Origin: a virus | DNA: 64,000 nt | IMG/VR virus record: IMGVR_UViG_3300022928_002150 | Coordinates: 1 to 64,000 of that record | Reading direction: 5' to 3' (one strand) | In this document: piece after piece, positions 1-64,000 of the stretch | How positions within the stretch are numbered: the stretch's first letter is position 1 | Layout: each line of letters starts with the position of its first letter | Made by a program: the position numbers and the translations under genes | Notes under the pieces: model-generated | Databases searched by the model: none | What the model saw: only the letters and a program-made list of their open reading frames with translations | Told to the model about the DNA's origin: nothing

Positions 1-15
1 AATCCATTTTATCCA

Positions 16-237
16 TTACCAATTTCCTTCCTTTAACCAATCCGCATCGTAGATGTGTCCAATCCAACCTCCATACATTTCTAGTACATCGTGGTCAGAA
101 CACCCTTCTGCTTCTTCAGCACCTAACTCTACTAACTCGTCTCTCAGCTCTTTCATAAACTTCTTGAGCTCTCGAAAATCAGGGTGAATAAACACTGCTT
201 CTTGCTGCTCTGGGTCAAATACTACATATAATTTCAT
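16..237 (-). CDS. Hypothetical acidic protein, 73 aa
   Basis: I do not recognise the family. The protein is small and acidic, with a Glu-rich middle (a run like ELGAEEAEG) and a Trp-containing C-terminus (YDADWLKEGNW); it has no membrane segment or metal motif. An ATG start is preceded by AAGGAAAA at good spacing, and a sigma70 promoter lies just upstream at 263-292, so expression is well supported even though function is not. It is the last gene of a two-gene minus-strand group at the left edge and may be an early host-takeover protein, but that is only a guess from position and size. Confidence 0.7.
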   Translation of the reverse strand: MKLYVVFDPEQQEAVFIHPDFRELKKFMKELRDELVELGAEEAEGCSDHDVLEMYGGWIGHIYDADWLKEGNW

Positions 238-262
238 GGCTTTTCCTTTTATTTATAAAGTT

Positions 263-292
263 ATTATACCACAATTTTGGTATTCTGGTCAA
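263..292 (-). promoter_or_regulatory. Sigma70 promoter for the 73-aa gene
   Basis: On the minus strand TTGACC (292-287) is followed after 18 bases by TATAAT (268-263). It overlaps the stop codon of the upstream 84-aa gene, so the two small genes can be transcribed separately. Sequence match only. Confidence 0.6.
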
Positions 293-518
293 GAATTTTA
301 AACTTCTCACCCTCTTTAAATTCTGTTTTTTTGATTACTGCTTGGCCCAACACTGTAAAGTCTATGAAGTCAAAGGGTATAGACTTTATAGAGTGGTGTA
401 TGTCTTCTACTGTAGAGAAAGCTTTAGCTAAATTGATAGCTGTCTCAAAGTTAGAGTACGCACCTTTTATTGCACAGGTTTTGTCGTCTATCACACAAAA
501 GATCTTTTGCTTTGCCAC
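264..518 (-). CDS. Hypothetical protein, 84 aa
   Basis: Unrecognised small soluble protein. It begins at a GTG codon (MAKQKIFCVID) that sits 8 bases after AAAAAGGAG, a strong ribosome-binding site that decides this start. It has an alternating hydrophobic/charged pattern that suggests a compact alpha/beta fold; no catalytic motif is evident. A consensus promoter lies at 547-575. It precedes the 73-aa gene and has the same orientation. Product function unknown. Confidence 0.7.
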   Translation of the reverse strand: MAKQKIFCVIDDKTCAIKGAYSNFETAINLAKAFSTVEDIHHSIKSIPFDFIDFTVLGQAVIKKTEFKEGEKFKILDQNTKIVV

Positions 519-546
519 TTAATATACTCCTTTTTAATATGTGTAT

Positions 547-575
547 ATTATACTACCATTTGATTACGTTGTCAA
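547..575 (-). promoter_or_regulatory. Consensus sigma70 promoter (minus strand)
   Basis: TTGACA (575-570), a 17-base spacer and TATAAT (552-547) match both hexamers perfectly. A second TTGACA lies about 20 bases further upstream. The expected start near 540 gives a leader of about 20 bases with the AAGGAG site before the GTG of the 84-aa gene. Confidence 0.8.
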
Positions 576-710
576 ATGTTTTTTCTTTTTTGTCAATAAG
601 CAACCGCAACCTAATTCCCGGGGGCCGCCCTCGACCATTGCGGGGTCAAGTTTTTTGTCAAATTTCGGCGCAAATAAATTTTTTTAAATTGTACCTAACC
701 CTACACGGGC

Positions 711-740
711 TTGACATTACCCCGCTAAAGCCTGTATAAT
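711..740 (+). promoter_or_regulatory. Consensus sigma70 promoter (plus strand)
   Basis: TTGACA (711-716), an 18-base spacer and TATAAT (735-740). It points right, into the non-coding locus and towards the 3' end of the opposing PPK2 operon. The expected RNA start at 747-748 coincides with an ATG. Downstream sequence can form small stem-loops (CCGT/ACGG at 756-767, GATAA/TTATC at 800-816), so the product may be a structured RNA, a micropeptide mRNA, or an antisense transcript. Confidence 0.7.
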
Positions 741-747
741 ATACCTA

Positions 748-804
748 ATGGGATTCCGTGCACACGGCGGCGATCCTGGGTTTGGCGGGTGTTTGGTAAG
801 ATAA
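748..804 (+). CDS. Possible leaderless 18-residue peptide
   Basis: ATG begins 8 bases after the TATAAT of the 711-740 promoter, so the RNA would begin at or one base before the start codon. The reading frame gives MGFRAHGGDPGFGGCLVR then TAA. There is no ribosome-binding site, consistent only with leaderless initiation. Glycine-rich, with one Cys. The same geometry (7 bases between -10 and ATG) is seen at the terminase promoter at 4256-4292, which is the main reason to list it. Could easily be chance. Confidence 0.22.
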   Translation: MGFRAHGGDPGFGGCLVR

Positions 805-843
805 AGCGGGGTTATCTCAAATTAAGTCCGATTTGCTGCATGG

Positions 844-891
844 TACACTTTTACGTACATATAAGTGTATAAAAGTTACACTTTTACGTAC
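844..891. repeat. 15-base direct repeat pair with inverted copies
   Basis: TACACTTTTACGTAC occurs at 844-858 and exactly again at 877-891. Between them AAGTGTA (863-869) and TAAAAGT (870-876) are reverse complements of parts of the repeat, so alternative hairpins can form. Looks like a binding site array or origin element. Confidence 0.6.
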
Positions 892-897
892 GTAAAT

Positions 898-1134
898 TTT
901 GCACTTCATTTTCGCACTTGCTTCGGCGCAGCCGAGACCTGCGCAAATTTAAACTAATTACAACACACCCGCAAAAAGTCCTTGACATCGCATCGATTTC
1001 CCACTATAATCGGCGCGAGCAAATTTTCTACAAAATTTTCCGCAACTTTCCCCGAAGACTACCTTTTGATCCACCATACACGCACCCGCAAGGACGTAAC
1101 ACCAATCGGATTTGCACTTCGCTTTCGCACTGGC
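898..1134. repeat. 24-base imperfect direct repeats
   Basis: The segment 898-921 (TTTGCACTTC, two bases, TTTCGCACT, then a variable base and GC) recurs at 1111-1134 with 21 of 24 matches. The copies flank the second plus-strand promoter. Function unknown. Confidence 0.5.
982..1010 (+). promoter_or_regulatory. Perfect sigma70 promoter reading against the PPK2 operon
   Basis: TTGACA (982-987), a 17-base spacer and TATAAT (1005-1010). No start codon or ribosome-binding site follows closely. The transcript would run through the inverted repeat and parS into the antisense strand of the PPK2 gene, so a regulatory or antisense RNA is the simplest reading. Confidence 0.65.
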
Positions 1135-1141
1135 GCCCCCG

Positions 1142-1189
1142 CGCCAAAAATTTCAAGAAGTCAATGCTTTTTTCAAGAAATTTTTGGCG
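1142..1189. repeat. 13-bp perfect inverted repeat beside parS
   Basis: CGCCAAAAATTTC (1142-1154) and GAAATTTTTGGCG (1177-1189) are exact reverse complements separated by 22 bases. The right arm ends 4 bases before parS. The stem is AT-rich and is not followed by a T-run in either direction, so it is a poor terminator; a cruciform or protein-binding site is more likely. Confidence 0.6.
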
Positions 1190-1193
1190 AGAG

Positions 1194-1209
1194 TGTTTCA
1201 CGTGAAACA
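1194..1209. promoter_or_regulatory. parS: Perfect parS centromere-like site
   Basis: TGTTTCACGTGAAACA is a perfect 16-bp palindrome identical to the consensus chromosomal parS sequence bound by ParB/Spo0J, the CTP-dependent DNA clamp of chromosome segregation. It lies between the 13-bp inverted repeat and the stop codon of the PPK2 gene (1218). No parA or parB gene is present in the window, so if the site works it would have to load a ParB from the host or from elsewhere in the phage. The sequence match is exact; function is inferred. Confidence 0.75.
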
Positions 1210-1217
1210 TGCGCGAC

Positions 1218-1835
1218 CTATTCCAAATTTTCAAGTGTGGTATTGAGTGTTTCCAAAAGGGAATAGATGCCTTGCCGCTTGTCGTTGTAGTCGATCACAT
1301 GCCAATCAGAATCAATCACGCGCTCTTTTAATAGAGTCATGCGGTCATAGTATGAGAGCGCATTCTCGTCATTCTCGGAAAATTTCCAGTAGGTCAATGG
1401 CGATTTTTTTCTGCGCTCAATTCGTGCGCGTTGTTCATCCTCGGAAATTGAAAGCCAAAATTTAATCATGCGAACGCCTTGCGATTTTTCCCATGATTTA
1501 TGATTCGCTAGAAAATTCTTATATTGAGTTTCTGAGCACCAACCGTTTAAGCGTTGAACCATTGCGCGGCTATACCATGATCGATCATAAAAAACGATCT
1601 GGTTATATGCTGGCATTCTACGCGACCAATACGCAAGCCATTTTTTCATGGTGGACTTGCTAGGCTTGCGCGATAGATGCACAGAATAAAGCGCAGGATT
1701 CAGATAGTGCGTCACCTCGCGAATCGTCGAGGATTTTCCGGCAGTGTCGCGACCTTCGAGCACCACGCAGATTCTATCGAGCGCTAGATTTTCGAGATTG
1801 CGATTCAGTCGCGCCTGTTCTGTTTTTAATTTCAT
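1218..1835 (-). CDS. ppk2: Polyphosphate kinase 2 (PPK2)-family protein
   Basis: PPK2 enzymes move phosphate between inorganic polyphosphate and nucleoside mono- or diphosphates in the cytoplasm. The 205-residue protein shows the PPK2 P-loop (GRDTAGKSS, residues 28-36), the FYDRSWYSR motif (82-90) corresponding to the family's Walker B region, and an Arg/Lys-rich lid followed by PLTYWKFS (about 138-153). It is shorter than typical 230-300 residue enzymes and starts almost at the P-loop, so the N-terminal strand is trimmed. ATG start with TTGGAG upstream. One base separates it from the preceding 36-aa gene, indicating coupling. Last gene of the left minus-strand operon, next to parS. The NDP- versus NMP-preferring class cannot be assigned by eye. 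Confidence 0.85.
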   Translation of the reverse strand: MKLKTEQARLNRNLENLALDRICVVLEGRDTAGKSSTIREVTHYLNPALYSVHLSRKPSKSTMKKWLAYWSRRMPAYNQIVFYDRSWYSRAMVQRLNGWCSETQYKNFLANHKSWEKSQGVRMIKFWLSISEDEQRARIERRKKSPLTYWKFSENDENALSYYDRMTLLKERVIDSDWHVIDYNDKRQGIYSLLETLNTTLENLE

Positions 1836-1836
1836 A

Positions 1837-1947
1837 TTATACAGTCTCCAAAAGAAGCCAGATTATACCGCAAACGAGAATAAAATCAGCGCATAGCGAG
1901 TAAATTATATAAGCCTTGAAAGCTAAAGCGAGCAATTTGGTTTTCAT
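1837..1947 (-). CDS. 36-residue single-pass membrane protein
   Basis: Small gene fitting exactly between the exonuclease stop (1949) and the PPK2 start (1835). It starts MKTKLLALAFKAYIIY and continues with a hydrophobic stretch (FILVCGIIWLLL), predicting one transmembrane helix with a short basic N-terminus. AAAAAAGG lies at a workable distance from the ATG. The stop TAA is one base from the next ATG, a coupling arrangement that supports it being real. Function unknown; possibilities include a holin-like, superinfection-exclusion or membrane-anchoring peptide. Confidence 0.6.
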   Translation of the reverse strand: MKTKLLALAFKAYIIYSLCADFILVCGIIWLLLETV

Positions 1948-1948
1948 A

Positions 1949-2683
1949 TCATGCAACCTTTTTTGCAGTAAAATGATTTTTTGCTTGATAGTCGCGCCAG
2001 TTATAGCCAACGCAAGAATCTATGATGTCGGACATTTTACCGCGTTTTATGATTGCGTTCAATATAGGCAATTCGTAACCGATAATATCCTCTAACGCTG
2101 TATGTGGCTCGTCTGGCAAATCTTGACCCGTAACGAATCGCGCCATAACCTCGGCGTTGGTTTGGTAAGTCATATTGCCGAAAGCAGTAGGCGGATTAAA
2201 GTAATGATTTTGCATGATGAAATTTTTATATGCCGTAGAGGATGCCCATTTTACGCAGGCCGCTTGCCAGAGGCAGAAGCGCTGAGAAAAAATAGAGTGA
2301 TCTATTCCAGTATTTGACATTTTGCCAGAATCAAAGCCTAGATTGTAAGCGGTCAAGATTGGGTCGTATTTTCCGACCGCCCGCTCTAACCAGCGGTTAA
2401 TCGCGCCCACGCTTGCAATCATGCGCGAGCCATCCTGTACCATTTTTTGATATTTTGCATACCGTCGGTCTGCTGATTTGCGAGACCATAGCGCAGAAGG
2501 GCCAGCATCCTTATTAAAAAAGAGCGGGTGATTTTCTGCATCCGTGAAAATGCCGTCAACCATGACAGCGCATTGAGCGTGAATGCGCCCCTTGCGGTCT
2601 GTGATAGTGCAAGCAAAATCAGCGACCTTGTGATCTTGCGTTGTTTCAACATCGATTGTCGCTATATATTGTTTCTTGCTCAT
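1949..2683 (-). CDS. DEDD-family 3'-5' exonuclease (DnaQ/RNase T-like)
   Basis: The protein carries the exonuclease I motif ATIDVETT (Asp11, Glu13), the exonuclease II region TAYNLGFDSGKM (Asn114, Asp118) and the exonuclease III motif PHTALEDIIGYE (His194, Asp199), i.e. the DEDDh metal-binding set used for 3'-5' removal of nucleotides. 244 residues, a single domain without a polymerase. Its ATG overlaps the stop of the upstream HAD gene (TAATG), so translation is coupled. In a phage it may proofread, trim recombination ends or degrade host nucleic acid; the substrate (DNA or RNA) cannot be told from the motifs. Confidence 0.85.
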   Translation of the reverse strand: MSKKQYIATIDVETTQDHKVADFACTITDRKGRIHAQCAVMVDGIFTDAENHPLFFNKDAGPSALWSRKSADRRYAKYQKMVQDGSRMIASVGAINRWLERAVGKYDPILTAYNLGFDSGKMSNTGIDHSIFSQRFCLWQAACVKWASSTAYKNFIMQNHYFNPPTAFGNMTYQTNAEVMARFVTGQDLPDEPHTALEDIIGYELPILNAIIKRGKMSDIIDSCVGYNWRDYQAKNHFTAKKVA

Positions 2684-3150
2684 TATGCAGCTACCTTTTT
2701 TGCTTGGTTATATTTTACCGGATCGATTACACGAAAGCCAGCATTTTTTAAAGTTTGTTGCACGTCTGCGTTGTCATCCCAAAGGATAACGCGACGACGA
2801 ATTTCGTCGAACGAAACGCGGCGAGCAATCGCAAGCTCTGACATTTTGGCGAGCTTGAATTCACCAGCGGGTCGATTGTCATCGATTGAACGCGAAAGCG
2901 TAAACGCTGGCAGCATTCCGCGCATGCGTAGCCAAACGCGATCAACGCTACCCATGACGCGAGAAGTACAAATGCCAACGTCTAACCCTTCCGAGATGGC
3001 TTGAATCATTGTAGAAGCAAGCGGAAGCGTAGAGTCGCGCATGACGTTTGCGGGTGTATTCATTCTGCGCCAGTCGCTTAACGTCTCACCTTGACGGTGG
3101 GTCGAGTCGATGACAGTCTCGTCGAGATCAAATAAAAAAATTGGAAGCAT
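2683..3150 (-). CDS. HAD-superfamily phosphatase
   Basis: 155-residue haloacid-dehalogenase fold protein. Motif I is FLFDLDETVIDS (nucleophile Asp8, acid/base Asp10), motif II is GICTSR (Thr62), a Lys near 99-102 fits motif III, and ILWDDNADV supplies the motif IV aspartates (125-126). This size and motif set resemble phage 5'-nucleotidase or polynucleotide 3'-phosphatase domains; no kinase domain is attached. Neighbours are an exonuclease and a PPK2 enzyme, so a role in nucleotide or DNA-end dephosphorylation is plausible. It overlaps the upstream membrane-protein gene by 23 bases and the downstream exonuclease by one base. Confidence 0.8.
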   Translation of the reverse strand: MLPIFLFDLDETVIDSTHRQGETLSDWRRMNTPANVMRDSTLPLASTMIQAISEGLDVGICTSRVMGSVDRVWLRMRGMLPAFTLSRSIDDNRPAGEFKLAKMSELAIARRVSFDEIRRRVILWDDNADVQQTLKNAGFRVIDPVKYNQAKKVAA

Positions 3151-3325
3151 AACCGATAATCCCTATTGTGTTTAATATAAGCAGATTGTAGCATTTTTTC
3201 TCGTATGCTTGCAAGCATAACAGAGCAAGTCCAATGATCGCCATGAGTTTACCCGCTGGCATGTCAATGAGGAAGGGAGCCGCGCCAAGCAGCGCGGTGC
3301 CTATCCAAGAGCAAACCGCAATCAC
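3128..3325 (-). CDS. Small membrane protein, 65 aa
   Basis: Hydrophobic protein with two to three predicted membrane segments (about residues 3-20, 26-41 and 48-63) separated by a short charged turn (AYEKKCYN). It starts at GTG, and this GTG overlaps the TGA stop of the upstream gene (GTGA), a typical coupling overlap that decides the start. No family recognised. Could be a holin or membrane modulator, but holin function cannot be claimed from topology alone. Confidence 0.65.
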   Translation of the reverse strand: MIAVCSWIGTALLGAAPFLIDMPAGKLMAIIGLALLCLQAYEKKCYNLLILNTIGIIGYASNFFI

Positions 3326-3618
3326 GCGAGATGCTCTAAAACGCGGCTTAAGCCATCAACGGTGAGATTTTCGCGGTCACTCTCGGGTAATCCCAGAGAT
3401 CGCTCGATAGCACTCACAAGCTCGCGTTTAGTTGGGCCTTTTGGCCTTTTAGCCGCTGGAGCTTTAGCGATATAGTCAACGCCTTCGCTTTTGGCTTTGG
3501 CGATGATAGAGCGATAAGACACGGAACCGAATTCGTCGGCAAGCGCCTTTGCTTTGTCTAGGTCAAGGGGTGCAAGATCGCGCATTCGCTTAACCATTTT
3601 TTCAGTGTATGTAGCCAT
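3322..3618 (-). CDS. Conserved-looking phage protein, 98 aa, basic
   Basis: Lys/Arg-rich protein with a helical N-terminal half (MVKRMRDLAPLDLDKAKALADEFG) followed by a segment resembling a small helix-turn-helix (SVSYRSIIAKAKSEGVDY), a Lys/Pro linker (AAKRPKGPTKRE) and a helical C-terminus. Proteins with this start and the pattern around VSYRSIIAKAK are, to my recollection, frequent in marine podo- and siphoviruses, with no assigned function. A DNA-binding role is suggested by charge and the helix pattern only. AAGGA precedes the ATG; promoter at 3662-3690. First gene of the overlapped block. Confidence 0.75.
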   Translation of the reverse strand: MATYTEKMVKRMRDLAPLDLDKAKALADEFGSVSYRSIIAKAKSEGVDYIAKAPAAKRPKGPTKRELVSAIERSLGLPESDRENLTVDGLSRVLEHLA

Positions 3619-3661
3619 AACTTTTTTTCCTTAGTGATTAATGCTTTATTGCATGGGTAGG

Positions 3662-3690
3662 ATTTTACAGAGGTATTCTGCAAATGTCCA
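3662..3690 (-). promoter_or_regulatory. Promoter of the left minus-strand operon
   Basis: TGGACA (3690-3685), a 17-base spacer, TAAAAT (3667-3662), with an A-tract just upstream resembling an UP element. The expected RNA start is near 3655, leaving about 37 bases before the ATG at 3618. Confidence 0.65.
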
Positions 3691-3726
3691 GTATTTTTTA
3701 TATCAAGATAGAATAACGATATTCCA

Positions 3727-3837
3727 TTATGGTATAAGGTTTAGCAAGAACGATCCTGCTATTGGCATCAGAATTGCTAAGGCAATTACCATGCCAATAA
3801 TTCCTAAGAGCGCTCTAGTGAATAAATCGTGAAACAT
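3727..3837 (-). CDS. 36-residue hydrophobic membrane protein
   Basis: Begins MFHDLFTRALLGIIGM and is almost wholly hydrophobic to its end (…AGSFLLNLIP), predicting one membrane helix. AAAAGG lies 7 bases before the ATG, and a promoter (3869-3897) lies upstream, so this short gene has a full expression context. It is the first gene after the divergent control region on the minus strand. Unknown function. The identical length to the 36-aa gene at 1837-1947 is probably coincidental, since the sequences differ. Confidence 0.6.
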   Translation of the reverse strand: MFHDLFTRALLGIIGMVIALAILMPIAGSFLLNLIP

Positions 3838-3868
3838 TTTTTATACCTTTTGTTTTTATATGTGATGG

Positions 3869-3897
3869 ATTTTACAGGGTCTAATTCCAAATGTACA
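3869..3897 (-). promoter_or_regulatory. Promoter of the 36-aa membrane gene
   Basis: TGTACA (3897-3892), a 17-base spacer, TAAAAT (3874-3869), followed by a leader of about 25 bases. Second copy of the cassette at 3662-3690. Confidence 0.65.
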
Positions 3898-3939
3898 GGG
3901 TTTTTTATATCGATGTGCTATAAGCTTATAACCAAATGT

Positions 3940-4078
3940 GCGTCAATAGTTTGACGCGGGGCGTGCCCTAGCTCTTAAGCAGGAATCGTGCCAACTTTAT
4001 TTTTCCCTTATAAATCAATAGGTTACGCGCGCCTGCCCAGGAGGGGGCGGTTAAGAGACCGTCAAAATTTTGACGCGC
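3940..4078. repeat. Two related dyads, GTCAA-N4-TTGACGCG
   Basis: GCGTCAA/TTGACGC with a 4-base gap at 3940-3957, and the perfect palindrome GTCAAAATTTTGAC at 4061-4074 followed by GCGCG. Both read GTCAA, four bases, TTGACGCG. They look like two binding sites for one dimeric regulator. Confidence 0.5.
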
Positions 4079-4106
4079 GCGGCCCCATCTTTACGTAAAA
4101 CTTTGT

Positions 4107-4151
4107 AAAAAACCGAAAAAACCCGAATCGGCGAAAAAACCTGAAAAAACC
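4107..4151. repeat. Phased A6CC tracts
   Basis: AAAAAACC occurs at 4107-4114, 4116-4123, 4134-4141 and 4144-4151, with start spacings of 9, 18 and 10 bases. A-tracts repeated at about one helical turn bend DNA, so this stretch is probably curved, about 105 bases upstream of the terminase promoter. Confidence 0.5.
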
Positions 4152-4255
4152 TCATAAAATTCGAACACGTCCGCAAAAATTTTTCCTCTTAATTTTCTTC
4201 AGCATGTCTGAACCTTCCCTTTCCACCTTCCTACCTCACCTTCGAAAAATTTTTC

Positions 4256-4284
4256 TTGACATTCGATCTGCTCGAATGTATAAT
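4256..4284 (+). promoter_or_regulatory. Consensus promoter with built-in 21-bp operator
   Basis: TTGACA (4256-4261), a 17-base spacer and TATAAT (4279-4284). The segment 4259-4279 is a perfect dyad: ACATTCGA, TCTGC, TCGAATGT. It runs from inside the -35 to the first base of the -10, so a bound dimer would block polymerase. An A/T-rich tract precedes the -35. The expected RNA start (4291-4292) is at the ATG of the terminase gene. Confidence 0.85.
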
Positions 4285-4291
4285 TTATAGC

Positions 4292-4765
4292 ATGTCAAAA
4301 GAAGTTTCTATAATATCTCCCGAAGGAGTAGAAGTAGCTAATTGCTATCTCCAATACGGCAACATAAAGGCAGTTTGCGAATACATGTCTGTGCCAGAAC
4401 ATAGGGTAGTAGAAATTTTAAATACGCGTGAAGTAAAGCGTTATGTAGACACTGTGTATTTAGATATGGGGTACAGGAATAAAAATAATATTGCAGCTGT
4501 TCTTGACGAAATGATAGCATCAAAGCTAGAAGAGGCTCAAGAGAGCGGTATGTATACATCAAAGGATCTAGCGGATCTGATGGTCATGGCCCATAAAATG
4601 AGAATGGACGAAATTAAAGCGTTGGCAGAAGCTGAAAAGGCGTCCAATGCAGCCACTATTCGTAGTCAAACGAATGTACAGATTAATGAAGGTATTCCTT
4701 TTGGGCAAGGCAACTACGGTAAGTTGATGGAAAAATTATTAAATGGAGCTGGAGCAACAGAATAA
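4292..4765 (+). CDS. Probable terminase small subunit
   Basis: 157 residues from MSKEVSIISPEG. An N-terminal helical region with a possible helix-turn-helix (YLQYGNIKAVCEYMSVPEHRV) would recognise packaging-site DNA; the middle (DMGYRNKNNIAAVLDEMI to DLMVMAHKMRMDE) is strongly helical, as needed for ring assembly. It opens the virion gene cluster and lies well before the large subunit at 25379. The ATG at 4292 is chosen because the frame's earlier TTG lies inside the promoter; the chosen start has no ribosome-binding site and sits at the expected RNA start. The assignment rests on family resemblance and position, not on a diagnostic motif. Confidence 0.6.
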   Translation: MSKEVSIISPEGVEVANCYLQYGNIKAVCEYMSVPEHRVVEILNTREVKRYVDTVYLDMGYRNKNNIAAVLDEMIASKLEEAQESGMYTSKDLADLMVMAHKMRMDEIKALAEAEKASNAATIRSQTNVQINEGIPFGQGNYGKLMEKLLNGAGATE

Positions 4766-5033
4766 TCGCATAGATCGAATAGAGAACAAAATTGACAAAT
4801 TAACAGAACTAGTAGTAGCACTAGCAAGAGTAGAAGAGCAAATTTCAGACTTAGATGACGCAAGAGACAAAATTGAATCGAGAGTTACAGATATTGAAAT
4901 TATGCAAACGGTCGCACTTAGAGATATCGATAACCACGGCCATATTCTGCAAAGCATTACTAGACTGCTATGGATCGCCGTCACCGGCTTGATCACCTCA
5001 GGAATCGCAGCAACACTAGTAACTATTGGATAG
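4743..5033 (+). CDS. Coiled-coil protein with C-terminal membrane anchor (holin-like)
   Basis: 96 residues. Residues 1-70 form heptad-patterned helices (RIDRIENKIDKLTELVVAL and onward) and residues about 74-95 form one hydrophobic transmembrane segment. This layout resembles XhlA-type haemolysin/holin-associated proteins of phages, which assist lysis, but a structural anchor is equally possible. It overlaps the end of the terminase small-subunit gene by 23 bases and is followed by the giant fibre gene after 3 bases. Confidence 0.55.
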   Translation: MELEQQNNRIDRIENKIDKLTELVVALARVEEQISDLDDARDKIESRVTDIEIMQTVALRDIDNHGHILQSITRLLWIAVTGLITSGIAATLVTIG

Positions 5034-5036
5034 AGA

Positions 5037-8000
5037 ATGGCTTTAGTACTACGACTTGTAAAAGGCACAGAACTTACTTTTACAGAGCTAGACGGAAACT
5101 TCACTTACTTAAATACAACTAAGTACGAAAGTGGAGATGACGCCCAATTTGGACAACTGAATTTTAGTACCCTCTCAGACGGTGTGCTACAGATTCTTGC
5201 GTTCACAAATGACCCGACTCTGAATTCTATAGACGGGTCAGTAATACTTCCTACTGAAGAAGCAGTAAAATCTTATGTTGCTTCTTATCACACTAATAAT
5301 CCTTATTCTTTTTCAGAACTCAATGACTCGAGCGGTGCTGGATTTCTCGGTGCCGTACTCATTCATGACGGCAGTAACTACGTTCCAAAAGCTCTTGAAA
5401 TCACAGACTTTTCAGATTTCGATGTTTCTACTGTTTCAGACGGATCTATTCTTGCATACGATGCTCAAACCTCTCTCTGGACCGCAACCTCTGCGGCAGC
5501 TTTAAGTTCCGTTTATTTAAATGATCTTGTAAATGTAAATGTTACAGGTGCCTCTGAAAATGATGTACTCGCTTTTGACGGGTCTTTTTGGGTAAGTACA
5601 AGTCCTGTTCTAGAAATAGAAAACTTAACAGATGTAAACTACCTCACAACTCCGAAGGCTGGCGAATCTTTAATATACGATGACGTTTTAGAACAGTGGA
5701 TTCCTGGAACACCAGCTACTGTCGGAAAACTAACTGTATCAGCCGCACTCAATACTAACATTACTGCAGGAAAGGCTGTTACAGTAGGTAGACAGAATAA
5801 CAGAACTGTAGTCTTTCCTATCTCTTATCTACCTCCTGAGTTTGGTCAATCAGAAACTGTTGGTAATCAGTTAGGCGCTCAAACTCATTCGCTATGGCTA
5901 AGCTCTCAGAAAAAATTTATTGTAGCATTTATTAATGCTACTACAGGTGCGGGCGAGTTTGTAATTGGAGAAGTAGATGATGATGGTGTAGAGATAACTA
6001 TGGACACCACTGTCCATGAGTTTGCTACCGGCGTCGGAGGAGAGTTCTCCGTTACGTATGATATAGCAACTACTCGAGTTATTTTTGCCTGGAAAGATAT
6101 TATTACCAATATTGGATATACTCGTGTAGTTACAATTGCAGGGTTTGCGGTAAGCATGTCGCAGTTTCCTATCGATTTTTCTTTGGGCGAGGCTATCGGC
6201 TCTCACTCCGTCTCTTCTGACACACAAAGCGGAAATTTAATTTTTCATTATGCGGATAACTCTTTAAACGGAGGAGGCGTAGGTATAGGTCGAGTAGGTG
6301 AAATAGATGGCTTAGACGTACTTTTTCAGCCGCCCACTGCTTTTACAACCAGGGAAGTTTACGACCTTCATACTGTTTATGCTCCTACAACTAATAGGCA
6401 CGTTACTGTATTTACTGACCAAATCAGTGAAGGCTACTCGATGGTCACTTTACTTACGGGGGTATTTGCAACTTATAGAACACCAAGAACATTTGATGAT
6501 GACTTAAGTTTTCCTTTTGTAACTATACTTCCAGACGGTAGCTCTTGCTGGGTTGCTTATAAAGATAATACGGTTAGTCCCCCTCGTGGAAAGGTCACAA
6601 GGTTTACTGCTAGCGCCACAGGTACTAGCACGGTAACAGACAACTCGTTGTACTCCAGATATTTCTTCGAAGATGGAACTGGCTCAGGGCCTACCCCGTA
6701 TAACATGTCAAATATTAGGCCTGCAGTCTTAGCATCCACTACAGATAGGGCGGCAGTTATTTTATGGGGGAGAGAGAACTCTGACACCAATGATATAGAA
6801 CTCTTTACAACAACTATTGCATATAGTGAATGGAGTGGCCGCCCCATTGTAGATATAGACGGAGCTGAGGCAGCTTCAGACGATACTTATGATTCTTTTA
6901 TAATAAATGGAAGCATACATCCCGCTTCTACTAGTGGGCTAACAGAAAGTAGAATGATAGTTCCGTTAGATTTAGCTACGGGAGTACGGGCTATAACCTA
7001 TGGGAACAATCCAGTAACTAATATTAAAGACTGGTTTGGTATCGCAGATGAAAGTTTTTCTAGTGGTTCAAGTGACTATAATTCTGGAATTATAACTATT
7101 TTAGGGGGCCAGACGAAGGTTACTAGTTGGATAGGTGGTTCACAGCCGAGTAATTTTGTTCCTGGTACTCCAATTTATATTGATAATTCAAGGTTATACC
7201 GAGGAAGTCTTCGCACCAGTGATGTAGGAAGCGGCGCCATTGGCATAAGTATAGATGCAAGCACCGTTCTTATTACCGGTGATGTCGAGCCAAATCCTAG
7301 CATAGCAGGTATACCCAAAAGCATAACAGAACTAGAGGATGTGGATACACTATCGACAGCTCCTCTTTCTCAACAATTTCTTCAATGGAATACCAATGCA
7401 CAAAAATGGGTTCCAGCCTATGCCTCAGTAACTGGTCAAATAAGTAATCTTGATGATGTCGATACTTATAACGGTTTTGAAGCTGGCATACCTAAAAGCC
7501 ACTTACTTGCTTGGGATAATTTTAACATAGAATGGGTTCCTAAATCAATAAATCAAATTTTAATTGATGAGCCTGTAGAGCTGGGAGAACTTAGTAATGT
7601 AAATTTTGTTCAAGTAAATGATGGAGATCTGCTCACATACAATGGTCCTACTCAGACTTGGATTTCATCCCCGGTAAATTTAGAAACCGATCTTGGAGAT
7701 ATAAATGATGTAGATTTAACAACCGGATTAGCTACAGGAACATATCTTCAGTATGATGGTGCTAATTGGGTTCCTGGCCAAGCCGTTTCAACTATGCCCA
7801 GGTTTAGAGATCTTGCAGATACCGGAGGCCAGTGGAGTGGCCAACAAGGTATGGTACCTATATTTAATACAACGGGTACCTATGCAAACCAGTTCACCTT
7901 AGGCTTTGTTAGTAATTTTGGCGGCATTGGAGACTTGTTTGATGTAGATACTTCTACTATTTCGCCCCAACCCGGTCAGTCTCTTGTTTGGAATGGAACT

Positions 8001-11000
8001 AAGTGGGCGCCTGCTACTATTACTGGTGGTGGAGGAGGAAGTACTGGCGGTGGCGATACTGGAGGGGGTACTACTACTACTCCTAGCCCAAACCCTGACG
8101 GGGGTGGAGGAAGTACTGGCGGAACCGTTGAAACGGAAGACGGGGATATAATAGAAATTCCCTCTTTAGACGTTGATGAAGATATAGAAGAACCTATCGA
8201 AACTGGAACTGGGTTTGTTTCTGAGACTGTTACTAATACTGATACTGTACCTGCAACGGATGTTATTCCTGAAAACGTAAAGCCGGGCGACTTATTTCAA
8301 ACACCCTCATTATCTAAGCCGTATCCTGTTGTATACAGCATATCTGAAGACAGGACAGAGCTCACTCTTTCTGAAAATATATCAACTAGTCAATTTGAGG
8401 CTATTATTTTTGCAACTCCTCCTGTCTACCAAGTAGTTGCAACTACTGGCACTGTAGAGGTTGGTCAGGGGGTTGTAGGTACTGAATCCACTAGTGAGAT
8501 CTTTCTTGATACTCCTTTGCCTGAAGAAATTGTTCCTGGTCACGCTGTTTACATAGGAAGCAATGTAAATATTCCTATTGTAAGTGGAATAAGTGGAGAC
8601 AGATTAAGCTTTGCTGTAAGTTATGATATAGATATAACTGCAGGCGCTACTATTATATTTAAAGTAGTAATTCCTATGGCAATCTCTCAGGATGTAGGAT
8701 CATTCGTAAATAACAATCCTGCAGGGACTACTGGTAGCAACACTATTGTACTGAACGACCCTGTGGGCCCAGATGTAGAAGTTAATCATTATGTAATGCA
8801 CTCGGAACTAGAGTCTGCTCCTAGAGTAGTATTTATATCTACAGACAGACTTAGCATTACTGTAAATAAAAATGTAGACGCTTTAGTAGACGGTCAATTT
8901 ATTACCTTTGGTAGTACTACTAGCAAGCAGCAAGAAGTAACGTTTACTCTAGCGGAACTATCAGATACAGATATTCAAACAGCTGCTTTGCAAGATGGAG
9001 AGGTTTTACTGTGGAACTATGAAAACCAAGTATGGACTACTAGTGACGTCCAACTATCTAATTCATTAGACGCATTAAATGATGTTCGTATCGACAACCC
9101 TCAAGAAGGTCAAATACTTAGATATACTACACTAGCTGATGCAAACAGATATGAAAATATAGATCCCAGTTTTGGAGCAGGCGCTCTAGCAGATTTTAAT
9201 TACAATATAGCGAATCAGGCATCGAACAATATTCTTACGTGGCACGCCCCTTCTTCCGCCTTTATCAGTACTCCTATAGGCGAGGTCATGAGAGCAAGTG
9301 ACTATACCATGAACAACCTTGCAGACGTTACTGGTGTGCCCTTTGATGGATCTGCTTTAGTATACGACAGTAACACAGGATTCTATAGCTCTGCGTCCTT
9401 CCCAGACAGCATATATGATTTAGCTGATGTCGCAGGTTTGCCAGAACCGTCTGATGCTCTTGTATGGAACGGCGCAAGCTGGAGCCCTGCGCCCATACCC
9501 AGGGCTTTAGAAGACCTAAACGAAAGATCTATTTTTCTATTAAACCAGCTAAACGAGAACGGTTTTCAAAATCTGGGAAATACACCTTCTTCTAAGTTTT
9601 TAAAATGGACGGGAACTACTATAGATACTGTAGTTACGGGCAGCATAGAAGGAATAGGACTTAGATTAGAAGATTTAGACGATGTTTCAATAACTGAACC
9701 CTACAATTCGGATTTTATTTCTTGGGATCCCGATACAAACTCATGGGTAACTAGAAGTGTAGAAGGTGCAGTAATTTCTATAGGTTTGGATGTTTTAACC
9801 GATGTAGATTTTCAGGCAGTGCCTCCACAAAACAGAAACACATTAGAGTATAACGCGTCTACAGGGGAGTGGAGACCTGCAACTCGCTCAGGTGTAGCCA
9901 ACTATATAGCCGCTGAAAACCTTTCAGCAGGTGACCTACTAGCTTTAAGATCAGACGGCGAAGTCGAAAAAATAGCAGAAATAGAAAGTAGTGTATCCAG
10001 CATCTTTCAAGCTTCAGGTAGCCCTTCAGTAAGTTCTGATTACTATGGTAAAAGTGTATTTGTATCTGATGACTATTATATTGTGGGAGCTCCAGGGTAT
10101 GAGTACTTAACTGTTGGGGGTAAGGTAGAAATATTCTCTACAAGTACTAACACCCTTGTACAAACTATAAACAACCCCAATGCAACTGCCAATGATAAAT
10201 TTGGAGAATCGGTATCAATTTCAAGCCAGTTTTTTACTATTGGGGCTCCAGGCTACGACTCTAATGCAGGCCGAATATATGTATATAGTTTACCAGGGTT
10301 CATACTAGAACATACTATCGACAACCCAAATGCAGCAACATCAACGTTAGACGACCAATTTGGCTTTAGAGTACAGAATACAAATACTTATGTAGCGGTT
10401 ACTGCAATTAATGAAGAGCCTCAATCCTTGTCAGATACTAACTCTGGCACAGTGTACGTATTTAACACTGCAACTGGAAATCAGTTAGGCTTTGTAGAAA
10501 ATCCCTCTCCCAGCATAACAGGGTTTGGTAGTGCTATATCAATATCTACTTCAGGCGATTTAGCTATTGGAAGCCCTAGCGAGGAAAAAGTATATGTCTA
10601 TGAGGCAGCTACTTTAAGCTCTATCTATACTATTTCTAACCCTGGCGGTGCAGGAGACTTCGGTAGCTCTATTGCAATTTCTTCTGACGGACGTATGGTG
10701 GTTGGTGCTCCTACTGCTGATACGGGCAGCGGAAAACTGTATATATACAATTTAAATAATGGCGATTTTAACTATACTCTTAACAACCCTAATAGAAACG
10801 CAGACGTACCCACAGGCGATAATTTTGGTAGTAGCGTTGCTGTAACAACTGAGTATATACTTGCTTCTGCCAGTGGAGAGAATGTAGGGAGTGTTTATTT
10901 GTTCGAGGCCGCCTCGGGAGCTTTTAGAAATGAATTTTTATCAGATGAAGGAGCAACAAATATAAATTGGGGATTTGGTCTAGCTCTTACGAACGACTAT

Positions 11001-14000
11001 CTTATTATTGGTTCGCCTAGACTAACCGTTGCAGGTACAGGTAAAATTGCAACTTTTGCTAGTGATTCGTTCATAGAAAGTAATGCTGGTGATTGGGTAG
11101 GAATATCAGAACAATCGGTAGAAGCTACTCAACAAGTAACTGTAACAACTGTAGGTGCCGTAAATAAGTTTGTATCCGGTCTGACTATTAATAAAAACTA
11201 TTATATAGACGGTAGAGGCTTTATAACTGAGACTGAGACAGATTACGGTGTGTTAGGAAAAGCTCTTGCTGCTGATGAGTTGCTTATTACAGGAAATGTA
11301 GTATCTGCTGAAACCGGAGTAACTTATATAAATGATATCCGTGATGTAGATACTGTAACTGTTCCTCCCTCTAACAATCAAGGCTTAGTATGGGATAGTG
11401 CTAATAATAGGTGGGCCCCTAAAAATATAGGATATAGTAATATCACTACTTTTGGTGGCTTAACAGATACAAGTGTTGGGGGAGTCCAAGCAGGCCAAGG
11501 TCTTAAATACAGTGGATCTTCATGGGGTCTTGCAACATATATTGAAGCTGGAACTCTATCTCTAAGTAGTCTATCAGATGTTGATACTTCCGGGGTTGTT
11601 GATAATGCCGCCTTAGTTTACAGTTTGCAATTTGATGAGTGGCAGGCAAGTGTTATACCGATCCCAGCAACAATAAACGATTTAAATGATATAGATCTTT
11701 CCACAGTATCTGCGGTTAATAATGATGTATTAGTTTATAATGCCAACAGCGAGCTGTGGGAGCCAGGTCAAGTTTCTAGAGTATCTGCGCTTGGGGACTT
11801 AATCGATGTAGATTTAGCTTCTCAGCCGCCTGTACAAGATAATGTTATTGCTTATCAAGCGGGCGTTGGCTGGACACCTGTTCAAATTACTAATATTACC
11901 GTAACGCAGTTAGATAACATGGATGATGTTAGAACTGCGGGACTTTATGCACCTGTTCCAGGAGAAACTTTAATTTGGAACGGTATTGAAGGCGTATGGG
12001 AGCCAGGCTCTCCAGCCTTAGACACTATTAGTATAGGATCTCTTTCAGACGTAGATACTACGCCCGGCACTGCAAGTGAGCCTAGTTTCGGAGAATTTTT
12101 AGCCTGGGACGGAGTTAATTGGTCTCCTGGCTCAACAGCACCTACTGCTGCAACTCTTAATAGTTTGCTAGATGTAGAGGTAATTGCAAACCCAGCAAAA
12201 GAAAAGGAAGTACTTACTTATGATGCTACTACCCAGAAGTGGTACCCTAGAGCAGGGCACTCGGGTGGTATAGAAAACTTCATAGCAAATGGAGATATTA
12301 GTGATGGAGATATAGTTTCTATTACCCCTCCTGGAAAAGTTAAAAAGACAGGTCAAGAGCCCTTTTTACCTGCTTGGAATGTAGAAAACCCTACTATATT
12401 TGGTACGGCTACCAGTGATCAATTTACTAGTGCAGTTGTTGCATCAGGAGATTATATTATTGCTGGTGCTCAATATGAGGACGAGATAGAAGGAAGTAGT
12501 TCTGGGGTTGTATACGTATTTAATAATTTTGGTACTCAACAGTATTATATTAAAAATGAAAATATAAATAATCCTGTAACAGGGGACCGATTTGGTAATT
12601 CTTTAGACGCTAGCGGTAACCTTCTAGCGGTAGGATCTCTTCTTGCTGATGATCTAACAGGGTATAATCAAGGAGCAGCTTATGTCTACCGCTTGGCTAC
12701 AGGAACATCCCCTAGTGGAGACTTATGGCTATCAATACAAAATCCTGATGGTACAAACAACGCGCAGTTTGGCACTGACGTAGCTATAAGCGATTATAAT
12801 GGTGAGGCTCGTTTAGCCGTCGGCGCACCACTAGAAGATATGAGTGACCAATACTCAGAAGCTGGATGCGTATACTTTTTCGATCCTGACATAGGTGTAG
12901 GAGACCCTCAATATGGGTTTTTATACCGTATTGATAATCCTAATACAGTCGGTAGTATATCAGGGGATTACTTTGGCCAAAGAGTGTCTCTTACTCAAGA
13001 TAGAAAATACTTAGCTGTTACTGCGTCCAGAGAAGGTACAACTAGCGTAAAGGGATATGTCTATATATATGACGTAAGCAGTGACTCTCTTCCCGTTTTA
13101 TTACATACTATATCAAATCCAAATCCGGGTGGAGGTTCAGATGCAACGCATGGGTTTGATATAGTATGGGATAGAAATCCATCAATTAAAAGATTAGCTA
13201 TATCTGCACCAGAGCAGGATTTTACGGGTGCTAATGAAGGTCTTGTTTATATATATGATGTAACCGATGAAGCTTGTACTCTTATAAATACTATTCAAAA
13301 CCCTGATACTTATCCTCTTCCGCAGGGAGATGAGTTCGGCTACTCCATCGATATGAAAGATAACAAAATACTAGTAGGTGCAAGAAGAGAAGATCAGGGG
13401 TACATAGGAGGAGTATATACTAATGCTGGTAAGGCTTATTATTTCGAAGCCGATACCGGTACTCCTATTGCATATTTTGACAATCCTAATATATATGGGA
13501 ATAGTACAACTGAGTACTTTGGTTCAAGTGTTGCTATTGGTAATGATAAATTATACGTAGGTGCTCCTTTTGCTAGGAATACTATTTCAGGTGACTTTAA
13601 CTCTGGACACCTTACAGCTTTTGATATTAATATAACTAGTAATGCTTCATCTTGGATAGGAGTAGCTTTTGAAGATATTTTAGATGGAGATGTAGGACAA
13701 GTAACCCTGTTTGGTGGTATAGCACACAATCAAGTTAATCTATTGCCGGGACAGAATTATTATTTAAATATTGATGGTACTCTTAACAGTTCTCCCACAA
13801 ATTTAGGTATTTTTGGTAAAGCTTTAAGTGCAAACGACATTTTAATAACAGGGGACGTTGAATCTAATACTGCTGACCAAGTAAATAATTTAAATGATCT
13901 TGGAGATGTTACTGCATTTGCTTCAGACGGCCAGGCGCTTGTTTGGAACGCACAAAGCTCTCAATGGGTAGCAGGAGATGCGGCTGGGGGTGTTAGTAGC

Positions 14001-17000
14001 TTATCGGATTTAGATGATATAAATTTACCTATACCTTCAAATATTCAAACAGGGGAGGTTTTAACTTGGAACGCGGTATCTCAGTCTTTTGTTAATGCTG
14101 TAACTGGTTCAAGTAACGTAGACGTATTAGATGATTTAACAGACGTAGATCTTAGTAGTGTTTTACCTTCAGCTTTGCAGATATTGCAATATAATGGCTC
14201 AATATGGTCTCCTCAAGACTTACCCGAGGGACAGCGTATTACTGGTATTGCAGCGGAGCAAATATTACAAGGCGGCTTAGTAGTACTAAATAGTTCTGGT
14301 CAGTTTGAAAATCCCACAATAACTGCAGGGGAGCTGGTATCTTCTTTCCCATCTAGCTCAGATTTGGGACTTTTTGGGCATACAATTGCAGAAGAAGGCG
14401 GCCGTGTCGCAGTTTCAGCACCTTATCATAGAATTGGCCCCAACAGCGGAGTCGCAACCGGCCTAGTAAGGATTTATGATACAGATAACTCTACTTTAAT
14501 ACGTACATTACAACCCTCCCTAAGCCTCACAACGCCCGCGGCTTGGCGAGGAGAAACTAATCAGGCGTTTGGATTTGCAGTAGCAATAAAAGATGATTAT
14601 GCAGTTGTAGGCTCTCCTCTTAAGGATTTAGATGCGGTTAATTCTGGCGTTGTATACGTATATAGAATAAGCTCAGGTACTTTAATAGCAGTTCTAGAAA
14701 GCCCTGAGCCTCTTCTCCAAGGGCAGTTCGGTTCCTCAGTAGCTATTAACTCAACCTATGTAGCAGTGGGCGCACCACGAGTAGATATAGGGAATAATGC
14801 ATTAGTAGGTAAAGTATATAGATATCCTATCTCGTTATTAGAGTCATCAGAGTATGGAATACCAGAAGGAGAAACAGAAGCAAGATGGGATCCTCTTTTA
14901 GTTCCTGATTTTACATTCAACAATAATAATGATGATGGAGGCACTGGAGGAGACCTGTTTGGGTCTGCACTGAGCGCAACAGATACTTACTTGTCTATTG
15001 GAGCTCCTGGGGAGGATACTGGAGGACAGCTATCAACCGGTAGAATATACGTTCGTAATATTAATACTGGGTCTACTATACACACTCTGCAGGATACTAA
15101 TATAGGATCTAACGGACTAGGTTTTACCTTCGAAATGGATGATTCTATCATAGTTGCAGGAACCCCAGACTTTAATGGAGGTTTGGGAAGGGTATTGGTA
15201 TATTCTACAACCTCGGGTGCAGTGCTTGCAGAAATAAACAGTCCAGATCAGATAGGAGATAAATTCGGTAGGTCAGTAGGGCTGGGATCGAGTCAAATCG
15301 TTGTAGGTTCAGAAGCAAATAATGACGTATTAGGTTACAATGACTCAGGAAAGTTTTATAGCTATAATAGAGCATCCACTACTTCGTACCCCCTATATGC
15401 GGCATTTGAAAACCCGGGTTATGTTGTCAACCCTTCCGGAAGTTTATTTGGATTTTCTGTAGCGGTAACAAATTCTGGTCGTGCTATTGTTGGTGCTCCG
15501 TATAATGATAATGTTCAGGGAACTCAACAGTTCCCCGCAACAGATAGAGGGGTATTCTTTATATACGATGTAACACTGCAAGCTACACAATCAAATGCAG
15601 CAGACTGGATGGGCATTGCAGAACAGACAGCAGTTACAGGAGAACAACTAGAAGTGGTAATTCTAGGAGGAAAAACTTCTAGTATTTACTCTAATTTAGT
15701 TCCTGGAGAATATTACTATGCTGGGGCTGACGGAAGTCTAACCCTTGAAGAAACTTCTTACGGAATAGTAGGTCCTGCAGCAAGTGTTTCTGAAATATTA
15801 ATACTTGGAAGTATTTCAGGCGTATCTGATATGGCTGACTTAGCTGATGTTGATTTTTCTGCGGGATTAGTTCCCCAACATGGATTAACTTGGAACGGTC
15901 AAAAGTGGGTAGCAAGCTATGTATCAACAGTAACTAATTTACTAGATCTTGAAGATGTAAATTTACTAGACTCTCCTCCAGAAGATGCACAAGGCTTAGT
16001 TTATGATAACAACACGTCTAAATGGGTTCCTGCTAATATAGGCTACTCTAATGTAGCTCAGTTTAGTGATCTTAATAATGTAGATGTTAGTAATGCTACA
16101 GTAGGCCAAAGCATTGAATGGAACGGAGTAAATTGGATTCCTACTACGTTTTCTTCTGTTAATAGTATAAATGATTTAACGGATGTAAACACTACTACTC
16201 TTAAAGTTGATTACGATATACTTACTTGGAGCGAGTCTGCAGATGAGTGGATAATAGACAAACGTAATTTTGGCAATTTTTTAAACCTAGAGGCTTATGC
16301 TCCAACACAACCAATACAAGCTGGAGATCCTGTTTATATTACGGACGATGGTAAAGTTGCTGCAATCAAAGGCACGGAGACTGTTCTAGGCACAGAAAGC
16401 CTAGTAAATACTTTATATCCTCCTGTATCGAATTCTAATTTTGGAACTAATTTAGCGGTTAGTAAAGATATTATAGTTGTAGGTAACCCGTATTTTACCA
16501 GCGGAAATATTCTGAGTACAGGTAGAGCATACATCTATAATGCTACTAGTGGGCAGCTTCTATATACTTTGGAGCCTCCTACTGATTATTCATTACAAAG
16601 TTTTGGCTGGGGAGTAGCTACAAATGGCAGCGAAGTAGCTATTACTGCTAAAGAGTCTCCCTCTAATAATGATTACGGGCGTATTTATTTATACGATGCT
16701 TATACAGGAGCTTTATTAAGACAAATAGTAAACCCAGAAGACTCTGTATCTACGAATGGCCCTTTTGCTCAGCATAATTCAGTAGTAATGACGTCATCTT
16801 ATTTAATTGTAGGTAACTCTAATTGGAGAGATGCTACGTTAGGAACTACTCCGGGTAAGGCATACGTATTTAATATATTTACAGGCACTCAGGAGTATAG
16901 TTTTAATAACCCAAATCCTTCTAATGGAGCAGATTTTGGTCGATATATTAATATAGATGAAAGTGAAAGTATCATTTCAATAACAGATACAGGCACTGGA

Positions 17001-18980
17001 TCTAGTTTAACACATATTTATGAGCTATCTGATTATTCCTTTAGGACTACTATAGACCATAGTCTGGTAGGTGTAGTAGCAGATAAGTTTGCCCTTAATA
17101 CAAACTACCTTATTACAGGGTCTAACCAGCACGGTTATTTATCGGTATGGAGCACTGTAAGTGGCGCAAACTTGTATAGCAAACCTATTATTTCTTCTTC
17201 CGGTAAAGATATTGTTTGTAATGATAAACAAGTAGCAGTAATTACTGGATCAAGTGATGGAGTAAAATATTACGATATTGCTTCAGGACTAGAACTAGCT
17301 AATTTTAGTGTTGGTAGCTCTTTTCAATCGGGAGCTATGTATAAAACTAAATTAATACATAAGAGCAACCTAGGAGAAGTATTAAACTATAATTTAAGTG
17401 GTATTAAGACTAACACTAGAGCAGCAGATTGGGTAGGTATTAATGAATCTTTAACATATGATGGAGACATAGCAAAAATTAATACAGGGTCTGGTGTTAC
17501 TAGCTCTGTAACTAATCTTGTTACTGGTTTAAACTACTATGTGTCTATTGACGGTAGCTTATTTCCCGGGCCTACAGGATTTGGTAAAATAGGTAGAGCA
17601 ATAGATTCTACCACTATATTAATTAGCTCTAATACTAGCAATATAGATTTGGACGAAGAAAGTACAGCCGCTCTTATCGCAGGAATAAACGATTTAACAG
17701 ACGTTGATATTTTTACTTCATTTCCCGCAGATAATAATTTCTTACAATACGATTCGTCCTCAGCTCTTTGGGTACCTGGTACAGCAGCTATTACTCTGCT
17801 GAATGATGTTACTATATCTAACTTACAAGATAAAAATTTATTAGTATATTCTACAGACACTAGTTCCTGGGAAAATTCTTCAATATCTACATCAGAGTTA
17901 TCGGATGTAGATTATACAACACCAATCGAATCTGGCCAAACGCTAGTCTGGGATGGAAACACAAGCTCTTTCAAACCTGGAGTTACTGATAGATCAATAA
18001 CTAGTTTAAATGACGTAGACGATCAGGCACCTAGCGTAGGACAAATTTTAATATGGGACGATATATCTACCCAGTGGGTAGCCCAAGATAACGTTAGTAC
18101 TTTAGAAGGCTTGACGGATGTTGATATTTCGGGGGTCAGTAATAATCAGTTCTTACAATATAATAATGTAACATCCCTTTGGGAGCCAGGAGATGTAGCA
18201 ACTTCTATAGCTGAGTTAACAGATGTAAATGTAAGCGGCGGTATAACAGATGGCCAATATTTAGTATATAACTTAAATACTAGCGTATGGCTTCCGCAAG
18301 ACTTACCGGAATTTGCTGCAGCAATTGTTGACTTAACAGATGTAAATGCGGATTCTCCAACACAGGGGCAAGGACTAATATTCGATGATCAAACTAATAA
18401 ATTTGAGCTCGCAATAGTAGGCACTTCCAATGTTGATACTTTAGATGACCTATCTAATGTGTCAGTGCCCGCCCCAAATGATGGCGATGTTTTAAAATAT
18501 AATTCAAATTCAAGTGCTTGGGAAGCTACGCCGACCCCAAGCCCAGCAGTAATCTATGCAACTAGAGCCTCGTTTCCTTCTTTAGGTAACTTAGGTGATT
18601 TATCTTTTGCACAGGACACAGGCGCACTATACGTATGGGAAGGTACAGTTTGGTATAATCTAAAGAGAACTAATGCGTTCTACTTAGTTCGAGCCGGAAA
18701 CTTTACTGGACCATTAGAGGGTCAACAGGTATTTCAACCACAGCAAGCAATAACATTGCATGAAATAAGAGCTCAAGTCGATCAACCGTCAGGAGAGACT
18801 CTTATTTTTGCAGTTATGAAAAATTCCGTAGAAGTTCAACAATTTGTAATGCCTTCAGCGCAAGGTATTGTAGAGGCTGCTTTTACTAGCGGAGTAACTG
18901 TAGGTTTGGTGGATGAAATAACTCTTGACATAATATCAGGACCAGGTACAAACTTGTCCGTGAAGTTCATTTACTCATAA
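5037..18980 (+). CDS. Giant modular fibre/adhesin-like virion protein, 4,647 aa
   Basis: One uninterrupted frame of 13.9 kb. The N-terminus (MALVLRLVKGTELTFTELDGNFTYL) is a common start of phage tail fibre proteins. The rest alternates short fibre repeats, with a core like DLTDVD followed by GQ.L.WNG..W.PG, and four long blocks of FG-GAP-like propeller blades (pattern FG.SVAI, VGAP, VYVY, TI.NPN) near residues 1657-2015, 2451-2868, 3099-3518 and 3788-4121. Each block is followed by a module containing DW.GI, GL..G..YY...DG and LITG; an extra copy of that module lies near residue 664. A Gly/Ser/Thr-rich linker spans about 995-1028. The C-terminal 150 residues form a distinct domain. Likely function: host surface attachment, by analogy with long fibres and integrin-type propellers; no enzyme motif seen. 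Confidence 0.75.
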   Translation: MALVLRLVKGTELTFTELDGNFTYLNTTKYESGDDAQFGQLNFSTLSDGVLQILAFTNDPTLNSIDGSVILPTEEAVKSYVASYHTNNPYSFSELNDSSGAGFLGAVLIHDGSNYVPKALEITDFSDFDVSTVSDGSILAYDAQTSLWTATSAAALSSVYLNDLVNVNVTGASENDVLAFDGSFWVSTSPVLEIENLTDVNYLTTPKAGESLIYDDVLEQWIPGTPATVGKLTVSAALNTNITAGKAVTVGRQNNRTVVFPISYLPPEFGQSETVGNQLGAQTHSLWLSSQKKFIVAFINATTGAGEFVIGEVDDDGVEITMDTTVHEFATGVGGEFSVTYDIATTRVIFAWKDIITNIGYTRVVTIAGFAVSMSQFPIDFSLGEAIGSHSVSSDTQSGNLIFHYADNSLNGGGVGIGRVGEIDGLDVLFQPPTAFTTREVYDLHTVYAPTTNRHVTVFTDQISEGYSMVTLLTGVFATYRTPRTFDDDLSFPFVTILPDGSSCWVAYKDNTVSPPRGKVTRFTASATGTSTVTDNSLYSRYFFEDGTGSGPTPYNMSNIRPAVLASTTDRAAVILWGRENSDTNDIELFTTTIAYSEWSGRPIVDIDGAEAASDDTYDSFIINGSIHPASTSGLTESRMIVPLDLATGVRAITYGNNPVTNIKDWFGIADESFSSGSSDYNSGIITILGGQTKVTSWIGGSQPSNFVPGTPIYIDNSRLYRGSLRTSDVGSGAIGISIDASTVLITGDVEPNPSIAGIPKSITELEDVDTLSTAPLSQQFLQWNTNAQKWVPAYASVTGQISNLDDVDTYNGFEAGIPKSHLLAWDNFNIEWVPKSINQILIDEPVELGELSNVNFVQVNDGDLLTYNGPTQTWISSPVNLETDLGDINDVDLTTGLATGTYLQYDGANWVPGQAVSTMPRFRDLADTGGQWSGQQGMVPIFNTTGTYANQFTLGFVSNFGGIGDLFDVDTSTISPQPGQSLVWNGTKWAPATITGGGGGSTGGGDTGGGTTTTPSPNPDGGGGSTGGTVETEDGDIIEIPSLDVDEDIEEPIETGTGFVSETVTNTDTVPATDVIPENVKPGDLFQTPSLSKPYPVVYSISEDRTELTLSENISTSQFEAIIFATPPVYQVVATTGTVEVGQGVVGTESTSEIFLDTPLPEEIVPGHAVYIGSNVNIPIVSGISGDRLSFAVSYDIDITAGATIIFKVVIPMAISQDVGSFVNNNPAGTTGSNTIVLNDPVGPDVEVNHYVMHSELESAPRVVFISTDRLSITVNKNVDALVDGQFITFGSTTSKQQEVTFTLAELSDTDIQTAALQDGEVLLWNYENQVWTTSDVQLSNSLDALNDVRIDNPQEGQILRYTTLADANRYENIDPSFGAGALADFNYNIANQASNNILTWHAPSSAFISTPIGEVMRASDYTMNNLADVTGVPFDGSALVYDSNTGFYSSASFPDSIYDLADVAGLPEPSDALVWNGASWSPAPIPRALEDLNERSIFLLNQLNENGFQNLGNTPSSKFLKWTGTTIDTVVTGSIEGIGLRLEDLDDVSITEPYNSDFISWDPDTNSWVTRSVEGAVISIGLDVLTDVDFQAVPPQNRNTLEYNASTGEWRPATRSGVANYIAAENLSAGDLLALRSDGEVEKIAEIESSVSSIFQASGSPSVSSDYYGKSVFVSDDYYIVGAPGYEYLTVGGKVEIFSTSTNTLVQTINNPNATANDKFGESVSISSQFFTIGAPGYDSNAGRIYVYSLPGFILEHTIDNPNAATSTLDDQFGFRVQNTNTYVAVTAINEEPQSLSDTNSGTVYVFNTATGNQLGFVENPSPSITGFGSAISISTSGDLAIGSPSEEKVYVYEAATLSSIYTISNPGGAGDFGSSIAISSDGRMVVGAPTADTGSGKLYIYNLNNGDFNYTLNNPNRNADVPTGDNFGSSVAVTTEYILASASGENVGSVYLFEAASGAFRNEFLSDEGATNINWGFGLALTNDYLIIGSPRLTVAGTGKIATFASDSFIESNAGDWVGISEQSVEATQQVTVTTVGAVNKFVSGLTINKNYYIDGRGFITETETDYGVLGKALAADELLITGNVVSAETGVTYINDIRDVDTVTVPPSNNQGLVWDSANNRWAPKNIGYSNITTFGGLTDTSVGGVQAGQGLKYSGSSWGLATYIEAGTLSLSSLSDVDTSGVVDNAALVYSLQFDEWQASVIPIPATINDLNDIDLSTVSAVNNDVLVYNANSELWEPGQVSRVSALGDLIDVDLASQPPVQDNVIAYQAGVGWTPVQITNITVTQLDNMDDVRTAGLYAPVPGETLIWNGIEGVWEPGSPALDTISIGSLSDVDTTPGTASEPSFGEFLAWDGVNWSPGSTAPTAATLNSLLDVEVIANPAKEKEVLTYDATTQKWYPRAGHSGGIENFIANGDISDGDIVSITPPGKVKKTGQEPFLPAWNVENPTIFGTATSDQFTSAVVASGDYIIAGAQYEDEIEGSSSGVVYVFNNFGTQQYYIKNENINNPVTGDRFGNSLDASGNLLAVGSLLADDLTGYNQGAAYVYRLATGTSPSGDLWLSIQNPDGTNNAQFGTDVAISDYNGEARLAVGAPLEDMSDQYSEAGCVYFFDPDIGVGDPQYGFLYRIDNPNTVGSISGDYFGQRVSLTQDRKYLAVTASREGTTSVKGYVYIYDVSSDSLPVLLHTISNPNPGGGSDATHGFDIVWDRNPSIKRLAISAPEQDFTGANEGLVYIYDVTDEACTLINTIQNPDTYPLPQGDEFGYSIDMKDNKILVGARREDQGYIGGVYTNAGKAYYFEADTGTPIAYFDNPNIYGNSTTEYFGSSVAIGNDKLYVGAPFARNTISGDFNSGHLTAFDINITSNASSWIGVAFEDILDGDVGQVTLFGGIAHNQVNLLPGQNYYLNIDGTLNSSPTNLGIFGKALSANDILITGDVESNTADQVNNLNDLGDVTAFASDGQALVWNAQSSQWVAGDAAGGVSSLSDLDDINLPIPSNIQTGEVLTWNAVSQSFVNAVTGSSNVDVLDDLTDVDLSSVLPSALQILQYNGSIWSPQDLPEGQRITGIAAEQILQGGLVVLNSSGQFENPTITAGELVSSFPSSSDLGLFGHTIAEEGGRVAVSAPYHRIGPNSGVATGLVRIYDTDNSTLIRTLQPSLSLTTPAAWRGETNQAFGFAVAIKDDYAVVGSPLKDLDAVNSGVVYVYRISSGTLIAVLESPEPLLQGQFGSSVAINSTYVAVGAPRVDIGNNALVGKVYRYPISLLESSEYGIPEGETEARWDPLLVPDFTFNNNNDDGGTGGDLFGSALSATDTYLSIGAPGEDTGGQLSTGRIYVRNINTGSTIHTLQDTNIGSNGLGFTFEMDDSIIVAGTPDFNGGLGRVLVYSTTSGAVLAEINSPDQIGDKFGRSVGLGSSQIVVGSEANNDVLGYNDSGKFYSYNRASTTSYPLYAAFENPGYVVNPSGSLFGFSVAVTNSGRAIVGAPYNDNVQGTQQFPATDRGVFFIYDVTLQATQSNAADWMGIAEQTAVTGEQLEVVILGGKTSSIYSNLVPGEYYYAGADGSLTLEETSYGIVGPAASVSEILILGSISGVSDMADLADVDFSAGLVPQHGLTWNGQKWVASYVSTVTNLLDLEDVNLLDSPPEDAQGLVYDNNTSKWVPANIGYSNVAQFSDLNNVDVSNATVGQSIEWNGVNWIPTTFSSVNSINDLTDVNTTTLKVDYDILTWSESADEWIIDKRNFGNFLNLEAYAPTQPIQAGDPVYITDDGKVAAIKGTETVLGTESLVNTLYPPVSNSNFGTNLAVSKDIIVVGNPYFTSGNILSTGRAYIYNATSGQLLYTLEPPTDYSLQSFGWGVATNGSEVAITAKESPSNNDYGRIYLYDAYTGALLRQIVNPEDSVSTNGPFAQHNSVVMTSSYLIVGNSNWRDATLGTTPGKAYVFNIFTGTQEYSFNNPNPSNGADFGRYINIDESESIISITDTGTGSSLTHIYELSDYSFRTTIDHSLVGVVADKFALNTNYLITGSNQHGYLSVWSTVSGANLYSKPIISSSGKDIVCNDKQVAVITGSSDGVKYYDIASGLELANFSVGSSFQSGAMYKTKLIHKSNLGEVLNYNLSGIKTNTRAADWVGINESLTYDGDIAKINTGSGVTSSVTNLVTGLNYYVSIDGSLFPGPTGFGKIGRAIDSTTILISSNTSNIDLDEESTAALIAGINDLTDVDIFTSFPADNNFLQYDSSSALWVPGTAAITLLNDVTISNLQDKNLLVYSTDTSSWENSSISTSELSDVDYTTPIESGQTLVWDGNTSSFKPGVTDRSITSLNDVDDQAPSVGQILIWDDISTQWVAQDNVSTLEGLTDVDISGVSNNQFLQYNNVTSLWEPGDVATSIAELTDVNVSGGITDGQYLVYNLNTSVWLPQDLPEFAAAIVDLTDVNADSPTQGQGLIFDDQTNKFELAIVGTSNVDTLDDLSNVSVPAPNDGDVLKYNSNSSAWEATPTPSPAVIYATRASFPSLGNLGDLSFAQDTGALYVWEGTVWYNLKRTNAFYLVRAGNFTGPLEGQQVFQPQQAITLHEIRAQVDQPSGETLIFAVMKNSVEVQQFVMPSAQGIVEAAFTSGVTVGLVDEITLDIISGPGTNLSVKFIYS

Positions 18981-18992
18981 AGGAGATCAATT

Positions 18993-19271
18993 TTGAGCAA
19001 TTATAATATTAGGTGTCTAGTTCCCGTCTTCGGAGAAGATGGCGAGCGGGCAAAAGATGAAGATGGAATAGGCTTGGACGAGTTTCGAGCTCTGCCAGTA
19101 GAGGTAGTATGGGAAGACCCATATTACATATTTAACTGTGAGGACCCTTTAGTTCCTTGGGGTAATAGCGTAGGAGTTGCATATAGCAATCTGGATGCAA
19201 AAATTGCCATAACTTCCGAAGAAGAAGCTGTGTCTGTTTTTTGTGAACGATATGAAGTGGAGGTGGTATAA
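18993..19271 (+). CDS. Hypothetical acidic protein, 92 aa
   Basis: Starts at TTG, which follows AAAGGAGATC at ideal spacing; no ATG competes, so the unusual start is well supported. The protein is acidic, with three Cys (NIRCLVPVF, FNCEDP, VFCERYEV) and no membrane segment. It sits immediately between the giant fibre gene and the next virion gene (adjacent, no gap), so it may be a fibre chaperone or small virion component. Family not recognised. Confidence 0.65.
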   Translation: MSNYNIRCLVPVFGEDGERAKDEDGIGLDEFRALPVEVVWEDPYYIFNCEDPLVPWGNSVGVAYSNLDAKIAITSEEEAVSVFCERYEVEVV

Positions 19272-21221
19272 ATGGCTAAAATTATAGACTATCAAGGTCA
19301 CAGCGGGCAATTTTGTGTATTTGAAGACCCTCGTGTTTCAAGTAATGATTTCTTTTTGTTTGACGCTCAGCACGACTTCAGTACATTAAGCCCTATTTAT
19401 AATAAAATGTATGGTACCAGCGCGGCGCGATCGAATGGAATTACCGGCACCAATGCGATGAACCAAAGAAGTAATACCAGTCTTACAAATGGTAGGTACC
19501 AAATTGGAAGCTTGATGAAGCCTTGGACAGAGTTTAAACAGTACACCAGTGTCTCTAGTAACTATCTTAATCAGGCTACTAGAAAGTTTGATATTTCAAT
19601 GGATAGAAATAATCCAGCAAAAGCGGGAGCTTTTGTAATTAATAATGGATCTAACGATGCAGTATTTCATTCCAGTGGTAATAACACTACTCAGGCGTAT
19701 TTTTACATAGATAGTTACAAAATTAGTTCTGATCAAGGATTTAATGATATTCCTTTTCAGGGAGGAGTAACCACAAACACCATCACCAGTTCACCATTCA
19801 ACTCTAGGGCTTACAGTTTTATACTTGATTATTATCAACCTACCTCGAGGCTGATTTGGAGTAGAATGAATTATGAGAATAATACTAGTAGTTGGTATAG
19901 ATATGGTTTCGGTCTTATACCTGTTAGTTGGCCGACTGCGAATACACCCCAGGCCGGATTCATACTTACAGCGTACTCCGAGTTTTCATATCTTGGATTC
20001 AGTGAAGTTGATGGTCTACCTCACTGGCTCATGGATGATTGGAGCGGTAGCAGGAGCGTAGATATTCAGAAATGTACTTCATCATCGTTGAATACGTCGA
20101 CGATCGTCAAGACCACTGGAGGCATTACTAATTCAAATCTTGCGTTCCAGACCGGCGGCGCTGATCTAGAAGGCCTTGCATCTGATGGTACGATGGTTGG
20201 CGACGTAAATGGGAGGATGTACGGTAGTTCTACTTATCAAACGCGAAATAGGCCTACTAAATATTTTACTGATCCACGAGATGTCTCAGGGAATACAGTG
20301 CTTTGGTATACCAACTATGTAGACGAAGAAAGTAACTTTCATCCAATTCTTTGGACGTGGGATAAGTCGGATGACACCTTCAAGTTCCAAACAGATACGC
20401 AAATGAATCCACATGCGGGTGCTACGGTGGGATTTACAGGCAAATCATCAGAGGTAGACGCCTGGAATCAAACAAACCTGTTTGAAGGAGCTTACACAAC
20501 TTATATGTTTAGTGCTAGTACTAGTGAACAGAGTATTACGGGTGCTACACTCTTACATATGTTTGAATTTGGGGGAGAAAGATATCTAACATATATATGG
20601 GTAGATGAGGCGCGAGCTTTTACTTCCTCTACTCTGTTTCGTACTATGCTTACTTGGAAAATAGATGCTGCAGACCCTAGAGTATTTACTTTTCATAGTA
20701 AACATGTTTTAAATGTGCCTTTTCAAGAGTATATATTTTTAAATGATGAAGAAAGTTTAATGGGTTTAAAAGACTATTATTCTTTTCAGATTTATGCTTT
20801 TAACTCAGCTACTGGGTGGGAACAAGCTAACTCGCTTCCTTTTGATGTAGGCTCTATGGGAAGAGACAGTACGGATAGAATATGGTTTATAAAAGGCAGC
20901 ACATCCTTAGGTAGTACAAGCTATCCCGAAGTTCATTTGCTTACACCTACTTTACCTTTAACTGTAACAGTAACTCCTGCACAAACTAGTTATACCTATG
21001 CGGGCTCGCAGATACCCTCAACCGTTGATGTTAGCGCTTATAACGCTACGGGAGATAGAATATCTACAGATGTTAAACTATTAATAGAAGGAACGGGTAT
21101 GACCTTTACTGGAGGAGTTACAGTATTAACAGTAACGACTTCAGCGGTTGCTGAGCTAGCAGTAGATATATTTATAAATAGCGCAGGCTTTTCTAATATT
21201 ACAGCTAGTGTAGACGTATAG
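19272..21221 (+). CDS. Putative virion protein with Ig-like C-terminus, 649 aa
   Basis: Beta-rich, Ser/Thr/Asn/Tyr-rich sequence typical of exposed virion proteins. The main body (residues 1-550) looks like a repetitive beta-propeller or fibre shaft with many aromatic and Gly residues; I do not recognise the family. The last 95 residues (LTVTVTPAQTSYTYAGSQ to the end) resemble a bacterial Ig-like (Big) domain, common on phage surface proteins as carbohydrate-contacting modules. It directly abuts the 92-aa gene and is followed after 2 bases by another large virion gene. Role: probably a surface or fibre component. Confidence 0.55.
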   Translation: MAKIIDYQGHSGQFCVFEDPRVSSNDFFLFDAQHDFSTLSPIYNKMYGTSAARSNGITGTNAMNQRSNTSLTNGRYQIGSLMKPWTEFKQYTSVSSNYLNQATRKFDISMDRNNPAKAGAFVINNGSNDAVFHSSGNNTTQAYFYIDSYKISSDQGFNDIPFQGGVTTNTITSSPFNSRAYSFILDYYQPTSRLIWSRMNYENNTSSWYRYGFGLIPVSWPTANTPQAGFILTAYSEFSYLGFSEVDGLPHWLMDDWSGSRSVDIQKCTSSSLNTSTIVKTTGGITNSNLAFQTGGADLEGLASDGTMVGDVNGRMYGSSTYQTRNRPTKYFTDPRDVSGNTVLWYTNYVDEESNFHPILWTWDKSDDTFKFQTDTQMNPHAGATVGFTGKSSEVDAWNQTNLFEGAYTTYMFSASTSEQSITGATLLHMFEFGGERYLTYIWVDEARAFTSSTLFRTMLTWKIDAADPRVFTFHSKHVLNVPFQEYIFLNDEESLMGLKDYYSFQIYAFNSATGWEQANSLPFDVGSMGRDSTDRIWFIKGSTSLGSTSYPEVHLLTPTLPLTVTVTPAQTSYTYAGSQIPSTVDVSAYNATGDRISTDVKLLIEGTGMTFTGGVTVLTVTTSAVAELAVDIFINSAGFSNITASVDV

Positions 21222-21223
21222 TA

Positions 21224-23773
21224 ATGAGTGTCTCGGTTGCTACATCTAAAGTTATTATCGAAATAGGAATACTGACGGAGCAATATACTCCGTCAGCTCT
21301 TGATCGCCCGAAGACTTTTGACGATTCGGTAGCTTCTGTTTTGGTTGTAGACCAACCGGGACAAATATCCGTAGGCGCCGTAGAATATGGTAGCACTACT
21401 ATAGCTACTACTAGACAGCAGTACTACGTATCACCCCCTTCTTTTTCTCAAACAGACATTGAAGTTATTGATAATAATTTAGCTACTCAAATACCTATTT
21501 CTGCTATTTTTCCTGCAAGCCCTACAGTAACTACGCAGTATCCTCGTAGGATTTTATCCCCCTATAACGTATACTGGGGGGAAGAAAGAGCTCAAGGCCC
21601 TCAAGCACAGGTATTTGTAACGGAAGAAGATATTAGATCTCCTGTCGTTGGGGTGTCTACTCAACTAAACATAGGAAGAGATAAGCTGAGAAGTAGGTTT
21701 GTAAATGGAGCAGTAGAGGCGGGTTTATCGTCCTCTACTAGTGTTTATGTAGCTCCTATTTTATCAGGTTTTAATGAAACTATACAACTAGGTCAAAGCC
21801 CTAATATTCGTATGTCTTACGATTATCCATGGGCTTCAGGGCAGAATATATCCGAACTAAGACCTAGCGGGGCTTCTGGTACAACTACTACTTTTGAATC
21901 CGTAGAAATTACATCAACAATATCCCCCTTTGCTGTACCCTTTCCGACAGGAATTTATTCTAATCAAAACGGGCCCGTGAGCGCAGTATACGAATCTGTT
22001 CAAGTTGCTGCTGAACCAGCACACAGACCTACAAGCATAGCAGGAGGTCTAGAAGACATAAGCTCTCCTACGGGAATAACTGCAACTAGTAGGGTTGCTA
22101 CAGGTACGGGGTTTGGAATACTAAATCCCGATGCGGGGGTGTATGCAAGATTTATTAATACTAAACTCAACCCCCAACGAGAAGGAATAGCGTTTAAAAT
22201 TAATGGTGCAGCTATATCAAGAAGATATTTAAGAGTAACTTTTGATTATTACAAAAGTTTTAATGGTACTGCGTATGAGGGTGCTTATCCTCATATATTT
22301 GATGCAGTCATTGGAATTTCAAGTGCCTATAATGGTATACCCTTTAATGCATTGGGGCAGACTGCTCAAAGTTTTCCAACCTTGAATCACGATGCAAGAG
22401 CACAACTACGCCGTAGATTTTATGACAGCATAACGGACTCAGAAGAGTATAGTGCTATTCTTTTGAGTAACGGCGCTCAAACAGCAGATGTAAGATCGAG
22501 AGAGGATAGTACAAATAATACTTATACTAATATGACTATTTTTGATTATCAAAATACTGCGTCTTTGACTGATTTTTTCCCTGCTCCTAATGAGACCACA
22601 ACTGATAAAACTACCGCAAGAATAGTGTATTTAATTGACTTTCAGACTGGCGATCACTATTTTTATTGTCGAAATAAGTATTTAAAGACGACTCTTGAAT
22701 TAATTTGTACGGAAAATACGGGGTTGACTAGTTATGACCAAAACAAAGATACCTATCTTTTATGGGGGTTAAGTCCTTTTGCATATGATACCGACTGCTT
22801 TGTATCTAATGCTTATATAAATCAAATTCATATTACTATGGCGGACACCTGGGATACGGTCGATATTCTAACAGATCCTATGGCGGAACCTACTGGTAGT
22901 TATTCAAATGTTCTTAGAAGCTGGGAAGAAACAGAAGACTCCCCCAACGACCTCTTAAGTGCAGATCAACAGGCCGGAGTAGAAACCACAGAACCAACGC
23001 CTATATCTCCAAGAATAGATTTCGACTTAAGTAAAGTGCCTGCATTTAGTCCAGGAACTGTATATATGTATCCCCAAGTTAAAATAGCTATCGACCAACC
23101 TTGGCCTGGAGATGCTTTTTCTGGAAATAAATGGTCTTTGAAAGAAAGACCTATAAGGGTTTCTATAGGAACTGCTTACTTTACATATCCCTCATTTGTA
23201 TCATCCAATACTACAGGGAAAGCAGAAGTTTATGTAGATTTACCTGTAGAAAAACCAGATATTGAGGCCATATATTTATACAAGCAAAAAGTATCTATAA
23301 CTAACAATAAAAGACAAAACTTACCTAATGTAGCACATAACAGTGCAGAAGCAGAAGTTTATGTAGAAAGCCCCCTTGTAGTATCTACCATAGAAGATAA
23401 TGCTGTATTTGTTGATAGGCAATCCTTGCCGATTATAACAGGCCTAGATAGATACTTTAACCCTGTTAATAATTTTAATAGTATTGATATTATTATTCCT
23501 ATTGATAACATAGATTTCAACGCCGTAGAGATAGCGCCTTTAAATTTTGGCTATGTTACTTTGACAGCTTCTTACGACCGATATGGATATTATTTTATTG
23601 CTACACAGCCCAGAGTGGCAAACGCTACTGTTTTTACTTATGCTCCGGGAGAGGAGTTAGTATTTTTCGAAGATCAATATGGCGTAACTAAATTTGGCTT
23701 AGCAACAGACTTTTTTGAATTACCAGCAGGTGCTGGAGGCTTTAGCAGTTTTGAACTGCTAATTAGTGAATAG
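21224..23773 (+). CDS. Putative virion protein, 849 aa
   Basis: Large beta-rich protein without a recognised family. It has no signal peptide and no cysteine-rich motif. The stretch from about residue 340 to 550 has a denser mix of charged and aromatic residues (for example YLRVTFDYYKSFNGTAYEG) and may be a globular domain; the flanks are Ser/Thr/Pro-rich. Position in the virion cluster, size and composition suggest a structural or host-contact role. The ATG lies 2 bases after the previous stop, indicating coupled translation. Confidence 0.5.
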   Translation: MSVSVATSKVIIEIGILTEQYTPSALDRPKTFDDSVASVLVVDQPGQISVGAVEYGSTTIATTRQQYYVSPPSFSQTDIEVIDNNLATQIPISAIFPASPTVTTQYPRRILSPYNVYWGEERAQGPQAQVFVTEEDIRSPVVGVSTQLNIGRDKLRSRFVNGAVEAGLSSSTSVYVAPILSGFNETIQLGQSPNIRMSYDYPWASGQNISELRPSGASGTTTTFESVEITSTISPFAVPFPTGIYSNQNGPVSAVYESVQVAAEPAHRPTSIAGGLEDISSPTGITATSRVATGTGFGILNPDAGVYARFINTKLNPQREGIAFKINGAAISRRYLRVTFDYYKSFNGTAYEGAYPHIFDAVIGISSAYNGIPFNALGQTAQSFPTLNHDARAQLRRRFYDSITDSEEYSAILLSNGAQTADVRSREDSTNNTYTNMTIFDYQNTASLTDFFPAPNETTTDKTTARIVYLIDFQTGDHYFYCRNKYLKTTLELICTENTGLTSYDQNKDTYLLWGLSPFAYDTDCFVSNAYINQIHITMADTWDTVDILTDPMAEPTGSYSNVLRSWEETEDSPNDLLSADQQAGVETTEPTPISPRIDFDLSKVPAFSPGTVYMYPQVKIAIDQPWPGDAFSGNKWSLKERPIRVSIGTAYFTYPSFVSSNTTGKAEVYVDLPVEKPDIEAIYLYKQKVSITNNKRQNLPNVAHNSAEAEVYVESPLVVSTIEDNAVFVDRQSLPIITGLDRYFNPVNNFNSIDIIIPIDNIDFNAVEIAPLNFGYVTLTASYDRYGYYFIATQPRVANATVFTYAPGEELVFFEDQYGVTKFGLATDFFELPAGAGGFSSFELLISE

Positions 23774-23782
23774 GAGAGTTAG

Positions 23783-23995
23783 ATGAAAAACATAACTAAA
23801 CGTAGAAACAGGTGGCTTTTACCAGATGGTAAAGGTGGAATTCTTTCCTTTAAATCAGAAAAAGAAGCCATAGCAGCAGCTATGAGTAAAGTTTCTGTAA
23901 AAAGTCCGATTTTGGAACCAAAGTCGGAAACTGAGGCGCACGATGAGTGCGAGGACTGTGCATGTGACCCATGCGAGTGCGACGAGGAGGAGTAA
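23783..23995 (+). CDS. Small protein with Cys/acidic tail, 70 aa
   Basis: The N-terminal half is basic (MKNITKRRNRWLLPDGKGG); the C-terminus is DECEDCACDPCECDEEE, five cysteines within 17 acidic residues, which resembles a metal-binding tail. AGGAG precedes the ATG. It is the first of four overlapping tiny genes before the 253-aa virion gene. Function unknown; metal binding or disulphide cross-linking in the virion is only suggested by composition. Confidence 0.65.
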   Translation: MKNITKRRNRWLLPDGKGGILSFKSEKEAIAAAMSKVSVKSPILEPKSETEAHDECEDCACDPCECDEEE

Positions 23996-24075
23996 TGAGC
24001 TTAATTAATAAGTACCATAATGGAAAACCTTGGAGTAAGAAGAAAAAGCGTAAAACTAAAAAAAGGAGAAGATAG
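23995..24075 (+). CDS. Ultra-basic 26-residue protein
   Basis: Starts within the stop of the 70-aa gene (TAATG). After MSLINKYHNGKPWS the remaining 12 residues are all Lys or Arg apart from one Thr. GAGGAG before the ATG serves as a ribosome-binding site. The next gene follows directly. Such protamine-like peptides could neutralise DNA in the head or bind RNA; the coupled arrangement supports translation, but function is unknown. Confidence 0.5.
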   Translation: MSLINKYHNGKPWSKKKKRKTKKRRR

Positions 24076-24237
24076 ATGGCTTCTCGGGGTTTGTACGCAA
24101 ATATAAATCGTAGAAAAAAGAAAGGTATAAGTAGGTCTAAAAAGAAATCTACTATATCGGCTAAAGCTTATTCTTTTATGAAGGCGGGGTTTAAAAAAAG
24201 GAAAAAGAAAAATGGCAAGAAAAAAAAGAAGCGTTAA
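24076..24237 (+). CDS. Basic 53-residue phage protein
   Basis: Begins MASRGLYANINRRKKKG, a start I associate with small conserved proteins of unknown function in many marine phages, and ends in a run of Lys. Over a third of residues are Lys/Arg. AAAAGGAGAAG lies upstream of the ATG. It abuts the 26-aa gene and overlaps the 101-aa gene by 26 bases. Probably a nucleic-acid-binding head or packaging-associated protein. Confidence 0.6.
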   Translation: MASRGLYANINRRKKKGISRSKKKSTISAKAYSFMKAGFKKRKKKNGKKKKKR

Positions 24238-24517
24238 AAAGAAACACCCGGCATTAAAAAGAGCCGGAGTAAGTAAATTTAATAAAGCAAAAAGAACTCC
24301 AAAACACCCTAAAAAGTCTCATGTAGTTGTTGCTAAAGTAGGTACCAAAGTTAAAACAATACGCTTTGGTCAGCAAGGAGTTAGTGGTTCCCCTAAAAAG
24401 AAAGGGGAAAGTGCTTCTTACGCGGCTAGGCGAAGATCTTTTAAGGCTCGTCATGCTAAAAATATTGCGAAAGGCAAAATGAGCGCAGCTTACTGGGCTG
24501 ATAAGGTGAAATGGTAA
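24212..24517 (+). CDS. Basic 101-residue phage protein
   Basis: Highly basic throughout (MARKKRSVKKKHPALKRAG), with a conserved-looking C-terminal segment FKARHAKNIAKGKMSAAYW. Resembles small basic proteins found near structural genes of many phages; function not established. AAAAAGGAAAAAG precedes the ATG. Followed by a 94-base gap holding a hairpin and a promoter, so it is the last gene of its transcript segment. Confidence 0.65.
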   Translation: MARKKRSVKKKHPALKRAGVSKFNKAKRTPKHPKKSHVVVAKVGTKVKTIRFGQQGVSGSPKKKGESASYAARRRSFKARHAKNIAKGKMSAAYWADKVKW

Positions 24518-24554
24518 ACACCTAGGTATACCTAAAGGTGGTTAAAAATATATA

Positions 24555-24583
24555 TTGACAATTATGTCAATAAGTGATAGCAT
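24555..24583 (+). promoter_or_regulatory. Promoter with overlapping dyads
   Basis: TTGACA (24555-24560), 17-base spacer, TAGCAT (24578-24583; 4 of 6). The -35 is half of a dyad TTGACA-ATTA-TGTCAA (24555-24570), and the -10 lies in ATAGC-ATA-GCTAT (24577-24589), so regulator binding is possible. It serves the 253-aa gene at 24612 and perhaps terL. Confidence 0.5.
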
Positions 24584-24611
24584 AGCTATATAAAATAAAA
24601 AGAGAAACTTT

Positions 24612-25373
24612 ATGAGAGCACATTTAGGTATTACACAGGTAGATACTAACCCCTTAAATATAGCCAAGGGGAAAGTACCTAGTACTTCTATTCGAAATAT
24701 TTTTGGGTACCACCCTAATGTTACGCCTATTTTTACAGCAGTATGGGAGGGTACGGGAGACGGCGTAGTTATAGGAGATCAATTAGTGCCCTATGTTTTT
24801 CCTTCAGAACCTTTAACTATGAGTATTGTCTCTACCAGTGCGAGCGATACTGCTGTTTCTATTCTTATTAAAGGACTTGATGAAAATTATACAGAAATAT
24901 CTGCCGTAGTAGCACTAACTGGAGACACTCCAGTAGTTGTCCCCCAACCTTTTTTCAGAGTAAATGATCTTATAACGGTGTCAGGCAACGCACTTGGTCG
25001 CGTAGAATTAAAAAACGAAACTACGATATATGCTAGTATTCGTCCCACAGAGGGTAAAAATCAAGCCTCTATATATACAGTGCCAAAAAATTGTTCTTTT
25101 TACTTAACAAGAATAAATGCATTTTCTGCAGAAAGTTCAGGGGCTCCTACGTCTAAAATAGGATTTTTTCGAAACTTTATTACTACTAGTACTGGAGTAA
25201 ACTTAAGAGTGGGTGAGCTGTCTTTTGCAGATAGTTTTACAATTACAAGAACTGCCCCTTTTAAGTATGATGAAGGTACTGATATACAACTTCAAATGAA
25301 AACAGTATCGGGTAATCATGAAGCTTCCTGCTTCGCAGAAGGATACCTAGTAGACATAACTAAAGAGAGATAA
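24612..25373 (+). CDS. Putative virion structural protein, 253 aa
   Basis: Beta-rich protein of unknown family with a predicted jelly-roll-like C-terminal half. It is encoded immediately before the large terminase and after a dedicated promoter. The pattern VYTVPKNCSF-like (here IYTVPKNCSFYLTRI) followed by a beta-rich domain resembles structural proteins of unrelated tailed phages, where it may form a head or neck decoration. No enzymatic motif. RBS: AAAGAGAAAC before ATG, moderate. Confidence 0.5.
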   Translation: MRAHLGITQVDTNPLNIAKGKVPSTSIRNIFGYHPNVTPIFTAVWEGTGDGVVIGDQLVPYVFPSEPLTMSIVSTSASDTAVSILIKGLDENYTEISAVVALTGDTPVVVPQPFFRVNDLITVSGNALGRVELKNETTIYASIRPTEGKNQASIYTVPKNCSFYLTRINAFSAESSGAPTSKIGFFRNFITTSTGVNLRVGELSFADSFTITRTAPFKYDEGTDIQLQMKTVSGNHEASCFAEGYLVDITKER

Positions 25374-25378
25374 ATAAA

Positions 25379-26683
25379 ATGGCAGTAGAAGTTAGTAGGC
25401 AGGACGTAGTAGCAGAAAACTTAGTAGATATAGATAAGACTACTAGGTTTCTTAAGCTACCTGTGGCTCCTTACCTAGAAATGTTAGGAGTCGAGGCACT
25501 ACCTTCACAAAAAGCAATTATTAATGCTATAAATAATCCTAAATATAGGTTCGTTTGTGCAGCGGTATCGAGAAGACAAGGAAAGACGTACATAGCGAAT
25601 ATTATTGGACAATTAGTATCTTTAGTGCCAAATTCAAATATATTAATTATGTCTCCAAATTATGCGCTTTCTCAAATATCGTTTGACTTACAAAGAAACT
25701 TAATTAAACACTTTGACCTAGAAGTAACCAAAGATAATGCAAAAGATAAAGTTATAGAGCTCTCTAATGGCTCTACTATTAGAATGGGTTCTGTAAACCA
25801 AGTTGATTCATGTGTGGGTCGAAGTTACGATCTTATAATTTTTGACGAAGCAGCGTTAGCAGACGGCAAGGATGCCTTTAATGTCGCACTTCGGCCCACC
25901 CTTGATAAAGATAACTCTAAGGCATTATTTATATCTACACCTCGTGGTAGAAACAATTGGTTTGCTGAATTTTTTAATAGAGGTTATGAGGATGCTTTTT
26001 CTGAATGGGCATCTGTTCGCGCAACTTATAAAGATAATCCTAGAATGACAGAAGCAGACATTAACGAAGCTCGTAAAAGTATGTCTGAAGCAGAGTTCAA
26101 ACAGGAATACGAAGCTGACTTCAATACTTATGAGGGGCAGGTATGGAAATTTGATTATGAAAACTGTACAGTTAATCTCGAGGATATTCAGACAAAAGAA
26201 ATGGATGTTTTTGCAGGACTTGATGTAGGCTATAGAGACCCTACTGCTTTCTGTGTTGTTGCATACGATTGGGATGAAGAAAAGTACTTTTTAGTAGACG
26301 AATATTTAGACGCAGAGAGAACAACTGAGCAGCACGCAATAGAAATTCAAGCTTTAATTCAAAAATGGGATATAGATTACATTTATATTGACTCAGCAGC
26401 ACAACAAACAAGATTTGATTTTGCACAAAACTACGATATTAGTACTATCAATGCAAAAAAATCTATACTGGATGGTATATCTCATGTCGCAGGTATAGTC
26501 GACAACAATAACTTATTAGTGTCTCAAAAATGTAAAGAATCTTTAGCTGCTTTGGACCAATATCAATGGGATCCTAATCCTAATCTATTAAAAGAGAAGC
26601 CAAAACATAATAGAGCTTCTCATATGGCAGACGCCATAAGGTATGCTATTTACTCTTTTGAGACTAGCAATACGGGATTCTAA
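25379..26683 (+). CDS. terL: Terminase large subunit (packaging ATPase/nuclease)
   Basis: Motor that cuts concatemeric DNA and pumps it into the prohead. The ATPase domain has the phage-type Walker A SRRQGKT (residues 64-70) and Walker B LIIFDEAA (152-159), then a coupling-type motif ISTPRG (about 185-190). The RNase H-like nuclease domain has Asp in AGLDVGYRDP (residue 282), Asp in YIDSAAQQ (about 348) and Asp in SHMADAIRY near the C-terminus. 434 residues is a usual length. Starts at ATG 5 bases after the 253-aa gene. Confidence 0.95.
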   Translation: MAVEVSRQDVVAENLVDIDKTTRFLKLPVAPYLEMLGVEALPSQKAIINAINNPKYRFVCAAVSRRQGKTYIANIIGQLVSLVPNSNILIMSPNYALSQISFDLQRNLIKHFDLEVTKDNAKDKVIELSNGSTIRMGSVNQVDSCVGRSYDLIIFDEAALADGKDAFNVALRPTLDKDNSKALFISTPRGRNNWFAEFFNRGYEDAFSEWASVRATYKDNPRMTEADINEARKSMSEAEFKQEYEADFNTYEGQVWKFDYENCTVNLEDIQTKEMDVFAGLDVGYRDPTAFCVVAYDWDEEKYFLVDEYLDAERTTEQHAIEIQALIQKWDIDYIYIDSAAQQTRFDFAQNYDISTINAKKSILDGISHVAGIVDNNNLLVSQKCKESLAALDQYQWDPNPNLLKEKPKHNRASHMADAIRYAIYSFETSNTGF

Positions 26684-26872
26684 ATGAATTATATAGAAAT
26701 TAGAGTGCAGCAACTTATAGAAGAGCGGGATAAGAATCAAGGTACCATGGAAATACAGTGGTATAACCGTCTTATTAATGAGCTTCACTGGGCAAATCAA
26801 ATGACTACTAATAAAAAAGAATTACAAAACTGTAATTTAGATAAAAGAAAGCGGTCAAGAATAAAAAACTAA
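26684..26872 (+). CDS. Small helical protein, 62 aa
   Basis: Starts at the base after the terL stop. Predicted helical and charged (IEIRVQQLIEERDKNQGTMEIQWYNRLINEL), with a basic tail. Small proteins of this type next to terL are common in phages; the role is unknown, perhaps in packaging. Confidence 0.6.
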   Translation: MNYIEIRVQQLIEERDKNQGTMEIQWYNRLINELHWANQMTTNKKELQNCNLDKRKRSRIKN

Positions 26873-26912
26873 CAATATAAGATTATAATTACCACCTGCT
26901 TAAAAATAGTAG

Positions 26913-26941
26913 TTGACAATGTATCTGGTACACGATATAAT
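26913..26941 (+). promoter_or_regulatory. Perfect sigma70 promoter before the HNH gene
   Basis: TTGACA (26913-26918), 17-base spacer, TATAAT (26936-26941). The spacer holds TGTA-TCTGG-TACA (26920-26932), a short dyad whose centre resembles that of the terminase promoter. An ATG-GTA-TTC-TAA mini-frame lies in the leader at 26956-26967, just before the gene's ATG. Confidence 0.75.
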
Positions 26942-26970
26942 TTCGTAAGTAAAAAATGGTATTCTAAAAA

Positions 26971-27336
26971 ATGGAGAAGCTAAAAAGAGACCCGATAAAA
27001 TATATACGGGATAAAGCAAAAGCAAGATATGAAAAAGACAATAAATGCTATATCTGCAATGCTACCACTAAGTTAGATTTTCACCACTTTTTTAGTCTAA
27101 GCCCTTTGTTCCATAAGTGGATAAAAGAAATGGGCTATTTTGAAGAAGATATTAGAGAATTTAGAGATGAGTTCATTAATGAACACATTGAAGAATTATA
27201 CGATTATACTGTAACTCTTTGCCATGAGCATCATTTAAAGTTACATAGTATATATGGCAGAAATCCCCCCTTGCACACAGCAAAAAAACAGCAAAGATGG
27301 GTAGAGATTCAAAGAGAGAAAAATGGCTTGGTATAA
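26971..27336 (+). CDS. HNH-type endonuclease
   Basis: 121 residues. The zinc-binding and catalytic pattern is visible: CYICNATTKLDFHHF (Cys-x2-Cys followed by His-His), then TLCHEHHLKLHS with the second metal and catalytic residues. HNH proteins encoded between terminase and portal genes assist terminase cutting in HK97-like phages, and its position between terL and portal fits that role. No strong ribosome-binding site is evident at the ATG. It overlaps the portal gene by 14 bases. A free-standing homing nuclease is the alternative. Confidence 0.75.
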   Translation: MEKLKRDPIKYIRDKAKARYEKDNKCYICNATTKLDFHHFFSLSPLFHKWIKEMGYFEEDIREFRDEFINEHIEELYDYTVTLCHEHHLKLHSIYGRNPPLHTAKKQQRWVEIQREKNGLV

Positions 27337-28519
27337 TAAAATTCTTGGTCGGGAAACAGTAGAAACAGAAGAAAAACTTAATCCTGCCCAGCCATGGTAT
27401 GATCATAAAGTAGAATCGTCTCGTGAATTAACATATTCTTATGAGCTTGCGTATGAGCAACTAGAAATTGTTAATAGGGGCGTCAATATGATTGTAGATG
27501 ATGTTTCTGAAATTACGACCAAGATTGGCCCGTCCCTCCCTATCAATAATCCTTATAAAGGCGTCAAAAGAGCCAAGTTAAATATATTACTTAACAAAGA
27601 GCCAAACCTTTATCAGGATATTAGCACGTTCAAACGAAATTTAGTAACAGACTTTCTGTTAGATGGTAATATTTTTATTTACTTTGATGGCGTACACCTT
27701 TATCATCTCCCAGCAAGCAAGATGATAATACATGCGAGCGAAACTACCTATATAGATCATTATACTTTTAATGAGACTGTACGATACTCGCCAAATGAAA
27801 TTATACATATAAAAGATAATTCTTTTTATTCTATATATCGCGGGATCTCTAGACTTAAGCCCGCGCTCAGGACTATGGTTTTAACCAAGTCTATGAGAGA
27901 TTTTCAAGATAACTTTTTTAAAAATGGTGCTGTACCAGGTTTAGTGTTAAAAAGCCCCAACACTCTTTCAGAGAAAATTAAAGAAAGAATGTTAGCTTCT
28001 TGGCAGCAGCGCTATAGACCAGACGCAGGAGGCAGAAGACCCTTAATACTAGACGGAGGTTTAGAGATTGATGCAGTGTCTAATGTTAATTTTAAGGAAT
28101 TGGATTTTCAAGCAGCTATTGCAGAAAACGAAAAAATAATTCTTAAAGCATTGGGGGTTCCCCCTATTTTGCTGGATTCAGGAAATAACGCTAACTTGCG
28201 ACCAAACATGCGGTTATACTATTTAGAAACCGTACTACCCGTAGTAAGAAAAATCAATTTTGCACTAGAAAGGTTTTTTGGGTTTGAGATAGTAGAAGAT
28301 GCTACTAATATACCTGCACTACAACCGGAGCTTAGAGACCAATCTCAGTATTATACTTCCCTAGTAAATGCTGGGGTTATTTCTCCTAACGAAGCACGAA
28401 ATCATTTAGGGTTTGATCCAGTTGAAGGGTATGATGAACTAAGAGTACCCGCAAATATTGCTGGAAGCGCAGTAGATCCGTCAGAAGGCGGAAGACCTGT
28501 AGAACAAGAGGAAGATTAA
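27323..28519 (+). CDS. Portal protein (HK97 type)
   Basis: Dodecameric ring through which DNA enters and leaves the head. The 398-residue sequence shows the HK97-family features: SMRDFQDNFFKNGAVPGLVL in the middle, a wing segment, LGVPPILLDSG, and the C-terminal NAGVISPNEARNHLGFDPVEG motif. Starts at ATG inside the end of the HNH gene, with AGAGAG upstream. Followed after 3 bases by a small head-associated gene. Confidence 0.92.
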   Translation: MAWYNKILGRETVETEEKLNPAQPWYDHKVESSRELTYSYELAYEQLEIVNRGVNMIVDDVSEITTKIGPSLPINNPYKGVKRAKLNILLNKEPNLYQDISTFKRNLVTDFLLDGNIFIYFDGVHLYHLPASKMIIHASETTYIDHYTFNETVRYSPNEIIHIKDNSFYSIYRGISRLKPALRTMVLTKSMRDFQDNFFKNGAVPGLVLKSPNTLSEKIKERMLASWQQRYRPDAGGRRPLILDGGLEIDAVSNVNFKELDFQAAIAENEKIILKALGVPPILLDSGNNANLRPNMRLYYLETVLPVVRKINFALERFFGFEIVEDATNIPALQPELRDQSQYYTSLVNAGVISPNEARNHLGFDPVEGYDELRVPANIAGSAVDPSEGGRPVEQEED

Positions 28520-28522
28520 GAT

Positions 28523-28891
28523 ATGGCAACTAGACGACAGACCGTTGCAACTTTAACTAAGCTACGAGATCATATTGTACAATTCGGAGTAAAAGCTCCG
28601 ATATCTTATGAAGAGTATATTAAGTTAAAGCCTACCAATCCTATTACTAAAAGGGAGCTTGGCCGTGTATTTAACGGTAGATGGGCTAGGGTATTAACAG
28701 CCCTGATCAGGAAGTTCCCTACAGTATATGATGACGCTGCAAAAGCTCATGCAAAGCCTGTAATTCAGCCTAAGGCAGAACCTAAGGTAGAGCCTGAAGC
28801 AGCGCCTAAATCAGCACCAAGGAAGCCGGTAACAAAACCTGCTCCTAAGCGGTTCGCTGCTAAGAAGGAGGATGTTAAAAACGATGAATAA
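28523..28891 (+). CDS. Small protein with Pro/Lys/Glu-rich tail, 122 aa
   Basis: Residues 1-75 look like a compact helical domain with a possible DNA-binding pattern (ITKRELGRVFNGRWARVLTAL); the remainder is a low-complexity tail with PKAEP/PKVEP-like repeats and basic end. It lies between portal and protease-capsid genes and overlaps the latter by 8 bases when the capsid frame starts at 28884. Probably a head-associated or regulatory protein. Family not assigned. Confidence 0.6.
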   Translation: MATRRQTVATLTKLRDHIVQFGVKAPISYEEYIKLKPTNPITKRELGRVFNGRWARVLTALIRKFPTVYDDAAKAHAKPVIQPKAEPKVEPEAAPKSAPRKPVTKPAPKRFAAKKEDVKNDE

Positions 28892-30917
28892 AATTTTTAG
28901 TTTTACATCTACATTTAAAGCGTTAAATGAAGATGATGATGGGATTCACATTTGCGGAATGGCAAGCACTAATGATGCTGATCGTGCAAATGACATAATT
29001 GACGTGGAGGCCTGGACAAAGGGAGGCCTTGCTAATTTTGAAAAGAACCCTATAATTTTATTTAATCACGACTACAATAAACCGATCGGACGAGCTACTG
29101 GGCTTAAAGTTACAGACAATGGTTTGGAACTTAAAGCGAAGATAAGTAAGTCTGCTCCTGATAGTGTAGGTACGTTGATTAAAGAAGGCATTCTTGGAGC
29201 TTTTTCTGTTGGTTTCCGGGTCAAGGATGCGGATTACTTAGAGGAAACTGATGGATTAAAGATTAAGGACGCTGAGTTGTTCGAGGTATCAGTTGTATCT
29301 GTACCTTGCAATCAGGCAGCTACTTTTTCGCTAGCTAAATCTTTCGACTCAGAAGCTGAGTACGAAGATTTTAAAAAAACTTTTTTAAAAAATAGTGTGG
29401 ATCTAGCCGGTCAGTCTCTGGCTAAAGACGAAGTCAATACTTCTAGCGTAGCTAGTGACACACCGGAAACCGCGCAAAGCGCACAAAAGGAGATAGAAAT
29501 GTCTGATGTTAAAAATTCAGAAATTGACTTAGAAGCTTTTGCTAAAAAGGTAGCGGAAGAAACCGCTGCCAAAATCGCAATGAAGCAAGCCGAAGTCAAA
29601 GCTGCAGATGAAAAAGCAGCACTCGAACAACAAGAAAAAGCCTCTCAGGAAGCTGAAGAAAAAGCCGCTCAGGAAGCTGAAGTCAAGTCTGCTATTGTTA
29701 CTGGTGTTCAATCAGGAACTGAAAAGTTGATGGCTGATTTCGAAGAGAAGATGTCTGCATCTAATGCTGACCAGGCTGAAGTTATTGCTAAGTTCCAAAA
29801 AGAACTTACCGAAAAAGAAGAAGAAATCACTAAAATGCGCATGTCTAAAGGGCTTTTCGCTGATCGTGGTTCTGAACAGTCACTTGAAAAGCATGCTAAA
29901 GAACTTATGCACGCGCATCTTGCTGGTGTAATTACTGGTAAAGGTTGGAACACTGACTATGCTAAGTCTGTTTTCGAAAAAGCTGGTGTTACTTACACGG
30001 CTACAGGGGGTCAAAACGATCCCGGTATCGACGTTGTAGTATCTCGCGAAATTGAGAAAGAAATTCAATTAGAGCTTCGCACCGCAGCTTTATTTAAAGA
30101 AATGCCAGTAGAGAGTCAATCTACTGTATTGCCTCTGCAGTCTGATACCAATCTGGCTAAGTGGGCAAATGCACGCGACAGTGCTAACGATGGTACTGGT
30201 AGTGATATTGCTAACCGTGGCAATTCTGACAATACTTATGATGTTGGCCAGAAGGTTGTACAGGTTGATCGTCTTATTTCAACTTCTTTCCTCGATAACT
30301 ACATCGATGAGAAAGTTTTGATTAATATCATGCCTATGCTGACTGCTGGTATTGCACGTTCACATGCCCGAGCTGTTGATGCTGCTATTATTAATGGTAA
30401 CTCTGCAAATATTACAGGTTTGATTGGCCATGCAACTGCTGGTGCTGAATGGGGAGCTCAGGTTGCTGCTAACCTTACGTTTAGTGCTGATGTACTTGTT
30501 AAGTGTCGTCGTAATATGGGCGTATACGGCCTTAACCCACAGGACGTTGTATTTATCGTATCACAAGATAAGTACTATGACCTTTTAGAAGATCCCGACT
30601 TCCAGACTGTTGATGAAGTTGGTTCAGATATGGCAGTACGTTTGACTGGTCAGGTTGGTCGTGTATACGGTTCTCCTGTAGTTCTTACGGACAATATGCC
30701 TGCTGACGCTGAAGATGGATTTGGTGGAGCTTTGTGTGTCAACACTTCAAACTTCATTATTCCTCGTCTCCGTGGAATTACTGTTGAGCAGGACTACGAA
30801 GTAGCTGCACAACGCCGCGTATTAGTTGCTACTCAGCATATGGGCTTTGATGAGCTCTTTGCTGGTGCTGGTGGTAAGTCTGCTGCTACTCACGCAGTAT
30901 ACAATGCCTTAGCATAA
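28884..30917 (+). CDS. Prohead protease - scaffold - major capsid fusion frame
   Basis: One 677-residue frame with three parts. Residues 1-160 are an HK97-type (S78) prohead protease with His in FNHDY (residue 62) and Ser in AFSVGF (108). Residues about 180-310 are Ala/Glu/Lys-rich helices like a delta/scaffold region. Residues about 330-677 are an HK97-fold major capsid protein. The ATG at 28884 is preferred over 28872, because AAGGAGG abuts 28872. An in-frame ATG at 29499 (residue 206) follows AAAGGAGATAGAA at ideal spacing, so a 472-residue capsid precursor could be made on its own. Codon choice in the capsid part shifts to CGT/GGT/GCT, as in highly expressed genes. A strong terminator follows. 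Confidence 0.92.
   Translation: MNKIFSFTSTFKALNEDDDGIHICGMASTNDADRANDIIDVEAWTKGGLANFEKNPIILFNHDYNKPIGRATGLKVTDNGLELKAKISKSAPDSVGTLIKEGILGAFSVGFRVKDADYLEETDGLKIKDAELFEVSVVSVPCNQAATFSLAKSFDSEAEYEDFKKTFLKNSVDLAGQSLAKDEVNTSSVASDTPETAQSAQKEIEMSDVKNSEIDLEAFAKKVAEETAAKIAMKQAEVKAADEKAALEQQEKASQEAEEKAAQEAEVKSAIVTGVQSGTEKLMADFEEKMSASNADQAEVIAKFQKELTEKEEEITKMRMSKGLFADRGSEQSLEKHAKELMHAHLAGVITGKGWNTDYAKSVFEKAGVTYTATGGQNDPGIDVVVSREIEKEIQLELRTAALFKEMPVESQSTVLPLQSDTNLAKWANARDSANDGTGSDIANRGNSDNTYDVGQKVVQVDRLISTSFLDNYIDEKVLINIMPMLTAGIARSHARAVDAAIINGNSANITGLIGHATAGAEWGAQVAANLTFSADVLVKCRRNMGVYGLNPQDVVFIVSQDKYYDLLEDPDFQTVDEVGSDMAVRLTGQVGRVYGSPVVLTDNMPADAEDGFGGALCVNTSNFIIPRLRGITVEQDYEVAAQRRVLVATQHMGFDELFAGAGGKSAATHAVYNALA
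29485..29501 (+). promoter_or_regulatory. Internal ribosome-binding site for a separate capsid precursor
   Basis: AAAAGGAGATAGAA followed by ATG (29499-29501), in frame with the protease-capsid fusion. GGAG is 6 bases from the ATG, a better start signal than that of the full-length protein. It would yield scaffold plus capsid without protease. Confidence 0.65.
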
Positions 30918-30930
30918 AAATTAACTTTTT

Positions 30931-30964
30931 ACTTCGGGGGACAGCAATGTCCCCCCAAGTTTTT
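30931..30964 (+). terminator. Rho-independent terminator after the capsid gene
   Basis: Stem GGGGGACA (30936-30943) and TGTCCCCC (30948-30955) closed by GCAA, flanked by ACTT/AAGT pairs and ending in a T-run (30960-30964). It can reduce transcription of the downstream connector and tail genes relative to capsid. Confidence 0.85.
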
Positions 30965-30979
30965 ACTAATTGACTTAAT

Positions 30980-31558
30980 ATGACTGATTTAATTACTATA
31001 GATAAATATAAAGAAATTGAAGGAATTACATCGACTAAAGAAGATGTAAAACTTGAGGTTTTTATTCCCTCTGTAAGTCAATTAGTAAAAACTTACTGTG
31101 GAAATTCGCTTATTGATTTTTACACGACTAATAAAGTCGAAGCTTTTTCCTTAAGTTGGGAGTCTGACATTCTTCAGTTAACAGAGAGCCCTGTAAATAC
31201 AATAATTGAAATACAGGAAAGACGCAGGCCTACAGAAGAATATAAAACAGTGCCTGTAGAAGACTATTATTTAGATAATAAAACAGATAGTGTTTTAAGA
31301 ATAGCACGCACACACAGGTTCTGGCCGACAGGTCCAGGAGCTGTTACTGTTACTTACACTGCAGGATATGCAACAACACCTGCAGATCTCTTATTAGCTG
31401 TAGCAGACTTGATTACTTATTATTTGAAAGATGAGCATAAACAAAGACAGACTTTACAAGGGGCTAGTATTGAAAATGCTAAGCCTAGTGGCTCTAGTGG
31501 AGGCCCTGCTTTTCCTGATCATATAAAAAGAGTCCTAGACTTATATAAGAATTTTTAA
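30980..31558 (+). CDS. Head-tail connector (gp6-like), 192 aa
   Basis: Resembles the HK97 gp6/phage QLRG-type connector family: N-terminal helices (TIDKYKEIEGITSTKEDV), a middle beta segment and the typical WPTGPGAVTVTYTAGYATTPADLLLAV region, then a helical C-terminus. These proteins form a ring below the portal. The position directly after capsid fits. Starts at ATG after the terminator. Confidence 0.8.
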   Translation: MTDLITIDKYKEIEGITSTKEDVKLEVFIPSVSQLVKTYCGNSLIDFYTTNKVEAFSLSWESDILQLTESPVNTIIEIQERRRPTEEYKTVPVEDYYLDNKTDSVLRIARTHRFWPTGPGAVTVTYTAGYATTPADLLLAVADLITYYLKDEHKQRQTLQGASIENAKPSGSSGGPAFPDHIKRVLDLYKNF

Positions 31559-31560
31559 CC

Positions 31561-32817
31561 ATGGCTAGACCTGTAAAAAATATAGATCAGCTAATACAAG
31601 ATATGATCCAAGGGCAGTATGTTAAAGCAAAGTTGTGGCGGCGAGCTATAGACAAAAATATAGATATTAGACAAAAATTTCAAATGCAGGGAGAGTACAT
31701 AAAAAGATTTGAGGAGTTTACTAGAGCGGCTCGAAAGGCACATTCTAACGAAAATTCTACTTTTAATTTTGAAGGTCAAACGTATCAAGCTAGAAGTGCT
31801 CTAAGGACGGCAGCTGCAGTAAATAATAGGTCTCATAAAGACTTTGGACGAGCTAATTTTAAACAACAAGCTTACACCTTAAAAAAGCTTTTTCCCGAGC
31901 TTGCAGAAGGTCAAGAGTTGGGACATAAGAATATCAGCGTACTTAGAGCGTCTCTTTCTTCCGTACTTGCATCAATGGATACTAAAGATCCTAGAAGACA
32001 ATCTATCAAAGCTTTATTTATTCTTGCACAAAATATAGATCGCATTACAGAAGTAGGTGAAATGAGTTTTGACGACTTATTGGATCAGCTAGAAATGAGC
32101 GTGTCCAAGGGTTATGAGGTTAAAGCTGAGTATACAAAAGATGTAAAATTACTCTCAGGCATCTCAGGTAGTTTAGAGCTAGAGTTTGAACCCAAAGACC
32201 TTAATCAATATAAAGGACGCTTATCAGGTAAAGTAGGAGAGTTATTTAGGAAAGTAATTACTGACGCATCTTTTGATTTAGCTTCACATGAAGGATTTAG
32301 TAGTAATATAGCTAACATTAAAGGGTCTCCTTCTATGATAGAGGATATAACAGCTCAGAGTCTTCAGCTAATAGACCCTACTAAAAAATATGCTCCTGGG
32401 AGAAAAACAAAAGCAAAGTCCAAAACACAAAATATGCGAGGACCAAAAACTAAAATGAAGAGGAATAAAAAAGTTAAAGCCCGTAGCCCCTCTGGTCCAG
32501 GTCGAGGCAAAGGAGCATCTAGTGCTCCTTTAGAGTTATTAGGTATATTGAATCAACAACTACCTAGAGTAGTTGCGAACAATATGGGAGACCCTAGATT
32601 GAATTATGTTACAGGCAGATTCGCAAGTAGTGTCAATGTTACTGATGTTACTCAAACAGCTCGAGGTTTTCCAAGTATAGGATATACATATAGAAGGAAT
32701 CCTTATGAGGTATTCGAAAGAGATCCTGATAGAGATCCTAGAAAACTTATTGATTTATCTATACGCGAAATTGCTGCACAATTCGCTATAGGCAGATTCT
32801 ATACTAGGAGAGTATAA
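31561..32817 (+). CDS. Head-tail joining region protein, 418 aa
   Basis: The N-terminal 260 residues are helical and charged and not recognised. The middle (about 275-315) is very basic and Lys/Arg/Pro/Gly-rich. The C-terminal 100 residues (LGILNQQLPRVVANNMGDPRLNYVTGRFASSV to RYNPYEVF-like) resemble tail-completion or head-closure domains. Position between connector and tail-terminator genes supports a neck role. The long extra N-terminal part is unusual for such proteins. Confidence 0.5.
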   Translation: MARPVKNIDQLIQDMIQGQYVKAKLWRRAIDKNIDIRQKFQMQGEYIKRFEEFTRAARKAHSNENSTFNFEGQTYQARSALRTAAAVNNRSHKDFGRANFKQQAYTLKKLFPELAEGQELGHKNISVLRASLSSVLASMDTKDPRRQSIKALFILAQNIDRITEVGEMSFDDLLDQLEMSVSKGYEVKAEYTKDVKLLSGISGSLELEFEPKDLNQYKGRLSGKVGELFRKVITDASFDLASHEGFSSNIANIKGSPSMIEDITAQSLQLIDPTKKYAPGRKTKAKSKTQNMRGPKTKMKRNKKVKARSPSGPGRGKGASSAPLELLGILNQQLPRVVANNMGDPRLNYVTGRFASSVNVTDVTQTARGFPSIGYTYRRNPYEVFERDPDRDPRKLIDLSIREIAAQFAIGRFYTRRV

Positions 32818-33272
32818 TGGCGTATCCAAGAGAGTACGCTACTAGAAGACAGTCTATTGTAGACGCACTTGTAGAAGCCTTAAAGACTATAGACGGTACA
32901 GGAGAGTTTTATACAAATGTGTATAATAATGTAAGTCCGAGATTAAAATTCTGGGATGAGATTGATGACTTTCCAGCGATACATCTAAATGCGGGTTCAG
33001 AGAGAAGAGAGTATCAAGGAGGAGGATATAGAGATAGATTCTTATCGGTTGTTATTAGATGTTATGTAAAAGAAGAAGACGCTATTGAAGCGTTGGATAA
33101 ACTTTTAGAAGACACTGAAACAGTATTAGAACTAAACTCTAGATTAGAATATCTTGATAAACTAGGCTCTAGACAATACACGCACCAAATCTCGCTCATT
33201 AGTATAGATACTGATGAAGGAGTATTAGAACCTTACGGAGTAGGAGAAATATTAGTTGAGGTTCGTTATTAG
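32817..33272 (+). CDS. Probable tail terminator protein, 151 aa
   Basis: Alpha/beta protein of the size and position of phage tail terminators (gpU-like): helical N-terminus (YATRRQSIVDALVEALKTI), central strands and a second helix (EEDAIEALDKLLEDTETVLEL). It shares one base with the preceding gene and precedes the tail tube gene. These proteins stop tail polymerisation and join tail to head. Assignment from fold pattern and order. Confidence 0.65.
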   Translation: MAYPREYATRRQSIVDALVEALKTIDGTGEFYTNVYNNVSPRLKFWDEIDDFPAIHLNAGSERREYQGGGYRDRFLSVVIRCYVKEEDAIEALDKLLEDTETVLELNSRLEYLDKLGSRQYTHQISLISIDTDEGVLEPYGVGEILVEVRY

Positions 33273-33336
33273 AAAATGCTGACACGAATAAATATTCACG
33301 TTCAGGCCTTTTCAAGTTTCATAGGAGATTACAACT

Positions 33337-34497
33337 ATGGCATCAATATTACAATTTAGTAGAAATACTAAAGCCTATCTGCAAATGGGCGCCGATGTGT
33401 GGGAGCTGCCAATTCTTGACGGATTCTCATTTTCACAGGCAACAAATGCATCAGAAATTACTCTTAACGAAGCTGCAAACAGTGCAGGAGTATCAAGACG
33501 AGCTAGACAAATGTTTACCGACTCTTACGCTCCTGCTGAGTGGAGTTTTACTACTTATATTCGTCCTAACGGAGGAGCTGATGGCGCAGCCGGTCTTGGT
33601 TGCATTGAAGAAGCTCTGTGGGCGAACATGATTGCTACAGGCCAAGCCTACGATGATACCACGGGCCTCTTTACTTTAGGTGTTGATAAGAGTACTGCAA
33701 ACACTACTGTTTTTGACTTTACTAATTCTAACAAAACAACACTTAATACTTTTACACTGTGGATGGTTCTTGGAGCATGTGGTACAGATCCTACGGCTGC
33801 TAGCTTTAGTGAAGCCCAAGGTCAGACAGTATATAAAATTAGCAATAGTGTTATTAACTCTGCTGCTATTGATTTTGATATCGATGGGATCGCTCAAATT
33901 ACTTGGTCTGGGTTCGGCTCTTTGGTAGAGGATCTTACAGATGTTGCAGAAGGATCAGGAGGCTGGCCTGATGTTACTGGAGGCGGTTCAAATAATCTTG
34001 TAACTACAGGTATTGACAGCACTGCTAACTTTATTAGAAACAGACTGACTAGTCTTTCTGTTGTGGGAGATTTAGGTGGTGGTAGTACTACATATTCCGT
34101 GGTACTGACTGGAGGAAGTTTATCGATCGAGAATAACCTAACCTTCTTAACTCCAGAAACTCTTTGTAGTGTTAACCAACCTTTAGGTCATATTACAGGT
34201 TCCAGATCTGTTAGTGGAAGTTTCACTTGTTACCTTGACGCTGAAGGTGACTCAAGTGCTCAACTTTTCCAAGATGTACTATCTGCCAACACTATTGTTA
34301 CCAATGAAATGGCTCTTACATTTGGAATAGGAGGAGCTAGTGCTCCTGCATGTTCTGTTACTATGCCTCGCTGTCACTTAGAAGTGCCTAGTCATAGTAT
34401 TGAAGATGTTATTTCAGTAGAGACGTCCTTCCACGCTTTGCCTAGCAGCTTAGACGGAGCGGATGAAGCAACGGTTACATATTTAGGTACTGCATAA
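33337..34497 (+). CDS. Major tail (tube) protein, 386 aa
   Basis: Beta-rich protein with the typical tube-protein opening (residues 1-70, ...FSRNTKAYLQMGADVWELPILDGFSF) and Gly-rich loops. AGGAG lies upstream of the ATG. It is placed between the tail terminator and the G/GT chaperone genes, as in lambda-like phages, and is followed by a strong terminator. At 386 residues it is longer than lambda gpV, suggesting an added surface domain. Confidence 0.8.
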   Translation: MASILQFSRNTKAYLQMGADVWELPILDGFSFSQATNASEITLNEAANSAGVSRRARQMFTDSYAPAEWSFTTYIRPNGGADGAAGLGCIEEALWANMIATGQAYDDTTGLFTLGVDKSTANTTVFDFTNSNKTTLNTFTLWMVLGACGTDPTAASFSEAQGQTVYKISNSVINSAAIDFDIDGIAQITWSGFGSLVEDLTDVAEGSGGWPDVTGGGSNNLVTTGIDSTANFIRNRLTSLSVVGDLGGGSTTYSVVLTGGSLSIENNLTFLTPETLCSVNQPLGHITGSRSVSGSFTCYLDAEGDSSAQLFQDVLSANTIVTNEMALTFGIGGASAPACSVTMPRCHLEVPSHSIEDVISVETSFHALPSSLDGADEATVTYLGTA

Positions 34498-34523
34498 AAT
34501 TTAAATAGGTATTTTTAAATAAT

Positions 34524-34547
34524 AAAAGGGGCGCTCAGCCCCTTTTA
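34524..34547. terminator. Strong bidirectional terminator after the tail tube gene
   Basis: AAAAGGGGC (34524-34532) and GCCCCTTTT (34538-34546) form a 9-bp stem with loop GCTCA, followed by ATTTAT. The A-run on the left gives activity in both directions. Confidence 0.9.
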
Positions 34548-34572
34548 TTTATCCCCACCCCAAAAATTTTTC

Positions 34573-34601
34573 TTGACTTTTATGTTGCCATACTTTATAC
34601 T
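34573..34601 (+). promoter_or_regulatory. Sigma70 promoter for the tail assembly genes
   Basis: TTGACT (34573-34578), 17-base spacer, TATACT (34596-34601). It immediately follows the terminator and precedes the chaperone gene at 34653, so tail assembly and tape measure genes have their own transcript. Confidence 0.7.
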
Positions 34602-34652
34602 ATGTGGTAAGAAAAATCAATTTCTTTTCTACATATACAAGGAAAATACTTA

Positions 34653-35075
34653 ATGACAGATAAACCTATTTCACTTGCTAGCTTAATGACTCCTAGCAAA
34701 ACTGTGTCTATTTCTTTTCCAGGATGTCCTGGGATGGAAGTAGATCTGTGCTATTTAGCACGAGAAGAATTATTAAAACTTAGAAAAAAATGTCTAACAA
34801 CTAAATTTGACAAACGCACTCGTCAGCCCGAAGAAATCCTAGATGATGATAAATTCTTAGAAGAATATGTTAGTGCGGTAATTAAAGGGTGGAAAGGCTT
34901 CAAACTAGATTATCTAGAAGAGCTCATCCTAGTAGATGTATCTTCTCAAGATGAGAATAGTGAACTCCCTTTTACACAAGAAAATGCACAATTGCTAATG
35001 AAAAACTCAGGTACATTTGATACATGGGTTACAGAAACTGTCGGTGATTTAGAAAATTTTACGGGGAACAAGTAA
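34653..35075 (+). CDS. Tail assembly chaperone, G-like frame
   Basis: 140-residue protein made by normal reading; it coats the tape measure with the GT-like frameshift product while the tube assembles. It is encoded between the major tail protein and the tape measure, as is lambda gpG. A good ribosome-binding site (ACAAGGAAAA) precedes the ATG. The -1 slippery heptamer A AAT TTT lies at 35054-35060, 15 bases before the TAA. Sequence similarity to lambda gpG is not visible by eye; synteny and frameshift site carry the call. Confidence 0.8.
   Translation: MTDKPISLASLMTPSKTVSISFPGCPGMEVDLCYLAREELLKLRKKCLTTKFDKRTRQPEEILDDDKFLEEYVSAVIKGWKGFKLDYLEELILVDVSSQDENSELPFTQENAQLLMKNSGTFDTWVTETVGDLENFTGNK
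35054..35060 (+). promoter_or_regulatory. Programmed -1 frameshift site AAATTTT
   Basis: Read in frame as A AAT TTT, a canonical X XXY YYZ heptamer. A slip of one base gives AAA TTT and enters a frame that is open through 35497. The sequence downstream includes CGGGGAACAAG; a clear stimulatory structure is not obvious. Confidence 0.8.
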
Positions 35076-35497
35076 CGAAAATAATATCGTTACTTGAGCG
35101 TTATACGAGAGAAGCAGATAGTACAATAGATATAGAAAAGTATTATGCTATATGTGAAAAACTAGGACAAGAACCCGATCCGGAAAAGCTGCCAATTACT
35201 TTAGATAAATTTCCTGAAGAGGTACAGACTGCGATCGTAATATACGATCTGCTGCCTGATCGGTGGGAAGGAATGTCAGGGAGCTATCTAGGAAAAGAGT
35301 GGGCATCTGTTAATCTTTTACTAGATATTTATGAAGTGCCCTATCGTAAAGACGTAATATATTTTTCTAAGGTTTATGAAAACATAAAAGTGCGATATAT
35401 GTCTGAAAAGGCAGAACAAACTAGAAAGGCCGAAGAACGAAAAAGTCGAGCGGCAGGAGGCAATGGAACAAATTTTGCCCATAATGTATCTGGATAA
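35060..35497 (+). CDS. T-like extension produced by -1 frameshift
   Basis: From the slippery site the -1 frame reads YGEQVTKIISLLERYTREAD and stays open for 145 codons to 35497; the predicted fusion has 281 residues. The segment contains a helical acidic middle and a basic C-terminus (TRKAEERKSRAAGG), the part that by analogy with lambda gpT contacts the tape measure. There is no good independent start near its beginning; the ATG at 35273 would give only 74 residues and lacks a good ribosome-binding site. The stop overlaps the tape measure ATG. Confidence 0.78.
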   Translation, partial: YGEQVTKIISLLERYTREADSTIDIEKYYAICEKLGQEPDPEKLPITLDKFPEEVQTAIVIYDLLPDRWEGMSGSYLGKEWASVNLLLDIYEVPYRKDVIYFSKVYENIKVRYMSEKAEQTRKAEERKSRAAGGNGTNFAHNVSG

Positions 35498-38400
35498 TGG
35501 CTAAAAGAAATAAGGTATATATTGATGTAGTAATTGATGATAAAGGCACTACCAAAAAAGTAGCACTTTCCCAGAAACAATTAGGAGAAGCAGCTGCAGC
35601 TGCAGGTAATCAAGTACAAAATACTGATAGGCGCCTTAAAGGAGCAGCACAGGCTTCTTCAAATGCTACTAAGAATTTTTCAAAAATGTCCCAGGGGATC
35701 TCGGGGGGTCTCGTTCCTGCTTATGCAACCCTGGCCGCTTCTTTATTTGCTGTATCTGCTGTCTTTCAATTCTTAAAAGACGCAGGAAATCTCGAAACTC
35801 TGCAAGCCGGACAGGTTGCCTATGCAGGTGCTACCGGTATTGCCATGCGCACCCTCACAGAGGACATCATTCAAGCAACTGATGCTCAAATCGCTTTTCA
35901 AGATGCTGCAAGCGCAGCATCTATAGGTGTTGCTGCAGGTCTTAGTGCCGATGTACTAACCCGACTTGGAGCGGCTGCAAAGTCTACTTCAGTAATTCTA
36001 GGTAGAGATGTTACTGACTCTTTTAATCGTCTTGTTCGAGGTGTTACAAAAGCAGAGCCAGAATTACTAGATGAATTAGGTATTATTCTAAGATTAGATA
36101 CCGCCATGGAGAATTATAAGACTCAGCTGGGGTTGGGTGAAGTAGAATTAAATGCTTTCCAAAGATCTCAGGCAGTAGCAAACGAAGTATTGGACCAAGC
36201 CGAAAACAAGTTTGGACGAATACTTAAAATTACAGCGGTTGCTCCAAATAAATTTAATAAATTAGGTAAAGCCTTCGATGATATCTTAATACAAATTAAA
36301 GGTGTGGCAGCGGCTGTTGCTGGACCTTTTGCAGATGTTTTAATAAAAACACCAGAATTAGCAGGAGCTGCTATTTTATTATTGGTATCAGGGCCCTTAA
36401 AGGCCGCCATTCCCGGCCTCCAGAACATGGGAGAGAAGACTAAAGAAGTAGCAAAGCTAGCAGAGGCATCCTTTACAAAAGCTTCTGACGAGTTAGAAAG
36501 ATATAAAAAATCCGCTTCGAACTTTGAATTGCTAGGAACAAAAGGTGCAGGCGGTCTTAAATCGGCAGCGGCCGGAGATGCTGCTGATATTCTGAAAGCT
36601 GCTAATGCTGGTGGCGGAAAAAGAGGCCCCTTACGTAAGCTCACAGGCGACGTAGACAAAATTACTAACGAAGTTGCACTAAAGATGAAAAAAGGCGCTA
36701 TGGCTGGAGAAGGCGCTTATAAAAAAATGAGCCTTAAAATACGTCGTGACTTCATATCTGCAATGGACGATATAATAGCTGCTAATGATATAGCTGCGGG
36801 CAAAGTATCGAGTAGATGGGAAATAGCCACTAAAAAAATGCAGATTGGTATTAAACGAACTGAAGTCGTATTTAAGGGCGTATTTGCTAGTATAAAAGCG
36901 GGTGCTGCAATTGCGGCTCGCGCTGTAAGCATTGCCTTTTCAGCTATTGGTTGGATAGGCATAATTTATACTTTGTATGAAGTTATAGAAGGATTTAGAA
37001 AGACAGAGGAAGTCGCTAAGAAATCTAACGATGTATTTGCAGTACAAAGAGATAGAGTCGCAAGACTAGTAGAAGACTATAAGAACTTTTCAGCTATCCA
37101 GAAAATTTTATCTGAAGAGGGAGGAAACATAATTTCTACCTATGCAGCTTTCGGAAACCTAGCAAACTCACTTTCCAATTCAGCTTTCAAAAATTTTGGT
37201 AAGGCTCTTAGCGAATCCTCTGATGATCTTACAGCAGCCAGAGAGAAGGCGGAGGATGAGGTAAAAAGATTAGAGAGGGCTCGGGATAGGGTGCAGGGCC
37301 GGCGCTCACTTTCGTTCATAGAGGACAGGTCGGCCTTTGATTATGGAGCTGCAGTTGATCTTGAAAGAATCCAAGAACTTACTGAAGAAATAGCAGAAGC
37401 TCAAAAGAAAACTACAGGTAGTACTATAGCTCTTTTAGCAGAAATGAACCCAGAAAAATTCGGAAAATTCAAAGAGTTTTTAGATATTCAAATAGATTCA
37501 TTTAATGCTCAAGATGAATCCTTAATTAAGAATTCTAGATCAGCTAACGAGTATTTTAACAAGCTCCAGGCACTAAGAACCGCGAAAGTTATTGAAAAGA
37601 GTCAGATTGAAGAATTGCTTCAAGCTAGAGAGCTATTTGTTGAAGTAAGTAAAGGCGTGGCAGCTTATGATAAAGCTATTACAGACGTAACAAAAAGCGG
37701 AACTACTTTAGTTAATAAGATAATGCCTGTTTCTGAGGCACAGAAATATTTAACAGCTCTTAACAACCTTGATACAGCTATACAGAAACTGGAAGCAGAT
37801 CAAAACAATCTTAATACAAATGATCCAAGAATAAAAGGGATACAGGACAGAAAAGCTAGGTTAATAGAAGAGAGAGACCTAGTAACAAGCATAATATCTT
37901 TTGAGGGAAAACAGGCTACAGAGTTATTAAATAAACGACAACAAATTACAGCAAATTTACGAAATGCAGATGGTATTACAAAGTCCAGACTCAATACAGA
38001 GCTTAAAATATTTGAAAACGACCAAAAGAAATTAAAGCTAGAAAAAGATATTGCTACGTTAGAGGAAACAGCCCGGATTAATACCTTGAAATTGTCACCA
38101 GAGGAATTGCAGAAAATAAAAAATTTACGAGTTGAAATACAACTACTAGGGGATAGAAATAATCTTGCTAGAGATGCTTTGGCACTTCAAGAACTAAATA
38201 ACGAAATTAGAAAAATAGATACGGCTGCAGATATAGCTAAGACTCAACGACAGGCAGGGTTTTTAATTACTACTCAAAGCTTAACAGGACTACAAAAGCA
38301 GCTTGCTGCCGAAGCAAAGAAAGAAAGCGATCTAACTGCTATCATAGAAACTAATAGGCAAAAGATACTAGAAACAACCGTGGATGAAAACGGTGAGCTT

Positions 38401-39906
38401 AGGGTGTTATCTGACACACAGCAGGAGCTCGTTGATAAACTAAGAGCTGCTAATGTTCTGAGACTAGCGGAACTGAGTCTTCTACCTCTAACGAAAGAAA
38501 GATTGGAGCGCCAAAACGATCTTGCAGATCTTAATAACGCACAAAGTATTAAAAAAATAAAACTACTAACCCGACAGAAAATACTTGAGGCGGGTCTTAC
38601 TGCAGGGCAATCACGTCGTCAACAGATAATAAATCAACAAAGACTATTAGAGTTAGAGATTAGACAAAGTAAAGAAAAAGAGCTAGAGCTGCGTAACGCT
38701 ATAGACGAGAATACTGTCTCGAATGTCGAGAATTCAAAGAGAACCTTAGCGATCGCCACAGCTACAAGAGAGCAGAAGCAGGCTGAACTTGATATTTTAA
38801 TGCGTTCTACTGAAGCAATGGAGCAGTATAGACTAGCCATTGCTAACGGTTTTGAATCAGGGCTACAACAGGCTATAAATGATTTATTAACAGGAGCCGA
38901 AAGCAGCTTCAGAGATAGTTTATTAAACTTAACAAAATCTGTATTTGAAACTTTAGCGGGTAAATTTTCGGAGATTATGGCCGATTCGATGATAGATATG
39001 ATAGCCCGTAGTAATTTGGGGTCTAAAATTTTTCGTGGAATGACTTTAACAGATAAAGTTGCAGAAGGCCATAGAAAGGGTGCAAAAATACTTGACACAC
39101 AACTCGATACAACTAGTACTAATATGGCCACAACACTTAAAGACGCCTTTACAAACGGAGCAGCCGCACTTGCGGAGACTATTAGAGCTGCTTGTGCTTC
39201 TTGTGCCTGTGATAAGGCAAACGACAGTAACATGTCTGAGATACTTAATCCGTCTCCGGCGAACCCTGTAAAAACTGCCCAAGATGTAGGAGAAGCAGCG
39301 GCAAAGCCTTTAGAAACCGCTACTAACGAAGTAAAGAAAGTACTAAACGAAGAGACAACTTTTACAGAAACGATTAAAACTTCTTTTTCTAAGTTTTTTG
39401 AAGGTGCAAAAGGATTAGGAAGTGATCTTGCTGGATTCTTGAAAGGGTTCGGGACAGGTCTAGCAAGTTTCTTGAAAAGCTTTTTAGCTAGTCTTACAGG
39501 AGTAGCATCTGGTGGAGGAAGTATACTTAGCACTGTTTTTGCAGTAATAGGTTCAATATTCACAGGAGGAGCAGCGCCGGTGCCCTTAGCTAATGGAGGT
39601 GTAGTAGATAAGCCGACCTATGCACTAATAGGAGAAGGTAGGTATAATGAAGCTGTTATTCCTATGCCCGATGGGAAGAGAGTCCCTGTAGAGTTAAAAG
39701 ATAAAAGAATAGGGTCAAACCAGAATAATAATGTTACAGTTAATGTTAGTATGGGAGAAGGGGGCAGAACCTCTACTTCCTCAACGCAGGAAGAGTCTGG
39801 TAGAGACGCTGTTAAACTAGGAAATATAATAGCTAAGGCAGTACAAGAGGAACTTCAAAATCAAAAGCGCTCTGGAGGGATACTTAGCCCATACGGAGCT
39901 GCATAA
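35497..39906 (+). CDS. Tape measure protein, 1,469 aa
   Basis: Determines tail length and is ejected ahead of DNA. Features: a Gly/Ala-rich N-terminal third with hydrophobic segments (for example YATLAASLFAVSAVFQFL and AVSIAFSAIGWIGIIYTLY), long coiled-coil-like helices in residues about 650-1150, a Cys cluster (ACASCACDK) near 1230, and the characteristic C-terminal LANGGVVDKPTYALIGEGRYNEAVIP region of lambda gpH-like proteins. By the usual 0.15 nm per residue, the tail would be roughly 220 nm long. Starts at the ATG overlapping the chaperone stop. Confidence 0.92.
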   Translation: MAKRNKVYIDVVIDDKGTTKKVALSQKQLGEAAAAAGNQVQNTDRRLKGAAQASSNATKNFSKMSQGISGGLVPAYATLAASLFAVSAVFQFLKDAGNLETLQAGQVAYAGATGIAMRTLTEDIIQATDAQIAFQDAASAASIGVAAGLSADVLTRLGAAAKSTSVILGRDVTDSFNRLVRGVTKAEPELLDELGIILRLDTAMENYKTQLGLGEVELNAFQRSQAVANEVLDQAENKFGRILKITAVAPNKFNKLGKAFDDILIQIKGVAAAVAGPFADVLIKTPELAGAAILLLVSGPLKAAIPGLQNMGEKTKEVAKLAEASFTKASDELERYKKSASNFELLGTKGAGGLKSAAAGDAADILKAANAGGGKRGPLRKLTGDVDKITNEVALKMKKGAMAGEGAYKKMSLKIRRDFISAMDDIIAANDIAAGKVSSRWEIATKKMQIGIKRTEVVFKGVFASIKAGAAIAARAVSIAFSAIGWIGIIYTLYEVIEGFRKTEEVAKKSNDVFAVQRDRVARLVEDYKNFSAIQKILSEEGGNIISTYAAFGNLANSLSNSAFKNFGKALSESSDDLTAAREKAEDEVKRLERARDRVQGRRSLSFIEDRSAFDYGAAVDLERIQELTEEIAEAQKKTTGSTIALLAEMNPEKFGKFKEFLDIQIDSFNAQDESLIKNSRSANEYFNKLQALRTAKVIEKSQIEELLQARELFVEVSKGVAAYDKAITDVTKSGTTLVNKIMPVSEAQKYLTALNNLDTAIQKLEADQNNLNTNDPRIKGIQDRKARLIEERDLVTSIISFEGKQATELLNKRQQITANLRNADGITKSRLNTELKIFENDQKKLKLEKDIATLEETARINTLKLSPEELQKIKNLRVEIQLLGDRNNLARDALALQELNNEIRKIDTAADIAKTQRQAGFLITTQSLTGLQKQLAAEAKKESDLTAIIETNRQKILETTVDENGELRVLSDTQQELVDKLRAANVLRLAELSLLPLTKERLERQNDLADLNNAQSIKKIKLLTRQKILEAGLTAGQSRRQQIINQQRLLELEIRQSKEKELELRNAIDENTVSNVENSKRTLAIATATREQKQAELDILMRSTEAMEQYRLAIANGFESGLQQAINDLLTGAESSFRDSLLNLTKSVFETLAGKFSEIMADSMIDMIARSNLGSKIFRGMTLTDKVAEGHRKGAKILDTQLDTTSTNMATTLKDAFTNGAAALAETIRAACASCACDKANDSNMSEILNPSPANPVKTAQDVGEAAAKPLETATNEVKKVLNEETTFTETIKTSFSKFFEGAKGLGSDLAGFLKGFGTGLASFLKSFLASLTGVASGGGSILSTVFAVIGSIFTGGAAPVPLANGGVVDKPTYALIGEGRYNEAVIPMPDGKRVPVELKDKRIGSNQNNNVTVNVSMGEGGRTSTSSTQEESGRDAVKLGNIIAKAVQEELQNQKRSGGILSPYGAA

Positions 39907-40544
39907 TGTCAGTAGGATTTGATATAGGGTTTATTATAATTGCAGACGATATTTCTTTTACTAGAATAAGCGGGACAAATGATGGAACTATAGATTCAAT
40001 AACTACAAATTTATCTGTATTTGAACTGGGAGAAATAGTAACTATTGTAAATAGTTTTGAGAGTCAAAATGACGGAACTTTTTTAGTTACTTCATCAAAT
40101 GAATTTACATTAGGAGTAACTAGGTTAACCCCTATAGATAATCAAGGTGTAGAATCTGTACCTGTAGTTCCAATGGTCGCGTCTGCAAGCCCTAGTATAA
40201 ACTTGAGAAGAGTAGACATAATATGTCCTGATAGAAATTTTAAAAAAATAATTACACCACAGATATTATCAGTAAATTTTGGAGATGGATATCAAAGCAG
40301 AATTAAAGACGGAGTATTTACTAGAAATGAAGAGTACTCCGTTTCTTTTATAAACAGAAGCCCAGAAGTTATAGAAAAAATAGTAAGATTTTTTGAAAGA
40401 ACAGAAGGAGTAAAATCTTTTCCCTATGTAGTAAGAGACGAACCCTTTTATCAGATACCTGTCATTTGTCAAGAATTTTCAGTAATTTACATTAGTGATT
40501 ATCATTCTGGCTGTGATGCCAAGTTTAAAAGAGTAAAAAGTTAA
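39906..40544 (+). CDS. Minor tail protein, gpM-like (copy 1), 212 aa
   Basis: The C-terminal 120 residues carry the gpM-family pattern: NFGDGYQSR, then a strand ending SFINRSPEVIEKIVRFFER, GVKSFPYVV and VICQEFSV. Residues 1-90 form an extra beta-rich N-terminal extension. Tail-tip proteins of this family join the tube to the tip complex. First of three consecutive genes with the same domain. Shares one base with the tape measure gene. Confidence 0.72.
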   Translation: MSVGFDIGFIIIADDISFTRISGTNDGTIDSITTNLSVFELGEIVTIVNSFESQNDGTFLVTSSNEFTLGVTRLTPIDNQGVESVPVVPMVASASPSINLRRVDIICPDRNFKKIITPQILSVNFGDGYQSRIKDGVFTRNEEYSVSFINRSPEVIEKIVRFFERTEGVKSFPYVVRDEPFYQIPVICQEFSVIYISDYHSGCDAKFKRVKS

Positions 40545-40545
40545 T

Positions 40546-40641
40546 ATGAGAAAAATCAGTAGAAAAGGATTACAGCAGTATATTTTTTTATGTGTACTAG
40601 GTTTTTTCTTTGGTATAATAATAGGACTTGTTCTTTACTAA
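40546..40641 (+). CDS. 31-residue single-pass membrane peptide
   Basis: MRKISRKGLQQYIF followed by LCVLGFFFGIIIGLVLY: a basic N-terminus and one transmembrane helix. It starts one base after the stop of the previous tail gene. No clear ribosome-binding site, so translation would rely on coupling. Could be part of a lysis cassette (holin or spanin-like) or an assembly factor. Confidence 0.45.
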   Translation: MRKISRKGLQQYIFLCVLGFFFGIIIGLVLY

Positions 40642-40662
40642 GTAGAGAGGCACGTAAAGTGT

Positions 40663-40830
40663 ATGGAGAAAAGTGTGAGCGCTTTAGAAGTTGTAAATAC
40701 GGGCTGGCCTATAGCGGTCGCTTTCGTTACGCTAGTAATTGTACTGGCGAAAATGCACGCTGATATTGAGCAAATAAAAGAGAAAGTAAAAGTTCTTTTC
40801 GAGCTTTGGAATAACAGAAACAATAGCTGA
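40663..40830 (+). CDS. 55-residue membrane protein with helical tail
   Basis: After MEKSVSALEVVNTGW there is one transmembrane segment (PIAVAFVTLVIVLAKM), then an amphipathic helix (DIEQIKEKVKVLFELW). The shape matches small class III-like holins or phage inner membrane proteins, but topology alone cannot decide. GAGAGG lies about 12 bases upstream of the ATG. Confidence 0.5.
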   Translation: MEKSVSALEVVNTGWPIAVAFVTLVIVLAKMHADIEQIKEKVKVLFELWNNRNNS

Positions 40831-40858
40831 GATAGATAATGATTAAGAGTATTAAATA

Positions 40859-41305
40859 ATGCCAGTTGGATTTAATATTAGAACTGTTACTAAGCCTAGA
40901 TATGTCTGCCCAGATAGATCTTACACTAGGTCGGCATCTTTTAATGTTCTTAACTCTAAATTTGGAGATGGGTATACTCAAAAATGGAAAAAGTCTCTGT
41001 TAAATCGGCAGGAAACTATTATTTTAAAATTTGAAAATAGGCCTAAAGAAGAAATAGATGCTATTTTTAGGTTTTTTCAGCTATACAAAGGTACATACCC
41101 GTTTCCTTATAGAGTTCCTGTATCTGTAGAAAGTGAGAAAACTATATCTTGCATATGTGAAAATTATGAGGTAGAGTGGACTTCTCCAGAACTAGGTACT
41201 ATAACAGCACAACTAAAAGAGGTATTTGAACTACCTCTATTTATAGATATACAGCCCTACGTTACTGATGGATTTGTAACTACGGCGTATGTAGAAACAG
41301 GATAA
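40859..41305 (+). CDS. Minor tail protein, gpM-like (copy 2), 148 aa
   Basis: Compact gpM-like domain: FGDGYTQKWKK, ILKFENRPKEEIDAIFRFF, GTYPFPYRVPV and CICENYEVEW. It contains the same order of motifs as copies 1 and 3. The C-terminal 30 residues form a short extension. Tail tip component. Located after the two small membrane genes. Confidence 0.75.
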   Translation: MPVGFNIRTVTKPRYVCPDRSYTRSASFNVLNSKFGDGYTQKWKKSLLNRQETIILKFENRPKEEIDAIFRFFQLYKGTYPFPYRVPVSVESEKTISCICENYEVEWTSPELGTITAQLKEVFELPLFIDIQPYVTDGFVTTAYVETG

Positions 41306-41315
41306 CATAACTTAA

Positions 41316-44246
41316 ATGTCACAAGAACTAGGCATTAATATAGGATTAGCTTCAGAACGATATATTAGATATGATCGTGGTATTTCTTCGTCTATAAAAC
41401 AGCGAGTAAGGTCTATTAATTTAGGTGGTACCTACGAAGAAAGAACCCCCGACGGTATAAATATTATAGAAGAGACCTTCTCAGCCTCTTTTTCAAATAG
41501 ATCTTACGATGAAATTACGGATTTGATCGATTTTTTTGATTCTAAAAATGGGGTCGAATCTTTTCTACTACATGTAAAAGACTCATCCAGTGTTGATGGA
41601 GCTCGTAGTGTTCCGGTTGTATGTGAAAACTATAATGTAACCTATATTAATAAAGCTATAGCAACATTGACTTGTTCTTTTATTAAAGTAGTTACTACAG
41701 AGTTTAATGATGATATAATATACCAGAATTTAACAGAATTTACACAAGGCCAGTATACAGTATTATCCTCGACTTCTGAGGCGTATCCTGGACAAGAAAT
41801 AACATTTACTATTAATACTATTAATGTACCTAACGGGTCCGAAGTGGCTTTCCAGGTAGCGGGCGTATCAGTTAGTGATTTTACTACTGATTTTGAAACT
41901 TTTCAGGTTTTTGATGGCACTGCAAGCATAGTATTAACTCTTGAACAAAACTATCAAGGGTCTCTTCCTACTGAATTGGTATTTTCACTATCAGACTACC
42001 CTACAGCCAGTGTAACTGTGTCTATATTTGAATTATTACCTGTTGTTCCTACTTTTGAAACAACAAAACAAGGCAATTCCCCGCAGCAAATTGATATTAC
42101 ATTTAAAAGTGACGGACGCGTATTGTTAGACGGAGCCTTCCAGTCTTTTTGGATAAATAATCCAGATAGTTTTGATGCGAGCAACTATCAAATAAAATTT
42201 GATGAAGATGTATCTTCAAGTACAGATGCTACCTCTTCTTCTACTCCGGTAAGTGCGATAGGGTCTTACACCTCTCTATCTTCTGATGTAACATTAAGTG
42301 TAGTAGCGAGTGCTCCCAATAATACACAGTATACGGAAATCCATAACGTATCCATAAAAGATATAGCTAGCCAGCTCGAGTATTCGGGAATATTAACTAG
42401 AATACTTAAGGGCTCTGATTTTGTTACTCCTACGTATACTCTAGAGTTGAGAAACATAGTAGAAAACACAACTGATGCATTATTTGAAGGTTCTACGGTA
42501 GAGATAGATTTAACAAGTAACCAATATAATACGTTATTTAAGTGGGACATCACGCCAGGCACAGCAACTAGCCCCGACTATACCGGTACTATAGCAGGAG
42601 AGATAACAACAGACGGAGCCGGATATGCACTCATAGAAGGGCCTTCATTAGTTGATGATATTGATACAAGTGATGAAGCATTTACTGTAAATTTAAGAGA
42701 CTACAATATAAACACTATTCTTGCAACTCAGCAGGTAACTATTAGGGAACTTGAAGGTGGAATAGTTGCGCCTCCAGCCCCTAAGCTGTTTTATGTAAAC
42801 TTTACTATGTACAACTCTTCCAACCCAAATAAGTCTCCAGAGGCTGGTGATGTATTGTACCCTGTTTATAGTGATGCAGGAATAGGTAATTATACTAGCT
42901 TTAGAGAGATGACAGTAACTGATGAAACTGAGATTTATTACTATATCGGAGAGGGAGATCTTGATATAGCTGATTTTCTAGAACCTGGATTTCCGACTGC
43001 GACAAACCGTGGAACGATTACTTTAGCTCCGGGCGGGAATGTAACTGCAGGGACTGTTACTGTAAAAAATCCTATACCAGAAGATGTAACAATTAAAGTA
43101 TATATTAGCACACCTAACACTCTTGCTTCAGGTACTTTTGCAATGAAATCTTTTGATCTTAAACAGCTTGCCACTGTATCGCCAGGAACTATTACATTTC
43201 CACCGTTCCCTTTTTATTTGGCCGCAGATACTACTACAGTCGCCCCAGGAGTGGGGGGTTCGGTAGGACTAACTTTTAAATTTTCGGAAACAACATTTGG
43301 CAATATTATAACTGCTCAAGCCATCGCCGATGGTCAAAGCTATCTTCTTGCAACAGCTGTCAGCGGAACAGCTACTGACTGGTTTATATCAAGAACTTCT
43401 TCAAATAGCGTTCCTAATAATTTCACTGAAGTTGCCGGCTCATTAGGCATAAATAAAAAAGTTGCTCTTAATTTAAACCCTAAAATTAAATATAATTATG
43501 AAAGCAGTACAGCCGGCGGGCTAGAGTCTTTCGGAGGTTTAATAAAGTTATATCATATAAGCGATCTTAACACTCCTTTAGATATACCTACTAGTCAAGA
43601 TGGCGCTACTGATTGGAACTACATATTAAGTGCAGAGGCCAAAGTAGAAAGACGTACTGTATCCACGCCCATAACCTTTAATATTAGCACTAATGTATCA
43701 GAGGCAGGATATATACAACTAGATATATGGCTATTGAATAACGGGACCTTAGTCGCAAAAGCAATCTATGACTACTTAACATTACCCACTAGCGAAATAG
43801 CACGCCAATTGGGTGTACCTTGGGATTCCGATCCAGACGCGGGGATCAACAGTACTCTTTCTCAGGGTAATGACTTTAGAATAGTATCTACCAGTGCTAA
43901 TGTTAGTGATACTGAAGTTACTAGGCAGGCTAGTGCAAATACTAAATCTCTATATACTCCTCCTGCTTCGAACCTTGCCTTCCCCTCTCAGCTTCCACAC
44001 TTAAGTTATAGATTTACAATGAATCCAACAATATCTGAGGCTAGAAGCGCCAAAGTATCGGACGTGCTTACAATAGATAGTGCTTCTTACGGTGCTGCTA
44101 ATACGGTACAGTTTGTAGTAAATTTTAGGCAAAACGAATTAAGTACAGTAGACGACTCAAGTACACCAGCGTCTACTCCCACCACCGACACAAGTCAGGC
44201 GGCCGGATTTACAGTATCAACCCCGACAAACACAGGACTAGGATAA
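41316..44246 (+). CDS. Large tail-tip protein with gpM-like N-terminus, 976 aa
   Basis: Residues 1-130 repeat the gpM-like pattern (NLGGTYEERTPDG, SASFSNRSYDEITDLIDFF, GVESFLLHV, VVCENYNVTY), while residues 130-976 are an extended, Thr/Ser-rich chain of beta-sandwich modules resembling Ig-like or Calx-beta repeats (for example residues about 370-470, IEGPS and NLRDYN region). The long C-terminal part could project from the tail tip and contact the host. Third of three successive gpM-domain genes. Confidence 0.65.
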   Translation: MSQELGINIGLASERYIRYDRGISSSIKQRVRSINLGGTYEERTPDGINIIEETFSASFSNRSYDEITDLIDFFDSKNGVESFLLHVKDSSSVDGARSVPVVCENYNVTYINKAIATLTCSFIKVVTTEFNDDIIYQNLTEFTQGQYTVLSSTSEAYPGQEITFTINTINVPNGSEVAFQVAGVSVSDFTTDFETFQVFDGTASIVLTLEQNYQGSLPTELVFSLSDYPTASVTVSIFELLPVVPTFETTKQGNSPQQIDITFKSDGRVLLDGAFQSFWINNPDSFDASNYQIKFDEDVSSSTDATSSSTPVSAIGSYTSLSSDVTLSVVASAPNNTQYTEIHNVSIKDIASQLEYSGILTRILKGSDFVTPTYTLELRNIVENTTDALFEGSTVEIDLTSNQYNTLFKWDITPGTATSPDYTGTIAGEITTDGAGYALIEGPSLVDDIDTSDEAFTVNLRDYNINTILATQQVTIRELEGGIVAPPAPKLFYVNFTMYNSSNPNKSPEAGDVLYPVYSDAGIGNYTSFREMTVTDETEIYYYIGEGDLDIADFLEPGFPTATNRGTITLAPGGNVTAGTVTVKNPIPEDVTIKVYISTPNTLASGTFAMKSFDLKQLATVSPGTITFPPFPFYLAADTTTVAPGVGGSVGLTFKFSETTFGNIITAQAIADGQSYLLATAVSGTATDWFISRTSSNSVPNNFTEVAGSLGINKKVALNLNPKIKYNYESSTAGGLESFGGLIKLYHISDLNTPLDIPTSQDGATDWNYILSAEAKVERRTVSTPITFNISTNVSEAGYIQLDIWLLNNGTLVAKAIYDYLTLPTSEIARQLGVPWDSDPDAGINSTLSQGNDFRIVSTSANVSDTEVTRQASANTKSLYTPPASNLAFPSQLPHLSYRFTMNPTISEARSAKVSDVLTIDSASYGAANTVQFVVNFRQNELSTVDDSSTPASTPTTDTSQAAGFTVSTPTNTGLG

Positions 44247-44252
44247 GACAAA

Positions 44253-45365
44253 ATGACAAACATCATAGCAACAGATGTACAAGGTACTGAAGTAAATACA
44301 GGTATTGTTGAACTTTACGAGCTTTACCTTTCTAATAGTGATAACGACGATCCTTTCTGCTTTCATGCTGGAGTTGACTATTCGTTACGAGAATTACAAT
44401 TTTATAATGCACGAAATCCTAACAAAGTAAATATTTATACTCCTATACCAGTTAAAATGGAAGGACTTAATATTGCAAGTGATGGTGCCTCTTCAAGACC
44501 CACTATAACTATAGCAAATGTAGAACAGGTATTTACATCTACAATAGAAAGTGCTACCGGCAAATATCTAAGGTTTAGAGACCTAGTAGGTTTAAAACTA
44601 GTTAAAAGACAAACTTTGGAAAAATATTTGATAGGGCAGCCCTCTACTTCAAATGTGGAATTTCCTATACAAAGCTACTATATAGATAGGGTAAAAGAGG
44701 AAACAAATACAGAAATACAATTTGAACTAGCAGCACCATATGACTTAGAGAATATACAAATACCTGCAAGAGTGATTATAGGAAAATTCTGTCCTTGGAT
44801 TTATCAAGGCCACGCTCTAGATAGGGTAGGAGGCTGTTACTGGCCTGCTAATAACGAGAAGATAGGAGCTGCAGGTTCCATTCCTATTTTTCTTAATGTC
44901 TATGATGAGCCTTTAATAGAATTAGCTGCACTTACATCAGTTAGTGCCTTTTCGGCAAACACAACCTATGCTATTGATAGTATTGTAACGTTCAATGGGG
45001 ATTACTACAGGGCTGAGACTTTGGCCGTCGGAGGCACTCCAGACGACAATAGAGGCTTTTGGCAGATTATAAGAACCTGGACCCTATGGGAGGATGAACA
45101 ATCATATAATGCTGGTGACTATGTTAGATACGGAAATAATATATGGCGGTGTAGTACCTCTCACGAATCATCTCTTGCCGAGGGGAGGATACCCACTACG
45201 AATAGTAGGTGGTGGTCTAGAGAAGATTATTGTGGAAAAACTTTAAAATCCTGCAAAGCCAGATTTCAGGCTTCTGCAACAGCAAACGGAGTAGTATCTG
45301 CTCGCAGAAATACTACTGTAAAATTACCTTTTGGAGCGTTCCCAGGCAGTGCAAAATTTAGCTAA
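44253..45365 (+). CDS. Minor tail protein, gpL-like, with carbohydrate-binding-like insert
   Basis: The family places four Cys around an iron-sulphur cluster in the tail tip. Here the four are Cys180 (KFCPW), Cys195 (GGCYW), Cys327 (DYCGK) and Cys334 (KSCKARF). Between the second and third there is an insert of about 110 residues containing two repeats with the CBM5/12-like pattern: one with YAIDSIVTFNGDYYRA and one with YNAGDYVRYGNNIWRC and WW. Such domains bind chitin or other glycans. 370 residues in all. It precedes gpK- and gpI-like genes, as in lambda. Confidence 0.82.
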   Translation: MTNIIATDVQGTEVNTGIVELYELYLSNSDNDDPFCFHAGVDYSLRELQFYNARNPNKVNIYTPIPVKMEGLNIASDGASSRPTITIANVEQVFTSTIESATGKYLRFRDLVGLKLVKRQTLEKYLIGQPSTSNVEFPIQSYYIDRVKEETNTEIQFELAAPYDLENIQIPARVIIGKFCPWIYQGHALDRVGGCYWPANNEKIGAAGSIPIFLNVYDEPLIELAALTSVSAFSANTTYAIDSIVTFNGDYYRAETLAVGGTPDDNRGFWQIIRTWTLWEDEQSYNAGDYVRYGNNIWRCSTSHESSLAEGRIPTTNSRWWSREDYCGKTLKSCKARFQASATANGVVSARRNTTVKLPFGAFPGSAKFS

Positions 45366-46065
45366 CCATTTAATAGATATAGAAACCCACTTTAGAGAAG
45401 AGTACCCTAAAGAGGGTTGTGGACTTTTAGGTATAAAAACGGGACAATTACATTGGTTACCGTGTACAAACCATGCCACTACAAACACAGATTTTCAAAT
45501 GGACTCTGTTCAATATTTGAAATACAGTATGGAGTACACTATAGTAGGAATAGTACATAGCCACCCAGACTTAGACTCAACTCCATCGGAGACAGATATA
45601 AAAGTTTGCAATGCGGTATCTATACCTTATTATATTTTTGGCTATCCTGATATGGATCTAACTGTATTAACACCCGAACACGATAATACTGAGTTATATG
45701 GTAGAAGTTATGAGTTTGGAGTTACAGATTGTTTTGAAGCAATGAGAGATTATCTAAAATCTGTTAATATAGAGTTAAAGCCAAGAATTCTATTTGAGGC
45801 TAACTGGTGGGAAAAAGATGAAAAAATAGACTACTTTAGCCCTGAAGTAATAAAAAACTGGGGAGGAATAGAAGTTCCTCTTAATGAAGCTCAGGAAAAT
45901 GATGTTTTTATATTCTCAGTATATTCTGACGTTGCCAACCACTGCGCAGTATATCTAGGTAATGATATTATTTTTCACCATGCTGAGAACAGATTATCAA
46001 CAAAAGAAAATTTATACCCATACTGGGCTAAATTTCTAACAGGAGTATATAGATATGAAACGTAA
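45331..46065 (+). CDS. Tail assembly protein, gpK-like (JAMM + NlpC/P60)
   Basis: Two-domain tail-tip enzyme. The N-terminal Mov34/JAMM-type metalloprotease carries HSHPDLDSTPSETD (His-x-His and Asp ligands), and the C-terminal NlpC/P60-type domain has the catalytic Cys in GVTDCFEAM and the His in NHCAVYL. In lambda gpK the domains trim tip proteins and cut peptidoglycan. Start uncertain: TTG at 45331 overlaps the L-like gene by 35 bases, and GTG at 45349, with GGAGCG upstream, is an equally good choice. Confidence 0.85.
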   Translation: MERSQAVQNLANHLIDIETHFREEYPKEGCGLLGIKTGQLHWLPCTNHATTNTDFQMDSVQYLKYSMEYTIVGIVHSHPDLDSTPSETDIKVCNAVSIPYYIFGYPDMDLTVLTPEHDNTELYGRSYEFGVTDCFEAMRDYLKSVNIELKPRILFEANWWEKDEKIDYFSPEVIKNWGGIEVPLNEAQENDVFIFSVYSDVANHCAVYLGNDIIFHHAENRLSTKENLYPYWAKFLTGVYRYET

Positions 46066-46705
46066 AATACATCTACAAGGCGAGCTTAAGCATTTATATG
46101 TAGATAGTATACTCGCCGATGTTAGTTCGGTACACGAAGCCATTAAACTACTAGAAGCAAATTTTCCTAGCATTAGAAGGTATTTCTTAGATTGCCATGA
46201 AAAAGGAATAGGATTCGAGATAATAGATGGATCAAAAGTTTTAGAAGAAGAAAGTGATTTAGTGGTTGATCTTAGCTCTACAGATTTATATTTAATCCCC
46301 GTAGTTTCGGGCTCTAGTGGTGGTGTTGGTAAAATATTTACTGCCATATTGCTTGTAGCACTCGCATTTACTCCCATAGGGGGTATTGCTATTTTAGGCA
46401 CCACACTTGGCTCAATTTTAGTGGGTGTTGCTGTTAATCTTGCTTTAACTGGTATAGCAGAGATTTTAGCTCCAGATCCTTCTGTCGATGCCTCTGCTCC
46501 GCAAGCATACTTATTTAGTGGGTCTGAGCAAAATATTATAGAGGGAGATCCTGTGCCTGTTCTATATGGACAACTAGAAATTCCTGGCAGACCCATAAGT
46601 TTTTCTGTAATTAATTCTGCCGCTAAAAATAGTAACAGCCAGAGCTTCTCTGATTCGACCATAGATCCAGATGGAAGCATAAGTATTGTTGGAGGGGCTC
46701 CCTAA
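46055..46705 (+). CDS. Tail assembly protein, gpI-like, 216 aa
   Basis: Resembles the lambda gpI family: ubiquitin-like N-terminus (KIHLQGELKHLY...), a Gly/Ala-rich hydrophobic middle (ILLVALAFTPIGGIAILGTTLGSILVGVAVNLAL) and a C-terminal domain with VPVLYGQLEIPGRPIS. It overlaps gpK-like by 11 bases and abuts gpJ-like. Assists tip assembly; not usually part of the mature virion in lambda. Confidence 0.8.
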   Translation: MKRKIHLQGELKHLYVDSILADVSSVHEAIKLLEANFPSIRRYFLDCHEKGIGFEIIDGSKVLEEESDLVVDLSSTDLYLIPVVSGSSGGVGKIFTAILLVALAFTPIGGIAILGTTLGSILVGVAVNLALTGIAEILAPDPSVDASAPQAYLFSGSEQNIIEGDPVPVLYGQLEIPGRPISFSVINSAAKNSNSQSFSDSTIDPDGSISIVGGAP

Positions 46706-49700
46706 TGAGTGCAAGAGACCAAAAAATAGCAGATAAAAATAGAGGCGTACTTAGCACTTCGTTTAGACCTGATAGGTCACAGATAGTAAATATTACTGAT
46801 ATGCTATCGGAGGGCCCAATTGAAGGCTTGGTTAATGGCGAAGGGTCTATAAAGTTAAATAAAGACCCGATTAAAGATATATTAGTTGAAGGTACTATAG
46901 CTACCAGCAGTTACACTCTTATTAAAGATGGTTCTCCTAGGGATGGTGTTATTACTCCTGCTATATACACAGATGCTATACCAGGAATTACAAAGACAGC
47001 AATTCAAATTCAAGTAAATAATGCCTATGATAGTAATGTTGGCACAAGTGCCCTTATATTTCCAGGAGGCATGGCACAAGCGCAATCCTCTTTTAAGCCC
47101 TATATAGAACTAGATACTACTATCAGCTTTGCTTTCCCTAGCTGGATTAATAATGTTCGCATAGTAAAACAGTACTCTATGAGGTTGGCTCGTGAAGATT
47201 CTCCAAAAACATATTTAAAGGGCAAATTTGAAAGATACTCTGATACAACTGGAAGATTTTATTTCAAGGATACAAATACTTCACTTATACAAGTATTTTT
47301 AGATGAAGCCGAGGAGGCAGGGTCTCAGTTAAAACTACAACTAGATTATGACAATACTGTTATAGCCTCTCTTAACGATACGAATGTACTATTTGTTGCA
47401 GATTGGGATTTAGGCCCAGGAAACTTTAGTAATATAACGATCACTAGAATACTAGCGGGTAGAGGCAACGCTTCTGTTAGTGCGGGTTCAAAGTATAAAA
47501 GTGTATCTACTCAGTTTAGGCCAGGTACGTTTGAACAAGAGCCTATGCTTAATTATGGGAATTCTACAGGGGTATCTTTTGCTCAAGGCCCTTCTTTCCA
47601 GAACCAAGCATTAGAATTCTGGGATGTTTTAAGTCAGGAATATAAAGATTTAGTAGAAGTAGGAGGGGATACTTCTGGTCTTAATCTGAATAATGTTAAT
47701 CCTGTATCTTTTAGAGCCACGTCTCCTACGGGATTTGGTCTAACATATGAACAAGCTCCAGAAGTTGATGAGATTAGATTTACTTTCTCATATAATTCTT
47801 TGTACACTTACCATGCAAAAGACAATGATTATAAAGATGCGGGCGTTTTCTATAATACAAAGCTCAAGTTGTATAGAGGGGCAGATATTTCAGAAGTAAA
47901 TCTTCGAGCAGGAGATACCCAGCTATTACACTCAGCGGGAAAGAATGGCTCTAGAGGCCCCCTTTTAATTGAGGAGAGGGTATGGTTGGAGCCTTTTAAG
48001 CCTTTTGACGATTTTGAATTAATTATTGAAAGAACTACTCGACAAGAGGGAAGAGGCGTGTATCCTAGTGGAAAGAATAGCGGAAGAAGCACAACAATGC
48101 ACGCATCGTCTGCCATTACTAATATATCTTCTATTATTAAAGAACCCCTGAACTACCCCTACACTGCGTATGCTAATGTACGATTCGATAGTACGGAATT
48201 TACATCTGCTCCTCAGCGAACGTATGAATTAAGGGGTATGAGAGTTAAAATTCCTTCAAATTACAGCACCCGAGAAGAAAATAATACTGATGTTGCAACC
48301 TATGAAGGCCTCTGGGATGGTAGTTTTAGGACTGAATTAACTTATACCGATAATCCAGCTTGGGTTTTCTATGATCTAGTTACAAATAACAGGTATGGAT
48401 TAGGGGGTTGGATAAAGGATACTGATATAGATAAGTATGCTTTGTATAGAATTGCAAAATATTGCGATGATTTAGTGCCTGATGGTAAAGGTGGATTAGA
48501 GCCTAGGTATAGAGCTAACCTCTATCTTACTAAAGCGGTTGATGCCTATAAACTTCTTAAAGACATAGCGTCTATATTTGTAGGTCTAGTTTATTGGCTA
48601 GATGGAAAAGTTACTCCTATTGCTGATCAGGCGTCTTGGCCTGTATATACTTTTACAGCCTCCAACGTAGTAGACGGTAAATTTAATTATACTGGTACAG
48701 GGGCTAAAACACGACCAAACCAGATAGTTATAGGATATAATAATCCAGATAAAGACTATATAATAGACCCTATTATTGTAGAGGACAGAACCCGTATATC
48801 TCAAGAAAATAGAGTACAATCAAAGTACGTTAATGCTTTTGGAGCTACTAGTGAGGGACAGGCGCAGAGATATGGAAGATATAAATTATGGACTAGTAAT
48901 TATCAAACAGAGCTTGTAAGCTTTAAAACTTCTTTAAATGCAGCTTTTATTAGGCCGGGAGATGTAATACAAGTACAAGATCAAGCCAGGGATAGACTTA
49001 TTTCCAGCGGTAGGGTAAGTGCTGCCACATCTACTACTATTACTTTAGACAGGAAAGTACCTTTACAAGACGATATAACATACTCTTTATATGGGCTTAT
49101 AACAACTAGTGCAGCTTTTTGTGCGCAAACAACCGCTGAAATTGATGGTGTTGTATATAATAACGCAGAGGTATTACCATTAGAACTATATGTCGATGAA
49201 ACTACCGCATCTAATATATTAGATGATTCTGGTGTTCCTGTAACTGTAAGGTGGGCACCTTATACATTTATGGAAGAACGTAGTATAGACTATGCAACAA
49301 CTACTGGAGGAGTAGCAGGGTCGTATGATGTAGTTACTATTACTAGCCCATTTACGGCTTCTTTAATTCCTTCAAGTATATGGTCTATCGCTCAACTAAA
49401 TACAGAATACCAGCTTGACATTATCGGAAGTCCTCGTCTTTACAAAATTTTATCTATGTCGCAAGAAGATGTGAATATATACTCGATTACTGCAGTCGAA
49501 CATTATAATGAGAAATATGAAGATGTAGAAAGCGGGTTTGATATTTATCAAGCTGATAGATTTGATCCTCCGATAGAGAGGGCGGCCTTACGAGTACCTG
49601 CCCCTACTGCGATTTATGTTGCACAAGACTCTGATTTCAGAACAAGAGCAGATGAAGTAATTGTTAAATGGCTTCCCCCTATAGTAGATGGCGAAGAGTA

Positions 49701-52329
49701 TCAGTATCTAGCTGGATACAAAATTAGTCATAATATACCTGGAGCACCTAATCCTATATTTACAGAGAAGGGGCTAGATGCGTACTCGTTTACTGGTTTA
49801 TCGGAAGGTACGTATCAAATAGGGGTTCAAACCATTAGTACTTTAGGTACTAGCTCAACTATGACTACAGTTACTTATGCTTTAAATGACCCCTTCTCCC
49901 TTTTAATACAACGACTGGCGGATGGAGTAGGCGTAGGAGGCACTAGTTTAAAAAGTCCTTTTATAACTGCTGGAGCAACACCAACATTTAAATTTAACTC
50001 CCCTCAAGAACTTATTGTATTTCCTTCAGCAGCGCCCGAATTACCGTTGTTGATATCAAATACAGACACGCTAGACTTGACTTCGACAGGAATAGAAGAG
50101 GATAAAACATATTATGTTTTAGCCAAAAGCGGTGGCGCTTTACAACCGGATGACGATAGTAGTGTCGCTAGAAATGGATCATTGAAGTTGATTGATTTTT
50201 ACACTGAGGGAGGATTTTGGTATGATGTTATAGATACTGCAGGAGTTCCTGCCGATAATTTTTCTAATACTTCTCTGACTTCTCCCAGCGCTATATCTAT
50301 TAAAAGAGGTGAGGTGTATTTACAAGGAACTGGCACAAGCTTCTCTTCCGAAATAGAGGCTAGAGATTATATAAGAATTATAGATACAAACAGCTCTGAA
50401 GTAGTGCATGACGCTAAGGTTTTAGCAGTAATATCAGATGAATTATTAATCTTAAATAATCCAGCAACTTCTAATTATGATACAGGGTACGAAATAAAAA
50501 AATCTAGTCTTAACTTTCTTTTTGAAGAAGATACTGTAGTTGCTAGTGTGCGTAAAAGTTCTGCAACTAGTGAGTGGACCATTGTTAATTATTTAACCAA
50601 TGACCCAGATGTCGATAAAGCACGTCTAGTAAACATTATCAAGGATGGTGGAGATGCCATAGAATATGATGTTACCGGTACTGCTTTAAGTGACCAGGTT
50701 GTTCTTAACATTGATACTACGGGATACACTAACCCCATAGTTACAGTTACTGGAGACGCTTTTAATTCTTTAGACGAAAGCGAAGATACTGTAGGTACTG
50801 CCGGGGATAATCAGACAAGAACTTTTACTCTATCTGATACTTCCTATGACGCTAGTACTTTAGAGTTTAATGTATCTATAGTAGAGGGCGGAGACCCCGA
50901 TAATGTTACGACTGCAATTGATACTAACTATTATATTAAAAAACAGTATGATGCTAGTAGTTTTATAAGGTTCGAAGACTTAGAAGTTACTGTAGCAACA
51001 GCTTCCGGTACAGGTAATTTAACGTATGATGATGCGGGATTGTTTACATATACTCCTCCAGCCATAAGCACACCTGCAATACTAAGTAATGGAACTAACC
51101 CTTCTTTAAATACAAATATTACAGATTTAGAGATTCGTACTTTAATAGGGGCAGGAACATCTAACTTAGCTCTGGGAACTACAGCGGGTACGGCTTTGGA
51201 AGGAGATACAGCTCTTCTTCAATTGGGAACTACAGCTGGTACAGCTTTAGCTGGAGATACCGCTCTTCTTCAATTGGGAACTACAGCGGGTACGGCTTTG
51301 GAAGGAGATACAGCTCTTCTTGAATTGGGAACTACAGCTGGTACGGCTTTAGCTGGAGATACAGCTCTTCTTCAATTGGGAACTACAGCTGGTACGGCTT
51401 TAGCTGGAGATACAGCTCTTCTTCAATTGGGAACTACCAGTACAACGGCTTTAGCTGGAGATACAGTACTGACTACAACTTTACTTTCTTTAACTGATGT
51501 TGGGGCAGATGGTACTAGTGGACAAGTGTTAACTACTGATGGTAATGGGTCTTTTACTTTTGAAGATGCCGAAGGAGGGGTCACAACTGAAACAGATCCA
51601 ATATTTAATGCACACACTACTAGTAATATTTCAGACGGTACCGGGTTTTTAAAAAACACTGCAGGTACTTGGAGCTATGATAATAGTACATATTTAACTA
51701 CGGAAACTTCTCATGCGGATGTAGTTGTAGATGGTGACTTTACTTCGCAAGGGTTCATGGTAAGGGGTGCTAGTGCGGGAACTTATTCGATTGATAATAC
51801 TACGTACTTAGGCAATATTGTAGAAGATGTAACTCCTCAACTGGGGGCAAATTTAGATGGACAAACTTTTAATATAACTACCACGGGAGATCTTAGTGCT
51901 ACGGATATAACAGCTACTAAAGGTTTATACGTAGGAAACTCTACAGCTACTTTTTCACAAGATGACATTAGAGCAGAAGGAAATATCTATGCGTATTGGT
52001 CTTCGGATATTAATATGAAAACTGACATTCATCCTATGGAAAACGCCCTTTCGAAAGTAATGAATATTAGTGGCGTTAACTTTAATTGGAAAGATAAAAC
52101 TATTCAAGACAGGGGCGGGGAAGACGGCTACTTTGTTAAAAAGAGAGACGTTGGAATTATCGCACAGGAAGTAGAAAAAGTCTTACCCGAAGTAGTAAGT
52201 ACCCGTAAGGATGGTACTCTAGCAGTACGATACGAAGGGCTTGTACCTTTGCTCATCGAAGCAATTAAGGATCTCGAGAAAAAAGTAAGACGTTTGGAGG
52301 GTAAAGATGCCGAATATACCGAAGACTAG
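46705..52329 (+). CDS. Central tail fibre/tip protein, gpJ-like, with S74 chaperone
   Basis: 1,874 residues. The N-terminal 1,000 residues follow the lambda gpJ order (LSEGPIEGLVNGEGSIKLN near the start, then TYEGLWDGSF and NPAWVFYDLVTNNRYGLG), forming the tail tip and channel. After about residue 1050 come beta modules, then six tandem 17-residue repeats (1490-1591), and the C-terminal 110 residues hold a peptidase S74 intramolecular chaperone (SSDINMKTDIHPM, VGIIAQEVEKVLPE and a helical end). S74 domains trimerise the fibre and cut themselves off. Receptor binding most likely resides between the two. Confidence 0.88.
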   Translation: MSARDQKIADKNRGVLSTSFRPDRSQIVNITDMLSEGPIEGLVNGEGSIKLNKDPIKDILVEGTIATSSYTLIKDGSPRDGVITPAIYTDAIPGITKTAIQIQVNNAYDSNVGTSALIFPGGMAQAQSSFKPYIELDTTISFAFPSWINNVRIVKQYSMRLAREDSPKTYLKGKFERYSDTTGRFYFKDTNTSLIQVFLDEAEEAGSQLKLQLDYDNTVIASLNDTNVLFVADWDLGPGNFSNITITRILAGRGNASVSAGSKYKSVSTQFRPGTFEQEPMLNYGNSTGVSFAQGPSFQNQALEFWDVLSQEYKDLVEVGGDTSGLNLNNVNPVSFRATSPTGFGLTYEQAPEVDEIRFTFSYNSLYTYHAKDNDYKDAGVFYNTKLKLYRGADISEVNLRAGDTQLLHSAGKNGSRGPLLIEERVWLEPFKPFDDFELIIERTTRQEGRGVYPSGKNSGRSTTMHASSAITNISSIIKEPLNYPYTAYANVRFDSTEFTSAPQRTYELRGMRVKIPSNYSTREENNTDVATYEGLWDGSFRTELTYTDNPAWVFYDLVTNNRYGLGGWIKDTDIDKYALYRIAKYCDDLVPDGKGGLEPRYRANLYLTKAVDAYKLLKDIASIFVGLVYWLDGKVTPIADQASWPVYTFTASNVVDGKFNYTGTGAKTRPNQIVIGYNNPDKDYIIDPIIVEDRTRISQENRVQSKYVNAFGATSEGQAQRYGRYKLWTSNYQTELVSFKTSLNAAFIRPGDVIQVQDQARDRLISSGRVSAATSTTITLDRKVPLQDDITYSLYGLITTSAAFCAQTTAEIDGVVYNNAEVLPLELYVDETTASNILDDSGVPVTVRWAPYTFMEERSIDYATTTGGVAGSYDVVTITSPFTASLIPSSIWSIAQLNTEYQLDIIGSPRLYKILSMSQEDVNIYSITAVEHYNEKYEDVESGFDIYQADRFDPPIERAALRVPAPTAIYVAQDSDFRTRADEVIVKWLPPIVDGEEYQYLAGYKISHNIPGAPNPIFTEKGLDAYSFTGLSEGTYQIGVQTISTLGTSSTMTTVTYALNDPFSLLIQRLADGVGVGGTSLKSPFITAGATPTFKFNSPQELIVFPSAAPELPLLISNTDTLDLTSTGIEEDKTYYVLAKSGGALQPDDDSSVARNGSLKLIDFYTEGGFWYDVIDTAGVPADNFSNTSLTSPSAISIKRGEVYLQGTGTSFSSEIEARDYIRIIDTNSSEVVHDAKVLAVISDELLILNNPATSNYDTGYEIKKSSLNFLFEEDTVVASVRKSSATSEWTIVNYLTNDPDVDKARLVNIIKDGGDAIEYDVTGTALSDQVVLNIDTTGYTNPIVTVTGDAFNSLDESEDTVGTAGDNQTRTFTLSDTSYDASTLEFNVSIVEGGDPDNVTTAIDTNYYIKKQYDASSFIRFEDLEVTVATASGTGNLTYDDAGLFTYTPPAISTPAILSNGTNPSLNTNITDLEIRTLIGAGTSNLALGTTAGTALEGDTALLQLGTTAGTALAGDTALLQLGTTAGTALEGDTALLELGTTAGTALAGDTALLQLGTTAGTALAGDTALLQLGTTSTTALAGDTVLTTTLLSLTDVGADGTSGQVLTTDGNGSFTFEDAEGGVTTETDPIFNAHTTSNISDGTGFLKNTAGTWSYDNSTYLTTETSHADVVVDGDFTSQGFMVRGASAGTYSIDNTTYLGNIVEDVTPQLGANLDGQTFNITTTGDLSATDITATKGLYVGNSTATFSQDDIRAEGNIYAYWSSDINMKTDIHPMENALSKVMNISGVNFNWKDKTIQDRGGEDGYFVKKRDVGIIAQEVEKVLPEVVSTRKDGTLAVRYEGLVPLLIEAIKDLEKKVRRLEGKDAEYTED
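51172..51477 (+). repeat. Six tandem 51-bp repeats in the gpJ-like gene
   Basis: Units start at 51172, 51223, 51274, 51325, 51376 and 51427. Each encodes a 17-residue repeat, LGTTAGTALAGDTALLQ, with small variants; the last is degenerate. DNA identity between the first five is very high, so slippage or recombination could alter copy number and fibre length. Confidence 0.9.
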
Positions 52330-53281
52330 TGGAAATGGATCGGACAGCGTTGACTTAAACCTAAGAGGTATTTACAATATAACCCGAGGGGCAACTTATG
52401 ATGCCGCTATTAGTTCAGGATTTGATATAGAAGGAGGTGTATTCCCACATATTAGAAGGGGCATAAATCTTACACCCGATTATTATTATGCAGGAGGCTC
52501 TTTGACTGCAGCTGGAACGTCGGATATGGTTAATAATTGGAGAAGATTTGATCATCGTACTGGTAGTTATCAATCTGCTTTTAGTTCAGACCCTAGTTTA
52601 GTTGGCCAAGCAAGCGGTTGGGATGCCGCTCCAAGTGGTATTGGAATTACTCAACCTACAAATAGCGCTGGCCTAATAGGTTTTGTATCTCCTGATAGTC
52701 AGGCACAGCAAAAGTATTATATACGAACTAAGATAACTTCAACTTCCAGCGATAACGATTCTATAGGGGTTATTCTTGCATGGAGAACTGATGGTACTAC
52801 TGAATATACTCTTTATGCTCAGAGGTCTAATAGCGATCTGGGAGGATTAGATGCCTGGTCTATTGTTGAAAATTTCAGAGGGAGTTCTAGTGGGTATAGT
52901 GCTAAGGCTGTGGGTACTTATAACTACGCCACCCCGAGTTCTTGGTCGAATTACACTAATGGTACTGTTATTGAGGTTATTAGTTCTATAGATGATGATG
53001 GAATGGGTAATTTAAGTCGTACTTTTACTTGTAGATCCACCGCTATGAACTCCTCTACTTTAGGTGACGAAATATCTTTCACAGTAAATAGTAGCAGTGT
53101 TTGGTATCCTGCAGCTCCTTATGGTTTTGCGGCTTTTTCTCAAGAAGATTGTGAATTTGGTGAAATCTATATAGGAGAAAATGAGACAGCTGCTACGGCT
53201 AGACCTATGGGCTTTGACCCAGTTGGAACTACTATAGATCCTTGGGATTTAGGAAGATATAGAAATGCTTTTTATACATAA
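52307..53281 (+). CDS. Putative tail tip-associated virion protein, 324 aa
   Basis: Begins MPNIPKTSGNGSDSVDLNLRG, within the last 23 bases of the gpJ-like gene. Beta-rich and Gly/Ser/Tyr-rich with no recognised family; residues 90-300 look like a jelly-roll or lectin-type domain (e.g. GVILAWRTDGTTEYTLYAQR). It is the last plus-strand virion gene, so a receptor-contacting accessory role is plausible. Followed directly by the convergent terminator. Confidence 0.5.
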   Translation: MPNIPKTSGNGSDSVDLNLRGIYNITRGATYDAAISSGFDIEGGVFPHIRRGINLTPDYYYAGGSLTAAGTSDMVNNWRRFDHRTGSYQSAFSSDPSLVGQASGWDAAPSGIGITQPTNSAGLIGFVSPDSQAQQKYYIRTKITSTSSDNDSIGVILAWRTDGTTEYTLYAQRSNSDLGGLDAWSIVENFRGSSSGYSAKAVGTYNYATPSSWSNYTNGTVIEVISSIDDDGMGNLSRTFTCRSTAMNSSTLGDEISFTVNSSSVWYPAAPYGFAAFSQEDCEFGEIYIGENETAATARPMGFDPVGTTIDPWDLGRYRNAFYT

Positions 53282-53286
53282 TTAAA

Positions 53287-53306
53287 AAAGGGGCTTGCGC
53301 CCCTTT
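53287..53306. terminator. Bidirectional terminator at the convergence point
   Basis: AAAGGGGC (53287-53294), loop TTGC, GCCCCTTT (53299-53306), with A-run on the left and T-rich sequence on the right. It separates the plus-strand virion genes from the opposing minus-strand block. Confidence 0.88.
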
Positions 53307-53309
53307 AGT

Positions 53310-53579
53310 TTAATTAACAACAGCCTCTGGAGGGGCTTCTTCTGTTTTTGGTTCCGCAATCTCCTTTCGGAGTAGCTCCATAAACCCATTATTTGTTACT
53401 TCATATTGAGTAATTTCAAACTTTAAGTTCTGAATTTTAGCGGCAACAGATTGCAGGTGACTAATGTAATACTTAGCCAACTCTGATAAATCTGCGATTT
53501 TATGGGGAGTTCCATCAATATTAATTGATTCTGGCTCTTCCCCTTCTGGTACTTTAGGTACCGCTTGTAGATCTGTCAT
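53310..53579 (-). CDS. Small acidic/helical protein, 89 aa
   Basis: Contains the pattern INIDGTPHKIADLSELAKYYISHL followed by a long helix and an acidic Pro-rich C-terminus. Similar small proteins occur in many T4-like and cyanophage genomes, without known function, and this is a resemblance from memory. AAGGAAAAAAT precedes the ATG. It is the last gene of the minus-strand block, 9 bases after nrdB. Confidence 0.65.
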   Translation of the reverse strand: MTDLQAVPKVPEGEEPESINIDGTPHKIADLSELAKYYISHLQSVAAKIQNLKFEITQYEVTNNGFMELLRKEIAEPKTEEAPPEAVVN

Positions 53580-53588
53580 ATTTTTTCC

Positions 53589-54548
53589 TTATTTAAAAAT
53601 GTCTTGCCAGTTTCCAGTTGTGCTTGCTCTAGAGTACTCTGTTGCTCTATTCTCAAAGAAATTAGCATGCTCAACTCCGTTTAACATAAAATCTAACCAG
53701 GGTAAAGGATTATCTTTGCTGGAAAAGATTTTTTTCATACCCAAACCTAATAGTCTACGATCTGCAATATATCGAATATAGCTTTTTACTTCGTCCGGTG
53801 TTAGGCCTGGGACTACCGCGTCTTCAAAACACAAGTCAATAAAAGCGTCTTCTAGATCTACTGTGCGCTCTGCTGCACAATAAATTTCATATTTTAAATC
53901 ATCATTCCATAAGTCTGGGTTTTCTTGAATGAAAGTTCTAAACAACTGAGACATTCCTTCTACATGAAGAGTTTCATCTCGTATTGACCATGTTACAATT
54001 TGTCCCATGCCTTTCATTAAGTTATGGCGAGGAAAGTTTAGCAAAATAGCAAAACTACTAAATAACTGAACTCCCTCGGTAAACCCTGAGTAGATAGCCA
54101 TTGTTTTAGCAATATCTATAGGGGTATCCATTCCGAAGTTACTTAGATGTTCATGCTTGTCCAGCATAGCTTTATGTTCAAAAAACTTTTGGTATTCGTC
54201 GTCTCCGAAACCTAGAGTTTCAAGAAGCAAAGAATATGCTTCTTGATGAACCGCTTCCATAGCTGCAAAAGCTGATAGCATCATTCGTACTTCGGGTTGT
54301 TTAAATGTAGGTAGATAATGCTTTGCATATCCACAACATACATCAACATCTGCCTGGGTGAAAAACCTAAAAATTTGATTAATAAGTTTTCTACTTTCAA
54401 CAGGTAATTTTTCTCTATAATCTTTTAAATCATCGGCTAAGTTGACTTCATCCGGCAACCAATGCATGTGCTGTTGAGTTTTATAGTGCTCAAATGCCCA
54501 AGGATAATTAAAAGGCTTATAATAAGACCTTTCTTCTAATAAACTCAT
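53589..54548 (-). CDS. nrdB: Ribonucleotide reductase small subunit (R2)
   Basis: Holds the di-iron/tyrosyl-radical centre that starts ribonucleotide reduction. Visible ligands: Asp67 region (FFTQADVDV), Glu98 and His101 (EAVHQEAY), Glu158 (FTEGV), Glu192 and His195 (DETLHVEGM). Tyr105 lies four residues after His101, the position of the stable radical in E. coli R2 (Tyr122). 319 residues, normal length. Strong ribosome-binding site (TAGGAGAA). It follows nrdA by 171 bases on the same strand. Confidence 0.95.
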   Translation of the reverse strand: MSLLEERSYYKPFNYPWAFEHYKTQQHMHWLPDEVNLADDLKDYREKLPVESRKLINQIFRFFTQADVDVCCGYAKHYLPTFKQPEVRMMLSAFAAMEAVHQEAYSLLLETLGFGDDEYQKFFEHKAMLDKHEHLSNFGMDTPIDIAKTMAIYSGFTEGVQLFSSFAILLNFPRHNLMKGMGQIVTWSIRDETLHVEGMSQLFRTFIQENPDLWNDDLKYEIYCAAERTVDLEDAFIDLCFEDAVVPGLTPDEVKSYIRYIADRRLLGLGMKKIFSSKDNPLPWLDFMLNGVEHANFFENRATEYSRASTTGNWQDIFK

Positions 54549-54719
54549 TATATTCTCCTAAACTGTTACCAGTTGTGTACTACATTTGTCATGATGAAAA
54601 AACACGTTAAAAAATTTACAAATACAATAGCTGTTCTTATTATAGCTACTATATTATCATATTCCTCTGTTTTTTCATCCGAGAAACTTCCTATTGTATA
54701 CTTCCAGATAATCCAAGCC

Positions 54720-56504
54720 TTAGCCCTCACAAGCTAGACATCCTTCATCATCTAAGCTATCAAATATATACTGACGAAGAGCCTCATCAGATACATTTTC
54801 TGCTCTTTTGTACGCTTCACTTCTGAGATAGTAAAGAGTCTTTACACCTCTTTTCCATGCCATCATATGAATAGCGTGTAGTTCTTGCTTGGATACATTT
54901 GCAGGAAAGAATACGTTTAATGACTGACTCTGACATATAAACTCCTGCCTATCGGCTGCAAGATCAATAATCCACTTCTGGTCTATCTCTACTGCTGTTT
55001 TAAAAACATCTTTAGTCCAATCATCTAGAAATTCTAGATGCTGCACAGAGCCTCCGTTCGTAGTAATACTTTTCCAAACTTCTTCAGTATCTTGATTTAG
55101 CTCTTGTAGAAGATTTTCAAGATATTCGTTTTTAAGTAAACTGCTACCGCTTTTAGTTTTTTGAGTAAAAGCATTAGCACGATATGGCTCAATAGAAGGA
55201 GATGTATTCCCACATATAATACTACTAGAGGCATTAGGAGCAACGGCCAGCAGATGTGCATTACGGACACCATGGCCCTCTCCATCAGGACACTCTCCTC
55301 GTTCGATGGCGAGTCGTTTTGTTTCATTTACAGCCTCTTCTTTAATTCTCTTGAACATAGTCATGTTCTTTCCTTTTGCCATTGCGCTTTCAAAAGGTAT
55401 ATTCTGCCTTTGTAAGTAGGCATGAAACCCCATAGCACCTAGGCCAATACTTCTTTCATTTTCCGCACTAAAGGACGCTTTCCATAGCTGTGGAGGAGCG
55501 CTCTTAATAAAGTGGGTGAGAACATTATCGAGCATTCTTACTAAGTCTGGTATAAATTGGTCGTTGTTTTTCCACTCGTCAAATTCTTCCAGATTTACAC
55601 TTGATAGACAACATACTGCTGTTCTCTCTTCATTTGTAGGTAAAGTAATTTCCGAGCATAGATTAGATTGATGCACTCGTAACCCAAGTTTTTGTTGAAA
55701 CTCAGGTACTGCTTTATCGACTGTATCCCGAAACACAATATAGGGCTCTCCTGTCTCTACGCGATTTTGAATTAATTTTACCCACAGTGTTTTTGCAGAT
55801 ACAACTTTCTTAACTTCTCCTGAGTGTGGATCAATTAGGGGCCATGAGTCATCAAACCCAGGCTCCCGTGTAGCACCTTCGATGAGTTGCATAAAATCAT
55901 CCCCAACCATAATACCATGATGAAGATTGGTAGATTTACGATTAATGTCTCCACCCGTAGGTTTACGAACATCCAAAAATTCTTCTACTTCAGGGTGAGA
56001 AATATCAAGGTATGCTGCATAGCTTCCACGACGTGTTACGCCCTGAGAGAAAGCAAGCATCTCAGCATCAACAACTTTTAGAAAAGGAATTACACCCGTA
56101 CTTTCGGAGCCATTGCTCGTTTTCGAGCCGACACTCCGAACCCCGGTCCAACAACCTCCGACCCCGCCACCGACTGACGATAAGAAAGCATTTTCAGTAT
56201 AATGGTCTGTTATACCTTCCCTACTATCATCCACATAATTTAAAAAACAACTAATTGGTAGCCCTCTCTTTGTACCTCCATTAGATAGAAGCGGAGTAGA
56301 GAACATAAACCACAGCTTACTAGCGTAGTCATATAATCTCTGTGCGTGCTCCTTATCGTCAGCAAAAGCACAAGCAGCTCTGGCGAAAGAATCTTGTGGA
56401 GAAGTCTCGCCCTCAATCATATATCTATCTTCTAGTGTTTTTAAACTAAACTCGGATAGATAGTTGTCTCTTTTATAGTTAATATTTATATTGTACTTAG
56501 GCAT
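54720..56504 (-). CDS. nrdA: Ribonucleotide reductase large subunit (R1), short form
   Basis: Catalytic subunit making deoxynucleotides. The active site is present: Cys86 (GLPISCFLN), Asn281, Cys283 and Glu285 (NLCSEI), the partner Cys in AVCCLSSVNL (298-299), and the Tyr pair in KTLYYLRSEAY for radical transfer. The C-terminal CLACEG provides the redox-active Cys pair that reduces the site with a thioredoxin-type donor. At 594 residues it lacks the about 100-residue N-terminal ATP-cone, so general allosteric on/off control is predicted to be absent. Strong GGAAGGAG before the ATG; overlaps the FEN gene by 8 bases. Confidence 0.95.
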   Translation of the reverse strand: MPKYNININYKRDNYLSEFSLKTLEDRYMIEGETSPQDSFARAACAFADDKEHAQRLYDYASKLWFMFSTPLLSNGGTKRGLPISCFLNYVDDSREGITDHYTENAFLSSVGGGVGGCWTGVRSVGSKTSNGSESTGVIPFLKVVDAEMLAFSQGVTRRGSYAAYLDISHPEVEEFLDVRKPTGGDINRKSTNLHHGIMVGDDFMQLIEGATREPGFDDSWPLIDPHSGEVKKVVSAKTLWVKLIQNRVETGEPYIVFRDTVDKAVPEFQQKLGLRVHQSNLCSEITLPTNEERTAVCCLSSVNLEEFDEWKNNDQFIPDLVRMLDNVLTHFIKSAPPQLWKASFSAENERSIGLGAMGFHAYLQRQNIPFESAMAKGKNMTMFKRIKEEAVNETKRLAIERGECPDGEGHGVRNAHLLAVAPNASSSIICGNTSPSIEPYRANAFTQKTKSGSSLLKNEYLENLLQELNQDTEEVWKSITTNGGSVQHLEFLDDWTKDVFKTAVEIDQKWIIDLAADRQEFICQSQSLNVFFPANVSKQELHAIHMMAWKRGVKTLYYLRSEAYKRAENVSDEALRQYIFDSLDDEGCLACEG

Positions 56505-57339
56505 TGACTGCTACTCTCCTTCCAATATCCCTTAAATTGTCTGTTCCAATAGCATCATCACAATATGTTAATAAGTCCATTAGTTCATAATTTAGTAAAA
56601 TTTGTTCATAATTTTCATTAAGTGACTGAATATATTTATAGCTACCCGGAATGGGGCACGCGTCATAAATATTTAAAGCACTTCCAAACTCTTCTATAAG
56701 TCCTATCCCTCTTTTTGGGCCAATACCAGGAATTCCTGGTACATTGTCACCTTTATCCCCAGTTAAACACTTTAAAGAAATATATTCCTCAGGTTTACAA
56801 TCATAATGCTCCCCCCAGTTATCTAATGTTACTTCTTTTCTGGTAACATATGAAAATCTAGATACATTACTGCCTATAAGAAGGTCCCAATCCCTGTCGC
56901 TAGAGACTAGCCAGATGTTATCTAAATTGTATTTATCTTTATTTTTTACTAAGTGAGCTGCTATATCATCTGCTTCGACTCCCTCATAGCGTAAAATAGG
57001 GTATTTTTCACTTAAAGTTTCAAGAGTTGCTTCATACTCCTCAAAAAACTCCTCAAAAGCAAGTTTCTCTGCTTCTGTTTGATCTGCAAATTTTTCTTTT
57101 CTGTTCATCTTATACTCGGGCAAGATCATCTTTCTATAAGATGAAGAACCCCAATCCGCAGTTATAATAATATCTGCACATTTATAAGACTTTGCTAGAC
57201 TTTCTACAGTCTGAACATAATCATATCTAAAATCAGATCGACCTTGATGTTTCCATCTAAAGGCTAAATTTAAAGAGTCAACTACTAGTGTTGACCCCGC
57301 TGCAGGTTTTTCTACAGTATCTTTAAAATTAAATGCCAT
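56497..57339 (-). CDS. Flap endonuclease/5'-3' exonuclease (T5 D15-like)
   Basis: Removes RNA primers and DNA flaps. 280 residues from MAFNFKDTVEK. Acidic metal-binding motifs are LVVDSLNLAFR near the N-terminus, VEADDIAAHL and SSDRDWDLLI in the centre, and the helix-hairpin-helix-type TGDKGDNVPGIPGIGPKRG. The ATG at 57339 overlaps the upstream stop (TAATG) and follows AAGG, so it is preferred over an upstream in-frame ATG at 57372 that lies inside the neighbour. Comparable to T5 D15 and T4 RNase H. Confidence 0.92.
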   Translation of the reverse strand: MAFNFKDTVEKPAAGSTLVVDSLNLAFRWKHQGRSDFRYDYVQTVESLAKSYKCADIIITADWGSSSYRKMILPEYKMNRKEKFADQTEAEKLAFEEFFEEYEATLETLSEKYPILRYEGVEADDIAAHLVKNKDKYNLDNIWLVSSDRDWDLLIGSNVSRFSYVTRKEVTLDNWGEHYDCKPEEYISLKCLTGDKGDNVPGIPGIGPKRGIGLIEEFGSALNIYDACPIPGSYKYIQSLNENYEQILLNYELMDLLTYCDDAIGTDNLRDIGRRVAVNA

Positions 57340-57776
57340 TATATAAACCTTATTTCTTCTTTTTCTAACCACTCATCGGCTAATAGTATATAGCAACCCA
57401 AAAAATTAATATACATATAATCGATAGTATTTACAGGCTTTTCTGCGGTTACTACAAACACAGGGGATCTATTATACTTGAAAAACAACAGAGGTTCTTG
57501 ATCACCTCCCGCAGCTTGTTGTAAAAGTTTTACCCACCATCTAACAAGATTGTTTGTTTTTCTTGCAGTAAAAACCTTATCAGTAAGAGGGGATTCTGCA
57601 TAGTTTTTTACTTCTATACAGAATCTATTCTTTTCGTGGGGTATATATAGATCCCCCTTTAAGTACTCCAAAGCGCCTGAGTTTGGTACTCTCTCAAATT
57701 TAAGATCGGTACATTCCCTCAGCATATCTCTAACGAGGTACTCTCCTCTTGCACCTTTAGCCCTGCTATCTACCAT
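57339..57776 (-). CDS. PD-(D/E)XK nuclease, probable Holliday-junction resolvase
   Basis: 145 residues with the Hjc/PD-(D/E)XK pattern: KGARGEYLVRDML (Glu), KGDLYIP (Asp) and CIEVKNY (Glu-x-Lys), plus the RVPNSGA motif typical of junction resolvases. It would cut four-way junctions or branched DNA generated by recombination-dependent replication, just before packaging. Its stop overlaps the FEN start. It lacks an obvious DNA-binding extension. Confidence 0.8.
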   Translation of the reverse strand: MVDSRAKGARGEYLVRDMLRECTDLKFERVPNSGALEYLKGDLYIPHEKNRFCIEVKNYAESPLTDKVFTARKTNNLVRWWVKLLQQAAGGDQEPLLFFKYNRSPVFVVTAEKPVNTIDYMYINFLGCYILLADEWLEKEEIRFI

Positions 57777-57991
57777 TATGTTAACATCATTTCATAAAAC
57801 TGATTTACAACTTCTAGCTTTTCTTGGCACTCTGCCATTTTTTGTATTTCAGTCTCTATAGCTCCCAACACATCTGGGTGCTCCCCAATCCCTACAGGGT
57901 TATTTAAGTATACTAAAATATTTGCTTTATGGTACGCTATCTCTCCTTCAAATTTATGAGATAGAGCGTCCAATATAACTTCTTGGTGCAT
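57776..57991 (-). CDS. Small helical protein, 71 aa
   Basis: Acidic, helical protein (…HPDVLGAIETEIQKMAECQEKLEVV…). Similar small proteins in T4-like and cyanophage recombination regions are familiar but unassigned. GGAG precedes its ATG; it lies between the SbcC-like gene and the resolvase gene (sharing one base with it), as does D14 in T5. No enzymatic motif. Confidence 0.65.
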   Translation of the reverse strand: MHQEVILDALSHKFEGEIAYHKANILVYLNNPVGIGEHPDVLGAIETEIQKMAECQEKLEVVNQFYEMMLT

Positions 57992-57992
57992 T

Positions 57993-59789
57993 TTATTTCT
58001 CCAATCTACTGATATTATTATCTTTTACTACTTCTACTTTTTCTAGTAATGGGTGAGTCCACCCATGGCTTACTATATAAGTATTTAATGGTTCTTCAAG
58101 AAGCACTTCTACCAACTTTTCTCTACCTGTTTCATCTAATACATTTATGACTTCATCCAAGAATAGTATATTTATTCTTGATTTTGATATACTACTCATT
58201 AACTTTCTTATGGCTATTAGAGTGGCTGTGTTTACCCTAGCCAGCTCTCCTGACGAAAGTGCTTGTATATCAACTACATTACCATTATCCGTCACTTCTA
58301 CATTTAACTTATCGTTTTGTACTACAAACTCTAAGGTAAACTTACCGTCAGAAAGTTCCGCCAAATACATATTAGTCAAGTCTTCAAGTTCTTTTACTAA
58401 ATTTTCTATCTTATAAGCTACTAGGCCATTAGTGCTAAAAGCTTTTTTCAATACTTCTAGATTAGAAGAAACTTCTACTTGAGTCTTTAAATTAGTTTTT
58501 AACTCAGTTAACTCAGCTTGCATTTCCTGAGTCTGCTCTAGTATAACTTCTATTTTAGTGTTTTGGCGAGTTCTTCTTTCATTTTCTCTTGCTGTTTTTT
58601 CCAGCTCAGTTCTTGCTGCTCCCAAGCGTCCGCGAACGCTGTTGATGCGATCTTCAAGCTCTTTGCCATCCACAATAGATGTTGGTAAATCTTTATCGAT
58701 TGAACGATAAATTTCTTCCCACTCTCTTTGAATTTTAGCTTTCCTAGAGAAGTCTCTATTGTTTCTTTTAACATCTTCAATTTTTGTTTCAATGTTTGTA
58801 GCTTCTTCATTTAAAATCTCCACTAGACGCTCTTCGCCATGTATTATATGTGCTTTAAATTCTGCGTCTATCTCTTGCTCACATGTAGGACAATTATTGC
58901 CGAGAGACTGCATTTTTTGCAATAACTTTTTAGAAGCCTGGAGTTTACCGGAAATAGTCCCCATAGACTCCTGTAAACTATCATAAGACAGCGTCTCCTT
59001 TGCCTCTATCTTTTGTACCTCAACTATATTTATCTTACTGAGCAGTTCTTTATATTGAATATTCTTTAAAATTTTATTATTATTTTCGGAAATATTTTCT
59101 ATTTCTTTCGTAAGAAAGCGTAACTCCTTTTCGTCATCTTCCGTAGAAATTTGTAAATCTAACATTGGAAGTAGGGTAGTATCCTCCAATTTATTGTTTG
59201 ATAACCACTTTTCAATTGTAGCTACTTTAGCTTCAATTGTAGTCAAATTAGCTACACATTCACGACAAGCCTCTTTAAAAATATCAAAATAATTAACATA
59301 AATTTCTAGGTGCAACAAGTCAATAAGAAACTTCTTCCTATTGGTATCTGTCGCAGTAAGAAACTGTAAACTTGCATTAGTATTTTGATACACTAGCTGA
59401 GAGAAAGTCTTAAAATCTACTCCAAGGATTCCCTGAAGAGTTTTGTAAGTATTAGTAGCTGTATGGCTACTAATATCTTCTCCGTTTTTTGTAAGAACAA
59501 TTTTAATAGAAGTTTTTCTGTCTACACATACCTTGTATTGTGTACCGTCTTTACTAAAATCTAGTTCTATAGAATATCCACTATTGGTATATCTATTAGG
59601 TATATCAGCTTTTTTAATGCCTTTAGAGTTTTTATTATAAAGAGCTTCTTCAATAATTAATGGTATGGACGATTTGCCCATACCATTAGTTCCAACTATT
59701 TGAGTAACTGGACTCTCTGTTAGAATTAGCTCATTGTCTTTTCCGTAACTAAAACAGTTACTCCACTTCAACTTTTGCAGCGTAATCAT
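57993..59789 (-). CDS. Recombination nuclease ATPase subunit (SbcC/gp46/T5 D13-like)
   Basis: 598 residues, SMC-like. Walker A is GTNGMGKSS (33-41); two long coiled-coil arms flank a zinc hook CPTCEQEID (near residue 298); the ABC signature LSSGELARVN lies near 511 and Walker B ILFLDEVINVLDETG near 545. With the SbcD-like partner it processes double-strand breaks and hairpins, creating ends for recombination-driven replication. It overlaps the partner gene by 32 bases. Confidence 0.94.
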   Translation of the reverse strand: MITLQKLKWSNCFSYGKDNELILTESPVTQIVGTNGMGKSSIPLIIEEALYNKNSKGIKKADIPNRYTNSGYSIELDFSKDGTQYKVCVDRKTSIKIVLTKNGEDISSHTATNTYKTLQGILGVDFKTFSQLVYQNTNASLQFLTATDTNRKKFLIDLLHLEIYVNYFDIFKEACRECVANLTTIEAKVATIEKWLSNNKLEDTTLLPMLDLQISTEDDEKELRFLTKEIENISENNNKILKNIQYKELLSKINIVEVQKIEAKETLSYDSLQESMGTISGKLQASKKLLQKMQSLGNNCPTCEQEIDAEFKAHIIHGEERLVEILNEEATNIETKIEDVKRNNRDFSRKAKIQREWEEIYRSIDKDLPTSIVDGKELEDRINSVRGRLGAARTELEKTARENERRTRQNTKIEVILEQTQEMQAELTELKTNLKTQVEVSSNLEVLKKAFSTNGLVAYKIENLVKELEDLTNMYLAELSDGKFTLEFVVQNDKLNVEVTDNGNVVDIQALSSGELARVNTATLIAIRKLMSSISKSRINILFLDEVINVLDETGREKLVEVLLEEPLNTYIVSHGWTHPLLEKVEVVKDNNISRLEK

Positions 59790-60717
59790 TAAATAATCCT
59801 ACTATATTTGATACGTTTGATTGATCTATTTCTAGTATATAGAGTAGATACTCCATAAGTTCTTCTGAAATAGACATATCTTTATCCATTATAAGTGCTG
59901 CCTCAGAATTTCTTTTAACAATTTTTTTGTCTAAAAGTTCTGAGTTTTTTATGTCTGCAAGTTGTTGTATGTCTCCCTCTATCTCATAAATTGTATGGTC
60001 ATACTCAGAGGAAATCATCTCTTCTTCAGTTAAAACTGTTTTTCTAAGCAACTGAGGAAGATCAAAGGGATCCCACCTCCAGCTCCAGTCACTCTCATTA
60101 ATAACAATATAACCCGTTGATACTTTATTTCTATGAAAAGATGTAGTCATTGGACTACCTGGGTATACTATATTTTTCTGAGTATTACTATGAGCGTGTA
60201 GGTCTCCCGCAAATACAACAGGAAAATCCTCTAACCTCTGTAAGTCCACCTCTGGCTTAACATGGGGAGGTATTTCACCGCGAACGTGAGTAAATAATGG
60301 AAATCTTGAATTAAGCCTCTCTATGCTACCAGGTCTATGTAAGTCTGCATATGGCAGAATACTAAAACCTAGGCTTTCATCAAAATAGGCAATATCTACT
60401 ATTTGTACTAATGGGTTTACATCTCTTGATACTTGTTTAAGCTGCGAGAAAAATGTAGTATTTTTCTTCGTAGCTTCGTGGTTACCATCATATATTATTG
60501 TTGGTATTTTTACATTTTTTATGAAACTGAAGTATAACTGTAGTTCTTCCATATTGGGAAGACGATCAAATAGATCGCCCCCAATAATGTGCATGTTACA
60601 TTCCAGCTCTAGCGAGTAGATTTGACTGAAAAATAGTTTATATCTATTTAAAGCCCAATCTTTAGGTACATTTTTCTGCCCTAATTTTATATGCCAGTCT
60701 GCTGTAAACAGTATCAT
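59758..60717 (-). CDS. Recombination nuclease subunit (SbcD/gp47/T5 D12-like)
   Basis: Metallophosphoesterase of 319 residues. Metal-binding motifs: TADWHIKLG (Asp7, His9), IGGDLFDR (Asp48), YDGNHE (Asn79, His80) and later VFAGDLHAHSNT. It is the nuclease partner of the adjacent SMC-like ATPase. Its ATG overlaps the TGA of the SSB-like gene (ATGA), so translation is coupled. Confidence 0.93.
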   Translation of the reverse strand: MILFTADWHIKLGQKNVPKDWALNRYKLFFSQIYSLELECNMHIIGGDLFDRLPNMEELQLYFSFIKNVKIPTIIYDGNHEATKKNTTFFSQLKQVSRDVNPLVQIVDIAYFDESLGFSILPYADLHRPGSIERLNSRFPLFTHVRGEIPPHVKPEVDLQRLEDFPVVFAGDLHAHSNTQKNIVYPGSPMTTSFHRNKVSTGYIVINESDWSWRWDPFDLPQLLRKTVLTEEEMISSEYDHTIYEIEGDIQQLADIKNSELLDKKIVKRNSEAALIMDKDMSISEELMEYLLYILEIDQSNVSNIVGLFNDYAAKVEVE

Positions 60718-61349
60718 GCAATTTTAAACTCGTCTTCAATGCTTTCATCTATACCCGTATCTGATCGAGAATTATTAATTCTGTCTAAAAGCTCTTTCTG
60801 CGCATCTGGAGTAGGACGGGGCATAACATCATCCATTGACTTAAGATTTGCTACTAAAGATTTTTCAGTATCATCTAGGGGGCGCTTAGCTTGTTGGCAC
60901 TTAATCTGCTGCAGCTGATACTCTACATTGTAGGGCATGGGGCCTGTTTTTACTCGCTTAAAGCAAATGTCCCAACCATCTTCAAAATCAGTAGGATCGC
61001 CTAAGTCTTCTGCTACAGTGATAATTTGTTCCCACAGCTTCTTCTTGAGATTAATTACTTTTAATTCTCCATTGACCAAGCACTGAGTAGCATAGCTCCA
61101 GCCGCACTTTAAGTCAGGATAAAAGTCTTTAACCCAATCTTTTTCTTTGTTGTTAAAAGCTTCTGCGTTACGGTCAAATGACAGACACTCCAGAGGAATA
61201 TCTTTATCGTTTTCACCTTTTACCCAATACACGTATCTAGCGAGAATATCTCCTACTAAACGTAGTTTATTATCCCCTTCTACATACTGGTAGCTTGAAA
61301 TTGATGATTTTTGTGCGGAACCTTTTTGCTTGTTAAATGAAATTGCCAT
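60714..61349 (-). CDS. Probable single-stranded DNA-binding protein
   Basis: 211 residues. A beta-rich core (residues about 20-150) contains many aromatic and basic residues (YVYWVKG, WDICFKRVKTGPMPYNVEYQL), suitable for an OB-fold; the C-terminus is acidic (DTGIDESIEDEFKIA), as in T4 gp32 and bacterial SSB. Position beside SbcCD-like genes and an SF2 helicase strongly suggests SSB. No zinc motif like that of gp32. Strong AGGAGATAC site before the ATG. Confidence 0.75.
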   Translation of the reverse strand: MAISFNKQKGSAQKSSISSYQYVEGDNKLRLVGDILARYVYWVKGENDKDIPLECLSFDRNAEAFNNKEKDWVKDFYPDLKCGWSYATQCLVNGELKVINLKKKLWEQIITVAEDLGDPTDFEDGWDICFKRVKTGPMPYNVEYQLQQIKCQQAKRPLDDTEKSLVANLKSMDDVMPRPTPDAQKELLDRINNSRSDTGIDESIEDEFKIA

Positions 61350-61350
61350 G

Positions 61351-61755
61351 TTAGTGTATCTCCTTTTTTGTAACTTCTTCGTATTTAAAGTGAACTATGC
61401 CACGATCGTCTATACTAAGTAGTCTGTTTTCTATATATAAATTCCTATCAAGAGGCAGATTTACTGCTTTAATAGTAACGGTTTGTTGCGCTATGTATAA
61501 TGAAGTAAGCCTAAAAGCGGCTATTCCAAAATACTGTACGACTTCTTTTTTTGTATACTTATAACTATTATAAAATACTACTTCAGGGTGCAACATAAAA
61601 GACTGACCCTTAAAATTTATATTTGCCCATTTGTAGAGCCTGTCAAATTTATTGTTAGGTATAGTCTTATGCGTTAACATATCTAACACGTCGAATACAT
61701 CATTGACGTTTTTATTGCACGTTTCTATTATCTTTTCAAAGTCATAAAGTAACAT
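61351..61755 (-). CDS. Hypothetical protein, 134 aa
   Basis: Family not recognised. Alpha/beta protein with an aromatic-rich middle (KYTKKEVVQYFGIAAFRLTSLYIAQQ) that may include a helix-turn-helix-like segment. The ATG at 61755 lies only 2 bases from the -10 of a perfect promoter, so RNA from that promoter would start inside the gene; full-length protein probably comes from readthrough of the helicase gene. An internal ATG near residue 26 is an alternative start. It corresponds in position to T5 D11 region, without visible similarity. Confidence 0.6.
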   Translation of the reverse strand: MLLYDFEKIIETCNKNVNDVFDVLDMLTHKTIPNNKFDRLYKWANINFKGQSFMLHPEVVFYNSYKYTKKEVVQYFGIAAFRLTSLYIAQQTVTIKAVNLPLDRNLYIENRLLSIDDRGIVHFKYEEVTKKEIH

Positions 61756-61757
61756 AT

Positions 61758-61786
61758 ATTATACCAAAAGTTTACCATATTGTCAA
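61758..61786 (-). promoter_or_regulatory. Perfect sigma70 promoter abutting a start codon
   Basis: TTGACA (61786-61781), 17-base spacer, TATAAT (61763-61758). Downstream lie AT and then the ATG of the 134-aa gene. The expected RNA start would be at about 61751, i.e. after the ATG. It probably serves the SSB-like gene and the recombination genes beyond. Confidence 0.75.
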
Positions 61787-61797
61787 GCAATATTTTT

Positions 61798-63081
61798 TTA
61801 AAGCTGTTTAATATTGTAGCCTTGTTTTATGTAGTGTCCCATTCTCTGTGATGCTTGGTTCGACGCAGTTTTTCCTACCAAGTGTATATCTAAAATTACG
61901 GGGGTTAATTTACCTTCCTCTTTTCTAACTACTCGTCCTATTAACTGGGTCAATAAAGGCTCATTATTTATAGGAGTACCTAAAATTAGGCAACTTAAGC
62001 AGTTTAGTGAGATACCTTCAGAGAAAATAGCTTGTGTACCAAATAATACATTAAACCGACCAGCCTCCACCTGAGACATGATTGTTTCTCTTTGATCTTG
62101 TGCTACCTCACCCGTAACACAAGCAGCATTATCCCCAACCAGTTCGGCGCAAGCTTTTAAAAAGCTCACGCGGTCGCTTACTACCAGCACTTTGTGCCCT
62201 CGGGCTGCGTAACTAGAAGCTAACAGGGCTACCGAGTGTCTGTACTCTTCATTATTAGTTAGATTGTTTACTCTATTAGCCCAGGGTATGTTAGCTCCGT
62301 CCATAAAACGCGTTTGAGACCTAAATATATGTATTTCTGGTTGCATAAAGTTTTCTTTGGGTGGTTTAAATACTTTTGATCCAAAGTAATCTTTGAAAAC
62401 TATATGCTTACCGTCTTTTCTTTCAATAGTTCCTGATAGGCCTATTTTATACCTTGCGTGGTTAGCATCTATAATTTTAGCAAAAGTAGGAGAGGACACA
62501 TGGTGCATCTCGTCTAGTATAATACAGCCAAACTCTTTAGAGATTTCTGGCAGTTTTCTATACAGACTTTGAGTATTGCCTATTGTAATTAGATCTCCTA
62601 TTTCAAAATTACCACTACCTATAATTCCTGGAATTATTCCAAATACTTTCTCAACCTCTTTAGCCCATTGAGTCCTTAACGGTACAGTATGAACTACAAT
62701 AAGAGTTTTTTGTTTTAGCTTTCCTGCTATAGCGAGCGCGGTAAATGTCTTACCCCAGCTTACCCAAGCATTAATAATTGAACTATCGTCAATTTCATCA
62801 TAAACATCCTGCTGGCTTTTTCTCAGTGAGAAACGAAACTCAGGAAATTCTACTGGTTTATACACCCTTCTATCTACTATTTCATGGGTTTTAGGGATTA
62901 GATCCTCTCTGCCAGAAGGAATAGATACTAACTCAGAACTAACTCTGCTCATATTTTTAATTACAATGGGAGGGTCTGTAGGCATAGGAGCAGGCACAAC
63001 ATACGTTAGCTGTTTATTGAGCCACTCTTTGTATCTCCCATCTACTGAGAGAAAAATTCTATTGCCTAGTACTGCTTTCAT
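61798..63081 (-). CDS. SF2 DNA helicase (T5 D10/UvsW-like)
   Basis: Translocating helicase, 427 residues. Motifs: I AWVSWGKT (105-112), II DEMHH (190-194), III SGT (216-218), IV-like VLVVSDRVSFL, V FGTQAIFSEGISL and VI QLIGRVVRKE. The Walker A lacks the usual first glycine (SWGKT in place of GxGKT). The N-terminal 80 residues form a separate domain. Related proteins unwind branched DNA during recombination and repair. It follows phoH after 2 bases. Confidence 0.9.
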   Translation of the reverse strand: MKAVLGNRIFLSVDGRYKEWLNKQLTYVVPAPMPTDPPIVIKNMSRVSSELVSIPSGREDLIPKTHEIVDRRVYKPVEFPEFRFSLRKSQQDVYDEIDDSSIINAWVSWGKTFTALAIAGKLKQKTLIVVHTVPLRTQWAKEVEKVFGIIPGIIGSGNFEIGDLITIGNTQSLYRKLPEISKEFGCIILDEMHHVSSPTFAKIIDANHARYKIGLSGTIERKDGKHIVFKDYFGSKVFKPPKENFMQPEIHIFRSQTRFMDGANIPWANRVNNLTNNEEYRHSVALLASSYAARGHKVLVVSDRVSFLKACAELVGDNAACVTGEVAQDQRETIMSQVEAGRFNVLFGTQAIFSEGISLNCLSCLILGTPINNEPLLTQLIGRVVRKEEGKLTPVILDIHLVGKTASNQASQRMGHYIKQGYNIKQL

Positions 63082-63083
63082 AA

Positions 63084-63788
63084 TTAAAGTCCCAAGGTTT
63101 CTTTTGAAGTTATATATTCTTTTACGAAGTCACTTCTAACTATATCTTTTATTTCAAAATCTATAAAATCGAAACATTCCATAGCTTTAAGTATTCGTAT
63201 AAAGTCTCTTAAGCCGCTCTGACGTAAATCAGACTGTCGAAAGTCTCCACATAATATTACTCTGCAATTCTCTCCTATTCGAGTAATAATTGAGTCTAGC
63301 TCGTGAAAAGACATATTTTGACACTCATCTATAAGAATTGTAGCATTTCTTAGTGTAATGCCACGCACAAAAGAGGTTGTCATAAAATGAACTACGTACT
63401 TACTTTTTAAAACTTCGTATGCATCGCCCCTCTCAAACAGATCTATACATATATCCTTATATGGCTCCTCATATACGGAAGCCTTATCTTTTTCTGTACC
63501 TGGTAAAAAGCCTATATCCCTAGTAGATACTGCACTTCTAACTATCACTAGTTTTTCATACAACCCCTTGAATATATCGTCAAATGCCAGATATGAGGAT
63601 ATATAAGTTTTACCCGTTCCAGCGACTCCATGTAAGATTAAGTTTTTTTCGCTCTCAAATGCGAGTACTTGGTTTCTTGTTAGAGGTTCTACTGTTTTTA
63701 ATTTTAAATTAATAGCATTTAAGGTTTTAGGCTTGTGGCGTCTAGCGCCTCTATTTTGGCCTTTTACATTATTTATTTTGGATACCAA
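63084..63788 (-). CDS. phoH: PhoH-like P-loop ATPase
   Basis: 234 residues. Walker A HGVAGTGKT (53-61), Walker B ATILIDECQNM (near 150) and the following ITRIGENCRVILCGDFRQSDL region typical of PhoH. Basic N-terminal tail. Starts at TTG (63788), preceded by AGAAAGG. PhoH is common in marine phages; its biochemical role is uncertain (RNA helicase or nuclease-linked activity has been proposed). Confidence 0.88.
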   Translation of the reverse strand: MVSKINNVKGQNRGARRHKPKTLNAINLKLKTVEPLTRNQVLAFESEKNLILHGVAGTGKTYISSYLAFDDIFKGLYEKLVIVRSAVSTRDIGFLPGTEKDKASVYEEPYKDICIDLFERGDAYEVLKSKYVVHFMTTSFVRGITLRNATILIDECQNMSFHELDSIITRIGENCRVILCGDFRQSDLRQSGLRDFIRILKAMECFDFIDFEIKDIVRSDFVKEYITSKETLGL

Positions 63789-63792
63789 TTTA

Positions 63793-64000
63793 TTATACCT
63801 TTCTGCGCGTATCTTTTTTCGGTCCTTCAGAATACTCGTAGAGCATATAAGGCCATTCTTTTAAATACAAAATCCCTGCGTATCGTTGGCCCGTTTCAGG
63901 AGGCCTCGGTACTCTAAAAGGAGGTATTTTTTTGCATATAATAAAAGAACTACCCTCTGCTTTATGTACTTTGTTAATATGTTTGTATTTTAAAGTACAC
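63793..64000 (-). CDS. Partial gene at the window edge (3' end, 68 codons)
   Basis: The frame ending in a TAA at 63793-63795 is open to the edge. The visible part reads in with CTLKYKHINKVHKAEG and ends YSEGPKKDTRRKV. It includes a Pro/Arg-rich middle (KKIPPFRVPRPPETGQ). The stop lies 4 bases from the phoH start, so it probably belongs to the same operon. Product unknown; the start is outside the window. Confidence 0.55.
   Translation of the reverse strand, partial: CTLKYKHINKVHKAEGSSFIICKKIPPFRVPRPPETGQRYAGILYLKEWPYMLYEYSEGPKKDTRRKV

Follow-up and report, generated by a model that had tools for sequence, protein, structure and literature searches.

A conserved chromosomal-type parS site without parB in a clade of divergent T5-like marine phages

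The parS locus and the phage that carries it

The window analysed here, i.e., the whole stretch of 64,000 nucleotides, covers positions 1 to 64,000 of the IMG/VR virus record IMGVR_UViG_3300022928_002150 (G000; 95,808 bp). The ends of this record are identical over 185 bp (1–185 and 95624–95808), so that it closes to a genome of ~95.6 kb, and the joint between them is spanned by a near-identical contig, L002. Near the start of the window, a parS site lies at the edge of a non-coding region of ~700 bp that bears three sigma70 promoters, each matching the consensus at 12 of 12 positions:

519–1217, no strand assigned: non-coding region, control or origin-like in character, in which the promoters, parS and both direct and inverted repeats lie
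547–575, minus strand: sigma70 promoter (consensus 12/12), pointing away from parS and into small leftward genes
711–740, plus strand: sigma70 promoter (consensus 12/12), pointing toward parS
982–1010, plus strand: sigma70 promoter (consensus 12/12), pointing toward parS, with no ORF before parS
1129–1149, minus strand: GC-rich conserved block TTTTGGCGCGGGGGCGCCAGT, usually 38–60 bp from parS in relatives (from an alignment and an independent scan)
1142–1189, no strand assigned: inverted repeat with 18-nt arms, 89% complementary, between the block and parS
1194–1209, no strand assigned: parS, the 16-bp palindrome TGTTTCACGTGAAACA, perfect, present once per genome here and conserved in relatives
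1218–1835, minus strand: PPK2-family polyphosphate kinase gene (PF03976, E 5.7e-42), its 3' end facing parS
1949–2683, minus strand: phrog_20187 neighbour, conserved, of unknown function, with putative DEDDh-exonuclease-like motifs picked out by eye
2683–3150, minus strand: phrog_415 neighbour, conserved (polynucleotide kinase/phosphatase-like)
4256–4765, plus strand: terminase small subunit, in conserved synteny with the parS region

The 16-mer at 1194–1209 is a palindromic match to the chromosomal-type parS patterns GTTYCACGTGRAAC and TGTTTCACGTGAAACA and is identical to the B. subtilis parS consensus, TGTTNCACGTGAAACA (PMC7022226). An exact palindromic consensus had been read here from the letters of the window, and it stands as read: no other match to TGTTTCACGTGAAACA occurs within 3 mismatches in the 64 kb, and the entire record holds one exact copy. 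The accompanying claim that chance is too poor an explanation is also upheld, with ~4e-5 exact copies expected in 95.6 kb at the base composition of the genome (GC ~39%), although the conservation described below is the stronger test. The sequence-only reading had seen no parB in view, which holds over the whole genome: HMM searches of the complete G000 record with PF02195 (ParB_N) and PF17762 (HTH_ParB) gave no match anywhere, and ParB_N was not found in 27 related contigs; on these searches we reject a phage-encoded ParB. The remainder of the genome, where that reading had proposed to look for further parS sites and parB-like genes, contains neither a second exact site nor a ParB domain; nor is this a self-contained phage or plasmid ParABS system, as no ParB/CTPase or HTH_ParB gene was found in the same genome. 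Judged by its match and its conservation, 1194–1209 is a real, selected parS of the ParB type in a phage without parB.

Stretches of 900 bp next to parS contain, over 47 distinct loci, 168 near-consensus promoters (92 pointing toward the site and 76 away from it), against a total of ~0.85 in a mononucleotide-shuffle control, and almost always 1–4 of them in a locus point at parS. Cumulative GC skew turns (minimum) within 1–3 kb of parS in G000, G027 and G030, i.e., near the site in 3 of 4 long genomes, the global minimum of G019 lying away from it. Because skew follows gene direction, which confounds it, and because G019 deviates, skew is no proof of an origin. From its sequence, the region has the look of an origin or control region, and we accordingly use the terms origin-like and control-like for it. 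Strong promoters arranged in tandem with no gene behind them are reminiscent of the transcription-primed origins of phages such as T7, and the gene-less tandem promoters ahead of the inverted repeat (711–1190), an arrangement conserved in ~47 loci, could belong to a short non-coding RNA or to a transcription-primed origin. An Rfam search of positions 500–1300 gave just two sub-threshold matches to microRNA families, which we judged to be chance. In L010, the counterpart of the inverted repeat is a strong hairpin, similar in form to a terminator acting in both directions.

The PPK2 gene is frequent in the clade and mobile around the parS block. Palindromes of the AAATGAGAAnnATTCTCATTT type, some of them partial, occur beside or instead of parS, or near the GC-rich block, in L006, L008, L009, L016, L025/L026, L310, L317 and L324, with two copies in L310. 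This form matches the gammaproteobacterial Fur-box consensus, and phages of the clade may carry sites for a host iron regulator too.

The TerL of this phage is up to 48.6% identical to those of Demerecviridae, the nearest being that of Vibrio Pogseptimavirus. Its gene set includes capsid/protease, ribonucleotide reductase, family-A polymerase, primase and a DnaB-like helicase, along with an SbcCD-like nuclease, a split NAD ligase and a D5-like regulator. Homology of TerL, capsid/protease and polymerase places it with the relatives of the Demerecviridae, and given the TerL identity and the Demerecviridae-type gene set, we identify it as a divergent T5-like phage from an uncultured marine clade. 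No tyrosine integrase, as would be expected of a temperate phage, was found in G000 and eight long relatives (nine genomes), and a nucleotide search of window positions 1–6000 against cultured phages returned no match. Beside the small terminase gene, the window holds a single ORF of 4,647 aa (5037–18980); in L166 (6146–7950), the NAD-dependent DNA ligase is encoded as two adjacent genes; and G030, the record behind L031, has a 4.9-kb direct repeat at both contig ends, possibly a long terminal repeat of the T5 kind.

This clade has TerL (identity up to 48.6%) in common with the cultured T5-like phages (Demerecviridae; Pogseptimavirus, Cetovirus and T5 relatives), as well as capsid, polymerase and nucleotide genes, but is set apart from them by the site, which is present in 0 of the 15 cultured relatives examined (fourteen T5-like phages and the more distant Pseudomonas phage phiK7B1). 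The sequence-only reading had named no standard feature of this kind in lambda- or T5-type phages; the phage is indeed T5-like, yet its 15 cultured relatives are without the site. Eight of the fourteen cultured T5-like phages infect Vibrio, and the hosts of the rest are mostly Enterobacterales, whose chromosomes are not known to carry ParABS. Vibrio has ParABS, and since its eight phages nevertheless lack the site, a host ParB alone does not predict the site's presence.

Conservation and variation of the site

Relatives were collected by two scans blind to the site itself, one with the neighbouring PPK2 protein and one with the adjacent GC-rich block, TTTTGGCGCGSGGGCGCCAGT. Among the contigs found through PPK2, 33 of 44 have GTTYCACGTGRAAC at ≤1 mismatch, at one locus each (one contig has two sites, 57 bp apart, within its single locus), and in the 11 misses the contig mostly ends before the region. 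The block scan returned 67 contigs, one of them truncated, leaving 66 informative: the site lies 38–128 bp upstream of the block in 55 of the 67 and ~250 bp upstream of it, inside PPK2, in two more, for a total of 57 of 66. Block contigs outside the PPK2 set, searched over their whole length, contain the site in 39 of 48 cases, almost always once. Reversed-pattern controls gave no match in the PPK2 set and one each in two block-set contigs. Related phages at the same locus, the comparison by which the sequence-only reading had suggested its claim be judged, thus mostly keep the motif together with its flanks. The block is kept without the site in about 9 of the 66 contigs (~5 lineages), so the site is not indispensable. 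Chance as the source of the match is refuted by conservation in both the PPK2 and the block sets.

Information in the aligned loci is concentrated on the site. In 27 anchored loci, its 16 positions carry 28.5 bits, and the flanks are near random (per position, 0.19 bits to the left of the site and 0.41 bits to the right of it). The site repeatedly switches among GTTTC/GAAAC, GTTCC/GGAAC and hybrid forms; the main changes are T/C in the half-site and A/G at its mirror position, in the combinations TA (29), CG (45) and CA (17), and the T/G combination occurs in 0 of 91 oriented loci, a count that includes overlapping copies of some contigs without deduplication. A few contigs differ at an outer base or in the central CG. 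Mapped onto the PPK2 tree, the half-site state requires at least 11 changes, and an independent-pairs test of half-site covariation gave no significance, with too few supported pairs; the argument from covariation therefore uses the number of changes and the lack of any T/G combination.

The site is retained when its neighbours are rearranged. ORFs have been inserted between it and PPK2 in L008, L014, L040 and L042; in L031, PPK2 is ~4 kb off and the site remains with the non-coding block; and in L306, L320, L348 and others, PPK2 sits on the other side of the block, with which the site again remains. Because PPK2 moves in this way, to the other side or kilobases away, while the site stays with the non-coding block, the silencing of the PPK2 operon that the sequence-only reading had offered as one role is weakened, and we reject PPK2-specific silencing as the sole role. 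In L010, the site overlaps the PPK2 stop codon. L317 and L324 have no intergenic copy at all; instead, PPK2 itself contains TGTTTCACGTGAAACG in frame and at that point reads RIVSRETSPLTYWKF in these two contigs, as against RIERRKKSPLTYWKF in the window (VSRET versus ERRKK). A parS inside PPK2 is a natural experiment that points to selection on the DNA site itself, and no other single observation indicates as strongly as this placement that it is the DNA site that is wanted. As the sequences show, the site is under strong purifying selection and varies almost only within the ParB-recognisable set of forms that candidate hosts use.

A separate exact-match scan found the 16-bp parS in at least 120 viral contigs (L046–L165), some with 2–5 copies. 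Since 24 of the 28 long viral contigs that carry an exact parS have no ParB_N domain, orphan parS sites may extend more widely than the present clade.

Candidate hosts and possible roles of the site

TerL relatives that fall into genome bins point to gammaproteobacteria in 6 of 8 cases (Halieaceae MED611, Porticoccaceae MED754, CPC27, CPC44 and ERR598946), which is suggestive of gammaproteobacterial hosts, resting as it does on MAG binning, in which viral contigs are often misplaced. The motif is present in 55 of 61 genomes of the family of the Halieaceae MAG, mostly as two copies ~630 bp apart; in the Halieaceae MAG examined, both copies lie in recF-gyrB next to dnaN, i.e., at oriC, and in CPC27 it is again the recF-gyrB region that holds the site. 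The parS forms of these candidate hosts are CG, CA and TA, as in the phages, with the host assignment itself being suggestive. The phage site shares with chromosomal parS near oriC, the target of ParB/Spo0J, its 16-mer, the main variants of the candidate hosts and possibly an origin-like setting, but differs in standing as one copy in a genome without parB.

ParB is a CTP-dependent sliding clamp. We propose that host ParB would load on the phage DNA at the single chromosomal-type parS and would then spread into the neighbouring phage DNA, where, with ParA and/or SMC, it would position or organise newly injected or replicating DNA, as at the host oriC. The strictness with which evolution has kept the site argues that these phages probably borrow the host segregation machinery. 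The components of this proposal differ in strength. That host ParB binds the phage site during infection is very probable. The best explanation of the site, in our view, is an orphan centromere at which host ParB would be loaded onto the phage genome, a case that we see as evenly balanced. That a widespread, virulent marine lineage recruits ParB clamps, and then ParA and/or SMC, through a single orphan centromere beside an origin or early promoter array, with its lytic cycle depending on this, is a plausible reading that falls somewhat short of an even case. We hold more tentatively that the region is a replication origin or early control region and that ParB, acting together with ParA and/or SMC, serves to position or organise the phage DNA there. 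In an engineered lambda-parS system, ParB finds and coats a phage genome bearing parS on infection (PMC13190303); as would be expected of the marine phages, parS on the phage genome is recognised and coated by ParB in the infected cell, whereas the engineered site is an artificial label read by experimenter-supplied CFP-ParB and the marine site is natural and conserved.

Host ParB at the site might instead act as a local regulator of transcription, its spreading clamp or roadblock silencing the promoter array once the early phase is over or, in a variant of this role, keeping antisense transcripts of the array out of the convergent PPK2/nuclease operon. The site almost always lies within ~130 bp of the block, at the mouth of 1–4 near-consensus promoters, and there is precedent in P. 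aeruginosa, where two intergenic sites, parS3 and parS4, bring about repression of the promoters next to them through ParB (PMC5521831). We nevertheless consider local regulation unlikely: an inverted-repeat or terminator-like element already separates the promoters from parS, the distance to the promoters is flexible, PPK2 itself is mobile, and the site can lie within the PPK2 coding sequence, a setting in which parS of P. aeruginosa brought no repression (PMC5521831). More doubtful is sabotage by titration, with replicated phage genomes sequestering ParB (and SMC) of the host, drawing it away from host parS and so disturbing segregation and division. Tens of phage copies would outnumber the ~2 parS of the candidate hosts, yet titration would favour several sites per genome where one is the rule, and late disruption of segregation would be of little gain to a lytic phage.

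If host ParABS maintained the phage in a carrier, pseudolysogenic or plasmid-like state, a role also raised by the sequence-only reading, the single site would be accounted for, as a low-copy replicon needs one centromere and ParABS is a partition system. This possibility is weakened to the point of being quite improbable by the lack of a tyrosine integrase in the nine genomes and of ParB, and by T5-like content, including T5-like replication, ribonucleotide reductase and structural genes; no Rep or immunity gene was recognised either, many small ORFs being unannotated. The phage does encode DNA-binding proteins, e.g., the D5-like regulator, for one of which the palindrome could be an operator that resembles parS by coincidence. 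We regard this as very improbable, because 14–16 positions are exact, host parS has the same main variants, a regulator with a single operator in the genome would be unusual, and the phage has no HTH_ParB or ParB_N domain. Chance or a recent capture of host DNA has next to nothing to recommend it: parS is common in host chromosomes, but here it is conserved alongside PPK2 proteins down to ~50–60% identity with its flanks diverged, no host flanking DNA accompanies it, and a copy lies in PPK2 where the intergenic one is missing.

Relation to known systems and significance

Phages with partition or cytoskeletal systems of their own are known, and plasmid-prophages with parABS carry their own ParA and ParB, use unrelated sites of their own and are temperate. 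Such plasmid-prophages (P1, N15 and extrachromosomal mycobacterial prophages; PMC7157519) likewise have a centromere site on the phage genome; in the marine clade, by contrast, the site is of the host type and ParB is missing. If our preferred role is right, PhuZ, TubZ and the AlpA/AlpC proteins of CGP3 (PMC4446434) are alike in organising phage DNA spatially for replication, but these are self-encoded filaments or adaptors, whereas in the marine clade a bare DNA site would recruit the machinery of the host. A search of the open-access literature on parS in phages returned only engineered sites or phage-encoded ParB, and no report of a virulent phage lineage that naturally carries an orphan parS of the host type, though an earlier mention elsewhere is possible.

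Should host ParB load at the site, a segregation protein studied almost only for chromosomes and plasmids becomes a phage host factor, and infection would, if this is true, constitute a natural assay of what one parS does on incoming DNA (positioning, SMC loading, silencing or titration). This conserved site is also of use as a hint of host range, because the hosts of phages that carry it should have ParABS.

Follow-up and report, generated by a model that had tools for sequence, protein, structure and literature searches.

A giant protein with FG-GAP propellers encoded between the terminase genes of a marine phage is a candidate multivalent host-adsorption fibre

Background

Giant structural proteins containing FG-GAP domains are already known from cyanomyoviruses, where they reach 7,022 amino acids (aa). 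The protein of that length, S-MbCM6_080 of a marine Synechococcus phage (T4-GC_108), is annotated as a virion protein, is encoded among the clustered baseplate genes of a myovirus and contains one FG-GAP_2 block (Pfam E-value of 9.4e-46 for the piece scanned). In cyanophage S-TIM5, gp054 (408 aa), annotated as “virion structural protein and packaging”, consists of a lone FG-GAP_2 propeller (E-value 1.3e-79) without a stalk, and its gene lies away from the main structural genes. Phage C48C1 likewise has an FG-GAP_2 block, in a protein annotated as hypothetical, and outside phages such propellers occur in bacterial adhesins. The side tail fibres of T5-like and lambda-like siphophages combine a long repeated stalk with host-binding parts. 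Finally, gp17 (1,910 aa) of the jumbo Salicola phage SCTP-2 has no propellers and is made up largely of the stalk repeat described below, in ~36 copies. We found no isolate phage in which the stalk repeat and FG-GAP occur together, our literature search on FG-GAP in phage fibres retrieved no relevant paper, and we found no description of a “string of beads” layout for siphophages.

Here we describe a protein that has both features, encoded in the first 64,000 bases (hereafter, the window) of the 95,808-base virus record IMGVR_UViG_3300022928_002150. It shares the FG-GAP_2 propeller with S-MbCM6_080 and S-TIM5 gp054, but differs from the former in having four such blocks instead of one and in being encoded between the terminase genes instead of the baseplate cluster; furthermore, our stalk profile found no match in S-MbCM6_080. 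Homology beyond the propeller, combined with a location among baseplate genes, was not found, and the protein is not placed in T4-GC_108. The resemblance to the side fibres of T5-like and lambda-like phages lies in the long repeated stalk, whereas the gene position, the size, the conserved C-terminus and the beads along the shaft are different; in addition, this phage encodes a J-type tail-tip protein.

Results

The original prediction, which was made from the letters of the sequence, reported a single frame of 13.9 kb encoding 4,647 residues, and this holds: positions 5037-18980 of the plus strand form one uninterrupted open reading frame (ORF) that starts with ATG, encodes 4647 aa and contains 0 internal stop codons. 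The frame recurs in three other contigs with 0, 1 and 3 nucleotide differences, all of them synonymous and none non-synonymous. A sister lineage (L098 and L099) encodes, in the same slot, an intact 4735-aa orthologue with 52% identity to the window protein, in which all modules and parts are kept in the same order; two more loci of this lineage, L100 and L101, contain partial copies. The near-identical contigs together with the intact, diverged orthologue indicate that the 4647-codon frame is real and has been selected to stay whole. The claim that it is exceptionally long for a phage is justified with respect to most phages, although S-MbCM6_080 is longer. A nucleotide search yielded 0 matches among isolate phages.

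The gene had been placed before the terminase, which is correct for the large subunit gene, terL (25379-26683, plus strand), but more exactly it lies between terS (4292-4765, plus strand; phrog_3802, E-value 2.6e-37) and terL, in a cassette of ~18 kb for which terS is the left border, with terL in the right border region. Two companion ORFs on the plus strand belong to the cassette: one of 649 aa (19272-21221), a constant member found in 11 loci, with phrog_20698 and phrog_22549, both PHROGs of unknown function, matching its C-terminal part, and one of 849 aa (21224-23773) for which no PHROG or Pfam family match was detected. They are followed by a small basic protein, the T5-like terL, a T5-like portal and, further downstream, an apparent protease-capsid fusion protein, a lambda-like tail and a J protein with an S74 chaperone at its end. 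The T5-like homology is evident for TerL (48.6% to T5-like vibriophages) and for the portal (~40%); we do not claim membership in Demerecviridae, however, because the tail genes are lambda-like. These genes start more than 10 kb downstream, so the tail-module neighbourhood of a long tail fibre is not found here.

The terS-terL interval spans 20.6 kb in the window versus 1.1-6.4 kb (median 2.65 kb) in 34 related loci that contain both terminase genes, and the cassette is absent from all 34, in a comparison that covered loci with gaps of up to 10 kb and leaves the share of carriers uncertain. The ORFs that follow terS in L067, L068 and L023 are small, with signal-peptide-like starts or membrane segments. 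Because varied small ORFs fill the slot, the terS-terL gap appears to be a general insertion site of this phage group. A different fibre-like ORF (998 aa) occupies it in L022 (3836-6829), and at its C-terminus this ORF matches the end of the window's J protein that contains S74.

Several other features of the neighbourhood were recorded. A perfect TTGACA-16/18-TATAAT promoter (4256-4284, plus strand) is located just before the terS ATG at 4292, leaving next to no leader; there are six perfect promoters of this type in the window, on both strands (on the plus strand, also at 711, 982 and 26913), compared to ~0.02 expected when estimated for uniform bases. In the sister lineage, a 207-codon ORF, located directly before terS (L098, 15593-16213, minus strand; L099, 2299-2919, plus strand), starts like a signal peptide and ends like an outer-membrane beta-barrel (...LSYNF); no such ORF was seen in the window. 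The head maturation protease and the major capsid protein are apparently fused in one ORF of 681 aa (28872-30917). In the J-type tail-tip protein (46705-52329), a tandem LGTTAGTALxGDTALLQ array precedes the S74 chaperone.

The giant protein, all parts of which are given in plus-strand coordinates, starts with an N-terminal domain (residues 1-120; 5037-5396), in which residues 3-44 are common to short proteins that adjoin putative baseplate-region genes in other marine viral contigs. This end shows no evident signal peptide or membrane anchor. The stalk that follows is presumably elongated. The short fibre repeats of the original prediction are confirmed by a hidden Markov model (HMM), which detected 37 repeats of the LTDVD...WNG..W.P unit, spaced by 31-47 aa (median 37) and arranged in seven clusters, numbered 0 to 6: 3 repeats at 5397-5726, 5 at 7293-8024, 6 at 8937-9896, 8 at 11301-12272, 3 at 13866-14234, 4 at 15813-16280 and 8 at 17637-18536. 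The same HMM produced no positive-scoring match in the shuffled protein. A repeated stalk, with a period of ~37 aa, is thus present as in the long tail fibres of phages. It is matched by PHROG 677 (baseplate wedge tail fibre connector) and resembles SCTP-2 gp17 (E-value 6e-17 for cluster 6) as well as proteins annotated as tail-fibre or baseplate components in other phages. At the DNA level, there is next to no identity among the repeats. Between clusters 1 and 2, a Gly/Thr-rich linker (residues 997-1035; 8025-8141) is followed by an internally repeated segment (8142-8936) of three ~82-aa copies (internal-repeat z of 9.6), with an IS.DR motif at residues 1102, 1185 and 1267. The C-terminal domain (residues 4501-4647; 18537-18977) has no Pfam match and contains no recognisable chaperone or adhesin domain. 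Among solved structures, none matched the N-terminus or module 1, and the matches of the C-terminus and the stalk were at chance level only.

Five modules interrupt the stalk; in each of them, a larger domain is inserted into a small frame domain. In modules 2-5, the first half of the frame domain comprises ~30 residues (“GD.V....GKV”) and the second half ~70 residues (“DWVGI...GG...L..G.YY...G.L...YG..GKA...LLI”); in module 1, both halves were seen by eye in alignments. The description of the modules as insertions into a pre-existing domain is based on the recurrence of this split pattern, with no uninserted homologue behind it: a search of isolate phages for an uninserted frame domain produced one weak match, to the second half only.

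Four of the five inserts are FG-GAP blocks. Over the whole protein, Pfam FG-GAP_2 (PF14312) matches with an E-value of 3.6e-83 and a score of 274 bits against a cut-off of 23, in 15 stretches, and each of the four blocks separately exceeds the curated cut-off. We identified exactly seven blades with the blade HMM in each of modules 2 (9897-11300, propeller at 9987-11081; Pfam E-value 1.8e-33), 3 (12273-13865, propeller at 12357-13640; 1.7e-38) and 4 (14235-15812, propeller at 14328-15596; 4.2e-29), and three recognisable blades in module 5 (16281-17636, propeller at 16377-17420; 1.9e-9); the Pfam stretches in these four modules number 6, 6, 5 and 3, respectively. Therefore, of the four propellers originally proposed, three are clear, and the fourth is degenerate.

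The suggested structure prediction was carried through for module 2, alone among the FG-GAP modules: the AlphaFold2 model, built from eight module sequences (pLDDT 77, pTM 0.72), is a seven-bladed propeller of the integrin type. The closest solved folds are the heads of integrins alpha-V and alpha-5 (Z-score of ~37, rmsd of ~3.0 over ~335 residues, 20% identity), with Z-scores of 35-37 for integrin alpha heads, and in a sequence profile comparison, integrin alpha-4 was matched with an E-value of 5.5e-11. The DxDxDG calcium motif is absent from all 4,647 residues, and therefore, the likeness is one of fold class, not orthology; the propeller also differs from the integrin alpha head in belonging to a phage protein and in being inserted into a fibre frame domain. 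In a Foldseek search of a viral library, S-TIM5 gp054 was among the best fold matches, together with many giant-virus proteins, which we take to reflect a common fold rather than a relationship. Overall, the original reading is partly supported: the profiles and the model of one module favour a fibre-like stalk with integrin-type propellers. That reading had not included a fifth module, the splitting of the frame domain, the pair of companion genes or the lack of the cassette in related loci.

This additional module, module 1 (residues 231-752; 5727-7292), contains an insert without FG-GAP and without any Pfam match, which is probably all-beta. The structure model, built from two sequences, is unreliable (pLDDT 36). 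A propeller was considered here as well, and internal-repeat z values of 1.4 in the window protein and 3.6 in L099 were unconvincing.

Comparison with the sister lineage shows that the parts of the protein differ in conservation. The C-terminal domain is the most conserved (80% identity); the second halves of the frame domains are at 56-73%, the N-terminal domain at 60% and the stalk at 47-59%. The identity of the propellers declines from module 2 to module 5 (58, 45, 42 and 36%), so that variation peaks in the beads furthest along the chain, and the propeller of module 5 is the least conserved segment of all. The arrangement usual in phage long tail fibres, with a conserved N-terminus and a variable C-terminal tip, was not found in this protein; the variable parts are the beads. 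The companion ORFs of 649 and 849 aa are 51% and 39% identical, respectively, so that the cassette proteins fall into the range of 39-52%, whereas the identity between the sister phages is 86-97% for terminase, portal, capsid and p101. Fast divergence of a cassette against stable capsid and packaging proteins is a pattern typical of host-recognition genes.

Discussion

We consider it fairly probable that the giant protein is a multivalent host-adsorption fibre of a marine phage with T5-like packaging genes and a lambda-like tail, and a tail side fibre appears more likely than a capsid fibre. We infer that it belongs to the virion, forms trimers, sits on the tail and not on the capsid, and has a binding function. 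If other phage fibres are a guide, the ~37-aa repeats of three chains would together build a thin stalk, with the N-terminal end as the anchor. A rough estimate based on the dimensions of the T4 long tail fibre would give the non-propeller residues a reach of something like 150 nm. Spaced along the stalk, five frame domains would each carry a bead, that is, one of the four integrin-alpha-type FG-GAP propellers (one of them degenerate) or the different beta-rich domain of module 1. The beads might hold glycans or proteins of the host surface reversibly, through many weak contacts, before committed contact is made by the tail tip, where the J protein would act.

The tail-fibre interpretation is favoured by the resemblance of the stalk, the PHROG 677 match and the N-terminus to tail-fibre and baseplate-linked proteins, and a role in the virion by the structural annotation of the FG-GAP-bearing proteins of S-TIM5 and S-MbCM6. 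Host adsorption is further favoured by the FG-GAP propeller fold, by the speed with which the cassette has diverged and by the lack of the cassette in the 34 related loci. This interpretation is weakened by the position of the gene between terS and terL, away from the tail genes, by the combination of a highly conserved C-terminus with a poorly conserved last propeller, and by the failure to recognise a C-terminal chaperone or adhesin domain.

The same position, upstream of the portal and capsid genes, would be explained if the protein were a fibre or decoration of the head, tethering the particle to host surfaces or sea-water polymers, with frame domains derived from head-cement domains; we regard this possibility, the main rival, as unlikely, if worth keeping in view. 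Such a location would fit the sub-threshold resemblance of the frame domains to Phage_cement_2, with 5 of 8 matching weakly (best E-value 0.0048), and the weak hits to PHROGs for head decoration and head fibres. However, one frame-domain member scored 16.4 bits against the cement profile, for which the cut-off is 24; such weak matches could come from a small beta fold that the domains have in common, and both the N-terminus and the stalk resemble tail-fibre or baseplate-linked proteins instead.

Less probable still is a protein outside the virion, for example one that is secreted or exposed on the surface of the infected cell, where it would mediate adhesion or exclude other phages as a moron in the terS-terL slot. 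The lineage-specific insertion as a cassette, the FG-GAP propellers of bacterial adhesins and the membrane-like or signal-bearing small ORFs in the slot of relatives are compatible with this proposal, but the N-terminus lacks an evident signal peptide or membrane anchor and resembles fibre N-termini, and the FG-GAP proteins of the two cyanophages are annotated as structural. Long, highly repetitive genes such as this one are prone to misassembly, yet a decaying gene or a chimeric assembly of repeats from which no single protein is made is hardly credible, being ruled out, short of long-read data showing breaks, by the three contigs with 0-3 synonymous differences, by the conserved module order of the 4,735-aa orthologue and by the near absence of DNA-level identity among the repeats.

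If the adsorption-fibre interpretation is correct, the adsorption protein would be a beaded chain, with propellers spaced along the shaft and with most of the variation in the beads and not at the tip. The more specific picture of a “string of beads” adhesion fibre that is capsid-borne or encoded in the packaging operon is speculative, and we give it a low probability; in this picture, a trimeric fibre would display up to a dozen propellers, providing the virion with a multivalent and reversible hold on host surfaces like that of integrins, and the beads instead of the tip would be the recognition parts that evolve fast. The terS-terL gap would be marked as an uptake site for large host-recognition cassettes in a widespread group of marine phages, which would fit the finding that hypervariable islands of marine phages include terminase and host-recognition genes (PMC3909814).

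Eight TerL relatives (L143-L150; 74-81%) come from genome bins, of which six are labelled Gammaproteobacteria or families within this class, a weak hint that the hosts of these phages belong to this group.

Follow-up and report, generated by a model that had tools for sequence, protein, structure and literature searches.

A virus gene that joins a prohead protease, a scaffold-like delta domain and a T5-type major capsid protein in one frame carries a conserved internal Shine-Dalgarno (SD) sequence and ATG at the position where T5-like capsid genes start, and conserved RNA hairpins lie immediately upstream, within the translated linker. The gene is probably host to a nested capsid gene, whose internal initiation would be tuned by a cis-acting RNA embedded in the coding sequence. 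It was found in the window, by which we mean the whole stretch of 64,000 nucleotides that was analyzed, part of a 95.8-kb virus record. The relevant features are as follows.

28865..28871, plus strand: external SD AAGGAGG, 12 nt ahead of ATG 28884 and abutting an alternative ATG at 28872
28884..30917, plus strand: fused gene of prohead protease, linker, delta (scaffold) domain and major capsid protein, 677 aa
28986..29333, plus strand: S78 protease domain (Pfam match, residues 35-150)
29336..29372, plus strand: RNA hairpin P0, covarying, present also in relatives without the central hairpin
29388..29510, plus strand: match to covariance model R1 (central hairpin, P3, SD, ATG)
29407..29466, plus strand: central RNA hairpin P2, with a variable apical stem at 29430-29443
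29472..29482, plus strand: RNA hairpin P3, with both-side changes in 7/7 consensus-helix pairs
29488..29492, plus strand: internal SD AGGAG
29499..30917, plus strand: nested capsid-precursor frame from the internal ATG, 472 aa
29529..29861, plus strand: helical delta/scaffold domain (residues 216-326, structure prediction)
30027..30869, plus strand: mature capsid domain matching T5 pb8 (residues 382-662)

The fused gene is a single open frame on the plus strand, from ATG 28884 to TAA 30917, and encodes 677 aa. A preliminary description of the sequence had placed protease, scaffold-like and capsid domains in this one frame, and profile and structure matches across 28884-30917 bear this out. Peptidase_S78 was matched at residues 35-150 (53.2 bits, cut-off 21), and the fused protein scored 67.9 bits against TIGR01543 (cut-off 59), the test used for an HK97-type prohead protease. 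The Phage_capsid profile was matched at residues 386-652 (29.2 bits, cut-off 24.2), and the score for TIGR01554 was under its cut-off (22.5 of 27.5). Matches in PHROGs were to head maturation protease and major head protein families, spanning the protease and delta parts. According to sequence searches of solved structures, the nearest proteins were T5-like capsid proteins, 8ho3 aligning from residue 223 (E 8e-40); mature T5 pb8 aligns from residue 382. A predicted model of moderate quality (mean pLDDT 65) has long helices at residues 216-326 and the capsid fold after approximately residue 330, and its top seven fold hits were the DT57C and T5 capsids. By profile, sequence and fold, the capsid part is an HK97-fold major capsid protein of the T5 type. 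Residues 166-215 of the linker were below pLDDT 50 and are predicted to be disordered as protein.

Upstream of the fused gene are the terminase large subunit, a small ORF, the portal and a 122-aa ORF, and downstream are a head completion protein, a weak T5 p143-like match, the tail terminator and the major tail protein; together they make up a T5-type head module. The small ORF between terminase and portal (26971-27336) looks HNH-like by eye, and in Kamaji the equivalent position is occupied by an annotated nicking endonuclease. The 122-aa ORF (28523-28891) in the interval between portal and protease has an Ala/Lys/Pro-rich C-terminus, overlaps the start of the fusion and had no Pfam or PHROG match. 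Elsewhere in the window, a single ORF of 4647 aa (5037-18980) is unusually long for a phage record of 96 kb.

Protease and capsid are separate genes, with gaps of 2-17 nt, in all seven cultured T5-like phages examined (Kamaji, PM135, Brizo, EPS7, X1, JSF12 and D411), and none of the 1,019 matched records in a phage collection covered 80% of the fusion in one place. Met206 of the fused protein coincides, to within about 10 residues, with the start of the separate T5-like capsid gene; this match and the conserved RNA structure of the linker both go beyond the preliminary description. Since the relatives have separate adjacent genes and Met206 falls at the capsid start, the fusion is most likely the result of two neighbouring genes losing the stop that parted them, with the capsid start retained.

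The in-frame ATG at 29499, which encodes Met206, is preceded by AAAAGGAGATAGAA, and the preliminary description was correct in pointing to a strong ribosome-binding site at residue 206. With 28 ORFs of the window taken as genes, GGAG at a spacing of 4-10 precedes 2 of 177 in-frame internal ATGs, ATG 29499 included. Among relatives picked by peptide patterns elsewhere in the gene, the ATG and AGGAG were present at the junction in 74/74 distinct genes, and GGAG stood at the right spacing for the junction ATG in 36/36 clusters compared with 0/546 other in-frame ATGs. Loss of conservation at the internal site, which the preliminary description had named as evidence against a nested start, was looked for in protein-selected relatives, more divergent ones included, and the ATG and SD were found in 151/151 distinct fused genes and in 74/74 of a set related to locus L281 (224 distinct genes in total, L281 being in both sets and counted once). 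By cluster, and under a looser criterion, the corresponding values were 66/66 and 21/21 for the junction ATG versus 23/995 and 19/287 for other in-frame ATGs. Fused genes with the conserved SD and ATG diverge to about 62% nucleotide identity or less. Codon -4, just before Glu, was CAG in 32, AAG in 28, GAG in 5 and TTG in 1 of the 66 clusters, representing four amino acids, and the Glu codon at -3 was GAG in 65/66 clusters, GAG being 38% of Glu codons in the gene. Conservation of the internal SD acts at the nucleotide level, through codon choice and despite residue changes, and the combination of this SD with the internal ATG is not a chance occurrence.

Relatives were taken as the best 80 matches per protein search, which favours fused genes, and within those best 80 matches per search all protein-selected relatives examined carry the fusion. 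Requiring a complete N-terminus and 540 or more open codons left 162/164 protein-selected loci. Locus L278 has a frame break in its capsid part. For L281, 79 of the best 80 relatives were used; 78 of the best 80 are full-length fusions and the other two are cut. Three loci that were listed again among the protein-selected set had first been found by DNA motif and were excluded. Motif conservation within loci selected by the DNA motif is biased, and the covariation, tree, accessibility, rewrite-energy and ATG/SD cluster counts were made on protein-selected loci only. Covariance model R1 was built from alignment A1, motif-selected loci included; counts from alignment A3 are tilted in favour of the structure, since A3, unlike A4 and A6, was made to fit the model.

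Compensatory changes, near-zero synonymous variation and low folding energy identify the linker at 29336-29482 as a structured RNA within coding sequence. The RNA domain stops 5 nt ahead of the internal SD, and the reading frame is kept through the hairpins in the genes counted. Among protein-selected relatives, synonymous variation reaches its minimum for the gene at about residues 165-216, the lowest windows starting at residues 170-172. A second stretch of lowered synonymous variation surrounds the conserved protease SVGF at 29181-29291 (residues 100-136). The top ranks of an unsupervised covariation scan of 25,483 column pairs were taken by base pairs of P3, P0, the apical stem and P2. The main element had 16 both-side-changed pairs versus 9.6 in shuffles and 110 both-side cells versus 36 (0/500 shuffles); of the five measures, that of further pair types was attained in 17/500 shuffles. 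P0 had 61 both-side cells versus 20 in shuffles (0/500), and its count of both-side-changed pairs was reached in 20/500.

On a tree built without the linker region, compensations in individual pairs were independent. Those in P3 stood at 12.9:0 for pair 88-104 (p 0.0002) and 9:0 for pair 90-102 (p 0.004), those in P0 at 8:0 for 21-33 (p 0.008), 12.1:0.7 for 24-30 (p 0.002) and 9.2:1.0 for 15-39 (p 0.02), and apical pair 47-52 at 7.4:0.3 (p 0.016). Values for P2 pairs 21-81 (5:0), 34-65 (3:0) and 36-63 (3:0), P3 pair 89-103 (5:0) and apical pair 45-54 (5:0) were individually too few for significance. At P0 pair 15-39 the choice of a Ser codon, silent in the protein, goes along with the identity of the residue eight codons downstream, which protein selection alone would not explain. 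Compared with synonymous rewrites in the gene's own codon usage, run on 36 of the 66 clusters, the native linker had a mean folding-energy z of -2.90 and was below zero in 36/36, versus -0.59, -0.61 and -0.92 for three control stretches. An alternative RNAalifold fold was drawn from invariant columns and was rejected; its pairs, those of the apical stem and P3 aside, are invariant with one exception.

A search of Rfam 15 gave six matches, all with E above 1 and far under gathering scores, so that no family was matched. The element is single-copy and on the plus strand in 17/17 records; candidate second copies were rejected, the extra minus-strand matches overlapping the same hairpin. In a DNA-motif scan, 191 of 192 occurrences among the matches listed were upstream of an in-frame GGAG and ATG, and the remaining one (L134) is cut by the contig end. 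In L145 and L173 the motif is in short frames (118+137 and 175+266 codons around it), reflecting a damaged gene or an assembly error. Ribosome bypass was rejected, the linker being without an in-frame stop, as was an internal promoter, with 3 promoter-like sites versus 5.1 in shuffles and none in the linker.

Model R1 was matched in 79/84 further loci. P2 is absent from four loci (L250, L256, L260 and L275), where the internal start falls at residue 180 and the SD is retained; P0 is kept in the three cluster representatives of this lineage that were inspected. Since the lineage is nested on the tree, the absence of P2 is most likely a loss, and since it keeps the internal start, P2 is not required for that start. 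An unusual P2 variant recurs in L205, L267 and L270 despite their separate places on the tree, which suggests recombination near the linker. L281 is deep on the tree, on a long branch of unsure placement, and its linker was read as a shortened version of the element (CTGGTCA...ACCAG plus the P3 hairpin; 23.7 bits, E 8.5e-4). Many relatives of L281, here the distant clade, have a different pair of hairpins at the equivalent place. Covariation in these is modest: across 16 distinct sequences, 14 cells were found versus 5 in shuffles (0/500), and two of five measures were not above shuffles. The rewrite z for the linker of this clade was -3.49 versus -1.67 for a control stretch that is somewhat structured too. 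The different hairpins at the equivalent place indicate that the sequence was exchanged but position and architecture were retained.

We infer from this arrangement two products, a ratio between them, delivery of the protease by co-assembly and an effect of the RNA on initiation. Initiation at ATG 28884 would give protease-delta-capsid fusions, which would co-assemble with capsid subunits and carry a small protease dose into the prohead, and initiation at ATG 29499 would give a protease-free delta-capsid precursor. Between passing ribosomes the translated linker could fold into the domain of P0, P2 and P3, which would tune internal initiation, most likely by holding the SD open and possibly by being bound by a protein. 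The predicted probability of the SD being unpaired was 0.64 with native upstream sequence versus 0.52 with shuffled upstream sequence, and 0.86 in the window; a role in opening the SD or binding a protein fits this modelled accessibility better than SD masking does. Mean predicted SD energy was -8.6 at the internal site (74 genes) versus -4.7 at the external start (72 genes), where some genes have their true start away from the aligned position (ATG there in 64/74). The external start of the window also has a strong SD, though at a 12-nt spacing. With the external position uncertain and this SD strong, the few fusions and many capsids of the preliminary description are inferred, and an excess of capsid over fusion product is plausible.

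Other explanations were weighed against this one. Were only the full-length fusion made and then cut by proteolysis in the linker, the internal SD would be a relic of the separate capsid gene. The predicted disorder of the linker would suit proteolysis, and a relic start is expected at first given the separate genes of cultured relatives; a relic would decay, yet the SD and ATG persist in all 224 distinct genes despite changing neighbour residues, and even the P2-less lineage retains both, which leaves this explanation very improbable. An on/off switch is likewise improbable; in it, a helix P1 (GAUCU paired to AGAUC) would keep the SD hidden, and binding of a ligand or protein would expose it. 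P1 occurs in many short-context minimum-energy folds, GATCT is invariant among relatives picked by peptide patterns elsewhere in the gene, and the codon two before the internal start is ATC in 52/66 clusters and ATT in none. However, the 5' side of P1 is unchanged and has no compensatory change, its mean pairing probability falls to 0.125 in longer context, and the P1 of the window itself is short of one pair. Without compensation and with low predicted probability the switch is unsupported, the SD-masking P1, drawn from short-context folds, having gained no backing from covariation or the partition function.

Two further explanations accept the RNA and give it another task. The RNA might act on elongation, with ribosomes slowed where the protease meets the delta domain to let the protease fold first, and with the internal start independent of the RNA. 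This agrees with a structure at a domain boundary within translated sequence, but the last hairpin adjoins the SD in the types examined and the invariant bases of P2 exceed what mere stability needs, and we regard it as unlikely. A processing or stability element that gives a capsid mRNA with a protected 5' end has a similarly low probability: several hairpins lie immediately upstream of the SD and a terminator-like hairpin (30936-30955) follows immediately 3' of the gene, but no known processing signal was identified and there was no Rfam match. The tuned nested start is the reading we prefer, and the nested-start interpretation of the preliminary description is partly supported, as far as sequence allows, and extended by the linker RNA. 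A broader proposal is tentative: the element may be a new class of cis-acting RNA, wholly in translated sequence, that sets the fusion-to-capsid ratio in widespread uncultured tailed phages, possibly with feedback by head-protein binding during prohead assembly, and with architecture kept and sequence replaced in the distant clade.

How the right small dose of protease enters each phage prohead is an old question. If the preferred reading is true, a single gene would control the dose, by way of a fusion that co-assembles, a capsid start nested within it and an intervening RNA domain, and annotators would miss the real capsid start in such genomes. The conserved internal start spans a large group of uncultured viruses of bacteria, and coding sequence in hundreds of viral contigs can retain a structured RNA for which no family has been described.

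T5-like phages (Demerecviridae) share with the window a head module of portal, small ORF, protease, capsid and head completion, and the capsid sequence and fold of the window match T5 and DT57C. The major capsid protein of these phages has an N-terminal delta domain, and its gene is separate from that of the prohead protease in 7/7 cultured members inspected, whereas the window group has one frame. A prohead protease/capsid fusion occurs in the thaumarchaeal provirus NCAV2-Pro1 (PMC6563490), and NCAV2-Pro1 and the fusion family NF045541 of NCBIfam resemble the window in having an S78-type protease upstream, fused to an HK97-type capsid; the window protein scored 47.3 bits against NF045541, compared with a cut-off of 525. 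The passages of PMC6563490 consulted mention no internal start or linker RNA for the NCAV2-Pro1 fusion, and a search of open-access literature, with passages of PMC6563490, PMC3528268 and PMC5155283, yielded no account of either feature in a protease-capsid fusion. Protease-capsid fusions are already known, and no description of the linker RNA was found in the open-access literature, which is no proof of absence.

In herpesviruses, UL26 and UL26.5 provide a protease fusion and a more abundant nested assembly protein, a scaffold, made from its own transcript. The window resembles this pair in that it would combine a protease fusion with a nested assembly protein, and differs from it in that the UL26.5 product is a scaffold with a separate transcript. 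In lambda C/Nu3, a nested in-frame start inside the protease gene gives a protease-free scaffold. The preliminary description had drawn an analogy to this system, and a conserved internal in-frame start with a ribosome-binding site, the sequence criterion for a nested gene of the C/Nu3 type, is present in the fused gene. Both systems have an in-frame nested start in a protease gene, which in the window would likewise give a protease-free assembly product. The analogy is loose in that the nested product is a scaffold in lambda and, in the window, would be a capsid precursor with its own scaffold domain, and a conserved RNA in the coding sequence upstream of the start is found on the window side only.
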